A stretch of DNA of 64,000 nucleotides from Sanderia malayensis (lineage: Eukaryota > Cnidaria > Scyphozoa > Semaeostomeae > Pelagiidae), in assembly GCA_013076295.1 (NCBI GenBank), contig RQOL01000772.1, positions 2,232,001-2,296,000 on the forward strand. The letters are read 5' to 3'. Below, piece by piece: positions 1 to 64,000 of the stretch; position 1 is the first letter of the stretch, and each line of letters starts with the position of its first letter. The notes under the pieces are model-generated. The model did no database searches and was not told the origin of the DNA. It saw nothing but the letters and a program-made list of their open reading frames with translations. The position numbers and the translations under genes were made by a program.

Positions 1-750
1 GATATATTTGTCTGAGTATTTGTCTAATAGTTTAGTTTAGTGGTATAGTGAGTATACATTTTATTTACTTTCTGTGTGCGTAAACGTGTGCTTTCCATAT
101 TAAACATTTTGTGTCTGTCCTAGTCCATTTATGTACCTGTGTGTGTCTGTTATTTCGTTTACATGTTTGTTATTTGTAGTTAAATATATAAGGACTATAT
201 CAAATCGTTGTTGTGGTATGCATGAAACTTACCTGTTATTTGTTCTATGTTTATACGTTTATTGTGTGTCATGTTTCGATTTTGTTAGTCTGTCCAAGGA
301 TGTGTTAATATATTACATTAATATATTAATATATTGCGGTTATTAATATTTTACATAAATGTGTGTTTTATTGTCTGTCTTAAGTGTGAGGTTTTCTCGT
401 GTAATATCTGTTTGGATAAAATTGATTTGTTTTTCCAACTTTCAACCAATAACTCTATTAATTTATCTCCGTTTATTACATGCCTTATAACTATGACGTC
501 ATCAATCTATGGCGTATCGTAGGTATGTTTTTGTGCCTATCATAAATTTGGTTGAATAATATTTGTTTAGGTAATTCGGTTTGTGTTTTAATTTTGCTTC
601 ATGAAGTCATTAATTAACAAAGATGTCCTTTTAACAAGTTGTAATTGTGTTTGAGAAGTAATTCCTGTCTCTCCTTTACCATTTATGATGTCATCGCATG
701 AAAAGGTTGACTTTGTTTTGCATTTCATACTCTGCCATTTGAACATCTGG
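1..750. other. Intergenic, no gene seen
   Basis: A+T-rich sequence before the TTAGGG-bearing satellite. The short open frames here have no recognisable domain, no splice-site support and a composition typical of non-coding A+T-rich DNA. I see no RNA gene. Confidence 0.5.
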
Positions 751-1720
751 AGAAATGACGACGTATTCATATCCACAGTGTGCGGTGTGAGGATTGAGGA
801 TAAGGTTGGGGTTAGGAAAGGGTCAGTGTGGCCTAAAGGGCGTCCATGCGCAGTAACTCATATAGGCTAATGCGCAGGAGGATATATGACGTATTGATAT
901 CCACAGTGTCTTATGTGATGATTAGGGTTAGGGTTAGTAGGGTTAGGGTTAGTGTGGCCTAAAGGTGGGCGTGCATGCGCAGTAACATATCTAGGCTATT
1001 GCGCAGGAGAATCTATGACGTGTTGATATCCACAGAGTTTTGTGTGAGGCTTAGGGCTAGGGTTAGGGTTAGTGTTAGGATTAGGGTTAGGGTTAGGCTT
1101 AGCCTGGCCTAAAGGTGGGCGTCCATGCGCAGGAGCGTATACAAGCTACTGCGCAGGAGGATCTATGACGTATTGGGATCCACAGTGTCTTATGTGATGA
1201 TTAGGGTTAGGGTTAGTAGGGTTAGGGTTAGTGTGGCCTAAAGGTGGGCGTGCATGCGCAGTAACATATCTAGGCTATTGCGCAGGAGAATCTATGACGT
1301 GTTGATATCCACAGAGTTTTGTGTGAGGCTTAGGGCTAGGGTTAGTGTTAGGATTAGGGTTAGGGTTAGGCTTAGCCTGGCCTAAAGGTAGGCGTCCATG
1401 CGCAGGAGCGTATACAAGCTACTGCGCAGGAGGATCTATGACGTATTGGGATCCACAGTGTCTTATGTGATGATTAGGGTTAGGGTTAGTAGGGTTAGGG
1501 TTAGTGTGGCCTAAAGGTGGGCGTGCATGCGCAGTAACATATATAGGCTACTGCGCAGGATGATCAATGACGTCATGATGTCCACAGTGTCTTTTGTGAT
1601 AATTAGGGTTAGGGTTAGGGTTAAGGTTAGGGTTAGGGTTAGTAGGGTTAGGGTTAGTGTGGCCTAAAGGTGGGCGTGCTTGCGCAGTAACATATATAGG
1701 CTACTGCGCAGGAGAATAGA
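751..1720. repeat. TTAGGG-bearing tandem satellite
   Basis: Seven to eight tandem units of about 130-150 bp. Each contains a block close to 'atgacgtattgatatccac', then a short run of TTAGGG/TTAGTAGGG motifs, then 'gtggcctaaaggtgggcgt', then 'gcatgcgcagtaac'. Two unit types alternate, 'cagtgtcttatgtgatga' at about 905, 1187 and 1458 and 'cagagttttgtgtgaggc' at about 1032 and 1314, so the higher-order period is about 270-285 bp. The TTAGGG runs are short and interrupted, so this is an interstitial or subtelomeric-type satellite and not a chromosome end. Confidence 0.85.
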
Positions 1721-2089
1721 CGACGCACATGGAGACAGGAGACTTGATCCAGACAATGCACAACACAAGCCTGTTGATATCACATGATTTGCGTACATGT
1801 TGCATATCAAGTTACAAGCTGTAAAACTTCCATTTGGAAAGGCACAGTCCAAATAGAGACAAACCGACGCCAAACACAAAATGCCCACAGAACTTTCTTC
1901 TTGAGTTAGTAGGTAAGTAAATATTGGTTATTGTCTCTACTGGCCTAGCCATCACACACTTTTGGATCTGTGACATCACAAGCCGTATGACGCAGTCTAG
2001 CATTGCGTTTTTGTATGACGTAAGCAGTATAATGCATTTCATGCCATTTTACTTCCCAGTTCAGATGCGAAATAAAATTACACGGGATT

Positions 2090-4484
2090 ATGGAAATTGA
2101 GAAAAGTAAAGAGGTAATTTCTGAAATCGATCCATTGGTTGATGTTGCAGCGATTCAATCAAGCACGGAAGACGATGATACTGTTATCGTAAAAAACCAG
2201 AAAAAGGAAAAGTTCAGAATCTACAAAAATGTTTTGATTGTTAGCTTGACTTTCCTGTTGACATTTCTGGCATTTGTACCAATTCAAAACCTCCAAAGCA
2301 GCTTGAATATTGGTGATGGCATTGGTCTTGTATCATTAACTGTGATGTACTGCTCATTAATTGTTTCAAGTTTATTCTTCACTCCGTTGATTATCACTTA
2401 CCTCGGGTGCAAATGGACCATCTTATCATGCAGCCTGGCGTATGTGGTTTATATTGGTGCTAATTTTTATGCAACTTGGTGGACAATGGTTCCTGCCTCT
2501 GTTTTGGTTGGTGAGTTACAATTTGAAATCTTTTACCTGATATTTTCTTTCATTTTTAAATTTGTTCTCAAAGCTAGTTATACACAATGCACATTAAAAG
2601 TTCAATCAGATTGACATTGAAATATCTGGCTTTTTAATGTAACATGTCGTCCTGTCTCAATTTTGTGCTGATAGGTTTTGGTGCTGGTCCTCTTTGGGCC
2701 GCAAAATGTTCCTACCTGACATCGTCTGCTATTGCATATGCAAAACTTTTTGGAAAACAACCTTCAAATGTCATCAGTTGGTTTTTTGGAATTTTTTTTG
2801 CATTTTTTCTAACTGGACATATAATTGGATATATCATTTCTTCACTCATCCTGCAGACACCTGGTAAGTTTTTTGTGATAAATTATGCTAGCTCAATATC
2901 ATATTTATTTATGAGAACTTGTAACCACAAACTACACAATGCATTGCATTTGTCTGTTCTACATGGTACAATAATTTCTTCCTCTTTTGAACCTAGTAAC
3001 TATTCCTTTGATATTTTTTATAGGACAGTTTGAAGTCATGCTAAGCAATAACAATACATTAAATGGTACACTTGTAACGGGTTTAATTTGTGGGGCAGAA
3101 GACTGTCCTGGAATTTCTGCTGTGGAACAATTTACCAAGATGAGAGAACCAAGTCGAAGAAGTGTCATCATTCTGTTGTCCGTATTTATTGTATCGATCA
3201 CGGCTGCTGTCATACCTTTGAGTATTTTTGTTGACAAAATTCAAGTAACTGGAAGTGAAGACAGAAGCAAGAGTATCAAATATCAAATGTTGGCACCATT
3301 AAGGCAACTTAAAGATCTTCGAATGATTTTGTTCTTTCCTTACATTGTAACAGGAGGGATATATCTTGGATTTATTGCAGCAGATTTCACAAAGGTTTGG
3401 TTTTAAATTCTTTCTCTACTTCGCTCCTTTTTAAACGACCTCAATTAGCTTGAGAATTTTGATTTTGTAGCCCTAGCTCAATTAGTCCTACATTCACACA
3501 GTGCAAGTGTTTCTGGACCACTCACTATTGAAATATTGGCAAAATATTCTGAAAGTGATCAGAAGACCCTTATTAGTCAGATTACCTTGTGAGTCACATT
3601 TCAATCAATTTAAAAATTTGGATTTTCTAACCCTGGTTGTATCTAACCCAAGCGCTCCTGGAAGGCTAAATTTTGAAATATTGGTGCTAGATGGCTCGGA
3701 ATGGTCTCAAAGTGACCAGAAGGTCCCATTTAATCAGATTAGACACTCTTGTAGTGGCATTATAATCCAGTTGGATAAATTTGATTCTTTAACCTTTCTT
3801 GATGCATTATGTATGCATATTGTGAATGTTTTGAAATTTGTTTCTTTTCTGTCTTTTCTGTTTAGTCTTACGTTGCTTGTCCTGTTGGTATTAAATCTGT
3901 TGGTTTGGTGCTGATTGTATATGCAATCCCCAAGTGCATTTTTTCACTGGTATCTGGAAAGATTGTTAAGTTTACTGGTCGTAGGGTGCTGTTCTCACTC
4001 GCCACTCTCATCAGCGTGGGAATTCTTATCACATTACGTCTTTGGTTACCGAGTAAGGCTAGTCAAGTTGCTATCTTCGGTCTGGCTATCCTTGCGGGTA
4101 TCGGCATGTCATTTCAAGATACTCAAATTAACGGTTTGTTATTATTCTACTCCTTTTTGACAATCTTCTAAATCATCGCATCAAAATGTACAAATTTCAA
4201 GCATAATTCCTCATAAAGTATGCTCTGTTTTCTCAGCTTTTCTTGGCACCGTTTTCTGGAACAACCAAGAAGCCTCATTTGCAAATCTTCGCTCGTTTCA
4301 ATCGCTTGGATTTGCCATATCTTTTGCAAGCGGGCATTACTTGTGTGTTTATGTCAAAGTTTATTTCATCATATCGTTGTATTGCATATCGCTGTTACTT
4401 TATTTCGCATCAGAGTTTGTTAATGATAAGATGTTAAAAAACATGGAACAAAATAACGATTTAAAAGAGACAAATTGTAATTAA
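2090..4484 (+). CDS. UNC-93-like multi-pass membrane protein
   Basis: Five exons: 2090-2510, 2675-2863, 3024-3394, 3866-4133 and 4237-4484. All junctions are GT-AG and the phases agree, giving 498 residues plus stop. The product resembles UNC93A/UNC-93 proteins of the major facilitator superfamily. Supporting segments in order are 'NLQSSLNIGDGIGLVSL' and 'LGCKWTIL' near the N-terminus, 'GFGAGPLWAAKCSYLT' across the first junction, 'SYVACPVGIKSVGLV' at the start of exon 4, and 'NNQEASFANLRSFQSLGF' in exon 5. Family members are multi-pass proteins; nematode UNC-93 regulates a two-pore potassium channel and vertebrate UNC93B1 traffics Toll-like receptors. The exact role here is unknown. The cytosolic N-terminus of about 45 residues is acidic. 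The length (about 500) is normal for the family. The donor after exon 3 (AAG|GTTTGG) is weak but is supported by the homology across it. Confidence 0.9.
3500..3790. repeat. Two diverged satellite-like units in UNC-93-like intron 3
   Basis: Two related segments sit about 157 bp apart, recognisable by 'agtgatcagaagaccc' (about 3554) and 'agtgaccagaaggtccc' (about 3711). Their order of motifs (caagc-ctc, attttgaa, gctagatggct, tctcaaa, agaaggtccc, ttaatcag) parallels the 184-bp satellite at 47790-51330, so they look like old relatives of it. Confidence 0.5.
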
Positions 4485-5460
4485 TGAGTTTTAAATTGTC
4501 TCCCAACATTTCTCGTGATTAGGTACCATTCCCATGATTAGATAGTTTATATATACATTTATATATATTGATATATATTGATATTGATATTGATTTTAGG
4601 ATACTAAGATATTTTTGAATTTTCTTATAGTATCTATGATATAGACCATTTAAAAGTCCAATAGTTGTGTTTGTTGTGTTTCTTCTGTGAGCACCTTTGG
4701 TGCCTGCTCTATAATTTATTCACGCCAGGTCATTGCCAACTTTTATCATGATCCAATGAAATAAATTATATGTTATCCTGTAAATGTAACAGCATTAATT
4801 ATTATATACGCGTCGGTCAAAAAGATTTCTTGTTTAACAAGGTTTGGATGCAATAAATCACGCCTTCGCTGAAAATTCTTTTGCCCCCAAAATTCTTCAT
4901 TATGTCACTGTCAATTTCTTTCTTCCTCGAACTTTGACGGCCAGAATTGTCTCAAAATATACTTGCGATTTAATCTCTTGTTATATGTCCAGACATATAC
5001 AACCACAATGTCAATCAATAGTTGGTGCATTTTACTGTGTGCCTCTCAGTTTAATAATACATATCCACACTACATCTTATGCATTTCTTTCCACACCAAT
5101 TATTATCTAATTATTTTACTTAAACTTGTGTGTATTTTGCCACTGTTTGCGTTGTGCCACTGTTTTACCACTAGTTTAAGGTAAGTTCGAGCTAAAAATA
5201 ATTAATATCTGTTCAGCATGATTGCTTTTCTCAATTACCTTTTAAAATGACTTTGCTGTGACGAAGTTCAAGTTTACGGTTTAAGCTCAAAGCCTTAATT
5301 CTTGCCAGTCTGGTTTTTTTGCGTTCTAATAATTCTTAAATTTTGTTTGAATTACTGCATAATATCTTAAATACCCTCTTTAATAATGCAAGCATCTATA
5401 TAACAATAATATGACAATTATATGCACACTATTTCGTGCTATAAATGTGATGGTACATAT
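4485..5460. other. Convergent intergenic region
   Basis: Lies between the 3' ends of the UNC-93-like and Lhx1/5 genes. It includes an A+T-rich TATA/TGATAT simple stretch at about 4545-4600 and a canonical AATAAA at 4760-4765, about 275 bp past the UNC-93-like stop and a plausible poly(A) signal. No gene is seen; the open frames at 4844-5184 have no splice or homology support. Confidence 0.5.
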
Positions 5461-8400
5461 CTACCATACTTCAGAAGAAGTCGCCCTAACTTGTGAAGGT
5501 GCCATGTGGCTAACACTGTACGTTGGCATCACATTGGCTTCTTCATTCAACGAGTCAACAAAGGAAAACGCATTTGATTGGTCAACCTCGATGCTACTGA
5601 AGTCGTCGTGCTTTATGATTGGCTGATCAATGTTGCTTCTATTGTTGATCCAACCAATAGGAAAGTCGAGTCTGTTTGAGTTGAAATCTTCCAACATTGA
5701 TGTGACGATTGTATTTGGCGGAACTGTGAAAGAAATGTCAGAATTTTATATCTTAACCGCATGATATTTAAACTAATAAATATGTCACTTGATCCATTCC
5801 GTCAGTCTATCTGTTCCATTTATTAGCGGCACGAAATGAAACACACATGGAACAAACTTGTAGTAAATTGCGGAACGATCTATGGGGTGAAATTGTGGAA
5901 TTAAATGGAACGTGCTGCAAACCTTGCGCATGAATATGCCATCGCCTTTCAATGTATTTTTTTTTCAAAATTTCCCTCGTGCATCTCAGTGCTTAGAAAA
6001 TACAGGGCATTTTTCTCCCTGCGTGTTTAAAATTTCTAAGTTTTGTGAGTCATTACAAAGAATACCCAACAAAGGGTATTTATAATATGAAAAACATTTA
6101 TTATCATGTTGCTGTATGCATGGTCCCAATCGTGAGTTTGTGTGTCTGATTATATCATTGTTGAGAATATGTGAATGCTGAAAATAATTGCAAAAAACAT
6201 CAACCTCTTTGTTTGATTTGCGTTCGTGTCGTGAGCATTTTCAAGCCTTGTCACAATAAGCTTTCAATAATCAGCGCTCTTCTACTAAATAATGGCGCCA
6301 CACAAGAATGGCATGGCGAATATTCGTTGAAAATGGCGACAATTAATATCAACGCTTAATAAAGTCGTAACAGTTGATTACGAATCATACAGCTGCCCCT
6401 TATGTTATCTTATTTCGAGTATTGTGTTAGAGATGTGCTAAAAGGAAGGATATAAAGAACATTTTCTGTTAACAGATGCTTCATATCACATGCTAAACAA
6501 AGCGTCTTATCACTGAGAGAGACTCCAACTTTCAACTAAATACAATGTCTTCTTATCGAGAAGAGAAACTTCTTTCCGAACAAATGAAATATCCTCAAGA
6601 CCACACTTTCAAACATTTTTCAATTTAAAGACTGCGCAAATGTTTGGCTTGGCTCACGTGAAGGATTTTTAAGATTAACAGGATTTTCGGAACGTTCTGG
6701 AAGGACCTTGAAAGATTTCCATTGTCTTATTCAAGAGGGGCTCATTGTTGAGTTTTCACGCCTTTCTAACTCCGTAATGGCTTATTAGCCAATCGTTTAA
6801 AACTGTAGGCGATGAAATTGTTCTGTTGAGCTTCTACTTTTAGCCTTACTGCCATTGACCAAGGCCTTAGTTGATCCATTATTACGAGTTAAGTTTGTAT
6901 GCCAGCACGAATGGTAATTTTGTCAGCTTTTTCGTGCAACATAGTGCATGAAGGTCAGGCAATTCTTTTGAGTAGTGACATCTGATCTTATAGAATTAGA
7001 AATGGTGAAGCTTAATCGCAGGGGGTCAATTCTTGATTCTGTTGACCTCAGCAGGATTTTCTCCCAACCAATCGTTAATTAGCTTATCTATTTTTATAGA
7101 TGAAATTAAAGGTTTTGTGGCGTTCTCCAGATTTAAGGTTGGCCCTTATGGTTAAATCTGATCATGATCACACAATGCTATACAAGATAACTTCAGGATA
7201 AATCACAAATTAATATTCCTAATTCTTTCATTATCATCTTACGTTGAAAACTGTGGTTTAGATAAACAACGTATTCATTATGCTCATCTTGTCCTTGCCC
7301 GTTGAAAAGCCGACCAAAGCAGACAAGCATGTTTTTAAACAGGTTCAAATCTGGCTGTTCGCATTCAAATGCTACAACGCCTTTCTTTCTCTTATCAAAA
7401 CACATATGTTGACTTTTCAAAGAATAACGACGTTTTAGTTATTCATGTTAGCTCGTGCAAATGCCTTGTTCAAATCTTGCTCGAACACGCGAACACAACC
7501 AATATAATTGTATGCAAATAGTATACACATCATAGATGAATATGCATTCAACATTATATACATAGATTTGAGACAATAGGTCCGTGATCTAAACACCTTC
7601 ATTCATCGTCAGGACTATACACGTTTTTACTTGTTTGTAAGAAAGTGTTAAGATGACCATAAATTAGGAAACTTTAGTACTAGGCTCAAATTTAATTAAC
7701 AAGCTGTAAATTTTCTATCTTTAAAAAAGAGTCAATTTATTTTAGTTTGTGCATGGGCATCTCAATCAAAGATAGAAAGACAGACGAATGAATCAAGCAG
7801 GTTAGTAGATTAATTTGGTCACACCCGGGTGCGGACTCACGTCAATTCCTCCAAATACAACCGGGCCGGTCATGTAGCTCGCCTTTATGGTTACCGCTGG
7901 ACCAACAAAGTTACAGACTAGACATCTAAACAATGGGAGAAACAAACCAAGACAAAGGTGGTGGGTGAGATGACTTGAAACGATGCTACGACAGGGCTGT
8001 CCAAACCAAAGTCAGGGAGGGATTCCTTAGCAGTAAGTGAATTAATATCCTACACACACACAGATACAGATCGCCTCAGCGAATATGAAAAATTTTGTTC
8101 ATTTTTGTTTGGATGCAATTGTAATTTTTTTAGCTGCACGGGTTTTGTGTGACAATCTGGATTTATACCCATCCAAAATTGGTCCAATAATGTAATTTTG
8201 GATCAAATAGATATTTCCCAATCACAACATGAAACCAATGAATCGACTTTTTTAAACCGCTGGCTGACGGTAGGATATGCTCTAACAACGCAAGAGTATC
8301 TTATTATTAAATTCACTGCTATACAAGCAGATGCATTGGAAGCAACCAAATCGTGCCATGTTGGTCTTTTAATATCACTGTATCATAGTTGATTTGAATT

Positions 8401-11400
8401 GAGTCGGTACAGTTGAAAGAATGGATTTTAGTATTCACACTAAAGAGTATTTGATGCATTAATTAGTTCGTAACCTCATCGGAGTTTTTTTAGTTACGGG
8501 ATGAGAAAGAGAGCTTGCTAGGCTTAAAGGTTGTTCTAATTAAAGCGTCTAAGCTAGAATTGTTGGCTTGAAAAGGCAACTCGAGGCTGCAGGTGGTTTC
8601 TGAGTAAAGCTGAAAATTGTATTTGAAATCGAAACAATTGCACATCAGGGGAACATGGGCGGGAAAGAAAATCTTAATCACGTCAACTGTGCTAAGATAA
8701 TAGAATAGGCGAAGCAGACACGTTGGATTAGTTTATTTTCAAGATGTGTTGCTTTTTCCATGCATCACACATTAAGATGTTTTCCTTGAATCATTGGAGA
8801 AAGCAGAACTTGCTATGCATTTCAATATAGTTATCTTCAGCTAGACATAATTACAAATGTATGAAACGCATACCTGATGAAAAGAATTGGTATGAAACTG
8901 AGGCTGAGTCTGGAGATGAGGTTGCTAGTATTTCTGACCTGCTATCCATTTTATTCAGACGCCCTTGGCCATTACTTCTTCTGCCACCTAAGACTGATAG
9001 TTGCTTTAAACGCCTTTCTTTAGATCGTCGATTTTGAAACCAGACCTGTATTACACGCATGTTAAGGCCCGTTTCCTGTGCCAATTTCTCTCTGATATGT
9101 CTGGATGGTTTTGGAGTTGTAGCAAAGGCAGAGCGAAGCGTTTCTAATTGTTTTGCTTTGATTGTTGTTCTGGGTCCTCGCCTTTTTCCATTCATTCCTT
9201 CTTCATCGTCACTCCCGTTTGATGGCATGTTTTTATCCTCGCTTTCGTCAGATATTGGCGAAGAATCTTCAAAGGAATATTTATAAATATTTGTATAAAT
9301 TCTATAGAAGTTAAAGTAATGTTTATCGTTACACTGTAGCTACTATTCTTCACTCGGTCCTATAGTAGGCAAAGCTATTGACGCTTGTTTTTCAGGGAGC
9401 ATGATTTTTCAAACGATATAAGAACAGATCTCTCTTGCCAGAGCGTCCCATTTCATTTCAAAAGATTTAATTAAAACAATTTTGCTAGCACTTTGACCAT
9501 TCGACAGCAAGTCATGCTTTGTTTGTAACTGCTCAGCAGTTGTCGAACTCAAGGCTATCAAATGAGAGCAACATGATCTCTCAACGGGAGGCTTTTCATC
9601 CTGGTGGAACAGATGTTTTCCAGTTCTCAAATCATAGCAAACAGCTTTTTGCAAGCACTGCTTACTGTAACCCAGTGATAAACATTGTTCACCACGTTTA
9701 TTAAAGCTCAGTCAAGCATTGTTTTTCAGTATATACAGTTGCGTTACTGTGTTGTGCTTCAAACTTCAACCAACTAGTAAAGCGTATTGAGTTATGTTAT
9801 TCACAGTTCTAGGAATTAAGCGTCGTCATTGTCCAGAAAAAGTTTCATTTAGAATCGATTTTTATAATTTCCCAACACCATCCTTCAGACCTGCGTTTGT
9901 CTGTCTCGCAGAAATTTGCTCAACGATCAATATTTATATTACTTGAACAAACTTGCCAGATAAGGACTACATCGAAAAATGATACCAAGAAATATATAGC
10001 TGATATGACTGTTATATTGCTATGCAAAAGAGGGCATACCAAAATGGCATCTGGTTTTCCATGGCAACAACAATCGTAGGCTATAGTTTTAAGGACATGT
10101 TTCTGCCAGCATGTTAAGATTGGGATAATGGATTTGATTTGATAAGGATTTTGATAGAATTAAAGCCATTCTTTATGAATTCCCCACTGAGCCAGGGCAA
10201 CGTCTGTGTTGGGAAAGAAAGATGGGTTTATTGAATGTAGCTATAATAAAACCAGGTTTATGCTCATATCAAGGTTTCGAAAATGTCATGCTTAAAAGCT
10301 GGTGAAGGTTTCGCAAAATCGAAAAAAGGCTAATTTGATTCATTAGTCAGTGGCGTAGGAGTAGAGTTTAGACTTTTGAAACGTCTTGTGCAGTGATGAA
10401 TTCCAATTTAATTCCTAAATAACGTTGATAAATTCACTGACTGGATTGTTTTTGCGGGTTATATGATAAAATAGCAAAACTTCTCGTTTGCTATATTAGT
10501 AGCTAAGAACCTTCTCTCTGAAGGTAGACTAAGCACCTTACCACACACACAACAGACTGATCAACTATGGAAGGACAATAAGAATACACGATACGGATAA
10601 GACCGAATCTGCCTCCTGCCATGAGTGATTGTTTCTATTGGTATTCTTCTGATCAGCTTCAAGTGTGAGATGCCTCGCAGTGCCATCTGAATATAACTAT
10701 TATTCTTGGCTTAAGAATCTCCAATGATTTCCCATTATCACGAAGATTAGACATGAAGCCAAGGGAATTAAAATAAAGTCGCAAACATTGTTTGCAATCC
10801 AAGAAATCTTTTAAGCAGTGAGGACATGGAGTGGATGGGATCCATTGTGAAGGGACTAAGTCCTTAGAATCTTCTTTTCATGTGCCATAACAATACATCT
10901 CTACACCTCTGAGAATATCTAAGTACTACTCACCCAGGGATTCAACGTTGAGGCATCTGCTCTCACTACCATTGTCAATCATCATAATCATAATTAATGG
11001 TAAATAATACCAAGTTTACCCGAGAAAGCCACATCTCCATGCATGTGTATATTTCTACGTGATCAAACAGTGAAACTCACCTGACATGGATTTCGTTTTT
11101 GATGTTTCATAGTCTGTTCTGCATACGTACTTCTCGTCGTCTGTCCTGAAGATCTGCTCTCCTGTGTCTATCTGTTTGTTGCATTTGTAGCATTTTAGGC
11201 ATTGCAAGTGGAATACATGCTCGTTCAATCGCCGTATTAAATCTTTCGAATGTATTTCTTCTTCACATCCATGACATCGTACTTTAAACAGCCTGCAATT
11301 ATGTACAATCAAGTTAGCTTTATCTCCCTGCCTCCTAGCACACTCTCAGACTCACCATTTAACATTCAATATGATAGCAGTTTGACTGTTTTTAGTTGAT

Positions 11401-12384
11401 AATTTAGTTGCTTCAGTAATTCGCTAGTCAACTATAAGTTAAGTGTATGAATAGTGGTTAGCGATTGATGAACTTGTACTACCACAGAGTGTGACTTGTG
11501 TTTACCAATCACAGATATATATTGTGTGCTAGATGATGTTATCATTTTATGCTTCTGTGAATGGTAATGATATTAAAAAACTTATCTGTACTTTTGTGTG
11601 TGAGTTGTCTTTGACAACATCTCCTAACTTCATTTAAACGAATGATATTATGCGTCTGACATTTGTCTAACATCGTTCGACTGGATTAAATTTGTAGACG
11701 GTTAAATTAGAAGTTGACTGAATAGCTGTGTTTATTAACAGGAATCGTAGAAGGTTGTACGATACAGTTTGAAACAAAAGCCTACTTAATATTGTGAGTA
11801 GTAAGACGTTTTAGCATGAAGCTATAAATGGCAGATGTGATGTTCAGTTTCGATTTGATGAAATGATAACTTAAACACTGATCAATGTTGAACATAAAAC
11901 TTCCCTATAAGTGGATTTGTCTATCTGCATAGTATAAAGTTTATGAATTGGTGTCTTTGCGAATTGAGCAAGGATATAAATCTATCCTTACGACCTATAA
12001 TTTTAATAAATCATCCAAAATATTTTCGACTCTAAGTAGTAATTCTATTTTTCAAAAGCGAACTCGCACGATTGTTATTTCTAGTTTCTACAGAATATAT
12101 TATTTAAGTCAAGATGAATTTCTGCAAATTGATTCACCTGTTGAACAAAATAAATAGTCAAAATGGCAAAGCAAATAAAGCTAAAAATTATTTCTTTCTT
12201 ACCTGTTAAAGTCTTCTTGGCAATAAATTTTATTTTTCTTTGAGAAACATTTACTAGTAAGAATCATCTTGCACTCAAAACATTTTACACAATCATTATG
12301 CCAGTTTTTGTCAAGTACTTTCGATAAATATTGATCAATAATTGGCAAATTGCATTCGTGGCACAAGTGGTGATGAGCTGACAT
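5461..12384 (-). CDS. Lhx1/5: LIM-homeobox transcription factor, Lhx1/5 (Lim1) class
   Basis: Four coding exons on the minus strand: 12384-12203 (LIM1), 11292-11081 (LIM2), 9266-8874 (homeodomain) and 5723-5461. Phases agree throughout and give 349 residues. Exon 1 carries a LIM zinc-binding pattern (CHEC...H..C..C..C...C...YCQED), and exon 2 carries the second (CHGCEEEI...[10 protein letters not shown]). The homeodomain region contains '[17 protein letters not shown]' and '[18 protein letters not shown]', almost identical to vertebrate LHX1/LHX5. The last exon ends in '...SSEVW', matching the conserved '...EAAVW' end of LHX1/5, which identifies it as the true C-terminal exon despite a 3.15-kb intron before it. 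Family role: nuclear regulator of neural and axial patterning that binds LDB cofactors through its LIM domains. The acceptor of exon 3 has a poor pyrimidine tract. The protein is shorter than human LHX1 (406 residues), mainly after the homeodomain. Confidence 0.93.
7835..8030 (+). mobile_element. Decayed non-LTR retrotransposon fragment
   Basis: A conceptual plus-strand reading gives '[22 protein letters not shown]', then a stop, then remnants similar to 'RWVDDL'. The pattern W-AGHVAR-x(4)-RWT followed by RWVDDL is typical of the C-terminal end of reverse-transcriptase ORFs of LINE-like elements. At least two in-frame stops show it is dead. It lies in the last intron of the Lhx1/5 gene. Confidence 0.5.
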
Positions 12385-13262
12385 TTTTCTTTGATAAATG
12401 TTAATTATCAACTTCCTTGCGTGGAAAGCTATATTCTTCTGGCAACCTTTTCACTATCTCTTCCCTTCAATGAAACATTATGGTGTGTTCAAATGCAGTT
12501 GTTGGCAATAAATACAAACAAGTTCTCTTGCGTTTGGAGTAACTTTGTTGAGTATTGGATGCAAGTGATGTTATACGATCAAAGATCTCATCTGCATTTA
12601 AACGATGCAATGTATGTGTCTATATTCTCGTGTGTTCACATATCATAGTTGACCTATTATGAGAAGCTTAGCGGGAAGCAACCCAAACATCTGCTAACAA
12701 GATTTCACTTTAAAAGAACAATCTATCATTCAGTCAAATCTCTAAGTTACTTCTCTTGATTTTGCTGCAAAATTTCGACTCGCAAAGTTTAGCAGATCAA
12801 AAATCCTTGTAAGATGTACGCAATGTTTTCTTTGATCATCCAAGACATTGCTTGTCCATTAAAAACCATTAAACATCACTTCTATAACAAGCACAAAAAG
12901 CTTCTCACCATAAACAATTTATCAACAATACTGATATCAACAATTACAATCAAATAACAAAAAGCCACTTGACTATTGCTTTATAAATTAGTTTTTACAA
13001 GAAAACTTCACGCATCAACGCGTTTATGTTGACATTTTCCAATTCCATTTGTTAGTTTTTAATTTCAAAAGAAGCATATAGCCTTTTTATGTTCACACAA
13101 ACAATAGGGCTTTATCGTACAATAGCTTTTGTTCTCAAACCCAAACAAACTTCTTGTTGAATGAAACCATGTGGACTGAATATTTATCATGCGAACATTC
13201 CAGCAAGGGGGTCTTCTCCTTCGAGGACAATCAGTCTGCATTATTATTTCGTCTCGCGCACG
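12385..13262. other. Divergent intergenic / 5' regions
   Basis: Separates the divergent starts of Lhx1/5 (leftward) and the glycosyltransferase-like gene (rightward), so it should hold both promoters. I see no convincing TATA box, RNA gene or protein-coding exon. Confidence 0.4.
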
Positions 13263-14869
13263 ATGGAGTTTCATCGTTACTATTATATTTTCATTTTACT
13301 TATCATACTCTCCATCTTTACAATTTTGAACACAGATAATCCATTATTTACGAAAAGATACGAACCTCAAGGTAATTAAGTGTATTTTTCATCATTATAT
13401 TAAAATTGAGGCCAAGTCGTGCCGAATAATTTGTTGCATAATTCAATTTGACTTTGGCATTATTGTTACCATTAAGGTTTATATCTTTATATATCGCAAT
13501 GCTTGATCTATTATCAATAAATATGGTCCTATTCGCGAGAAAATGCCTTTAAAATGGACACGAAACAAAATATAGTTCTCATGGCATCTTCTCAGTCATG
13601 CAACAAGGCCGAAGACGATTGCAAATTCTCTTCGCCATGCTGGGTGACGTGTAATGTTTAAACAGTTGGACTAAAACATGCACAAAAATTTATCAAACAA
13701 TATCTACAGCTAGTTTAATTGTAAAAAAAATAAAACAGAGTCCAAACAGAGCTGGTTATGTGTGGATTTTCTTTATTTTCAGGTTCAAATAAAGATGATA
13801 ATGTCGAGCTGAAACTGTACAAAAATTTAACAACTCTTTCAAAGAAATTTGGATGCTTAAAGAAGGCCTTTGGTGATGTTCTGATTGTTGTCACTTTCAA
13901 TTTTCCATTCTATGATAACATTCCAATTATCCATCAACTCTATGAAAATGTATTTGGAAAAGTTATTTACTGTGGAGACAAACCAACAAAAGGTGAAAGG
14001 CATCCAGACATTGAAGTTGACGTTGGAAATGGTTATTTCGGATACATTTGCATGGCCCGTGCAATGGAAAAGTACAAAGGATACAAAGGTAAAATATTAA
14101 TGTTAACAAATTCTTTTTAACCCCTGTATTCACTGTACTTTGGAAGCTTGAACAAGTCACCAAGAATTTTGAGTTTTTTGTTTCTTATGTTAATGATTCT
14201 CAGGGTGAAATAATGATTACACCACTTTCTATTTTTCCAGGTTACTTGTATATCAATGATGATATGATCGTTAATTGGTGGAATTTATTGAATAGAGACA
14301 AGAATAAGGTATGGCAGGGGCCTGAAATAGTTGATTTTAGGCAAGGTGCATATGAACCAATCATCAATAAGCAATGGATATGGTGGGATAGTCATATGGG
14401 TATTGCTGCATGTCAAAAATCTTACAAGGATTTCTTGATCTTGGCCAAAAAGGGAAGCAAAACAATTGGTGCAGAAAGATCTTTAAAGATTTATTTAAAA
14501 AATGGAAATGGAAAACCTCGGTGTGGTAAAGGCTGGTCTGATTTTTTTTACGTCCCAGGAAATTTGGCTAATATTGCTCAAAAGCTTTTGGAAATATATT
14601 ACGAAAATAAACTATTTCTAGAAATGTCTGTAATGAATTTGCTTCACTCGTTAGACGAGTCGAAAAACTTTGAGGTAATCAAAGGAGTTTTTCTGCCTGA
14701 TTTATGGATAACAAATTCAAAAGACAGTAGACAATTTTGGAAAATTTATAGCACAAAATTGACTTTTATACATCCATTTAAACTAGGGTTTGAGGAATAT
14801 AAAGAAATGAACATAGCTATTCTCAAGAATTGGGTCGGGGAAATTACTAATGAGCTTACAAGTTGTTAA
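13263..14869 (+). CDS. Putative type II membrane glycosyltransferase-like protein
   Basis: Three exons, 13263-13371, 13783-14088 and 14241-14869, all GT-AG with consistent phase 1 junctions, give 347 residues. The start was chosen because a hydrophobic signal-anchor (YYYIFILLIILSIFTIL, residues about 5-21) follows the first methionine directly. The rest is predicted lumenal or extracellular. The region from about residue 40 (FGDVLIVVTFNFPFYDN) and an acidic motif at about 139-150 (GYLYINDDMIVNWWNL) are compatible with a nucleotide-sugar glycosyltransferase fold, in which paired Asp residues bind the metal and sugar nucleotide. I suspect a distant relation to the DUF288/STELLO type but cannot prove it; the substrate is unknown. 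The two residue blocks rich in W and the few cysteines give no further clue. Confidence 0.65.
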
Positions 14870-15003
14870 ATCCTGCATTTGTAGATACATTGATTTATAA
14901 TTTATCATTTAATTTATATAAACAAGTAAGAATACATATATATTAATTTATATTTTATAGTAGTCAGCAAATTACAACAATTTATATATATCATCTTTTT
15001 CTT

Positions 15004-15045
15004 GTGAAAAAGGTGGGTGTTACTGCGCATGTCTCTTTTCAGTAT
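15004..15045 (+). repeat. Outer terminal inverted block, left
   Basis: The stretch 'aaaaaggtgggtgttactgc' and its continuation 'gcatgtctcttt' match the reverse complement of 24597-24640 with several mismatches. The sequence between this block and segment A is not clearly shared, so this may be the terminal inverted repeat of the element. Confidence 0.6.
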
Positions 15046-16003
15046 TTGCCACTTGGGAATTAAAGGAACATTCCGTGGAATTAAAGATCTTATTTCTTGA
15101 ATAATATCTAATTTGTTTGGGGCAGCTATTGTGTTTATTTCAGGCAGAAAAACATTGCAAAATGTCAGTAATGATATGTATGTTTAAATTTTTGATATCA
15201 TTTTTTCCGCCGAATGCCGCTTTAATGTAAAGATATATTTTCTCTTTAAACATTTCAGATTTTATACTGAAGACAACTTATTTTATATTTTATTTCTTAC
15301 TTAGTTTGAACCCCGTCTATTATTGCTTTCATTATCTTCATCGTCATAATAACAAATGTCAATTTTTTCGTAGACAAAATGACACGATTACTAATCGTGT
15401 AACGTGATTGGTTTATTCTCAGAGGCCTGGATCCTACTATGCAGCCATCATGCGTGTTCTTCGCTTTCTGCTTCATCATGTTCCTTCTTCATCGCATTCG
15501 GGAAAGCAAAGGAAGAGATAAGATGGAAGCCAAACTGAGAAGAAATGGAGACGAGAATGAATTGATGTTATCAACGCAACTTTGATGGTATGCTGTTTTT
15601 ATCTCTTTATAAGGTTTGATAACGATAGATTAAGACGATATCTAAAGTCCTATTTCGTTGCGAAAGAAACTGGCGAAACGTAAAAGATAAAATTTCGTTC
15701 GGCTTCATCCATGTTAGGCCTATGCTTTCAGCTATGCTTGTCCGAACTATGAAAGATGCTTTCTTAAAAACCTTATAAATTGTCTCTATTAATATTTCAT
15801 ATTATTGCCCACAGTAGTGTTTTAATTTTGCAACTGTTTAATTTATATTTTTTCCGTTTTCAGGAGTGAATGGCGGTAAAATAATATCCGACCCGTGAGA
15901 TTTTCTGGCTGTCGCCGACCAACAACGCAGATAAAAGGTATGAATTTAAATGCATTTATTTTTTTAACCAAACTTCATTTACAAAAACTCTTGAAGCAAC
16001 ATT

Positions 16004-16069
16004 GGGACTCGAACTCGACCACTACTCGTATCTACGCATTAATATTCAAATGCTTTACTTACTTGGCTA
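16004..16069 (-). repeat. tRNA-like (SINE-type) module 1, left arm
   Basis: On the minus strand an A-box-like 'TAGCCAAGTAAGTAAAGC' (16069-16052) is followed by a B-box-like 'GAGTTCGAGTCCC' (16016-16004). Spacing is about 66 bp overall, close to a tRNA gene with a longer variable arm. No intact cloverleaf is evident, so this looks like a tRNA-derived element and not a functional tRNA gene. The mirrored copy lies at about 23760-23832 on the plus strand. Confidence 0.5.
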
Positions 16070-16189
16070 TGCATCCTGCAAGCATTTCCTTCTCGCAACC
16101 CGTGTTGTTTCTTTTTCTCCCATTAATTTTGGATAGTGTATTATTTTCGCTTGAATATTTCACAACGTAATTATAAGTTTCTAGCAGAC

Positions 16190-18420
16190 AGCTAGGTCAC
16201 TACTTGATTTGAACTCGTGTCCACAGAAATCTAATTGGTTGTAATGCAGCGCCTTACTGACTTATCTATTCGCCACCCTCCACCCTGCGTTTCTTCAACT
16301 ATTATATAGAGAACCAGGAGATAACAATGGTTTTGCGTTTGAGTCCCACTATGTAATATATTTTTTATTTCGCAATTATTTCTGAAAATTTGATATTAAT
16401 GATTTATTTAATTAATAAAAAAAGTTTAATTCGTCAAAATTCACCAAACTGCTTGGTTTGAACTCGTGTCTACAGAAATCTAATTTGTTGTAATGCTGCG
16501 ACTTACTGACTTATCTATTCGCCACCCTCCACCCTGCGTTTCTTCAACTATTATATAAAGAACCAGGAGACACTGATGGTTTTGCGTTCGAGTTCCACTA
16601 TGTAATATATTTTTTATTTCGCAATTATTTCTGAAAATTTGATATTAATGATTTATTTAATTAATAAAAAAAGTTTAATTCGTCAAAATTCACCAAACTG
16701 CTTGATTTGAACTCGTGTCTACAGAAATCTAATTTGTTGTAATGCAGCGCCTTACTGACTTATCTATTCGCCACCCTCCACCCTGCGTTTCTTCAACTAT
16801 TATATAAAGAACCAGGAGACACTGATGGTTTTGCGTTCGAGTTCCACTATGTAATATATTTTTTATTTCGCAATGATTTCTGAAAATTTGATATTCATGA
16901 TTTATTTAATTAGTAAAAAAGTTTAATTCGTCAAAATTCACCAAACTGCTTGATTTGAACTCGTGTCCACAGAAATCTAATTTGTTGTAATGCAGCGCCT
17001 TACTGACTTATCTATTCGCCACCCTCCACCCTGCGTTTCTTCAACTATTATATAAAGAACCAGGAGACACTGATGGTTTTGCGTTCGAGTTCTACTATGT
17101 AATATATTTTTTATTTCGCAATTATTTCTGAAAATTTGATATTAATGATTTATTTAATTAATAAAAAAAGTTTAATTCGTCAAAATTCACCAAACTGCTT
17201 GATTTGAACTCGTGTCTACAGAAATCTAATTTGTTGTAATGCAGCGCCTTACTGACTTATCTATTCGCCACCCTCCACCCTGCGTTTCTTCAACTATTAT
17301 ATAAAGAACCAGGAGACACTGATGGTTTTGCGTTCGAGTTCCACTATGTAATATATTTTTTATTTCGCAATGATTTCTGAAAATTTGATATTCATGATTT
17401 ATTTAATTAGTAAAAAAAGTTTAATTCGTCAAAATTCACCAAACTGCTTGATTTGAACTCGTGTCCACAGAAATCTAATTTGTTGTAATGCAGCGCCTTA
17501 CTGACTTATCTATTCGCCACCCTCCACCCTGCGTTTCTTCAACTATTATATAAAGAACCAGGAGACACTGATGGTTTTGCGTTCGAGTTCCACTATGTAA
17601 TATATTTTTTATTTCGCAATGATTTCTGAAAATTTGATATTCATGATTTATTTAATTAGTAAAAAAAGTTTAATTCGTCAAAATTCACCAAACTGCTTGA
17701 TTTGAACTCGTGTCCACAGAAATCTAATTTGTTGTAATGCAGCGCCTTACTGACTTATCTATTCGCCACCCTCCACCCTGCGTTTCTTCAACTATTATAT
17801 AAAGAACCAGGAGACACTGATGGTTTTGCGTTCGAGTTCTACTATGTAATATATTTTTTATTTCGCAATTATTTCTGAAAATTTGATATTAATGATTTAT
17901 TTAATTAATAAAAAAAGTTTAATTCGTCAAAATTCACCAAACTGCTTGATTTGAACTCGTGTCTACAGAAATCTAATTTGTTGTAATGCAGCGCCTTACT
18001 GACTTATCTATTCGCCACCCTCCACCCTGCGTTTCTTCAACTATTATATAAAGAACCAGGAGACACTGATGGTTTTGCGTTCGAGTTCCACTATGTAATA
18101 TATTTTTTATTTCGCAATGATTTCTGAAAATTTGATATTCATGATTTATTTAATTAGTAAAAAAAGTTTAATTCGTCAAAATTCACCAAACTGCTTGATT
18201 TGAACTCGTGTCCACAGAAATCTAATTTGTTGTAATGCAGCGCCTTACTGACTTATCTATTCGCCACCCTCCACCCTGCGTTTCTTCAACTATTATATAA
18301 AGAACCAGGAGACACTGATGGTTTTGCGTTCGAGTTCCACTATGTAATATATTTTTTATTTCGCAATTATTTCTGAAAATTTGATATTAATGATTTATTT
18401 AATTAATAAAAAAAGTTTAA
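16190..18420. repeat. ~248-bp tandem array, 9 copies (left arm)
   Basis: Nine consecutive units are marked by 'gatttgaactcgtgtc' (or gg for ga) at about 16206, 16458, 16704, 16950, 17203, 17450, 17699, 17948 and 18197. Two unit subtypes are interspersed (aattatttctg...attaatg against aatgatttctg...attcatg), which shows multi-unit amplification. Read on the minus strand, each unit contains a tRNA-like A-box/B-box pair. Confidence 0.93.
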
Positions 18421-18460
18421 TCGACCAAAAAGAAAATTTTGTTTTTTGACCAGATCACCT

Positions 18461-18525
18461 GTGATTCGAACTCATTCAGATGGAAGCTCTTTGAATTTCG
18501 AACACAGTGCTTTACCAACTCCTCT
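18461..18525 (-). repeat. tRNA-like (SINE-type) module 2, left arm
   Basis: On the minus strand 'GGAGTTGGTAAAGCACTG' (18522-18505) resembles a tRNA D-arm/A box and 'GAGTTCGAATCAC' (18473-18461) resembles a T-arm/B box. Its mirror copy lies at about 22060-22135 in the right arm. Confidence 0.5.
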
Positions 18526-20040
18526 ATTATGACCTCGTGCTTTCAAAATTTTACAGATTTTATTGAGCCAATGGGAGCCTTTGAATTGTTCATTGTTTGT
18601 TTAATCCCGTCTATTATTGCTGCATTATCATCATAATAACAAATCTCATTCTTTTCTTAGACAAAATCACATGATTGGTAATCGTGCAACGTGATTGGTT
18701 TATTCTGAGAGACCTGGGTCCTACTATGCAGCAAGCATGATTTTTCTCCGCTTTCTGTCTCATCATCTTCCTTCATCGCATTCTGGAAACCAAGGGAAGA
18801 GACAAGATGGAAGCCAAACTGAGAAGAAATGGAGACGAGAATGAATTGATGTTATCAACGCAACTTTGATGGTATGCTGTTTTTATCTCTTTTTAAGCTT
18901 TGATAACGATAGATTTAGATGATATCTAAAGTCCTATTTCGTTGCGAAAGAAACTGGTGAAACGTGAAGGATAAAATCTCTCTCACCTTCATCCAGGTTA
19001 GGCCCATGCTTTCAGCTATACTTGTCCGAACTATGAAAGATGTTTTCTTAAAAACCCTACAAGTTGTCCATAATATTACCTTATTATTGCCAGTAGTAGT
19101 GTTTTAATTTTGCAACCGTTTATATTTTTATTTTTTCTTTCCTCAGGAGAAACGAATATTTATATGGACAGCTTTCCTTGAAAGAACTCTTCAAGTTGAC
19201 GAAGCGTCTGCTCTACAGAAAGACAACTTGGCTGCCTAGGCCCTGCCTTCGTTTTGAACTCAAATTCAAGTCGAATTTCCGTTTGACAACAATCTTAAAG
19301 TTGGTGCAACGTCCATTAAAGATCAGTAATATTTTCATGCATCTAATTTATAGAATTGTTTTAATTTTCTTTCAACTTTGTCGATATAACAATCTTCATG
19401 TTGCTTCGTATTTCTCGTATCGATTCCTTGCCCCAGCTCCTCCATCAAGTGTAATTTATTCGGCATACAAATTGCAAAACGTTATTCGCCGTTAACGGCA
19501 AGAATGATGAAGCTGATTCCTACAGTGATACTTAGTTCTTTCTTTAACTTTTTTCTTTTTAATTATTTTCTTTGCTTTTAGCTATAACGTTATTTATTGT
19601 GTCTTGTAGCAAAGAAGAAATATATGAAGAATAAAAAGATGAGGAAGAAGGATGAAGAAATTAACTTAACTTGAATTTGATATAAAAAAACCTTGTTGTT
19701 TTGCTTCCTTTCTCTTGTCTTCTCCTCTTTTTTTATCTAAATGCAAGAATAAGTAGAATTAGATATAGATACTTGGAATTAGTATAAGATAAGATTAATT
19801 AAGAATAGAAACATATTTAGAATTAGAATAAGATTAAAAGTAACATGTTAATAGAGGTAATCATATACATAGATAGCATACTAGAATCAATAGATCAATA
19901 GCATAATATAAGTAACTAAGTAAGTAAGATATACAAGTAGAATCAATAGATAAATAGCATAATATATGTAACTAAGTAGGATAAATTGCGCGCAGCGGCG
20001 GCCTTCTCTTACCAATCCGGTGGCTGGATTGGATAAGAGA

Positions 20041-20480
20041 AGAAGGGGGGCGGAGGAGGACCTTTCTCTCCAATCCAAGGAGAGAAAGGTCACCCTCGCT
20101 CTCATCTCCTCCTACTTCTACAGAGGGGTAGTAGGGAGAGATGAGAGCGGTGGTGGGGTGAGAGCGGGAGTGAGGTGAGAGATTGGTGGTAGAGATGTGA
20201 GGGGAAAGGGGTAGTGAGAGATGAGGTGAGGGTAAAAAGAGGGAGAAAGATGTGAGGAGAATGAGGGGTGAAGAGAGGGGGAAAGTGATGTAGCATACAT
20301 ATAACTGACATCATTCGTGTTCATCTCTCTCCCGTTCTCGTTCTCCTCACACCTCCTTCCCTCTCCCTCTTTTTACCTTGACCTCGTCCTCTCACTCCCC
20401 TCATCTCTCACTACCCCTTTTCCCCTCACATCTCTCTGCCCCCATCTCTCGTCTCTCCCTACTACCCCTCTGTAGGAGGA
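20041..20480. repeat. Purine/pyrimidine-biased centre of the inverted repeat
   Basis: From 20041 to about 20290 the plus strand is strongly purine-rich (GAGAGG-type). From about 20320 to 20470 it is pyrimidine-rich (CTCTCC-type). The two halves are reverse-complementary with indels (gtaaaaagaggg against ccctctttttac), so only about 30 bp at 20290-20325 is unpaired loop. Confidence 0.85.
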
Positions 20481-22164
20481 GATGAGAGCGAGGGTGACCT
20501 TTCTCTCCTTGGATTGGAGAGAAAGGTCCTCCTCCGCCCCCCTTCTTCTCTTATCCAATCCAGCCATCGGATTGGTAAGAGAAGGCCGCCGCTGCGCGCA
20601 ATTTATCCTACTTAGTTACATATATTATGCTATTTATCTATTGATTCTACTTGTATATCTTACTTACTTAGTTACTTATATTATGCTATTGATCTATTGA
20701 TTCTAGTATGCTATCTATGTATATGATTACCTCTATTAACATGTTACTTTTAATCTTATTCTAATTCTAAATATGTTTCTATTCTTAATTATTCTTATCT
20801 TATACTAATTCTAGGTATCTATATCTAATTAAACTTATTCTTGCATTTAGATAAAAAAAGAGGAGAAGACAAGAGAAAGGAAGCAAAACAACAAGGTTTT
20901 TTATATCAAATTCAAGTCAAGTTAATTTCTTCATCCTTCTTCCTCATCTTTTTATTCTTCATATATTTCTTCTTTGCTACAAGACACAATAAATAACGTT
21001 ATAGCTAAAAGCAAAGAAAATAATTAAAAAGAAAAAAGTTAAAGAAGGAACTAAGTATCACTGTAGGAATCAGCTTCATCATTCTTGCCGTTAACGGCGA
21101 ATAACGTTTTGCAATTTGTATGCCGAATAAATTACACTTGATGGAGGGAGCTGGGGCAAGGAATCGATACGAGAAATACGAAGCAACATGAAGATTGTTA
21201 TATCGACAAAGTTGAAAGAAATTAAAACAATTCTATAAATTAGATGCATGAAAATATTACTGATCTTTAATGGACGTTGCACCAACTTTAAGATTGTTGT
21301 CAAACGGAAATTCGACTTGAATTTGAGTTCAAAACGAAGGCAGGGCCTAAGCAGCCAAGTTGTCTTTCTGTAGAGCAGACGCTTCGTCAACTTGAAGAGT
21401 TCTTTCAAGGAAAGCTGTCCATATAAATATTCGTTTCTCCTGAGGAAAGAAAAAATAAAAATATAAACGGTTGCAAAATTAAAACACTACTACTGGCAAT
21501 AATAAGGTAATATTATGGACAACTTGTAGGGTTTTTAAGAAAACATCTTTCATAGTTCGGACAAGTATAGCTGAAAGCATGGGCCTAACCTGGATGAAAG
21601 TGAGAGAGACTTTATCCTTCACGTTTCACCAGTTTCTTTCGCAACGAAATAGGACTTTAGATATCATCTAAATCTATCGTTATCAAAGCTGAAAAAGAGA
21701 TAAAAACAGCATACCATCAAAGTTACGTTGATAACATCAATTCATTCTCGTCTCCATTTCTTCTCAGTTTGGCTTCCATCTTGTCTCTTCCCTTGGTTTC
21801 CAGAATGCGATGAAGGAAGATGATGAGACAGAAAGCGGAGAAAAATCATGCTTGCTGCATAGTAGGACCCAGGTCTCTCAAAATAAACCAATCACGTTGC
21901 ACGATTACCAATCATGTGATTTTGTCTAAGAAAAGAATGAGATTTGTTATTATGATGATAATGCAGCAATAATAGACGGGATTAAACAAACAATGAACAA
22001 TTCAAAGGCTCCCATTGGCTCAATAAAATCTGTAAAATTTTGAAGGCACGAGGTAATAATAGAGGAGTTGGTAAAGCACTGTGTTCGAAATTCAAAGAGC
22101 TTCTGTCTGAATGAGTTCGAATCACAGGTGATCTTGTCAAAAATCAAAATTTTCTTTTTGGTCG

Positions 22165-23640
22165 ATTAAATGAAATGAAATTAATCATTAATATCAAATT
22201 TTCAGAAATCATTGCAAAATAAAAAATATATTACATAGTGGGACTCGAACGCAAAACCATTGGTATCTCCTGGTTCTTTATATAATAGTTGAAGAAACGC
22301 AGGGTGGAGGGTGGCGAATAGATCAGTCAGCAAGGCGCTGCATTACAACAAATTAGATTTCTGTGGACACGAGTTCAAATCAAGCAGTTTGGTGAATTTT
22401 GACGAATTAAACTTCTTTTACTAATTAAATAAATCATGAATATCAAATTTTCAGAAATCATTGCGAAATAAAAAATATATTACATAGTGGGACTCGAACG
22501 CAAAACCATTGGTATCTCCTGGTTCTTTATATAATAGTTGAAGAAACGCAGGGTGGAGGGTGGCGAATAGATCAGTCAGTAAGGCGCTGCATTACAACAA
22601 ATTAGATTTCTGTGGACACGAGTTCAAATCAAGCAGTTTGGTGAATTTTGACGAATTAAACTTCTTTTACTAATTAAATAAATCATGAATATCAAATTTT
22701 CAGAAATCATTGCAAAATAAAAAATATATTACATAATGGGACTCGAACGCAAAACCATTGGTATCTCCTGGTTCTTTATATAATAGTTGAAGAAACGCAG
22801 GGTGGAGGGTGGCGAATAGATCAGTCAGTAAGGCGCTGCATTACAACAAATTAGATTTCTGTGGACACGAGTTCAAATCAAGCAGTTTGGTGAATTTTGA
22901 CGAATTAAACTTCTTTTACTAATTAAATAAATCATGAATATCAAATTTTCAGAAATCATTGCGAAGTAAAAAATATATTACATAGTGGGACTCGAACCCA
23001 AAACCATCAGTGTCTCCTGGTTCTTTATACAATAGTTGAAGAAACGCAGGGTGGAGGGTGGCGAGTAGATCAGTCAGTAAGGCGCTGCATTACAACCAAT
23101 TAGATTTCTGTGGACACGAGTTCAAATCAAGCAGTTTGGTGAATTTTGACGAATTAAACTTCTTTTACTAATTAAATAAATCATGAATATCAAATTTTCA
23201 GAAATCATTGCGAAATAAAAAATATATTACGTAGTGGGACTCGAACCCAAAACCATCAGTGTCTCCTGGTTCTTTATATAATAGTTGAAGAAACGCAGGG
23301 TGGAGGGTGGCGAATAGATCAGTCAGTAAGGCGCTGCATTACAACCAATTAGATTTCTGTGGACACGAGTTCAAATCAAGCAGTTTGGTGAATTTTGACG
23401 AATTAAACTTCTTTTACTAATTAAATAAATCATGAATATCAAATTTTCAGAAATCATTGCGAAATAAAAAATATATTACATAGTGGAACTCGAACGCAAA
23501 ACCATTGGTATCTCCTGGTTCTTTATATAATAGTTGAAGAAACGCAGGGTGGAGGGTGGCGAATAGATAAGTCAGTAAGGCGCTGCATTACAACCAATTA
23601 GATTTCTGTGGACACGAGTTCAAACCAAGCAGTGACCTAG
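22165..23640. repeat. ~248-bp tandem array, 6 copies (right arm)
   Basis: Six units are marked by 'gacacgagttcaaatcaag' at about 22367, 22616, 22866, 23114, 23362 and 23608. They are in inverted orientation to the left array. On the plus strand each unit shows the A-box-like 'gtggcgaatagatcagtcag' and B-box-like 'gagttcaaatc'. Confidence 0.92.
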
Positions 23641-24596
23641 CTGTCTGCTAGAAACTTATAATTACGTTGTGAAATATTCAAGCGAAAATAATACACTATC
23701 CAAAATTAATGGGAGAAAAAGAAACAACACGGGTTGCGAGAAGGAAATGCTTGCAGGATGCATAGCCAAGTAAGTAAAGCATTTGAATATTAATGCGTAG
23801 ATACGAGTAGTGGTCGAGTTCGAGTCCCAATGTTGCTTGAAGAGATATTTTAAAACAAAGTTGTTTGTTAAAAAATAAATGCATTTAAACTCATACCTTT
23901 GATCTGCGTTGTTGGTCGGTGACAGCCAGAAAATCTCATAGTTATGGCTCGGGTGTAATTTTGCCGCCATTCACTCCTGAAGAAAGCAAAAAATATAAAT
24001 TAAACAGTTGCAAAATTAAAACACTACTATGTACAATAATAAGATAATATAAAAGCCAACTTATAGGGTTTTTAAGAAAACATCTTTCCTAGTTCGGACA
24101 AGCAAGGCTGAAAGAATGGGCCTAACCTGGATGAAGCCGAGCGAAATTTTATCTTTTACGTTTCACCAGTTTCATTCCCAACGAAATAGGACTTTAGATA
24201 TCATCTTAATCTATCGTTATTAAACCTTATAAAGAGATAAAAACAGCATACCATCAAAGTTGCATTGATAACATCAATTCATTCTCGTCTCCATTTCTTC
24301 TCAGTTTGGCTTCCATCTTGTCTCTTCCTTTGCTTTCCCGAATGCGATGAAGGAAGATGATGAACACGCATGCTTGCTGCATAGTAGGACCCAGGCCTCT
24401 CAGAATAAACCAATCACGTTGCACGATTAGTAACCATGTCATTCTGTCTATGAAAAAACTGACATTTGTTATTATGACGATGATGAAGGTTGTAACAGAT
24501 GAAGTTCGAATTAAAAATAATAGATAACATCAAATTAACAAAGTAAAAGAAGCTCTTCACATTATTCTGCATTGTAAATTAACTATAACGTAAAGA

Positions 24597-24640
24597 GACA
24601 TGCGTAGTATCACCCACCTTTTTCGCAAGTCAAAAAGCAA
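24597..24640 (-). repeat. Outer terminal inverted block, right
   Basis: Plus-strand 'catgcgtagtatcacccacc' followed by 'tttttcgcaagtc' is the inverted partner of 15004-15045. Confidence 0.6.
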
Positions 24641-25058
24641 GGGACATTGAGGAGTCAAAGATGGTAAGAAATGAAACAGAATTATATTCGCATATAAATG
24701 TTTACACTATACTAAGTTGTAAGCTCAACTCTACTACCAGTATCCTATTTCTCTTTCATTCTAATAACTAATCAAATGACATCTTATACAAATTCAAATA
24801 AAACTAGGATGCGAGCGAGGTTATTAGTCACATTAAGTAATTTCGTATAATAAATACTGATATCGATAAGATAATTTCAAATTTAATAAAACTATCAGAG
24901 TTTTCAAAACACAGGGAAATGGCGATACTTGATAATATGACATTATGTTGATAGGTTTTGAAGTCACTTGTATATAATAAAGTAAAGGTGCTAATGCATG
25001 GTATACAAAAAGAAATCCATTTATTTCCAATGAACTATTGTACAAAACTTAAATACGA
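24641..25058. other. Intergenic / BCR-like 3' flank
   Basis: No gene is seen. On the minus strand AATAAA occurs at 25025-25020, about 34 nt past the BCR-like stop codon, and is the likely poly(A) signal of that gene. Confidence 0.5.
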
Positions 25059-28000
25059 TCAAATTAAGTATTCGACGGCATTTTCCATGAGCCTCTTTTG
25101 CATTTCAGCCGCCTTTTCATAATCCAGTCGTTGCCATAGCTCAAGATCATCAGTTGGTAAACGAGATTTGGATGAATCATGGCCAATATAGAATCGAAAA
25201 ATGCTTACCTGTGACATCACATCTAATGCACCAATATCAAATGTCGTTCCACCTGACCTCAAGTTATCGTTCTTCTTACGGTCACTATCCACCACCGACG
25301 GTCGTAAAACAGTTGGACCAAATACTGTTGACAAATTATTAACACCCATCTTATTCACCTTTTCATTCTGGCTCACTCTGTTGGAAAATAAAAACAAATC
25401 AGAGAAAGCTATCTTACCGGCTACACAGAATTCTATACTTAATCACGTTACATATGATCAAAACAGTGCGATAGCATCAAGATACGGCAACTCAGAATCA
25501 AATGGGCCACTGTCAAGCAAATTTGAGTTAGAGCATCTTGGTTCTATTCTATTATACTATCTCGATATCACTGATATCAATGGTTCCTTAATCGAAAGTT
25601 GAGATATTTTAATGCTTATAATTATACCTTCTAAGATGCTCAAGCAAGTATAATGCTGTCAGCTTGTTTGGTTTTGGGAGTTGTTGCAAGAGTTCTGTCA
25701 TATAAAGCTCTTTTTCCTCTGGATCAGAAATTTCTGTGAAAAAATATTAAATTTAGACACGGTTACTAGAGTAGGTCATTGTCACCGAAGGAAAAGAATA
25801 TAATGGAATGATCGTCGAAGTGCTTTCAGTAATCATTAATATAATCAGAATGTACGGTAGTGAAATAGTGCGACTTGCTAAAGCGAGAGCAAGAGAGTAC
25901 ATACGTAAGCCACTGACAAATCGTGGATAACGTGAATTGGTAAACAATGGCTCTGGAAGCTCTCGAAAGTATAACTTGATTAAACCAGCCACTGCATGGA
26001 TATCTGCTTGCGCCAAAGCCAAGACAGCCGACTGTGGGTCTGTAACGAAGTGTTGATAATCATCAACATGAAATTTAACAATCTAACTTCATTCAAACTG
26101 CATAAAAATTAAAATAAATTCAACCTACTTTCGTCAAAGGATTGTTTGAGAGATTTCACCTCTGAAGCTATTCCTGATAGTCGATATATGCCTACTTCTT
26201 CAAGTCCTAAAAATAAACAACATTAAAACAATTATCAAAAGCAACTTAATAATATATTGACATGAGTAATAAATCATATTAGGTACTTAACAGGCTTCAT
26301 AATGTAATCACATACCCCGCTTCTCTATCTCTTTGACACATGAAATTACAACCAATGGAATGTCGAATTTTTCTCTCCTAGCCAAACAAAGATTCAACAA
26401 TATTAAAGTACTTTACTCGAAACTCCAAACAAATAGAATATGAAAATAAAAGGCAATGATACAGAAAATGAAATAATTTTACCTGGTAACAGAAGCCAGT
26501 GGTAATTTGAAGACATTTGTAGAAGAAGCATTTGTTCTTGATCTTTCAATTCCTTGAATTGTCGAGGAGAATGAAATCGTCAATGTAACAGCTCCTTGTT
26601 TATCCAACATCACAGAAAATGTATGACTCATCGTATCAGTGAGGTTTTCTTTCAAAAGCTAAAAATTAAATTGGAAAACTCAGTCGCTTGCCTCAAATAT
26701 TTATGCTTAGAAAACAATGTAATTAATAGAAAATATCATTCATACATCAATTGTCACTTTCCCGCTGAATTCATCGCCAAGGAGACGACTTCTGTTGCTA
26801 TAACAACTGAGACGTAAGGATGATGCAGCCTCAATGTCGAATTCAAAATCCTAAACGAGACAAAACAAATAAATGCAACATTAACATAAACCAAACATGT
26901 TATAACAGAGATAGAAAATAGCAGAACGAAACCCTCTAATACCTCGTCCCATGATGGTTCAGAGCCTTTGGATGGTTTTGTTTTGCCCTTCCGAAAGAAA
27001 TAGCCGTAACTGTCAACTTCCAAAACACAGTAGAACTCTGAGGATGGAAAATTAATGTTTATTAGGTTGATTTGTGTAAGTTTCATCAATTCATCAGTCG
27101 TTAGAATTTGGTTAAGAACAAAGAAAGAAACACAATAAAAAATGATGCAATCTTACCAACAGTTTTTGAAAAACTTTTGCCATTTTTAATATGAACATAG
27201 AGATATCCCGTGAGTCCATCTGTTATGAAATAATAAAATAAAATAAAATAAAATAATCATTCCTTAATTACAAATAAACAATGGTGTATAAAAATAGGTT
27301 GGAGAATAAAAACACATTAGTTACCGCTATTCTTATCGTCTTCGATTTCATTGGCGAAAAATGATGATGGAATCATGGCACCAAATCGAACACCCAGTCG
27401 GTGGACCTAAAATAAACAAACAAATAAATAAATAAATAACAAAATAAATAAATAAATTATTAAATAAATAAATATCACAAATAATACATAACACATTCTC
27501 AAATAAACAAATGTATTTACATGCTATATATAAATAATTTAATGAATAAAACTTAGATTAAAAATGATACATACGCGATATGATATTTCAAGTGCTTGTT
27601 GTATTTCATTTGAACTTAGATGCACACTCTCTGGCTTACGTGATATCACTGATGATAAAATAAAAACATTTAATAATCAAGAATAAATAACAACTCGAGT
27701 AAGCTAAACCTGAATTAATTTGAAAATTAAATTAGATTACTTCTCTTGATTCTTGGCTCAATCGCATCTTTCCAAAAAATTTTATCGTCCTTCGATGGCA
27801 GGAGAAGAGTGTATGTCTATAAGAAATAATTTCCAATCAATATTCGTGTTCTTTAAATCTAATAATTCGCTCTAAGGGCTTTTAATTGGTCTTTTGGATT
27901 AAAAAATAGATTTAAAGGTAATAGGGTTAGAAGCTGCGTACCTTTCCATTCTTGTGATAAATATTGAAGGGAAAACTTGGAGCTATTAACTCAAGTAATC

Positions 28001-31000
28001 TTTCCTAAAAGCGACACCAAACACAAACTTTAGCACAAGAACCATTGTAACAATCAGTTCTGCTAATAAACAAGAAAATTCATAAAAACAACAAACTAAT
28101 TACCTGTTCTTGAAGTTTTTTGCGCAGTTTTTCCATTCCTCTGGTCGAAGCCCTTGAACTTGCGGGTCCATTTACACTGTCACGCTTACGGAATTTCGGC
28201 TGATAATTGAGAAAACAATTAGTTAATTGCAATATAAATAGAAAAATGTAAAAGATTGAATATTAGCAGTAATAAAATATGTCTTACCCTTACAAACGGC
28301 GAGGTGGAATCTGATGAAACTGATTGCGTAGGAACCAGAGAATCTTTTCTCATTTCTGATCGAAAATTTGCAATTGTTGCACGGAGTTTGTCACATTCTG
28401 ATTTTGTTGTCACTGGAACAGTCTGTGCGCCTAAATTTTATTCATATTAATTTGACTCTCAATCATAAACATGTGAACGAATTAATAAAAACGAAATATA
28501 CATTAATCTTACATTCCGATTCTTTGAATGGTTTTAGTTGAATATCAACAAGTGATAAATACCATTTACAAACATATGTTTCCCTGAAAATGTAAAAAAT
28601 AAAACAAATTGAATATCTGGTAAATGATTTCTAACAAAGAAGAATAAGTTTTGGATTATTTTGGCCCCAGCAAATGTTAACATATAAATATTGTTTGATT
28701 GATGATAAATAGCAAAATCAAACTCACTTTGATGGTTTTAATTTTGCACAAATTATCACATCATTCATCAAGATTAATGTTCTCATCTTTCTTTCACCTT
28801 CTGCAAATAAAATTAATAAGATAAAATTATTTAACTGCAACGAGATACAGGTTCAGGAAAGTAAAGTTGAAGATGAAACTTCCATCGATAACTTACCAAT
28901 TAACTCAACAACATTTGCTTCTTTAAGTAATTGTCTTTTTGGTGCTTTCTAAAAAATAAAAATGTTCTCTCATATTTATCTATCCTACATTTAATAAACT
29001 ACAGTAAACATGAAGATAAAAATTCTACAGAACAATAGATACCTTATCTGTTCTGTTTACATTGACTTGTTCAAATAAATCAAATAAGTTTGCTGTTGCC
29101 TCTGATAATAACTCATTATCAGGATGATCTTCTGGTGTATTCTTCAATAAATCCTTCAATTTTCAATGAAATTTTGGATCAGTATCAAAGTTCAATATTA
29201 CTATCAACAGATTGAAGGGTTTCGATTGGCTACTTACGTTAAGAATCAAAGAATACTGGGTCATTCTGTCAACTGGCTTGTATAACAGGGCTAAAATCAT
29301 AAAACATGTAACAGTTCATCAAATAGCATATATTTCTATAAATATCAAATAGTGGTGAGAAAAATATAATGGCAATACCAAGATAATGTTGTGCCAAATA
29401 TTTAGCAAACTTACCATCAAATTTAATTGGATCTTTCAGTGAAGGTATTTTGATATTCTATAAACAATGAATATAAATGCGTAAAATCATCACATAATAT
29501 AAAATTATTGCAATGATTATAAATGTGATTAATGTTAAATAGAATACCTTCTGAAGAATATTATCCAATTGTGCATTTGCATTTCTGCATTTCAGCAGTG
29601 TTTCTTGTGATGATTTATAGTTATTAATATAATCTTTATATACGCTAAAACCATCCATCTATAAGAAATCCGTAGATTGAATAAATTGAAAATTGATAGA
29701 TAAAGACAATTGCCAACTTGCAACTCTTTAAGAGAGTTTGGTGGAGAGCAAGGTACTCACCAATATTGTTAATAAATCTCCAATGACTTGGTTTTCATCC
29801 CAATTTAAGATTCTTGTCTTTAATTGCTCTAGTAAATCTCTGTGCAGATCATACAAGCTGTTTATCCCAAGGAATATTTTGTCAAATTCCATTTTGGTAA
29901 GAATTGGTTGCGATGTTTCAGTTGACTTTTCCAATGGCTTCATGTACTAATAAAATAATGATCAACCATAGAGAGTTGTACTATATGCAATTGCAAATTA
30001 TTGATGAATCAATGGACCATGTGACAGAGTAGCATGCTAGAAGCTTACTTTCTTAACCATGTCCAGGCAATCATAGTAGCATTTTTCACTTTCCAAAAGA
30101 TTTCTAACAAGATAAGTCCTCATTTTTTGACTTTCTCTATTTGTTGTCCCATCTTCTTCAGATTCTTCGGCTGCTTCACTTTCAACCTATAAAAAATAAT
30201 CCAGTAAAATTCCAATATAATATTACCCTTATAAGAGCATTACCCTGGCATAATGCAGTACTAGCTCCTCAAGCCCCACAACAGAAAAGATTAGCCTTAT
30301 CTTGTCAACCTCTCATACAAGCAGGTTTTACTACTTGCTTTTTGAAATAACTTACGCTTTGATTTTTTTGAAGGGGCTTCGGAATTTGTTTCACTGCAGG
30401 AAGTGAACATTCGTGTTTTTGATCTTGATTTTCAAATGGAACAGATGATGTTGCATCAGTGCCATCGTCAGAATCCAATGATTTATCATCTGCAGAAAAC
30501 ATTAAATCAATAACAAACAACGTACCTCTACATAACAAAATAACAAATTTAATAAAAATTAGAGATGGATTCAAATAATAATACCTAAATCATGAGATGA
30601 TTGACTCAAATCTTCATCGCTTTGCCATTTTCTTAAATTGTTAATTTCGTCTATTGTCATATGTCTGAACGTTGTCATCTTGGTTTCGTGTTTTCCACCG
30701 TCAGAATCATAATCAGATGCGCTATCATTACCATCAAGTCGAATGCCAGATGGAATCAATGTATTTTTCTGCATTAAATCAGTGATATTTTCATAAATAG
30801 CTTCTGATTCTTCTTCAGGTTCACAAATATCTTTTCTTGGTGGTGGTAATGGCTTTAATTTTGTTGGTTCATATGTGACATTAACTGTGACATTATCATT
30901 TCCATCATTATTATCATCATGGCGAGGTATACCGTCAATGAATCTGATTTCTTCATAAATTGGTGACTCATAATCAAATGCATTATCTTGTCGAGCATTC

Positions 31001-31734
31001 TCCTCAAAAGAATTGCTTTGATTTGAAGCGACATGACCTCTTTCTTCTCCGTCGCCATCCACGTAAACACTCCAACTGCCACCAGCTCGACGATTATCTT
31101 GTGTTTTCACACTCTCTTCAGTCAAAGTTTTCTCATGTTCATCGAAAGATAACAAGTCACTCACATTCTCATATTCTGGTTCTTCACCAACTTCGTCATC
31201 AACAAGGTTGAGGATTTCGAAACCGTCCTTCACATGTTTCGTGTTATCCTCAGGTAATGACTCAACTTGCTCGTGACTTTCCGTTTTAATGTCCATTTTA
31301 TTTATGTTGATAGTTGCATGTTCAATATCCTGCGTGGTCAAATTGCGTGTTAATTTCTCTTCTTCCAAATTCCCAGCATCTAACATCACGTTAGACTCCA
31401 TTTTCCCATCAATAGTTTGATCATTTATTTCCCTTGTTGATTCGGATTCTTTGTTATTCGCGCTAGGCCTTCTGTTTCCATCATCGACATTGTTTTTACT
31501 GATGCCTCCAACATTTCCAAGGACTGATATCTCGATGTCCAATGTTACCAACCAATTTAATATGAATTGCTCCTTTTTAATTTGCAGTTCAAGATCGCCA
31601 ATTCTTTTCTCGCATTGGATAATTTTACTTCGAATGTTAAGTTCATTAATTGAGTTGAAAAATGAAATATCCGGAGGTTCTTCATTTGGAAATTCTTGCT
31701 TCCATTCTGATAAAAATTTGTCTTTATCATCCAT
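25059..31734 (-). CDS. BCR: BCR/ABR orthologue (RhoGEF-RhoGAP)
   Basis: Twenty-six exons: 31734-30585, 30489-30356, 30186-30049, 29946-29761, 29658-29548, 29457-29415, 29290-29238, 29153-29043, 28948-28897, 28800-28728, 28583-28513, 28430-28288, 28199-28104, 28004-27942, 27816-27741, 27648-27575, 27406-27325, 27219-27157, 27037-26943, 26850-26746, 26658-26483, 26377-26316, 26206-26129, 26039-25905, 25733-25628, 25377-25059. All phases agree: 1264 residues (human BCR 1271). The N-terminus 'EWKQEFPNEEPP' plus a helix to about residue 66 matches the BCR oligomerisation coiled coil. Then come an acidic linker, DH (about 447-640, 'LLYKPVDRMTQYSLIL'), PH (about 645-870), C2 (about 886-1000, 'EFYCVLEVDSYGYFF') and RhoGAP (about 1035-1235, arginine finger R1061 in 'GIYRLSG', 'YFRELPEPLF'). 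Family role: cytoplasmic switch acting on Rac/Rho GTPases. Y188 (YENV) lies near the position of human BCR Y177. Confidence 0.95.
27228..27475. repeat. A+T simple repeats in BCR-like introns
   Basis: Two short microsatellites flank the exon at 27325-27406: an (AAAAT)n-type run at about 27228-27255 and an (AAAT)n-type run at about 27410-27470. They are intronic with no sign of function. Confidence 0.8.
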
Positions 31735-32373
31735 GATGAGGTTTTGCTTGCTGGTATCAATAAAAATAAACGCTTTGATATATTACTGCCACCATCCCAT
31801 TTCTTGCTCCTCGTAAAACCAACAACAACAAATGATAAATGAATAGATAGGCCAATCAAATATCAGCATTTCACAACACGCGGGGTTCCCGCATATTCCT
31901 CGTAACTTAATGATGTCATTAATCAAAAATAATAAATTTCTAAGTGTCATTGAATGTCATCGAGGTTCCAATAAGATATTCGTCATTCAACGTTCGCATG
32001 GCGATGCTATGGGATATAATTCCATTTATGGAACCAACAATGTAAGGGAGCTCATTCCTATTATATCACCGTTCTATTGTTTTACTTTAATCCATTATAT
32101 CCTCAGTCCATAAAATGACGTTATCATGTTACCAGGTCAATCGGCAGGTCTCTAAACAAAAGATAAATTTCTTTTGTCTTTTCACCTCAACGTGTTTGTG
32201 TGAGAGAAATTATAATCTAAATTATTCACAAAACCTTAAAAACATCAACAGCTAGTTTTATATAAGCGTATACAAATACAAGTGCATAGAAAATTGAAAT
32301 ACTTACAAAATACACAACGAAAAAATAATGCAAGGAATTAAAATAAATGCAAAATAAAGAGAATTAAATTATT
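31735..32373. other. Intergenic, BCR-like 5' flank
   Basis: 640 bp between the 3' end of the giant dystroglycan-like gene and the BCR-like start; both genes run leftward. The promoter and 5' UTR of the BCR-like gene should lie here. I see no TATA box or other gene. Confidence 0.4.
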
Positions 32374-35300
32374 TTAAACGAAGGAGTCATGCAGATAAGC
32401 ATTATCAAAATATGTTTTACTCTTTGAGCTGTGAGATTTCATTTCATAATTCAATGACGGTGAATTATTTCTTTTCATATCATACGAAGATGATGATAAT
32501 AATACTTTTCTTTGGTTAGATCTTTTTTGTTTTGACACATAATCATCATCAGAATCATATTTATCTTGGTGCCAATAATTTTTTACTTGTCCCATTTCTG
32601 ACTGATCGCCATTCATAAATCCATCTTCGTCATAATTCGAGATATTCGTGCTCAATTCCATGTTTCCATTGTCGTTATTTGAATTCCAAGCATTGGAATA
32701 AATATCATTTTTGTAAGACATTCTTCTTCTTATTGTCTTATTAGCACGTGGACTATACCTGAAGCAAAATATCCTCATTATTCCACGTGCAAGAATTAGC
32801 AAATAAGGTAATCATAAATCAATGGATTTCAAATCTTTACCTTATCTCATGGCTATTGTAGTAATCATCATTATAATTATAGTCATCGTTGTTAGAAGCA
32901 AGGGATCTGGTTCCCTTTAGCATTGTTGACTTTTCCAAAAATTCATCTGGTTCTTGTAATTTCATCTCAAAGTCTCTGGTCTAAAATAAAGAAAAATAAA
33001 GCTTAATAGATATCAAAATGCAATTAAATCAAAATATCACGGATTGAAACAAGAAAATAAATGCGCATTACCTTTGGCATTTGAAGAGGTTTATAATCCA
33101 TAAAATTTGATTCACTTGACCTTCTTGTTGATGAAAATGAATGCTCTCTTTTATCATTATCATTTTCATCATAGAATAATAAGCCAAGTTGATCGGAATT
33201 TTCAAATAAAAGTGGAACACTATGGCGCCTGCGATTATCTCCAAATTGTAATGCCATGAACTCATCTTTTCGCATTCTAATTTCAACTGGTCGGGTAATA
33301 CTTTGCTTTTTACTTGTTACTCTTGTTATTTCTGGCAAGATCATCATTTCAGTTTGATTTTGATTTTTATTCGCTTCATCATAAACCATCATAGACGTCT
33401 CCGTTTTAGCTTCATTGCGCATGTCCATTTTCATATTGCCCAATGAAAAGTCTGAATTGGATACTAATGAAACCTGGTTGAAATCGAGATTTGGTTGCGG
33501 CAATATTAGTTGTTGTTGTTGTTGTTGAATTGCATCGTCTTGGAAAACAAAATCAGATCGATCAATTAAATCGTGGCTTTCGTTTGACGTTCTCTTCATT
33601 ATACTTTCTTCAATATTTTCACTGTACTTGCTCATCCACGCATCTTTATCATCGATATTCAAATCTCTTGAATTCAATGACATTTTGCTTTGTTCTGCAT
33701 TCATATATTCCTCCATTATTTTCTTCTTATCCGATGTTGTATTATAAGAATCATTAATTTCATCGTTTGCTTCATCTCTTGAATCATTTTGAATTTCATT
33801 TTCAAAATTCAATGACTTTCTGAATTCATCATCGTCCCTTCTTCCTTCTGCTAACAAGTCAGCAAAGAAGTCATCTTTATTTTCACCAGATCTCCCCCCG
33901 CTTCGCTGTCCTGCATTGCGTGACATGTACAATGGCGGAGGCTCTGCTAATGGAGGTGGTGAAAATTCAAATTTTAAAGGTGTCTCCTCCACAGTAGCTT
34001 TTTCTTGCTTCATTTCATCCTCGATCACACCAGAATCGATTGATTTGGCCATAGCCTCGTTATCAGGTGGTGTAACCTCCTCTCGGCTATCAAAAGAATC
34101 ATCCGCGGGATTGTCTGCAGAATCAAAATCAGGTTCAGTGTAATGATCATCATCATCATCTAGGCCATCGTTTTCAAAGCCAATATTACGTCCATTTGGA
34201 TCAGGAGTTTTGAAATATGGTGGTGGAATTCTCATTGTTTCGTCATCATCGTCTTCTGCTCCTTTCACGATGGCTGTTTCGCTACCATCATTACGCGGCT
34301 TGCCTTTATAAAACATAACGGGATTAGATATTTGGTAAATCAATCCATTCGTAAACTCATCAGCAAATGATAATCTTGATGCAGTGTTTTAATTTACCTG
34401 CAACGCCATCTTCTTGCAAAGACGCGTATTTCTCGCCAGGCTGACAACATTTAGCGCAGCAACCGCAGTATGTCCCGCATCGATCCGCGCAGCAACGCGG
34501 GATGCATAGCCAACAACACCAAATAATTAGAAGCAGAATTGCCAGTATCAAAATCAGTATCAAAATCCACCAAGGGATTATTGGTTTTATTGGAGGGGGA
34601 ATGATAATTGTCGCATTCTTACAAGTTGGCATCTTCTCGTCTTTAACTTTGAGCACCTTTAAAAGAAAAGATAATATATATCTAAGAAGAATTTGCAAAA
34701 GAATCAATGATTGCATGGGAGGTTCCCGTGCCGAATCTGCTCAATTTAGCATTATCTAATGAAATCCAATAATCAATCGAACAAACCTGATAATCCGGTT
34801 TCATGAAATCCAAAAACGTCGGATTAACTCGATCATCTTGAAATAGAAACTTCTCTCGTATAACTTCGATAGTTTCATTTCTGCAATTCATTTCTGTCAA
34901 ATTTCGTATTCCCCACGTGACAACAGAACTCGTGGTGTTGATTGTTGAATTGTAATTCGTATAATCATAAATTAAAATTGATGATTTATTCATTTTGATA
35001 TATTCTGCAATTTTTTGAATGAATGTTTCCATTTTCGTACAATTTGTACCCAATGAATGTCGTAAGTACAGAATTATCTTATATCCAAGCTTAGGTGTAC
35101 TAATTTTCAACCTCGTAATGAAGGAATCTTTAGTCTCTCTTCCACATCGATCGCGTGCTATCATCTCATATTTTGTTGTTGATGTTGTTGTTAGCCAATG
35201 CATTTGCTCTGATCGATACAAAGTCAATATTCCGCAAATTTTGAAATTTTGTATCCTCAACCACGCTGTCGTATCAAGTTGCAAACCATTATAGTTTGCA

Positions 35301-38300
35301 ATATAAAGTGTTAAATTTTTGGTGAATCCATCTTCATAGTCATAAAATTTATCAACGCGAATATCATATATGAATACTTCACCAGGCTGAATAATAAGTT
35401 CATTTCTATCATGACGTAATTCTGGACTTCTCGTGTTACTGCAAACGCCATGTAAATTTTCTTTCACGTTATTTATTACTGTAAACTCGGGCTGAAAATT
35501 ATCCTTCAATAACTTCAAATTGACAAATTGTTGGCGAACTTTCTGAATTTTATAGCAGTCGCACTTGTCTCTTCGCATTGAGCAAAAACTCCACGAAAAT
35601 TGAAATGAATTAATGTTTCTCTGATATGATATGTCATTGATTGCAGAATCGTCAAAGAAATTGGCAATTTTCTTGATCAACAATATTTCTTGTGCAACAT
35701 TTGGAATGCTTGCTTCAAGCCTCGTTTCACCAGATAACAAAAGCTGATAAGAAATCTGAGGTAAATCACCGATTATTGTAATTGTTACAGTAGTTGATGC
35801 AGAGTTTCCTTCTTTATCGCTGGCAACCAAAACATACTTGAAAGCTCTTCGAAATTGTTTATTTAATCCTATTCGTGGATAGCCATAAATAACTTGCCGC
35901 ACTGCATCAAATTGAACCCAATTGCTCATTCCCAATGGCTCTTTGAATTCTGTTAATAATAATAATGATAACGACCTTGTATGGCCATCTTCTGGATCTG
36001 TAAATGTATCAATTGGGATTGAGAAGTTCAGCTTGGTGCAAATTGGAACTTGAATTGCCAAACTGCGATTAGCAACTGGAGGTAACGTGGATGGAATTTT
36101 ACAATTGTTGGCAAACTGCTCGATAACTCTGTTTATCTTGAAGTAAGGTTGAAGTTGCGATATCAGGGATGGATTCGTAATATTTTGAGCCACAAATATT
36201 ACCCTTTTTATTTCATTGATTGAGTGTCTGTCACACTGCTGTAAAGTACAGTTTGAAAATCGTATCTCTATTCTTCCCAATTGAACACTGTAGTAAGCAG
36301 TTACCTTTGTCTGATAAACATTGCTTTTAAACAAATTCTTCAATGCTATCTTGAGCTGAGCAATATAGAAGACTGGTTGAACACGAGTCGTTGTTGTTGT
36401 TGCTGCAAACAGATTCAACTGATACGGGGCTCGATAACTTTTGGATGTAAGGATAATTGTGATAGATGTATTAACAGTTTGTTGGCAGTTGTCTTTTGCT
36501 GATAATATCAACTTGTATGTGCCAGATTTAGTACTTCCATATGGTACAATGTATATGGCTTTATTGATCAATTGAACCCAGTAGTCAGCTCGAGGGATAG
36601 TCCCGTTTAGAAACATCATCGTCATTGAGAGATCACTTGCTGTTCCTTGCACTTCATCGTAGAATGTAGATGAAACATCAATAATAGACATTTCACAGTC
36701 ATTCAATTTGATAATGCTTAGTTTGTTTAATACTCTGGGTGCTGTATCAATTATATATGACGTAGAATTCTTTATTGATGCTATCATGAATGATTGAGAC
36801 ATGTAAATATAGAATTGGCTTTTTATATTCTTGTACATTGATAAGGTAGATTGATATGATACTTCAAGTTCTTTATGATTCTTCAAGCACAGTTTCTCTG
36901 GCACAGAGCAGATCCCATATTGCATGAAGTATGATTCAGAGCCAATTCCGTAAGAGCTGGTTTTAACAAAATTGAGAATTCTATACGTCGATAGAGATGA
37001 ACCAGACGTAAACAAAGATAGCATTTGCAGAAATTTGATTTGGATATCAAGATATGGTGCCGTTGTCAATATGGAGCCAACAGTGTAGAATGACATGCTC
37101 AATTTGTAGTATAATTCAGCATCAGATTGTATATTAACTGTCAAGGTTGTCTCTGCTTGCTTTCCACCCTTATCTTGAACTATTATAATAAACTTCCAAC
37201 CAAATGGTTTTGGTGTTCTGACGATACTTTCATGTGGATAAGAATAAATTTCTTTTGACGTTTCATTGAAACCAATCCAGGAATCTCTTGGTAATCGCAA
37301 ATTATCACGAGTTCTTATAGAAACCGTAAGGTTATTAATATCACCGTCTTCAATGTCTGAAGCAAAATCAGCTGGTAATTTGTATCGATACAAGCCACAT
37401 AATGGAATCGTCAGGTTCAGGCTATTTGGAATTATTGGAGGTTGATCCTTGCAATTATCTGTCACAGATATTACATTATATCCAAATGGAAATATTGATT
37501 TGAATTCTGGTCTGAGGTTTCCAGGTGATAGAAATATTTTGTTGTCGAATTGCTTAACATCTGTAGTGGTACAATCAATTGGAAGTCCGCAAACATGAAA
37601 CTTGACGATCAACCTTAGATCATTTCCTTGCTGTCGTATCACGGAGATAAGCTGTAGATCACTGCGACCAAGGTATGCTCTAAGGCTACTAAAAATAATG
37701 CTAACAAAGTAAGCATCGACATTCGTTGATGATATTCTTGTGTCAATTGTAAGACTGTATTGCAGACCAGAACCAGCAGGAATGCCATTAATTAGTAGGC
37801 TATCCTCAACGAAACTAGATGCTATTTGTCCAATATGATTGTTCATTAGGGCCCATGTGAAAGCTGTGCCATTCGTTGGTTGCACTTTCCAAGCATCTTC
37901 GTTCGGAAATGCTTCCAACACGCTTGACGTCTCATTGAACCAAAACCATGAAGTTATTGGAAGATTTTGAAAATCGTTCCCTTTTATGACAAGTTTAATT
38001 CCAGTTTCTAATTGATTGGTTGACAGAACTTTAAGGAAATCCACTTTTATTGTGGCACAGAAAGTGACGTTGTGCATAACACCTCGTATTCTGCGATTGC
38101 TTCTTGGTTGACACATTCCAGTTGCAGATAATGAAGAAGAAATTGGAAATTCAGGTTTCATATGTTGATTGAACAGAAGCTGTTGATTCTGAGCCAGTTC
38201 ATTGAATTTGATCATGCTGTAAGGATTGCACATTGTACAGTTGACTAATTTAATGAGCATGCGCAATGATGGCAAAAATTTCACAGATATAACTTTTAAT

Positions 38301-41300
38301 TGATTTTTTGGATCTTTGACCAGTGCAAAACTTGATACCTTACGCGTAATTGCCAATATTTTAACCATCTGATATGAAGTTTGAAGGGTTGTTTGATAAA
38401 GCAGTGTCAGCTCTTTATCGGCATATTGTATGTATGGTTTCCCATCAACTTTAATGATTAGAGTTGCAAACCCTGACTTTCCTGTGACGTCAGTCGCTTT
38501 TATGACATATCGATATCCATCTCGAGGCTGATTTATCAATGTTTCATTAAGAGGCAGTCCAGAAATTGTTTGTGTTTTATTGTCATAGATGACCCAACTA
38601 TCAAACTTAATCGTAGACTTATCGCTTGATAAAAATTCAATTTTTAAGGCTGTTGTCCCCCCGTCTTCATCAGAAAAGAAATCATTTGGAATATGATAAT
38701 TAAATTCGCCACATGAAGCCGCGGTGACAGTGGACAGCGGGTGTTTGGGCTTTGGCGGTTGATCAGTACACGTTGTTGTGTTGGCAGTGACGCTAATGAG
38801 TGTGAAATCAGGTTTCAATGAGTCAGCAAATGCCTGTGTGAATCCAGTAATCGAAGAAGAAGCATAAGTGAAGATCTTTTTCAGTATCAAATTTATTCTT
38901 TGGTAATAAAGTCCAAGATTTGTTTGAGATACACGTTGGGCATACCAGGTGCAATTAGAGAAGCTAATCGTGAGCTTGATAGGAAATGTATTACTTCGGG
39001 TGTAAGATATGATTTGTATTTGCTGCACCAAACTGTTGAAGAAGTTTGCAACTTTCTGCATGAATTTCTTTAATATATAAACGTCAGAGAGGTTTGGGTT
39101 GTAGCTTGTTGTCACTTCTGCCTTTATGAAACACAATCGACCAAACATTGAGTTGAATGTTTTGTAATCCGGGAACTTAATCTGCAGGCTTGTTGTTGCA
39201 ATTGAAGTTGAGCGCGAGTTCTTTGCTGTGATTATATACGTCATAAGAGATGAGAGCCTCGTATACACGGCGACCCCTTCTACTTGTTGTATGTCAGTTC
39301 TTAATGTAATGATAGATTTGGAATCGAGGCTACTTCCTGACGAGCTTTTCATTGTTAACAATAGTTGTCTTGTTGTTTCACCAACAGAACTGCTGAAAAC
39401 ATTGCTTGGAATATTATAAGTAATCAAACCACACACCGATTGGTTATTTGTCAATTTGTGAATTTTAACAACAACTGTTATGTTCGTTCTTTCTATACAT
39501 TTATCACCATCGATGAACAAATATGTCGGACTAAACTCTGGTTTCATTGCCGCTATAAATGCTTCACTTGGGTCTGGTTTATAAGCGACCTTCTGCAATT
39601 TCTGGGAAATGGTTGACATGAAACTTGGTGTACACTGCAGCTTGCAATGCTCAAATGTTATAGAATTGATAGCGTTATATGAAATAACCAGTATATCATG
39701 GGCTCCTGTCTTTTCATTCAAATACTTTGCAATCTTTCTGGTTATATTGACCAAAATATCTGCAGTTTTGCTTTTTTCGTTGAATAGACTTGTAAAGCCA
39801 AGCACAAACTTTGCATGTACGATAGGTGCTGCGTTTGCAATTTTAATCTTATAAGAGACATTTGCATGACGACCAGATGAGTCTGTAGCAAATATCATAT
39901 AATTGTAAATAGAATAAACAGGAACATTCTGTTTGACCTGTAATGTAACACTTCCATATACCTGTTTCTTTATTGGATCCAATTGGACCCATTCGCTAAT
40001 TGCAACTTCTTTTCCATTTGTGTAACGTAATGAAAGCTTCAAATTAGTTCCATCTCTTGTATCATTGAACAGATCAAACGCTAGCAAATCACTAAATTCA
40101 TGGCACAAGAATGCATAAGGTCGCAAGGTATCGACCTTTGAATACGGCGGCGATTCAATGCAACTATCACTCGCTTGAATACTCGTTAATGCGAAGCCGT
40201 TTAATGATAGGTATGCCACGAAGGGGCTTTTTGCTTTCCCATCTGCACTGATTATTCGAGAGAATATTGCTGTTATTGAAGATCTATGCGACTCATCTAG
40301 GCCCCACAGTGCAGCCTTCTTTGTTGCGAATACAAATGAACAGTTGCTGAACACCAACGAGTAAACAAATGTTGACATTTGTTGGAATCTTGATACTTTT
40401 ATATTGATTGTTGAGTCTTGATAGAAATTACTGATGGTTTGAACCAATCGATAGAGTACATCAATGTCAACCATGGCTGACGATCCAAATTGTCTTTTGA
40501 CGTTCATTGTGACAAGACAATCACTGGTATAAGGATAGTCCATTACATTAACTTGCATTTGCTTGTACGCCTTTAAGCCTTGACTATTTGTAGCCTCTAG
40601 TTGAAAATATGCTGTCTGTGAAAGAGGTTCGTTCGATGACGTAAATGAAGATGAGCTGTGATAAATTGCATAGATTTCCAATTTTGCAGTGTTGAGTTGA
40701 ATCCATGAATTTGAAGATAACTGCTTTTTATTATTGTCTAATAAAATGACTTTCATGTTATAGATCTCCCCATCAACAGAGTCAACAAATGTATCACGTG
40801 GTAATCTATAGCGCAATGGTGTACACATCGTAATATTCAGTTGAAGCCGAATTGACGATGGAGCAGGAGGCATGATGGGATTGTTACAGGATGAAACATA
40901 ATAGAAGCGCTCAAATGTTACCGGGAGACTATAAAATGCAAGTTTGAAGGTTGTAAAAGTTTTACGATTTGCATCGAAGAGCTCTCTTGTTTTTTGCAAT
41001 ACACTTGAAGTGCTGCATTGCTGGTAATTGTGAGTGGTCCATGTGAAGGTTCGAGATTCAAAAGGACCAGATTGTCCTGTATAAATTCTTGTTAAAATGT
41101 TGTAACCACCACCAAGGTTATAGAGCTGAGATGAAACATTACTCAAACCTATACTCTCGTTCACAAAGATGTTTTTATCGGCATTGTAAGTAAGAGTAAA
41201 TTCAAATGTGATGTTAAATGGTGTTACTCTTGAACTGCTACTCTGAAGCTTAGTTATTTCAATAAGAAGTGTTGCATTTTTACCACCAGAGTCTGTTGCC

Positions 41301-44300
41301 TGGAGATAGAAAACAAAACTTGTCCTTTTATCCATCCGCTCAGCATCACGTAATGACATCAACAAATATCTGGACACTATATCGATATTGATCCATTTCT
41401 CATTTGAAACACTCTTGTAACGGTCGTTTAGCAATGTTAGCTTCAAATTGAATGTATACCCATCTTCATAATCATAAAATAAACCCCACTGAATTGCCTC
41501 CTTGCGATAACCATGATATGGAACGGTATAGCTTAGCTTATTTATATTCAGTGCAACAATTGGTGGGATGTTCTTGCAAGAGCCAGTAAACACCGTCTGT
41601 ACCGATAAAACCGTAAGCTTGTTAAACGCAAAGTAAAATCCGGTTTGAACGGTTTTGCGATCGGTTTTGAATAAATTCATTAATATCTTGGTAACCAAAC
41701 CTTTATAATCCACTGGAATGTGAGATGAAGACGTTGCTGATACGTACTTCATGTAAGATGTTGAACAGTAACTCCAGGCAACGGTGAAAAGCGTATTTGA
41801 TTGGCGGATAAAATCAACCAATCCAATGTTAGAAGTATGGATGTTGAAATAGGATGCAAGTCCAGTGAGAACAACATGTGATAAAGCATTATTGCTGGCG
41901 CTACTTAATGAACTATGCGTACTGAACGTGATCCGGATTTGACAATCTTTTAAAACCTTTGCTGGTCCATAAAGCTTGATGTTAAATGAATTCAATGCTG
42001 AGAGCTGCGAAGTGTCTGTTGCTACCATATTGAATAAATACCCAGATATAGATTGCGATGATAATAATGTGGCAGTTGCATAAGCTGTTATTGTTTGTGA
42101 TGTTCTGTTAAATTGAATCCACGAGTTCAGAGAAAGTTGTTGATTGTTACCATCTCTTAAATTCAATGTTAATTTTCTTGTATTTCCTTCTTCAGTGTCA
42201 TAAAATGTGTTCGCAGGAATTCGAAATGTATAAAATCCACCGCATATTGAAATGTTTAGTTGAGTTATTTTTGATGTAACAGTTGGGGGATGATTATTTG
42301 CAACAGAACAAGGTGGTAAGATTTGCGCATGTCCATAATTCATCGTAAAATGAGATATCATTGCATTTCTCAATTCTGTGGTTACTACATTTGTCTGAGT
42401 AAAAAGTAACGATTTAATTCGATTTAAAGCTGCAATGTCACACGGACTGTATGATAATGAGCAGTTTGCGTAATCAAAGTAATGAACACCTGTAATTGGA
42501 CTAGTGTGTCGAATCAAACCCATGCTTTTAGACATTGAATCCTTTAAAAATGATTTCAGCATTTTAACAAATGTTTTCACTTCAATTTGGTTGTTATGGA
42601 AGGTAATTACAGGATGGAAAAACAGATGGAATATATATTTTGGCTCAACATGGGATGTGAAGGCAAATTCAATCTTCACTGATGCTTCCAAGCCTGTCTT
42701 GTCCGTTGCGACTAAAACAGAACTGTTAAACTTGTCAAGTTTCAATGCCTCATCTCTTGTTGGCCAACCATAAATTGTTTGACTTGTTTGGTTAAATCGA
42801 AACCAGTTATCAGACGGTATGGATGTACGTGGACTTAGATATAATTGAAGAGATAAATTTGATGTATTTCCATCTTCCGCATCGTTGAACATATTCGTTG
42901 GGACTTTTTCTTCAAATCCGCCACAATAATCAGCAGTTATCATCCATTTTGACACCAACGAAACTGGTGGATTCAAAGCTTGTTGGCACAATGGGTCTGT
43001 ATGTGTTGTCACTGATATTAAATTATATCTATAACTGAATGCGCTTGCAAATCTAGCAACTATGTTCTTTTTTGAATCAATCATTTGGTAGAAATAAAAA
43101 AGTGCAGCTTTCTCATCGCATTTCTTTGCCAAAGTGCAAATACCACATTTGACTGTAACAATATTAGTGTTCGAGCTTGATTTGGTATATGAAAGAATAT
43201 TGGCAAATCTAGATTGAAAGTATGAATTCAATGTTCGTAATATTTGTCTCTCTTCCATGAATCGTTGCCCAATCTGATTTGCTTTCAGTTCCAGTGAAAA
43301 TTGATAATTTTTTTGTGGCTCACTTCCAATTATTTTGATAAGAAGAAAGGTTTCAACATACAACCCTCCAGAGTCAGTGGCTCTTATTGTCAGGTTGTAT
43401 CCTCCTATTGGCTGATTTTGAAGTACTTCATTTGTCACGACACCATGCAAGGTGTGTTCACTTGGAACTAGAAGGACCCAATTATATGTGCTACTTATCG
43501 GAATGTTGTTTATCTTTGTAACTGAAAGTTGCAATGTCGAATCCTCTTCATCGCGAAATGTGGAGCTTGGCAAAGTGTAATTAAAATCAGAGCAAATGTG
43601 AACTTGTAGCATTGCAAGAGGATTGACTAAAATAGGTGGTGTATTCTTCATGTCGCAAACACCAAATTTAGCAACTTGGACGTATGTGATGTAAAAAATT
43701 GAAGTGCCCATTGCATTCTTGAATGCAGACAGTGTACCTCTTACATCGTTCAATTTTGATTCCATCACTGTAATCGAATTGTGGTCACACGTAGCATATG
43801 GAGCGGAGCAATTTACAATTTGCAGAACAAAGTATGGGTAAGAGGTACCAGAAACTCGTTGTGTGGAAGAAAACCGAAAACTACTTGCAGTAGTTCCAAA
43901 GTATGTCGAAAATTTGTCAATAAACGTTGATAAAATCGTGTTTTGACTTGGAGGGTTGGACGCGATCCAAGCAAAGTTGATTTGGATGGAATACGTCGCA
44001 TTTGGACGATTTCTATCAATGCGCATGTGCAAGTCAGCGTAAGTAAATAGACCACGTTTTGAAGTTGCCTTAAGCTTGAATTTCAAAGTTGAAGATGATG
44101 TTTTGATGTTCGCCAATGAATTATCAGATAGAACAACGCTCAATGTTTGAGTGTGTGCGTTGAACTCAATCCAGTTCTCCGCAATGCTTCCATAAGTAGA
44201 GCTTAGTAAAGCTAATGTTAGATTTCTTGTACTTCCATCCATATCATCGTGAAAAGTATTGTCAGGAATTTGATAAACTAAATACCCACATGAAGTGATG

Positions 44301-47300
44301 TTCAATATTGGCAAAGAATTTTGAACGATTGGAACATTTGTAACTGTCGTATTTTGATCGCAAGGCCCGCTTACTCCTTCCGAAGCACTGGACACGTTAA
44401 ATCGATGACCTAACGCAGAATTTACCTTGCTGTTCAATGTATTTGTTCCGGCAAGAAAAACGACATATCTGATCAAGTTAATAACAGTGCTATTGCATTC
44501 GCCTTTTGTCATGTGGCATGGACTCCAAACGAAAACAGCAGTAGATGAAAAATTGTTGCTATTGAGTAGACTGTATGAATGAACATGAATGCGAATACCA
44601 CCTGCAAATAACGTCTTCAAACCTTTCAATAAGGAAGCTATTTGAAGCACGTAAGGTTCTTTATCGATTTCCATGACATTAAGATGCATTGTTATGTTGT
44701 AATATGAAACAGGTTTGGTGTTGGTTAAAGTGAAATTCATTCGAATATTACTCGTCTTACCATCACTATCAGTTGCCACCAATCGAAAGATTTTACTCTT
44801 CAACCCATTTTTGTATGAACTATCATCTGCAATGGCATAGATTGTTTGGGATGTAGCATTAATATTCACCCAACTATTAACTGGCAATTTATTGTGATTC
44901 ACATCACTCAGATGCAAATTCAAATTCCGCGTAAAGCCATCTTCTTCATCGTTGAAAAGTTTTTCTGGCACAATGTAACTGGCAACATCACAAAATGAAA
45001 CAGGTTTTTTAGTGCGGAAGAAACTCAGAGCTGCGAAGTCTGCAAAGTTGAAGTATGGTGGATTTCGATTGGCTATTAGGCATTTACCAGATAATTTAAC
45101 CCCAACTTCTTCAACATGGAAAAGAGGCTGCATTGCTAAAACGAGGCTAGGATTGGGTGTAGATCGTGTTGATTGTTGAAGTAGCTTTGTCATAATTGCT
45201 TGGTAGCCCTTGACGTCACAAGCAGCGGTTCGTAGACTTGTATTTTGATAGTAAATTCTCATCTTGTTGTTTGATAGAAATGTTGTTTGATCTATGATGA
45301 CATTACTTGCTGTTGCCTGCTGGAAATATGCCTTCAAGCTCACAATGAACATTGTAACAACATTAGAGACGGGTAGAAGGGATGGCAGATATGAAAATTG
45401 AACAAGGTATGCCAAATGCGTCTGAGGTGCTGTCCAGTTTAATGAAATTGTCAAATTCTGATCAGCAGTGAATCCATTTCTATCAACTGCTCGTAGAATA
45501 AAACTAAAATTAGTTGTTGTGGTTGTTGCTAAGAAAGGCAAGCCAGAGATGAATCTTGAAGTAGAATTGAACCAAATCCAAGATGTCGGACCAAGTGGAT
45601 GTCCTTGTTCGTCAAGAAGAGACATATTGAAATTCAACCCACCACTGCCATCTTGAAACGTACTAATTGGCACTTGATACATCAATGGACCGTATTGCGG
45701 TATAAAAAGCATTGGAATTTTGTAATTTATAGTTGGACGATCACAAGCAGCTGATGGTTTGAAGAATACTGACGTCGGAGCAAATACAGCTGACTGATAA
45801 AGTCCATTTCTAACAATGTCATTGACTACGCCTCCACCAGTGGTTAATTTTTGATTGATTTCCTTGATTTTGACAAGGTCACAGGAAGACTGGGAGAGAG
45901 TTGAGAGGGTCCATGACAAAATGGTTGTTGTTGCTGTTATTTTGTATGACGTAATAATGATGGTAGATTCTGCGACACTCAAATACGTACTCATATATGA
46001 TACGAATGACCTTGCCACAGTTATGTACGATGCAGTAACAATTGAGTATTGCGTCATCACAATTGTATAAGAAACATTCTTCATGCTGGATTCCAAATTG
46101 AATTGAATGTTTTGGTAACTTTCCATTAGTAACGGTGTCAAGGCAACAAGTTTGAAAGAGTGAACATGCTGACCACCAGCCATTGACAGATCCACCAAGC
46201 CATGCAGTTTGACATTTTCATCAATGTAGCTTCCATTTAAACCAATCCAAAAATTCGATGCAACCTTCGTATTATTGCCAAATCGTAGTTGCAAACTTAG
46301 GCGCATGTTACTTCCCGGTGGCGTTGAAAATAGACTTTGGGAAATGGAAAATGAAAAATACTGACTTACTTGGATGTTTTGGGTTTTGAATTGTGAGCCA
46401 ATCACTGGAGGTTCTCCAGACAGGTAACCGCAAGCCAATTGAAACTCTTCTTTCGACGCCTGAGTGAAACTGAATTGCGGTTGCATTGCTTCTCTGAGCT
46501 TCTTCTCCGTCTCGTTTCCATGTAGATAACTACGCAATCCGATAATGCGGTTGACATTACAATTCTGACCAATCAGACGTGGAATGCTGAATGTGTATTC
46601 TATTGTGAGGAGCGAGTTGCGATATCTTGTGACATTCAACTTTTCATTTACAATATTGAAAACCTTAATGTTTAAATATGTTGCCAATTTACTTTGCAAG
46701 AGAAATAAAACATCAACATCTTTGTAGCTGTTCACCAAAACACTGTTTATTGATGATAATTTCTGTAAAGAATCAAATAAATTCTTAATTAAAAATTACA
46801 ACTACACAGAACAAGTCTCAATCCTCCTATATTGGGTAAAGGCTTGAGTTCAAGCTCTCATGAAAGGAAGAAAGGATGAAAATGGTTAAAAATTGTTAAA
46901 TATGAAACATACCAGATGCGTTAAATAATTTGCTGGATTAATAGGTCCATTAAATGTAACTGTGACAGTAGTATGACCTTCTCTGCCACTTGAATCAATT
47001 GCACTTAACTTGAACTTGTATCCACCGATTGGTTGGCTATCAAAGATCGCTTTAGAAGAATAAATTCGAAACATTTGCTCGGGCAATTTCAAACTAATCC
47101 ATGAAGTTCTTGGTATGACGTCACCATTTTCATAATAAAGATACAGACTCAGGTTTCTAGTGTTGCCATCTTCTTTATCTCGGAAAACAGCAGAAGGGAG
47201 CTGATAAGAAATTGTAAATGTTGTATTCTTTATTACAATCGAAGGGCTGTAGACAACTTGAGGTCCTTCTTGTGCTGTTAAGCTGAAAAATAGCAAAAAA

Positions 47301-47423
47301 CAATGATGATATGCAAAAATAAACATAAATACTTTCATTAAATTCTTAATTATGTCTACTACAGTTGTTTTCTTACCCTGAAAGAAACGCAACAGCAACT
47401 ATAACGGCAATTCGAGATGCCAT
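32374..47423 (-). CDS. Giant multi-module dystroglycan-like type I membrane protein
   Basis: Seven exons: 47423-47377, 47282-46913, 46762-34787 (11,976 bp), 34656-34398, 34303-33072, 32980-32841, 32758-32374. Phases agree: about 4802 residues. An in-frame ATG at 47483 would add 20, but the ATG at 47423 gives a clean signal peptide (MASRIAVIVAVAVAFLSG-like). The ectodomain is about 18 repeats of ~230 residues. Each has a CADG (dystroglycan-type cadherin-like) domain, pattern hPxxxFxDxxDGxTRxLxLxL...SWhxFN...xxhYG...hxATDxxG, then a SEA-like domain of about 110 residues with paired cysteines and an M/LxPxF ending. This order is that of the membrane-proximal part of vertebrate dystroglycan. One helix follows (WWILILILILAILLLIIW, about residues 4160-4180), then Cys-rich juxtamembrane sequence and a ~620-residue acidic tail with PPPY and PPLY. 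Dystroglycan links matrix to dystrophin; adhesion or anchoring is inferred. Exon 1 was found by signal-peptide and phase reasoning and is less sure. Confidence 0.88.
34787..47282 (-). repeat. ~18 tandem CADG + SEA-like protein modules
   Basis: Protein-level repeat with a period of about 690 bp. The first CADG is on exon 46913-47282, and the other 17, with all SEA-like domains, are on the single 12-kb exon. Well-preserved modules include those with 'IPDNTFHDDMDGSTRNL', 'LPSSTFRDEEDS', 'IPANTFYDTEEGNTRKL', 'IPIDTFTDPEDGHTRSL' and 'VDKFYDYEDGFTKNL'. Modules 2, 12, 14 and 16 have degenerate acidic motifs. Nucleotide identity between modules is low, so the expansion is old. Confidence 0.88.
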
Positions 47424-47789
47424 TGCGAAGCAAAGCATATTGCAAATTGCAAAGAGAACATTAAACGGCCTGACTAAGCGCATTTTAATTTTGTACGCAA
47501 CATGTACCATTTATGCTGTAAACATTAAATAATGCATAACGAATGGGTTTTGAATGCGGTTAACAGTATGATGCATTCGCAAGCAGTCAATTCTGCCAAA
47601 ATTCTGCTGTTTCAACCTATCAACGTGAGGCCATCATGGCGATTAAATGAAATAAAAAAATGCACAATCATGAATTGGTATCATACATCGCAAAAAACAG
47701 GTAACGATTAAGTCCTGATTCAATAATATCCTGTGTTCAATAATTGACTGATAATTGAATTGCATATTCATTAAAAATTCTGAGCTGAC
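47424..47789. other. 5' flank of the giant dystroglycan-like gene
   Basis: A+T-rich and presumably holds its promoter and 5' UTR. No other gene is seen. The alternative upstream ATG at 47483-47481 is in frame with the start chosen. Confidence 0.4.
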
Positions 47790-50700
47790 CACATTCATTC
47801 GGCAGAACGGTCTAAATAGTACTTTTCAACTACTTTTCTTCCATATTTCAATCAACTTCAATTCTGCATTTTCGATTTTGCATATCCATGGTAGATACAT
47901 AAAGAAATTCAATTGCCGCGGCCAGTCCCCGCATCTAACTTTTGAACCAATTGTCCTAGAGAGCTGAAACTTGTGTCACAATGATCAGAAGGCCCCAATT
48001 AGTAGGTTTCGACTATTTGTTTGCCAAATTTCGGTCAATTTCAAAATGTCATTTTTGGCATTTGAACGTTCTTGGAGTATACATAAAGTAATTCACTTGT
48101 TGCAGCAAGCCCTCGAGACCAACTTCTGAACCAATTGTCCTAGAGAGCTGCAACTTGTGTCACAATGCTCAGAAGGCCCTAATTAGTAGGTTTCGACTAT
48201 TTGTTTGCCAAATTTCGGTCGATTTCAAAATGTCATTTTGGGCATTTGAAGGTTCTTGGAGTATACATAAAGTAAATCACTTGTTGCAACAAGCCCTCAG
48301 GGACCAAATTTTGAACCAAATGTCCTAGAGAGCCGAAACGTGTGTCAAAATGATCGGAAGGCCCTAATTAGTAGGTTTCGACTATTTGTTTGCCAAATTT
48401 CGGTCTATTTCAAAATGTCATTTTGGGCATTTGAATGTTCATGGAGTATACATAAAGTAAATCACTTGTTGCAGCAAGCCCTCGGGACCAACTTTTGAAC
48501 CAAATGTCCTAGAGAGCTGAAACTTGTCTCAACATGATGGGAAGGCCCTAATTAGTAGGTTTCGACTATTTGTTTGCCAAATTTCGGTCTATTTCAAAAT
48601 GTCATTTTGGGCATTTGAAGGTTCATGGAGGATACATAAAGTAAATCACTTGTTGCAGCAAGCCCTCGGGACCAACTTTTGAACCAAATGTCCTAGAGAG
48701 CTCAAACGTGTCTCAAGATGATCGGAAGGCCCTAATTAGTAGGTTTCGACTATTTGTTTGCCAAATTTCGGTCTGTTTCAAAATGTCATTTTGGGCATTT
48801 GAATGTTCATGGAGTATACATAAAGTAAATCACTTGTTGCAGCAAGCCCTCGGGACCAACTTTTGAACCAAATGTCCTAGAGAGCTGAAACTTGTGTCCA
48901 AATGATCAGAAGGCCCTAATTAGTAGGTTTCGACTATTTGTTTGCCAAATTTCGGTCCATTTCAAAATGTCATTTTGGGCATTTGAAGGTTCATGGAGTA
49001 TACATAAAGTGAATCACTTGTTGCAGCAAGCCCTCGGGGACCAAATTTTGAACCAAATGTCCTAGACAGCTGAAACTTGTGTCAAAATGATCGGAAGGCC
49101 CTAATTAGTAGGTTTTGACTATTTGTTTGCCAAATTTCGGTCTGTTTCAAAATGTCATTTTGGGCATTTGAATGTTCATGGAGTATACATAAAGTAAATC
49201 ACTTGTTGCAGCAAGCCCTCGGGACCAACTTTTGAACCAAATGTCCTAGAGAGCTGAAACTTGTTTCAACATGATGGGAAGGCCCTAATTAGTAGGTTTC
49301 GACTATTTGTTTGCCAAATTTCGGTCTATTTCAAAATGTCATTTTGGGCATTTGAAGGTTCATTGAGTATACATAAAGTAAATCACTTGTTGCAGCAAGC
49401 CCTCGGGGACCAAATTTTGAACCAAATGTCCTGGAAAGCTGAAACGTGTCTCAAGATGATCGGAAGGCCCTAATTAGTAGGTTTCGACTATTTGTTTGCC
49501 AAATTTCGGTCTATTTCAAAATGTCTTTTTGGGCATTTGAATGTTCATGGAGTATACATAAAGTAAATCACTTGTTGCAGCAAGCCCTCGGGACCAACTT
49601 TTGAACCAAATGTCCTAGAGAGCTGAGACTTGTCTCAACATGATGGGAAGGCCCTAATTAGTAGGTTTCGACTATTTGTTTGCCAAATTTCGGTCTGTTT
49701 CAAAATGTCATTTTGGGCATTTGAATGTTCATGGAGTATACATAAAGTAAATCACTTGTTGCAGCAAGCCCTCGGGACCAACTTTTGAACCAAATGTCCT
49801 AGAGAGCTGAAACTTGTGTCCAAATGATCAGAAGGCCCTAATTAGTAGGTTTCGACTATTTGTTTGCCAAATTTCGGTCCATTTCAAAATGTCATTTTGG
49901 GCATTTGAAGGTTCATGGAGTATACATAAAGTAAATCACTTGTTGCAGCAAGCCCTCGGGGACCAAATTTTGAACCAAATGTCCTAGACAGCTGAAACTT
50001 GTGTCAAAATGATCGGAAGGCCCTAATTAGTAGGTTTTGACTATTTGTTTGCCAAATTTCGGTCTATTTCAAAATGTCATTTTGGGCATTTGAAGGTTCA
50101 TGGAGTATACATAAAGTAAATCACTTGTTGCAGCAAGCCCTCGGGGACCAAATTTTGAACCAAATGTCCTGGAAAGCTGAAACGTGTCTCAAGATGATCG
50201 GAAGGCCCTAATTAGTAGGTTTCGACTATTTGTTTGCCAAATTTCGGTCTATTTCAAAATGTCTTTTTGGGCATTTGAATGTTCATGGAGTATACATAAA
50301 GTAAATCACTTGTTGCAGCAAGCCCTCGGGACCAACTTTTGAACCAAATGTCCTAGAGAGCTGAAACTTGTCTCAACATGATGGGAAGGCCCTAATTAGT
50401 AGGTTTCGACTATTTGTTTGCCAAATTTCGGTCTATTTCAAAATGTCATTTTGGGCATTTGAAGGTTCATGGAGTATACATAAAGTAAATCACTTGTTGC
50501 AGCAAGCCCTCGGGACCAACTTTTGAACCAAATGTCCTAGAGAGCTGAAACTTGTCTCAACATGATGGGGAGGCCCTAATTAGTAGGTTTCGACTATTTG
50601 TTTGCCAAATTTCGGTCTATTTCAAAATGTCATTTTGGGCATTTGAAGGTTCATGGAGTATACATAAAGTAAATCACTTGTTGCAGCAAGCCCTCGGGGA

Positions 50701-51330
50701 CCAAATTTTGAACCAAATGTCCTGGAAAGCTGAAACGTGTCTCAAGATGATCGGAAGGCCCTAATTAGTAGGTTTCGACTATTTGTTTGCCAAATTTCGG
50801 TCTATTTCAAAATGTCTTTTTGGGCATTTGAATGTTCATGGAGTATACATAAAGTAAATCACTTGTTGCAGCAAGCCCTCGGGACCAACTTTTGAACCAA
50901 ATGTCCTAGAGAGCTGAAACTTGTCTCAACATGATGGGAAGGCCCTAATTAGTAGGTTTCGACTATTTGTTTGCCAAATTTCGGTCTATTTCAAAATGTC
51001 ATTTTGGGCATTTGAAGGTTCATGGAGTATACATAAAGTAAATCACTTGTTGCAGCAAGCCCTCGGGACCAACTTTTGAACCAAATGTCCTAGAGAGCTG
51101 AAATGTGTCTCAAGATGATCGGAAGGCCCTAATTAGTAGGTTTCGACTATTTGTTTGCCAAATTTCGGTCTATTTCAAAATATCATTTTGGGCATTTGAA
51201 TGTTCATGGAGTATAGCTACATAAAGTAAGCTAAATCACTTGTTGCAGCAAGCCCTCGGGACCAACTTTTGAACGAAATGTCCTAGAGAGCTGAAACCTG
51301 TGTCAAAATGATCGGAACCGTCTGAATAGT
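47790..51330. repeat. 184-bp satellite array, about 19 copies
   Basis: Units of about 184 bp are marked by 'ggccctaattagtaggtttc' at about 48176, 48361, 48545, 48730, 48914, 49099, 49283 and so on to about 51127. The first and last units are diverged, and the last carries small insertions (about 51217-51235). Variants at one position (caacatgatggg, caagatgatcgg, ccaaatgatcag, caaaatgatcgg) recur in blocks, indicating higher-order amplification. Open frames of 70 codons within the array are by-products of the repeat. Confidence 0.95.
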
Positions 51331-52216
51331 GAGTTTTGACAATTATGATAAAATTTTCAATCTCTTTCTGAATTTTGATTTTGGAGCCTCAATTTCCCTG
51401 TATGACTGTTGCGTATAGAAGTATATAATCAACAATTTATAACTAGTTATTACCCAGCTTCCTACCTGCTCTCATTGCGTATTTCTGTGGCATCAAAGTT
51501 ATCTCCATGTTATCAATTGAGGCACATTGCTTTGTCTGAATCTTTCATTGCACCCAGAATAAATATTTTGTCATTGAATTATAAATTGTGCGAACATATG
51601 TTGATTTTGTTTTTCCAATAGAATAATCTTCCAAAAACTTACACAATGAGATGCCTATAGGAGAAAACCCAATACTTGATAAAATAAGCAATAAGCAATA
51701 AAATAGAAGAGTGGGAGTAAGTGGCGCAATCAAAAGATAGCACAGTCTCGCCCACCCCTACCAAATGGTAGTAGGATATGAAAAAGGAATCTTAAAGACG
51801 CAATTAAGTTCGACAATTTCATATTAACGTTTGCATAACATCTGCATGAGCCAGCTTTAAAATTTTGTTAATTTGTGTAATGTTTCAGGATTCTTGATAC
51901 AGATAATTTCATTATTTATATCTATTGAATATATGCAATGAGGCATTAATGAATACAAATTTAATATTTAATAAAGAAAAAAACTGAAATATAAAACATG
52001 TATGAAGTATTTGTTAAAGATGTTTAAAGGGAAAACATTTGATTTACAAAAATTTTGATAATTTAAATAAATATTATCTTTTTTAATACTTTATGACGTT
52101 GTTATTGCTTAAAAATATTGTCTTGAAATTTTATAACTGTTAATTTTTTCCTTTCGTACTTTATTATCGAGTGTCATATTCTATGGTAATGCTAAAATAG
52201 AAAATTCGTGAGAAAA
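51331..52216. other. Intergenic with one pseudo-exon
   Basis: Apart from the pseudo-exon at 51459-51540, this is A+T-rich sequence with no recognisable gene. It contains the 3' flank of the secreted-protein gene that ends at 52217. Confidence 0.45.
51459..51540 (-). pseudogene. Exon fragment related to the gene at 52217-53690
   Basis: About 80 bp matching 53428-53510 at roughly 80% by eye. On the minus strand it keeps 'MPQKYAMRAGRK', against 'MPQKYAMRTGRK' in the functional gene, but has an altered upstream part and no open frame of useful length. It is probably the remnant of a tandem duplicate. Confidence 0.7.
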
Positions 52217-53690
52217 CTATTCATCTGGCATTTTTTTCGTTTCCTGTACCATAACTTTTAATTTTCCACTAGGTAGAACATGCACAAAGACTTTGCCCCA
52301 CATTTTGTCCCTTTTCAATTGTTCCATTGCCATAGCAACAGCTCTCGCAACATTTGCTGGTACAATTTTCATTTTATCTTTAGATTTATTGTTATTTTGT
52401 GGCGTCTCGATTTTAGCTCGCTGTGATAAGGATGCAGCAACTTCTGGTTGATTAAAATGTGGCTTTGCAACCGGACTGGCACTTGGGTTTCTAAGATGAC
52501 TATTCATGGCATTAGCATTGACCTTACTTTGAATGTTAGTATGCATCTTCATGTCAGAACTATTCGACTGTTGATCACCTAAGCTTCCTTTATTTTCCGC
52601 AACAGTTTTTGCTCCTAAATTTGAACTTCTCAAAAGCTTTAAAGCTTGATTTTTAGATTCTTGTAAACTTCTCTGCTGTAATTGTTTATGTTTATTTGCA
52701 TTGACAAAGTCCGCATGTAATGATTTGTCACCATTATTTAATGTAACCATCTTCATTAAATCAGGACGATTAATAGCCTTCGTTGTTCCTGGTCTCTTTG
52801 TTTGTTGTGATAAATTCATTACCGCGCGGGCATTTCTTGCCGCTTCATTCAGTTGCGGTGCGGCACGTTTCTTTATTGGAACACGATTATTTACTGCTGC
52901 CTTTATGCCGCTGGATTTAATCATGGCATGTTGTTGAAGTATCAAATCTTTTGCTTTCATTTGATATGCAATTGGTTGACTTTCATGTTGGATATTTGAT
53001 TTCAAATCAGCAAGCGAAAATAAGTTCTTTCCTTGTCCAACACTTGAATCCAAAAATGTCCCCTGTTCTGTCTCACTTTTAATCGAAGGATTATTTTCTG
53101 ACAAACCCATTTTTTTACTCTTCATTGCAACATCATTTAAATATTTTGAGTTAGTCTTTAATCTGTTTTCTGATATTTTATCTGCATTATCGTTATTCGT
53201 TTTCTTTTGACTTGCTTTAGTTTTCTTAATTTTCAAATCAATGTTATTCTTTTTAGCAGTTATAATTGGCGGGTCTTCATCTTCGACAAATACTTTGAAA
53301 TTATGATCTAGTTTAATTTTTTCATCATCATCTTCTAGATCCAGCTCTCTGAATTGTAATTCTGGTTTAATAGACCAATGCGAGCTGCGTTTTTTCCCGC
53401 TCTCAAATATGTGGTCAATATCTTTAAATTTCCTACCTGTTCTCATTGCGTATTTTTGTGGCATCATAGGTATCTCCCATCTCTTCAACTGAGGCAAACT
53501 GCTTAGCTTTAACCGTTCTTTACAACCTTTTGCAAATAAAGTGTATAATTCACAACATTTATACAAATTATTGTCCGTGTTAAATCAAATAAATATATAT
53601 ATGTGACAATATTAACGTCCACTTACAAACATTCGCAAAAATACACAAGAGTAGAATGGATATCCTGCCTAATTGGTTCTTCATTTTCAT
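52217..53690 (-). CDS. Secreted Lys/Asn-rich protein, unrecognised
   Basis: Two exons, 53690-53627 and 53526-52217, joined in phase 1 (GT-AG), give 457 residues. The start was chosen because MKMKNQLGRISILLLCIFANVC is a good signal peptide; without this exon the long frame has no acceptable start. The mature protein is highly polar and probably disordered, rich in Lys, Asn, Ser and Gln, with an early 'MPQKYAMRTGRK' segment, an acidic patch (LDLEDDDEK) and many KK/KR sites. The last 45 residues look ordered: 'NVARAVAMAMEQLKRD' as a helix, then 'GKVFVHVLPSGKLKVMVQE' as two strands. I do not recognise the family. Possibilities are a matrix or mineral-associated protein or a precursor cut at basic sites. 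It is divergent from the secreted-protein gene at 54906. Confidence 0.75.
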
Positions 53691-54905
53691 TCAATTCTGC
53701 ATGTAAATTACCTAGAAAATAACGAAAGAATATCAACAAACCACTTTAAATAGATTTAAACAATTATGAAGAAATGTTAACTTTATGATAACAAATTACA
53801 GCAACTTTATGGTTTGGTGATTTGGTTGGAATTCGTAAAAGCGACATAATTTTCTATATTTATTAGAGAAATGACGAAAATAAAATATATTGTTGAACAG
53901 AGGAGCAAAAGTGTTTGGAGAAGGGAGTGAAATTGAGGCATTTTATTAAGGCGTGGCCTGAATATTATACTTCGAAAACGTTGTACAATTGCTACAAATT
54001 TAAAGTAGATTATATGTCTACTTACCTTTAAGTTAAAATGCAAATTTCATGGCTGATAATTTGAACTGGCTGGATGCGAAACTTGAAGTTAAAATAAAAT
54101 TCAGATTGAAAATACTTTGTGACTTTGCAATGACAAAACGCAAAGATAACGCAAATGAAATTCTGCCACAGTTGAGTGCGTATTGTTTTGTATACCTGTA
54201 AAACAAAGAATATGAAGACCAGTTAACTGAATAAAAGATCACTGATTCTATTGTTCTTATTCACTAATCCATGCATTCTTTCTGTATTAAATGCCAACTT
54301 CCCAAGCGAACCTTTTCCTCCATGGGCGTTTGTGTTCATTTTCATGCGTTCTCGAATGTCCCATGATGTTTGACGCATTAAATCTCGGTACCATTGAGCT
54401 TTCCGTCGTCATTAGAACGGAAAAACATCCCACAATAACAAACATATTGACTCACTAAAATGACAAAACATTCATGTTCAATTGTATCTTAATCTATATA
54501 TAAAAGTGATAATGAGCGCTGAAATAACTTAAGCCACAAATTTATAGAATAATGAATTATCATTAGAGTTTCGAGGGATGAGAACTATTAACAACAACAA
54601 CAACATAATACAATAGTTACATGGAGATATTGGGCCAACTGTAATACAATGAGATGTTAGCTCTTCAGTATAAATTGCTCGTATTGATCATTTGAGCGTT
54701 ACCTGTCTGTGGCTTGATTGAGATACCCGTATGAATAGATAAACCAAGCATCGGTTTAACAAACACATTGAACATATCAAAAAGTCAAAAATAACATGCT
54801 TGGCTCGACAACCAATTGTATCATCATATATAATAACATATATATGTATATAATATATAGATAAATGTACAAAATGATGGTGTAGTGATAAGAATCGTCT
54901 TGGAG
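53691..54905. other. Divergent intergenic region between two secreted-protein genes
   Basis: 1.2 kb separating leftward and rightward genes. It should contain both promoters. No coding exon is supported; the open frames at 53807-54242 lack codon bias and homology. No obvious TATA box is found near either start. Confidence 0.4.
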
Positions 54906-56525
54906 ATGGTTTTATTGGGTTTTTCAATTGTCGTTCATTTATTTACTATATTTGGTAAGTTAATATGCACTTGCTGTTGGAAATAGCAGCTAATGTCAGA
55001 ATCTAGGCCATTGAAATAAGACTGCGCTATTATTACATTAACAATCTTTGATGTCTGCTGTAGCATATTGTAAAACGTAGCAAAGCATTGATAACATTTT
55101 GATTGCTAAACTGCATTTATAGATTTATATGGCTCAAGAGCAACAGGCGAAGTTACACTAATCAAAGCAGAAATAAAAAGAAATAACGTTACATTAATAA
55201 CTGAAAACGTAAACACCAATCAGCCTAAATTGAATGCAAGTTTGGTGCCAGATGAAAAGAAGGAAAATAAAGAAAATGACCAATCGCATCGCAAATCAGA
55301 AATTTATGTTGTGAATAATGGTCTTTTACTTCTGCATCCAAAAAGAGTTGAAAGCCTTCCGGGGGTGAAGAAATCTACCAATCCACTGGCACCAGAGATT
55401 AACTACCACGTGATAAAAAAACTGAAAAGCAATTCGTCCTCTGACATAGCAACAAAAGTCCTCGAGAGTCATATGGAAAAGAGGTCTTTATATCACATGG
55501 AAAAGAGGTCATCGATTCGTACAAATATGTTGCCGAAGAAATCAAGATTAGAAGAGAATGAGAAAAAGCATTGGGATGCATCGAAAAGGAGGCCACAAAT
55601 CAGTAAGAGGCCAAGAAGAAAAACAAATAATTTAAAGAAAACAATGAATATAAAAAAGGATTTGATTGATCATCCATTATATGACGATGAACAAAACGAA
55701 GCAATTGAAAAGAAACAGAAAAAAGAAATCAAAGCACGAACAAAGGAAAGTAAACGAAAGAATCTGAAAACAAATAAAATACCAGATATTAAAAAAGAAT
55801 TTGAAAAATTACAAGAAGTTGAACAGTATCCAAGGTTTGAAGTTCACAGCGTTCGAAACTCATTATTCCCGCGTTTTCCTAAAAATAAATTAGCAGAATT
55901 GGAATTTCCGCGCTTTCCAGAAAAAGACCTTGGCAATATTGAGTACCCTCGTTTTGAGAAATACGACTCAGCCGTACAAGAATACCCTCGTTTTGAGAAA
56001 TATCAAGCACACTCCGAATTCCCAAAATTCAACAAAAACTTTGAAAAGTTTCACGAATTTCCTAAATTTGAAGAAATAAAACCTCTGAATTTGCAGAACT
56101 TTCCAGATTTCCCAGAGGCAACAGCAATCCCAGAAATAAAAGATATTAAAGATCCAAGTGAGAAAAGCAAAGTAAAAAGATATATCGAAGAAGAAGAAAA
56201 AAATGATGATGATGATGATGATGATGATGATAATTATGGAAGATATTTTGACAGCGATCAAATCAATGCGATAGGTTCAATACCAGAAATACAACGACCA
56301 GCATCAATACCAGATATTCCTGACATACCATCAATAGAAGAGTTGCCATTAATACCATCATTACATACAATTCATGGTATTAAACCAATCAAACCGATAG
56401 ATGATTTCAAATCAAAAGATCATGCAAAATCTGCAGAAGAAAGAACAGGGGAATCAAGGTCAAAAAATGATCATGGGAAAACCTTTCAAAATGAAAACAT
56501 TAATGTAAAGGAGGAACGTCAGTAA
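54906..56525 (+). CDS. Secreted protein with (F/Y)PRF repeats, unrecognised
   Basis: Two exons, 54906-54954 and 55123-56525, joined in phase 1, give 483 residues. Exon 1 encodes a signal peptide (MVLLGFSIVVHLFTIFG). The middle is very basic (about residues 130-210, runs of K/R). It is followed by about nine copies of x-(F/Y)-P-(R/K/D)-F spaced 10-20 residues apart (residues about 230-320): QYPRF, LFPRF, EFPRF, EYPRF, EYPRF, EFPKF, EFPKF, NFPDF. Then come a nine-residue Asp run encoded by (GAT)n at about 56203-56231 and an Ile-Pro-rich part (IPDIPDIPSIEELPLIP). The family is unknown. A peptide precursor is possible because of the repeated aromatic motif, but the copies are not bounded by regular dibasic or amidation sites. 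A structural matrix role is equally likely. Confidence 0.75.
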
Positions 56526-57804
56526 AAATGTTGGTTTCTAAAATAGCCTCAAAAGAATTCAATCATATTCCATATATATTTGCAGAAGTTGGTAGCAATG
56601 TTGATTTGAAACATTGCTGAAGAGCTTCACATTGTTTTTTTATGATTCGGACAAGATGTCCAGACTTACAATATGCTGAGATATCTTATAAAACTCCTTA
56701 TTAATCAAATTTCTCATCTTTTTCTACGCAATTAATGGCAATCTTGATTGTCGCCGATTCAATAGGCGTCAAATAAACAGAAGTAAAGCATATAACCCCA
56801 AAATACCTTGGTTTTCAGACTGAACTTATGAATAAATAGTTAAATTCTTGAATTAATGAATGGGTATGAATGAATGAATGTGTCCTTGTTATATTTTTGG
56901 TAATTTAGATAGAAAAAACATAGTCATAATGAAAAGCATTCATCGTACTTAATATATAGGCCATTTGGTTGGTGGTAACAATTAGTTTATTTTTGTATAG
57001 AATAACTTCAAAGTCGCGAAAAGGCTGTAGAGTTTCTCTAATTCAATACTTGAAAGAGTTTTATGTTGGCTAACTAACTTGTTTTTGGTATTATTTTAAA
57101 CAAAGCACCCTACCCTCTTTTGTAAATATATTAAATTTAGATACATCGTAAATGCCGACAAGCCCAGTGAGGAAGTCGCCGAGAATTGACCCAAAAATGC
57201 TTTAGAAAATCAAAAAAGTCAACCATTTCCTTTGAGCTACTTTCAGAAACATGAAAAATTCCTGTGCATTCTGAAATATTTCGTTATTGCAATGCGTCAA
57301 CTGCCTTTCAAAATGAATTCTTGCCAGTTCCTTCACCTATTCATCATTCGCAACGTTTCATAGCCATAAAAAGACACAAAGCCGTGTTCAATACTGAAAG
57401 GTCATTCATCCCGTTTACTGCACCATCACATACCATAGGTTGCCGCATTAAAGCCCCATGCAGACATATTATCCAGTTCTTAACACACCCACTCCAATAA
57501 GCAATGCTCGCTTAAACTGAGACAGATGTTGAAGTATAATTTATTTGAATAAAATACTAGAATTAACTGCACCTTAATTCCGTATCATATCATTTAAAAC
57601 ATTATACCGTGATTTTAAAAGGAAATAACTAAGGCCAGCAATTGCTCATTAATTTGCATATTTAGTTCAAAAGTAATAAACATGCGAATGGAGGCGGGCG
57701 GTTGCGATTGGCAATATAGTTGAACAACGATATTGAAATACCATGAACAGCTGCCGTAGATGATCAAAGCACTTGATATTGCTTCAATTGTTGTATCGGT
57801 AGGG
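56526..57804. other. Intergenic, no gene seen
   Basis: A+T-rich spacer between two plus-strand genes. The open frame at 57264-57500 has no signal peptide, domain or splice support. The distal part is the upstream region of the SNAG zinc-finger gene. Confidence 0.45.
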
Positions 57805-57813
57805 TATATAAAG
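57805..57813 (+). promoter_or_regulatory. Candidate TATA box of SNAG zinc-finger gene
   Basis: 'TATATAAAG' lies 127 bp upstream of the ATG at 57940, a good distance for a core promoter with a ~100-nt 5' UTR. No transcription data are available. Confidence 0.5.
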
Positions 57814-57939
57814 AGCTACCTCTTATTTCGGAATGCACAAATTGCAATTGGTTCGCCAACGGTGAGCAGTAATCCTCCAAAACTCTGGTATAATTTGATT
57901 GAAAATAAGAAACGACGTTTAAAAGTGAAATAAGCTGAA

Positions 57940-60124
57940 ATGCCTCGTTCATTTCTAATCAGAAAAATTCTTGGATGGGACGATGACGAAGAGGACAAAG
58001 ACAAATCAAAAAAAGAAGAAAAGATCATTGATGAGAAAAAAGGTAAGTTTATCCATTTTGTCCAACTCCCAAACCTTCGCAAATGATGTTTGTCCATACC
58101 TGGAAGTCTCTGCAACGTTACTCGTGAACGCTTCGCACGTAATTGACAATTTTCAATATGAAACAAATTGCACGACCTTCAATTTAAATGCATTACAGAT
58201 TCAACCAAATAAGAAACGTTTAAAGCAGAAATCCTGACAGGAAAGCGTGAAAATCGAGCAATTTCGTACAAACACTCTTTGTCTGACCAGATCTTATCAA
58301 ACGCTAATTAGCTGTAAATGAATTAAAGCACCAGTATTGCCTCATGGCGTAAAACGGATGTAGTCGAAACATCCATGCCATGTACAGTCAATATTAAGTT
58401 AATTTAACACAATTGCCCACATGATCACAAAAGACCAGGCAAAGATTGGCCGTTGGACGCTGGCATTAAAATGCGATAGTTCATAAAAACCGAATTGTGA
58501 AAGCAATTTAAAATATTGCTAATGCAAGAAATATTCCCGATGTCATTGAATGATTTTCTTTATTGATAGCGTTGAATTCATCAGTATTTGGAAGTACAAG
58601 GCTAGATCATCATCATCATCATAATCAACATCAACAACTGAAAACATCACTTTTCTTTCCGGTTTCTTTCAACCATCAATCTCATCAATATTATCCAATA
58701 AAGAAGCCATTTAGATTTCCCGAGATGAAGACATTTGATGAAATGAAGCCATTCTATGAAATGAAGCCATTCTATGAAATGAAGCCATTCTATGACACGA
58801 AGCCATTCTATGACACAAAGCCATCCCACGACAAGAAACAATGCCACGACATGAAGCCATTCCACGACATGAAGCCATTTCATGACATGAAACAACTTCA
58901 TGGTATGAAGCCGTCAGATGAAATGAAACCCTTGGACGCAGAGAAGCAAGAAAATGAAAAGAAGCCATATCTATGCGCATATTGCCATATGGATTTTGGA
59001 AGATCAAGTGATCTACAACGCCACATGTTGATACATTCTAAAACAAAACCATACACATGCAATATCTGCGAACGAGGTTTCACGTGGTTTGGAAATTTCC
59101 AGAAACACATGATGACCCATGATGGGGGATTGAAACAACCATTTAATCAAACTGAGATTTTTTCAAAACTGAAAGAAGATGATTTGATTCAAAAGGACGG
59201 AAAATCTTTCAAATGCAGATTATGCTTGAAATTGTTCACAAGAATGAATGGCCTGCGTACGCATATCCGCATGCACACAGGTCAGCGGCCGTTCAAATGT
59301 GAACAATGCTCATTTGCATTTACTACGTCACGAGCTCTGAAGATGCATACACGCATACATACAGGTATTGACAACTTAAAATAGCCTTACATGAAGTTAT
59401 ATTACACAATAAACCACTATAATGGTAGACGAGAACAAGATTTAATGAACATGTTTTATTTTGATTATTTTGATCAGGTGAAAGACCATATCAATGCGAA
59501 GATTGTCCAAAAGCATTTACAAGAAGAGACGAACTACAGGCACACATTTTCATGCACAAAGGTTTGTATCCAACTACCTTCCACTAACTTTGCTCAAGTC
59601 TCATCCGTTGGTATTCAACATAATTTGCAACAATTATACAAAATCATTAATAAATAAATTTCTGATTGAATTTCAGGCGAAAAGCCTTTTAAGTGTACAG
59701 AGTGTTCATCTGCGTTTATTCGCTACGGCCATTTACAACGACACAAGCTTATCCATTCTAAAGACAAACCATACAAGTGCAAAATCTGCCCAAAATCATT
59801 CACACAATACAGAAATCTACAAACACATGTTTATAAGCACACGGGTATGTTCATTGTCTGACATTGACCACCACAATACTATGATGATATTGTAATAATG
59901 ATAATGATGATGATTTTAATTGTTTTGTATTGATTGAAGGTGAACGACCATTCAGATGTCAATTTTGTGCTAAGGGATTCACCCAACATGGAACGTTACA
60001 AGCACATGAAAGAATCCATACTGGTCAGAAGCCTTATCAATGTCTGAATTGTGATAAATCATTTATAACTTCATCACATTTGAGATGGCATATGAAAAGA
60101 CATCATAAAGCTAATGAACAATAA
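57940..60124 (+). CDS. SNAG-domain C2H2 zinc-finger transcription factor
   Basis: Five exons, 57940-58042, 58570-59364, 59478-59561, 59677-59844 and 59940-60124, all phase 1 junctions, give 444 residues. The N-terminus MPRSFLIRK is a SNAG repressor motif, as in Snail (MPRSFLVRK) and GFI1; in those proteins it recruits LSD1/CoREST. Exon 2 has a His-rich stretch (HHHHHNQHQQ). It continues with about a dozen imperfect hexapeptide repeats of the type MKPFYE/MKPFHD (residues about 90-155), then fingers. I count nine C2H2 fingers: two, a ~30-residue spacer, then seven; one to four per exon. H-C links TGQRPFK, TGERPYQ and TGEKPFK are standard. Nuclear DNA-binding repressor is the likely role. Finger number and order fit neither Snail (4-5) nor GFI1 (6), so orthology is open. 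AATAAA at 60138 lies just past the stop. Confidence 0.88.
58722..58930 (+). repeat. 18-bp coding minisatellite (MKPFYE)n
   Basis: About 12 imperfect copies of an 18-bp unit ('gaagccattctatgaaat'), in frame within exon 2 of the SNAG zinc-finger gene. Some neighbouring copies are identical, which indicates recent slippage or unequal exchange. Confidence 0.9.
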
Positions 60125-60137
60125 TACTCAACACATA

Positions 60138-60143
60138 AATAAA
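60138..60143 (+). terminator. Poly(A) signal of SNAG zinc-finger gene
   Basis: Canonical AATAAA 14 nt after the stop codon; the 3' UTR would be unusually short if this signal is used. Confidence 0.5.
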
Positions 60144-60579
60144 CAATACTGGCTGCCTAATTTTATTATTTTTTGACATTATTATAGAGGGTGATTCGAC
60201 TAATGTATTATAACGTTGATGTGTATAAATTCGAATATTCTGTGTGCTATTGAGAAGTTATTGTCTCCAAGTTAAACATGTTTTCGATGAAAAAAAATGA
60301 AACAGAGTGACTGTGTAATCCTGTTTCCTGTTGTTTGATTGGCCATTCATTATGCAGAATTGATCAAATTAATGAAACTAAGTGAGGTTGCGGCATTGAT
60401 GTTTAAAAAATAAGAGCGAACACGATTTAATTAATTGCCTTGAACCGACAAAATGCGGGAGCAAATAAAATCAATCACGTGACTCTCAGATTTGAACGAT
60501 GATATGGGATTCTTTGACGCCAACCTGCACATCAAACTGCAACTGGGAAACGAATAGCTTCATAGAAAGAATAGCAGAG

Positions 60580-61578
60580 ATGAATGTAATAAAAATATGG
60601 AAATATTTCGTTTCTTTTTGCCTGTATTTGACATATATAGAAGCATTTGCTTCATCTTTGTCAACATCTGGGCATGGTTTTGAAGAACTTTTGGAAACTG
60701 AGATGGAAAACAAAGAATGCTTGAGCAAACCTGGAGATCCGATCATCGATGCAACAATTTACAAATGCGAGCGAGAAAGTGGCTGCAATTATGTTGGAAA
60801 GCTAAAAACAAGCACAAGTTATGAGTTCATTCACGAAAAAGATCTTGCGCAAACTGCCAAATACTGCTCAATTTTGAGAAAAATAATCCCACCTCAGAAC
60901 AGTGAAAAGGCGGCAGAAAAAATCCCAGCTGATTGCGAAGAAGCATACAAGAATGGAATAAAAGAAAATGGTGTTGTGACGATCCGGTTAGATAATGGTG
61001 AATCAAAGCAGGTTTATTGCAACATGAAAATTGATGGAGGTGGGTGGATGGTATTTCAAAGGCGAATAAACAACTCCACATCTTTTAGTAGAAGTTGGAT
61101 GGAGTATGAAAACGTATTCGGATCATTGGATGGAAACTACTGGATGGGTTTGAAATTTCTATCAAAAATAACAGAGAAATACGTTGTCAAATTGCGAATT
61201 GATCTAAAAAATAATGAAGGAAGTCAAGGCTATGCAATCTATAATAATTTCCTTATATCAAATGCCAGCGAAAAGTATCGCCTAAGTATTGGTGGTTATA
61301 GTGGTAATGTAGGTGACAGCATGGGTGTGGCAAATGGAATGCGCTTCACGACGTTCGATCAAGATCACGATGTACATGCAGATAAGAATTGTGCAGTTGC
61401 ATACGAAGGTGGATGGTGGTTCACAAGTTGTTTTCAGGCCAACTTGAACAGCCTAGCTTATAGGACCTACCCAGAGCCAAATACGCGATTGAAAAAGATG
61501 TCATGGTTCACATGGACGAATGACATGGGAACAATAACATACTCAGAAATGAAGATCAAACCGGTGGCTACATCATAA
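60580..61578 (+). CDS. Secreted fibrinogen-related (FReD) protein
   Basis: Single-exon gene of 332 residues. I start at the ATG at 60580 because it gives a signal peptide (MNVIKIWKYFVSFCLYLTYIEAFA); an in-frame ATG at 60499 would bury it. Residues 25-117 are an unfamiliar N-terminal region with cysteines in 'YKCERESGCNYVGKL' and 'KYCSILRK'. Residues about 118-330 are a fibrinogen C-terminal-like domain: 'DCEEAYKNG', 'YCNMKIDGGGWMVFQRR', 'YWMGL', a calcium-site motif 'FDQDHDVHADKNCA', 'GGWWFTSCFQANLN', then 'MKI' near the end. Such proteins are extracellular lectins or ligands, often binding acetylated sugars, and are common in invertebrate immunity and matrix. The ligand cannot be told. A tandem paralogue begins at 63685. 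Confidence 0.93.
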   Translation: MNVIKIWKYFVSFCLYLTYIEAFASSLSTSGHGFEELLETEMENKECLSKPGDPIIDATIYKCERESGCNYVGKLKTSTSYEFIHEKDLAQTAKYCSILRKIIPPQNSEKAAEKIPADCEEAYKNGIKENGVVTIRLDNGESKQVYCNMKIDGGGWMVFQRRINNSTSFSRSWMEYENVFGSLDGNYWMGLKFLSKITEKYVVKLRIDLKNNEGSQGYAIYNNFLISNASEKYRLSIGGYSGNVGDSMGVANGMRFTTFDQDHDVHADKNCAVAYEGGWWFTSCFQANLNSLAYRTYPEPNTRLKKMSWFTWTNDMGTITYSEMKIKPVATS

Positions 61579-63684
61579 CTTATTGAACTATATAACTTCA
61601 TATCTTGCAATTTTAACAATTATTTCACAATATTAAAGATCAGAAAATATCAACCAGCACATTAAATTTTGCAGAGTATAATCATTAATTCAATTATGTT
61701 TGTTTTTATTGTTGTTACAATTGACTTATTTAAAGTAATTGATTTGATCGATAAAACAATCTAGTTTAGAAAAATACACGATTTCTTCAAAAGATTCGAG
61801 TCAATAAGTCTGACCTAATTCTGCCACAATAGGCAAACTCTCACAACAACAAAGGCCTCAGACGATCGATAAATCTCGGTGATCAAAAATACACCGCTTT
61901 TAGCATTACTTAGAAAATTTGAATATCAATCAAAAAATTGAGTTTTGCAATCAACATAAAAATTTAACATTAGATATTTTGCACCGAGATCTAGGCGTAA
62001 AGGATCAACGTATCTTAATAAAAAAATACCGCTTCTCAAATAAGACAGTGACAATTTCATCGTTCAACTGAGATGAATGCAAATATATTTAATCACAAAA
62101 TACGGATGCCCTTGTCGTGGACATTAAAAAAATAGATTCTTTCTAAAACTGCAACTACAATAGCGTACCAAAGTGATGACGTCACAAAAATCTATTTTTA
62201 GAATTTTGGAATTCGAGTACCATAATCTAAAAAACCGTCAAAAGTAACATTGCACGAATAAAAAATCACTCCTGCATGTTGAATATTGACTGAGATATGA
62301 CAATTTGAAAAATTGGCTTTCAATATGAAATCACCGTATTTTCTGCTTGGTTTATTAAGTTTCAAATCGGCTAAAAAATACAGGGACTTAGTCATGAGAC
62401 GCAAGCCTTGAACGTAGCGACAGAGTAGCTATATAATAAAGAAATCTATGGTGAATTGACACAAAAGAACTAGAGGTCTTTCATTTGAGGTCTTAAACAA
62501 TGATGGCTTGGCTTGCATTGAATATTGTGATAGAAACATTCTACAATGAGGAAATCTATAGTGATTGAATTGAAACAATTATAAACATCTGTACATGAAG
62601 TAATCTAAATTACAAGATCTGTCTTAGATTCCTATCCTAAATACTTGGACGGTGACCATTAAGGTGCCGTGGTAACTATCACTGTATCAGATTTGCATAT
62701 CTGCTTTTTATCGAAAACATCGCATTGTCAATGATTTCACCCTGTATTACCATTCACACCAAGATGGAATGTTAAGTGAAAAAACAGTTGACTTATCATG
62801 AATACTAGAGCAGCAAACTGTGATTTCACTTGCAATAGGAATTGCTTAAAAGATCTTGATAAATTTGAGTAAGGTGAACAAAAAGAAATTCAATATCCAA
62901 TGAAATATGAAGTGAAAGACCTAAGCAGATGGCAGATGACAAAGCAAAAGAAAACAGATTATGTGAAGATTATTGTTGTAAAAATTGTTGACGCATAAAC
63001 TCAATCACTGAAACTAGCAAAATAGGAAGATGATAAATGAATTTACTGGTAACATGAAGAAACATTTGAAAAAAATTGAGAAATCAAAGAAAGCAAAATT
63101 GGATTGATAATCGAGTCGAAAACAAACAAAATGCAAATCAACAAAGGTTGCAGAAAACATATTATTTGATGTGCATTGTCGGCATAATAATAACAATAAT
63201 AATAATAGTACCTTATTTGCACAGGGTAATTCAATCAGCTATAAATCTAGCTGCTATAAAGAGAAGACATGTAATCGCATTGCGACAAGACTGGTATAAA
63301 AATAGAAAATGGTTAGTACAGAAGAACAAGTACAAGCAAGAAGAGAAGGAAGAAAGAGTAGAGCAAAAATAATTAACGACGTGTGGTGATCAGGAGCTTT
63401 AAGATCACAAAAGAATTGATGAAAAGACAGGTTAGACTGAAGTATAAATACCTGATAGTTGACATTATTCTGATTAGCTAACCGCTTTCCTATTGTAATA
63501 CTGGAAATTGATTGAGAATAGCCAATAAGCCAACAATTGTCAACAGTGAGAGGTTGTGAATTGAAACAAGCATTTCATATTGCATGGAGAGAGAGAGACA
63601 AAGGTCTGGAAAGATTCGAAAAAGTAAACCAGAAAATCACTGTATGACAATAAGAGAAGAACTAAGGTTGAAGGATCTTTAAGA
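61579..63684. other. Intergenic between two fibrinogen-related genes
   Basis: No confident gene. An open frame at 63076-63372 (98 codons) encodes one hydrophobic segment (YYLMCIVGIIITIIIIVPYL) inside a very basic context. It could be a small membrane protein but may equally be chance in A+T-rich DNA. Confidence 0.4.
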
Positions 63685-64000
63685 ATGGAACAACTCAGGC
63701 TAATACTAATAATTAGTCTAATCCTACAAGTAAAGTACGCCGAAACTCAAATTATTAGCGCAGGGACATATTATTTGAAAGATGAGGGTGAAGTAGGTGA
63801 GGTAGAAAGCAAATCAGAAGAGAAATACGATCAACCAATTCTGGATAAACAGATGTTTTGGTGCAGCAGTAGCGAATCATGCGGAGAAATCGGAAAATTA
63901 AAAGGTCAGAAAAAGTATGAGGTAGTCGAGAATGACAGAGAGAAGTATGAGGGAATATTGAAGAAACTTAAATCAGGTGAGAAGTCAACAAATTGCAAAA
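63685..64000 (+). CDS. Fibrinogen-related protein paralogue, 5' part only
   Basis: An open frame from the ATG at 63685 reaches the window edge without a stop (105 codons). It begins with a signal peptide (MEQLRLILIISLILQVKYAETQ). The N-terminal region then parallels that of the FReD gene at 60580: 'MFWCSSSESCGEIGKLKG..KYEVV' against 'IYKCERESGCNYVGKLKT..SYEFI', then 'KLKS...TNCK', where the other gene has 'IPADCEEA' at the start of its FReD. The fibrinogen domain itself should start just beyond the window. It is a tandem duplicate in the same orientation, well diverged. Confidence 0.75.
   Translation, partial: MEQLRLILIISLILQVKYAETQIISAGTYYLKDEGEVGEVESKSEEKYDQPILDKQMFWCSSSESCGEIGKLKGQKKYEVVENDREKYEGILKKLKSGEKSTNCK

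Follow-up and report, generated by a model that had tools for sequence, protein, structure and literature searches.

A giant single-pass protein with 18 dystroglycan-type CADG plus SEA-like modules, a covarying second cysteine pair and a PDZ-type C-terminus

Within the window, that is, the whole 64-kb stretch of DNA analysed here, seven minus-strand exons join in the order listed in Table 1 into a protein of 4,802 residues, in which the CADG plus SEA-like unit known from the membrane-proximal part of dystroglycan (DG) is found in 18 copies. The first-pass annotation had placed this gene at exactly these coordinates and had described about 18 such modules, a signal peptide, one transmembrane helix and a long tail, all of which were confirmed; its idea that the membrane-proximal unit of DG had been multiplied was borne out as well. 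We favour, with modest confidence, the reading that the gene encodes a giant single-pass surface receptor built from this unit, with a long and mostly disulfide-locked ectodomain, a free basal module and a PDZ-linked tail. The ectodomain would reach far out from the cell and make adhesive or matrix contacts there, CADG-SEA disulfides in 13 of the 18 modules would allow most of the chain to bear load uncut, and the membrane-proximal module, always unlocked, could still act as a DG-like shedding switch, while the tail may be tied to PDZ, perhaps WW, scaffolds instead of to dystrophin through a DG-type C-terminus.

Table 1. Exons, modules and tail features of the giant gene (positions in the window; the gene lies on the minus strand)
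Feature	Position	Strand	Residues (aa)	Remark
Exon 1	47377..47423	-		start codon and signal peptide (by eye, MASRIAVIVAVAFLSGLTAQ), continuing into exon 2
Exon 2	46913..47282	-		end of signal peptide, CADG half of module 1
Exon 3	34787..46762	-	3,992 in all	11,976 bases; SEA-like half of module 1, modules 2-18
Exon 4	34398..34656	-		end of module 18 (last 12 aa), transmembrane helix, Cys-rich juxtamembrane
Exon 5	33072..34303	-		acidic cytoplasmic tail
Exon 6	32841..32980	-		tail
Exon 7	32374..32758	-		end of tail, stop
Module 1	exons 2+3	-	21-256	no second Cys pair; leave-one-out score 115.8 bits
Module 2	45743..46411	-	257-479	no second Cys pair
Module 3	45065..45742	-	480-705	no second Cys pair
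Module 4	44345..45064	-	706-945	C730/C888
Module 5	43643..44344	-	946-1179	C964/C1124
Module 6	42974..43642	-	1180-1402	C1196/C1348
Module 7	42293..42973	-	1403-1629	C1419/C1573; fold predicted
Module 8	41567..42292	-	1630-1871	C1646/C1805; modelled jointly with module 7
Module 9	40874..41566	-	1872-2102	both Cys of pair absent
Module 10	40154..40873	-	2103-2342	C2119/C2280
Module 11	39488..40153	-	2343-2564	C2359/C2512
Module 12	38762..39487	-	2565-2806	C2583/C2743
Module 13	38108..38761	-	2807-3024	C2823/C2981
Module 14	37445..38107	-	3025-3245	C3041/C3197
Module 15	36755..37444	-	3246-3475	C3261/C3424
Module 16	36083..36754	-	3476-3699	C3495/C3644
Module 17	35432..36082	-	3700-3916	C3714/C3866
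Module 18 (membrane-proximal)	34787..35431 + 12 aa in exon 4	-	3917-4143	no second Cys pair
Transmembrane helix	34519..34572	-	4160-4177	hydropathy maximum 3.32
Cys-rich juxtamembrane	34444..34518	-	4178-4202	11 Cys in 25
Internal PPxY	34215..34226	-	4244-4247	PPPY
Internal PPxY	33927..33938	-	4340-4343	PPLY
C-terminus	32377..32388	-		D-S-F-V

The EukProt protein P0002 is the window protein except for 38 residues in module 11 that the public model skips. A pseudogene or an assembly artefact was considered and rejected in view of the open frame of exon 3 over 3,992 codons, purifying selection and the homologues. As to the surroundings of the gene, a satellite array at 47937-51317 (184-base unit, 18.3 copies, 94% matches) ends about 500 bases before its start codon, and about 600 bases past its stop lies, in the same orientation, the first frame of a BCR-family gene (25062-31782, minus strand) with a Bcr-Abl oligomerisation domain at 30574-31782 (Pfam, 25.1 bits, cut-off 23.1) and a RhoGAP exon at 25062-25442 (Pfam, 32 bits). 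Elsewhere in the window, two arrays of 249-base repeats (97% matches) at 16199-23633 flank a segment with an inverted recurring reading frame (copies at 19100-19492, plus strand, and 21094-21486, minus strand) suggestive of a large inverted mobile element. A homeodomain exon at 8854-9339 (minus strand, Pfam 73.8 bits) is presumably LIM-homeobox-like, a C2H2 zinc-finger protein at 58554-59381 (plus strand) has an 18-base tandem repeat giving MKPFYE-type units ahead of the fingers, and a protein with a fibrinogen C-terminal domain lies at 60496-61575 (plus strand, Pfam 195.8 bits), to which a frame at 63628-63999 is, by eye, possibly related.

The identity of the module is that of DG. A domain search and the structure prediction of single modules had been proposed as checks; the former returned He_PIG (1.7e-13) and DAG1 (4.3e-11) in exon 3 and no match to Pfam SEA at E 1 in the window protein, the latter, for module 7, a DG-type CADG/SEA-like fold. 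The whole module matches the CADG plus SEA-like proteolytic domain of vertebrate DG (PDB 8yt8, 8uf4, 9c3c), and this IG2_MAT_NU unit adjoins the membrane in the window protein. Modelled jointly, modules 7 and 8 reach a pLDDT of 84.8 within modules and a pTM of only 0.54, for which reason the model gives no support to a stiff, straight rod. With 36 small domains the ectodomain should be long, roughly 100 nm in an extended state by our order-of-magnitude estimate. A basic run, RSNRRIR, at 38084-38104 (aa 3026-3032), between modules 13 and 14, is a possible protease site in the ectodomain.

Two other kinds of giant surface protein come to mind. The CADG half has a predicted fold similar to that of cadherin domains, and one could think of cell-cell adhesion after the fashion of the giant cadherins Fat and Dachsous, in which giant ectodomains would bind in trans, homophilically or between paralogues; we consider this improbable, since the Pfam Cadherin match stays below its cut-off (15.1 bits against 28.8, E 0.032) and no evidence of an interface was found. 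A surface-coat or barrier protein that holds cells and particles off, like the SEA-array membrane mucin MUC16, would agree with the very long repeated ectodomain, the SEA-like domains and the 70 N-glycosylation sequons of the window protein. There is, however, no mucin-like Ser/Thr/Pro-rich region in the window ectodomain, where Ser, Thr and Pro together reach a maximum of 0.34 per 100 aa as against 0.57 to 0.58 in the ordinary DGs of the same genome, and the conserved tail motifs and the module-by-module conservation point to specific contacts, so that we attach little credence to a barrier role. According to the accessible portions of one paper, nematode DGs likewise have no mucin-like region (PMC4582122).

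None of the 18 window modules carries Gly-Ser at the maturation site when aligned with 8yt8, and alpha/beta cleavage at each module was rejected on this ground. Module 18 reads T-S-S-V-V-T-W where DG has R-G-S-I-V-V-E-W, and the window protein has one G-S-I-L outside the site, at aa 3368, within module 15. Both ordinary DGs of the same genome have the Gly-Ser at the site, then hydrophobics. When the pattern was relaxed to Gly-Ser with two hydrophobics in the vicinity of the site, 3 of 322 homologue modules matched, namely module 16 of P0003, module 8 of P0005 and the membrane-proximal module of P0017 from Clytia; the latter reads N-G-S-L-F-T-W, and therefore cleavage may survive there. The lack of the site does not set the protein apart from every DG, as the DGs of nematodes and of Nematostella, accepted as such, also lack it in the accessible text of PMC4582122.

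Four columns of cysteines are conspicuous among the window modules. Two of them correspond to the columns of the SEA-like half of DG, both filled, within three columns, in 14 of the 18 modules; the other two form a second pair, with one member early in CADG and the other past the strand next after the maturation site, and this pair is complete in 13 modules, wholly absent from five and never single. Among the 322 homologue modules, which include those of the window and from which 21 with missing residues were set aside, 234 have both cysteines, 61 neither and six a single one (P0005 position 10 and five other modules; module 6 of a paralogue at C726:4.70 Mb is a further single case). The remaining five column pairs showed no significant positive association, and the CADG cysteine was negatively associated with the first DG column. 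The p-values overstate independence, the modules being related to each other. As a control, the pair of the SEA-like half (236 both, 4 neither, 82 single) showed no positive association either, few modules lacking both cysteines and insertions shifting the column; since the DG pair is expected to be bonded, the covariation test overlooks at least one such pair. What weighs more than any p-value are the joint switches at one orthologous position: at position 11 (window module 9) seven sequences have both cysteines, eight have neither and none has a single one, while both are missing at positions 10 and 13 in P0011 and P0012 and at position 6 in P0018. The pair is absent from all three DG units compared and from the membrane-proximal module in 15 of 15 proteins, the window protein included; modules 1-3 and 9 of the window protein are free of it too, so the constant feature is the free membrane-proximal module. 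Judging from its covariation, the second pair is probably a disulfide between the CADG and SEA-like domains that stiffens the module. The DG unit has been described as a proteolytic switch that withstands cleavage in its intact state and is cut to a greater extent once destabilised (PMC6586460, in its accessible portions), and a CADG-SEA bond should lock such a switch.

The protein has a single transmembrane helix of type I, followed by a Cys-rich stretch whose core, CIPRCC, is common to the window protein, P0003, P0014, P0017 and the paralogue on C815. The window protein has two internal PPxY motifs in its tail, PPxY is also present in the tails of P0003, P0014 and P0017, and no Pfam family was found in the exon 5 tail at E 0.01. 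All five C-termini reached end in D/E-S-x-V, that is, DSFV (window and P0003), DSYV (C815), DSSV (P0014) and ESSV (P0017); P0004-P0013, P0015 and P0018 seem to end at exon borders. We take D/E-S-x-V to be a PDZ class I ligand type, and the C-terminal motif, which is only four residues long, would accordingly be of PDZ type. No C-terminal PPxY of the dystrophin-binding DG type was found in the window protein, whose PPxY motifs are all internal. The internal P-P-P-Y is compatible with a dystrophin WW link, which counts against a PDZ-only reading. Collinear modules, the CIPRCC juxtamembrane, internal PPxY and a PDZ-type C-terminus define what we call the giant CADG/SEA family, and the window protein has all four.

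Is the gene simply the dystroglycan of this genome? This was rejected, for two ordinary DGs were found. Only the best candidates were scored, hence the numbers of loci are lower bounds: at least three further multi-module loci (C726:3.08-3.09 Mb, 20 modules; C815:3.506-3.515 Mb, about 13; C726:4.69-4.70 Mb, 10) and at least four one-module loci (C569:2.55, C569:3.35, C829:2.54 and C569:0.85 Mb). From their sequences the C569 genes at 2.55 and 3.35 Mb look like ordinary DGs, with Ser, Thr and Pro maxima of 0.58 and 0.57 per 100 aa, basic residues past the transmembrane helix (by eye) and PPxY close to the C-terminus, a single one in the former and three in the latter. The genome also has sarcoglycan exons and dystrophin-type EF-hand_3 exons. 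The closest paralogue, P0003 (C726:3.075-3.095 Mb), follows the seven-exon plan of the window gene but exceeds it by two modules and by a DG-N-like head. For this head of about 260 residues, encoded by exon 1, a PDB search as permissive as E 10 gave nothing other than three entries of the alpha-DG N-terminal domain (E 0.74-1.7), which share GYPV-x-W with it, a resemblance that is weak but specific. The window protein has no N-terminal IG1 plus S6 head, module 1 coming directly after the signal peptide, and a search of the window for a head like that of P0003 gave no significant match (best E 0.36). A furin-type basic run lies at residues 129-134 of P0003, where the IG1-like part of its head gives way to the S6-like part; the furin site of vertebrate DG comes after S6. 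The locus at C726:4690515-4701119 (L016, L017) represents a second giant type, with 10 modules and a PPPPY in its tail, not collinear with the window family. Over the site compared, its modules 7-9 are nearly the same, as a recent local duplication would leave them, and its tail resembles that of P0019 (16 modules). Both depart from the C-terminus of the window family, P0019 ending in EFYAI and the C726 protein in DLEV.

These observations bear on the strongest alternative, an enlarged DG, that is, a laminin or matrix receptor coupled to dystrophin in which the repeats are a mere spacer, as proposed for Nematostella DG. The module is that of DG, the tail contains PPPY, dystrophin-type EF-hand_3 and sarcoglycan exons are present, the head of P0003 matches nothing in PDB other than alpha-DG N-terminal domains, albeit at E 0.74-1.7, and the spacer idea is published (PMC4582122, accessible portions). 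We nevertheless think it unlikely, because two ordinary DGs with a Ser/Thr/Pro-rich region, the Gly-Ser site and PPxY tails coexist with the window gene, which itself has neither head nor Ser/Thr/Pro-rich region nor Gly-Ser site and ends in another type of C-terminus, and because each module position is kept as a separate orthologue, for which a pure spacer has no need.

The latter point rests on the relatives, for which the first-pass annotation had suggested a search in related genomes; collinear ones were indeed found, for instance in Clytia. The homology search with the window protein gave 15 proteins, one being the gene itself, and P0014 gave three further ones. The window protein, P0014 and Clytia P0017 have 18 modules each, P0003 20, P0018 26, P0019 16, P0016 15 and P0015 12, while P0004-P0013 (ENA) have 15-20, several being cut. 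Reciprocal best matches pair the modules of the window protein and P0003 in order, 18 of 18; two extra modules, which the window protein lacks, stand between its modules 4 and 5 in P0003-P0013 (11 of 11). Positions 5-20 of P0003 are paired in order in Clytia (15 of 16), P0014 (15 of 16) and P0018 (13 of 16), and P0016 and P0019 are not collinear with P0003. In a tree of 130 modules, in which positions 1-4 have two members only, 18 of the 20 position groups are clades with support of 0.93-1.0 (positions 7 and 15 fail), and 14 of the 16 groups that contain Clytia hold. From the collinear order and the module clades we therefore conclude that about 16 modules were in order before the line of this genome split from that of Clytia. 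In a tree of full-length sequences P0003 is the sister of the window protein (support 1.0); P0004-P0012 lie close to this pair, and the C815 paralogue is more distant. Identity to the window protein is 55.6% for P0003 (shared columns) and 27.4% and 29.6% for Clytia P0017 and P0014. Clytia hemisphaerica P0017 (uncharacterized, 4,646 aa) and P0014 (4,661 aa) have the transmembrane and Cys-rich stretch, PPxY and PDZ-type end of the window protein; their outer modules differ from its own, and the last Clytia module keeps Gly-Ser. The frame of P0014, 4,661 codons, nearly fills its 14,329-base contig, which suggests a transcript joining ectodomain, transmembrane helix and tail.

It is tempting to speculate, tentatively, that medusozoans turned the DG switch into a building block, a mostly disulfide-locked chain on an unlocked mechanical shedding base with a PDZ output, whose position identities, if the genome is scyphozoan, as it probably is, would predate the scyphozoan-hydrozoan split. 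Work on muscle disease treats the membrane-proximal unit of DG as a site of regulated cleavage (PMC6586460, accessible portions). With up to 26 copies, a maturation site lost in nearly all those examined and a cysteine pair mostly added, the family amounts to a natural experiment on the opening and locking of that switch, and isolated modules would suffice to test a single disulfide. A genome with two ordinary DGs can, moreover, hold a giant family of DG relatives, and surveys that start from human DG may overlook these or confuse them with DG.

Membrane mucins with SEA arrays, such as MUC16, and the giant cadherins Fat and Dachsous have a very long repeated ectodomain and one transmembrane helix, but are built from domains other than those of the window protein. 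Vertebrate DG (8yt8, 8uf4, 9c3c) has one unit together with an N-terminal pair of domains, Gly-Ser cleavage, a mucin region and a C-terminal PPxY, and lacks the CADG-SEA cysteine pair of most window modules. The description of the protein as dystroglycan-like hence holds for its module and not in the strict sense, given the missing Gly-Ser site and mucin region and an end in DSFV instead of PPxY. The earlier statement that no DG of this size and architecture had been described needs qualification: in the open-access literature, to which our search was confined, subscription journals being outside its scope, no DG with more than six such units came up in the search listings, but cases of two and six units are described (PMC4582122 and PMC5216574, in part). 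The accessible portions of PMC10293626 and PMC6441219 make no mention of multi-unit DGs, and those of PMC8480191 report a dystroglycan up in Turritopsis medusae, its kind not being stated. The closest case is the DG of Nematostella vectensis, with six tandem units suggested to keep its N-terminal portion at a greater distance from the cell (Adams & Brancaccio 2015, PMC4582122, accessible text). As in the window gene, its IG2_MAT_NU units are in tandem, the repeats lie in one large exon and the maturation site is not conserved; in this respect the window protein is a larger case of the same kind, with 18 units against six (20 and 26 in relatives), the sets being compared by description. The Nematostella protein, however, is described as DG itself, its C-terminal half being the most conserved, whereas the window protein has a tail of another type and two ordinary DGs beside it, and the accessible portions of PMC4582122 and PMC5216574 report no covarying second cysteine pair for Nematostella DG. 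In extent, conserved module identities, covarying cysteine pair and coexistence with ordinary DGs, the family described here exceeds the published cases found.
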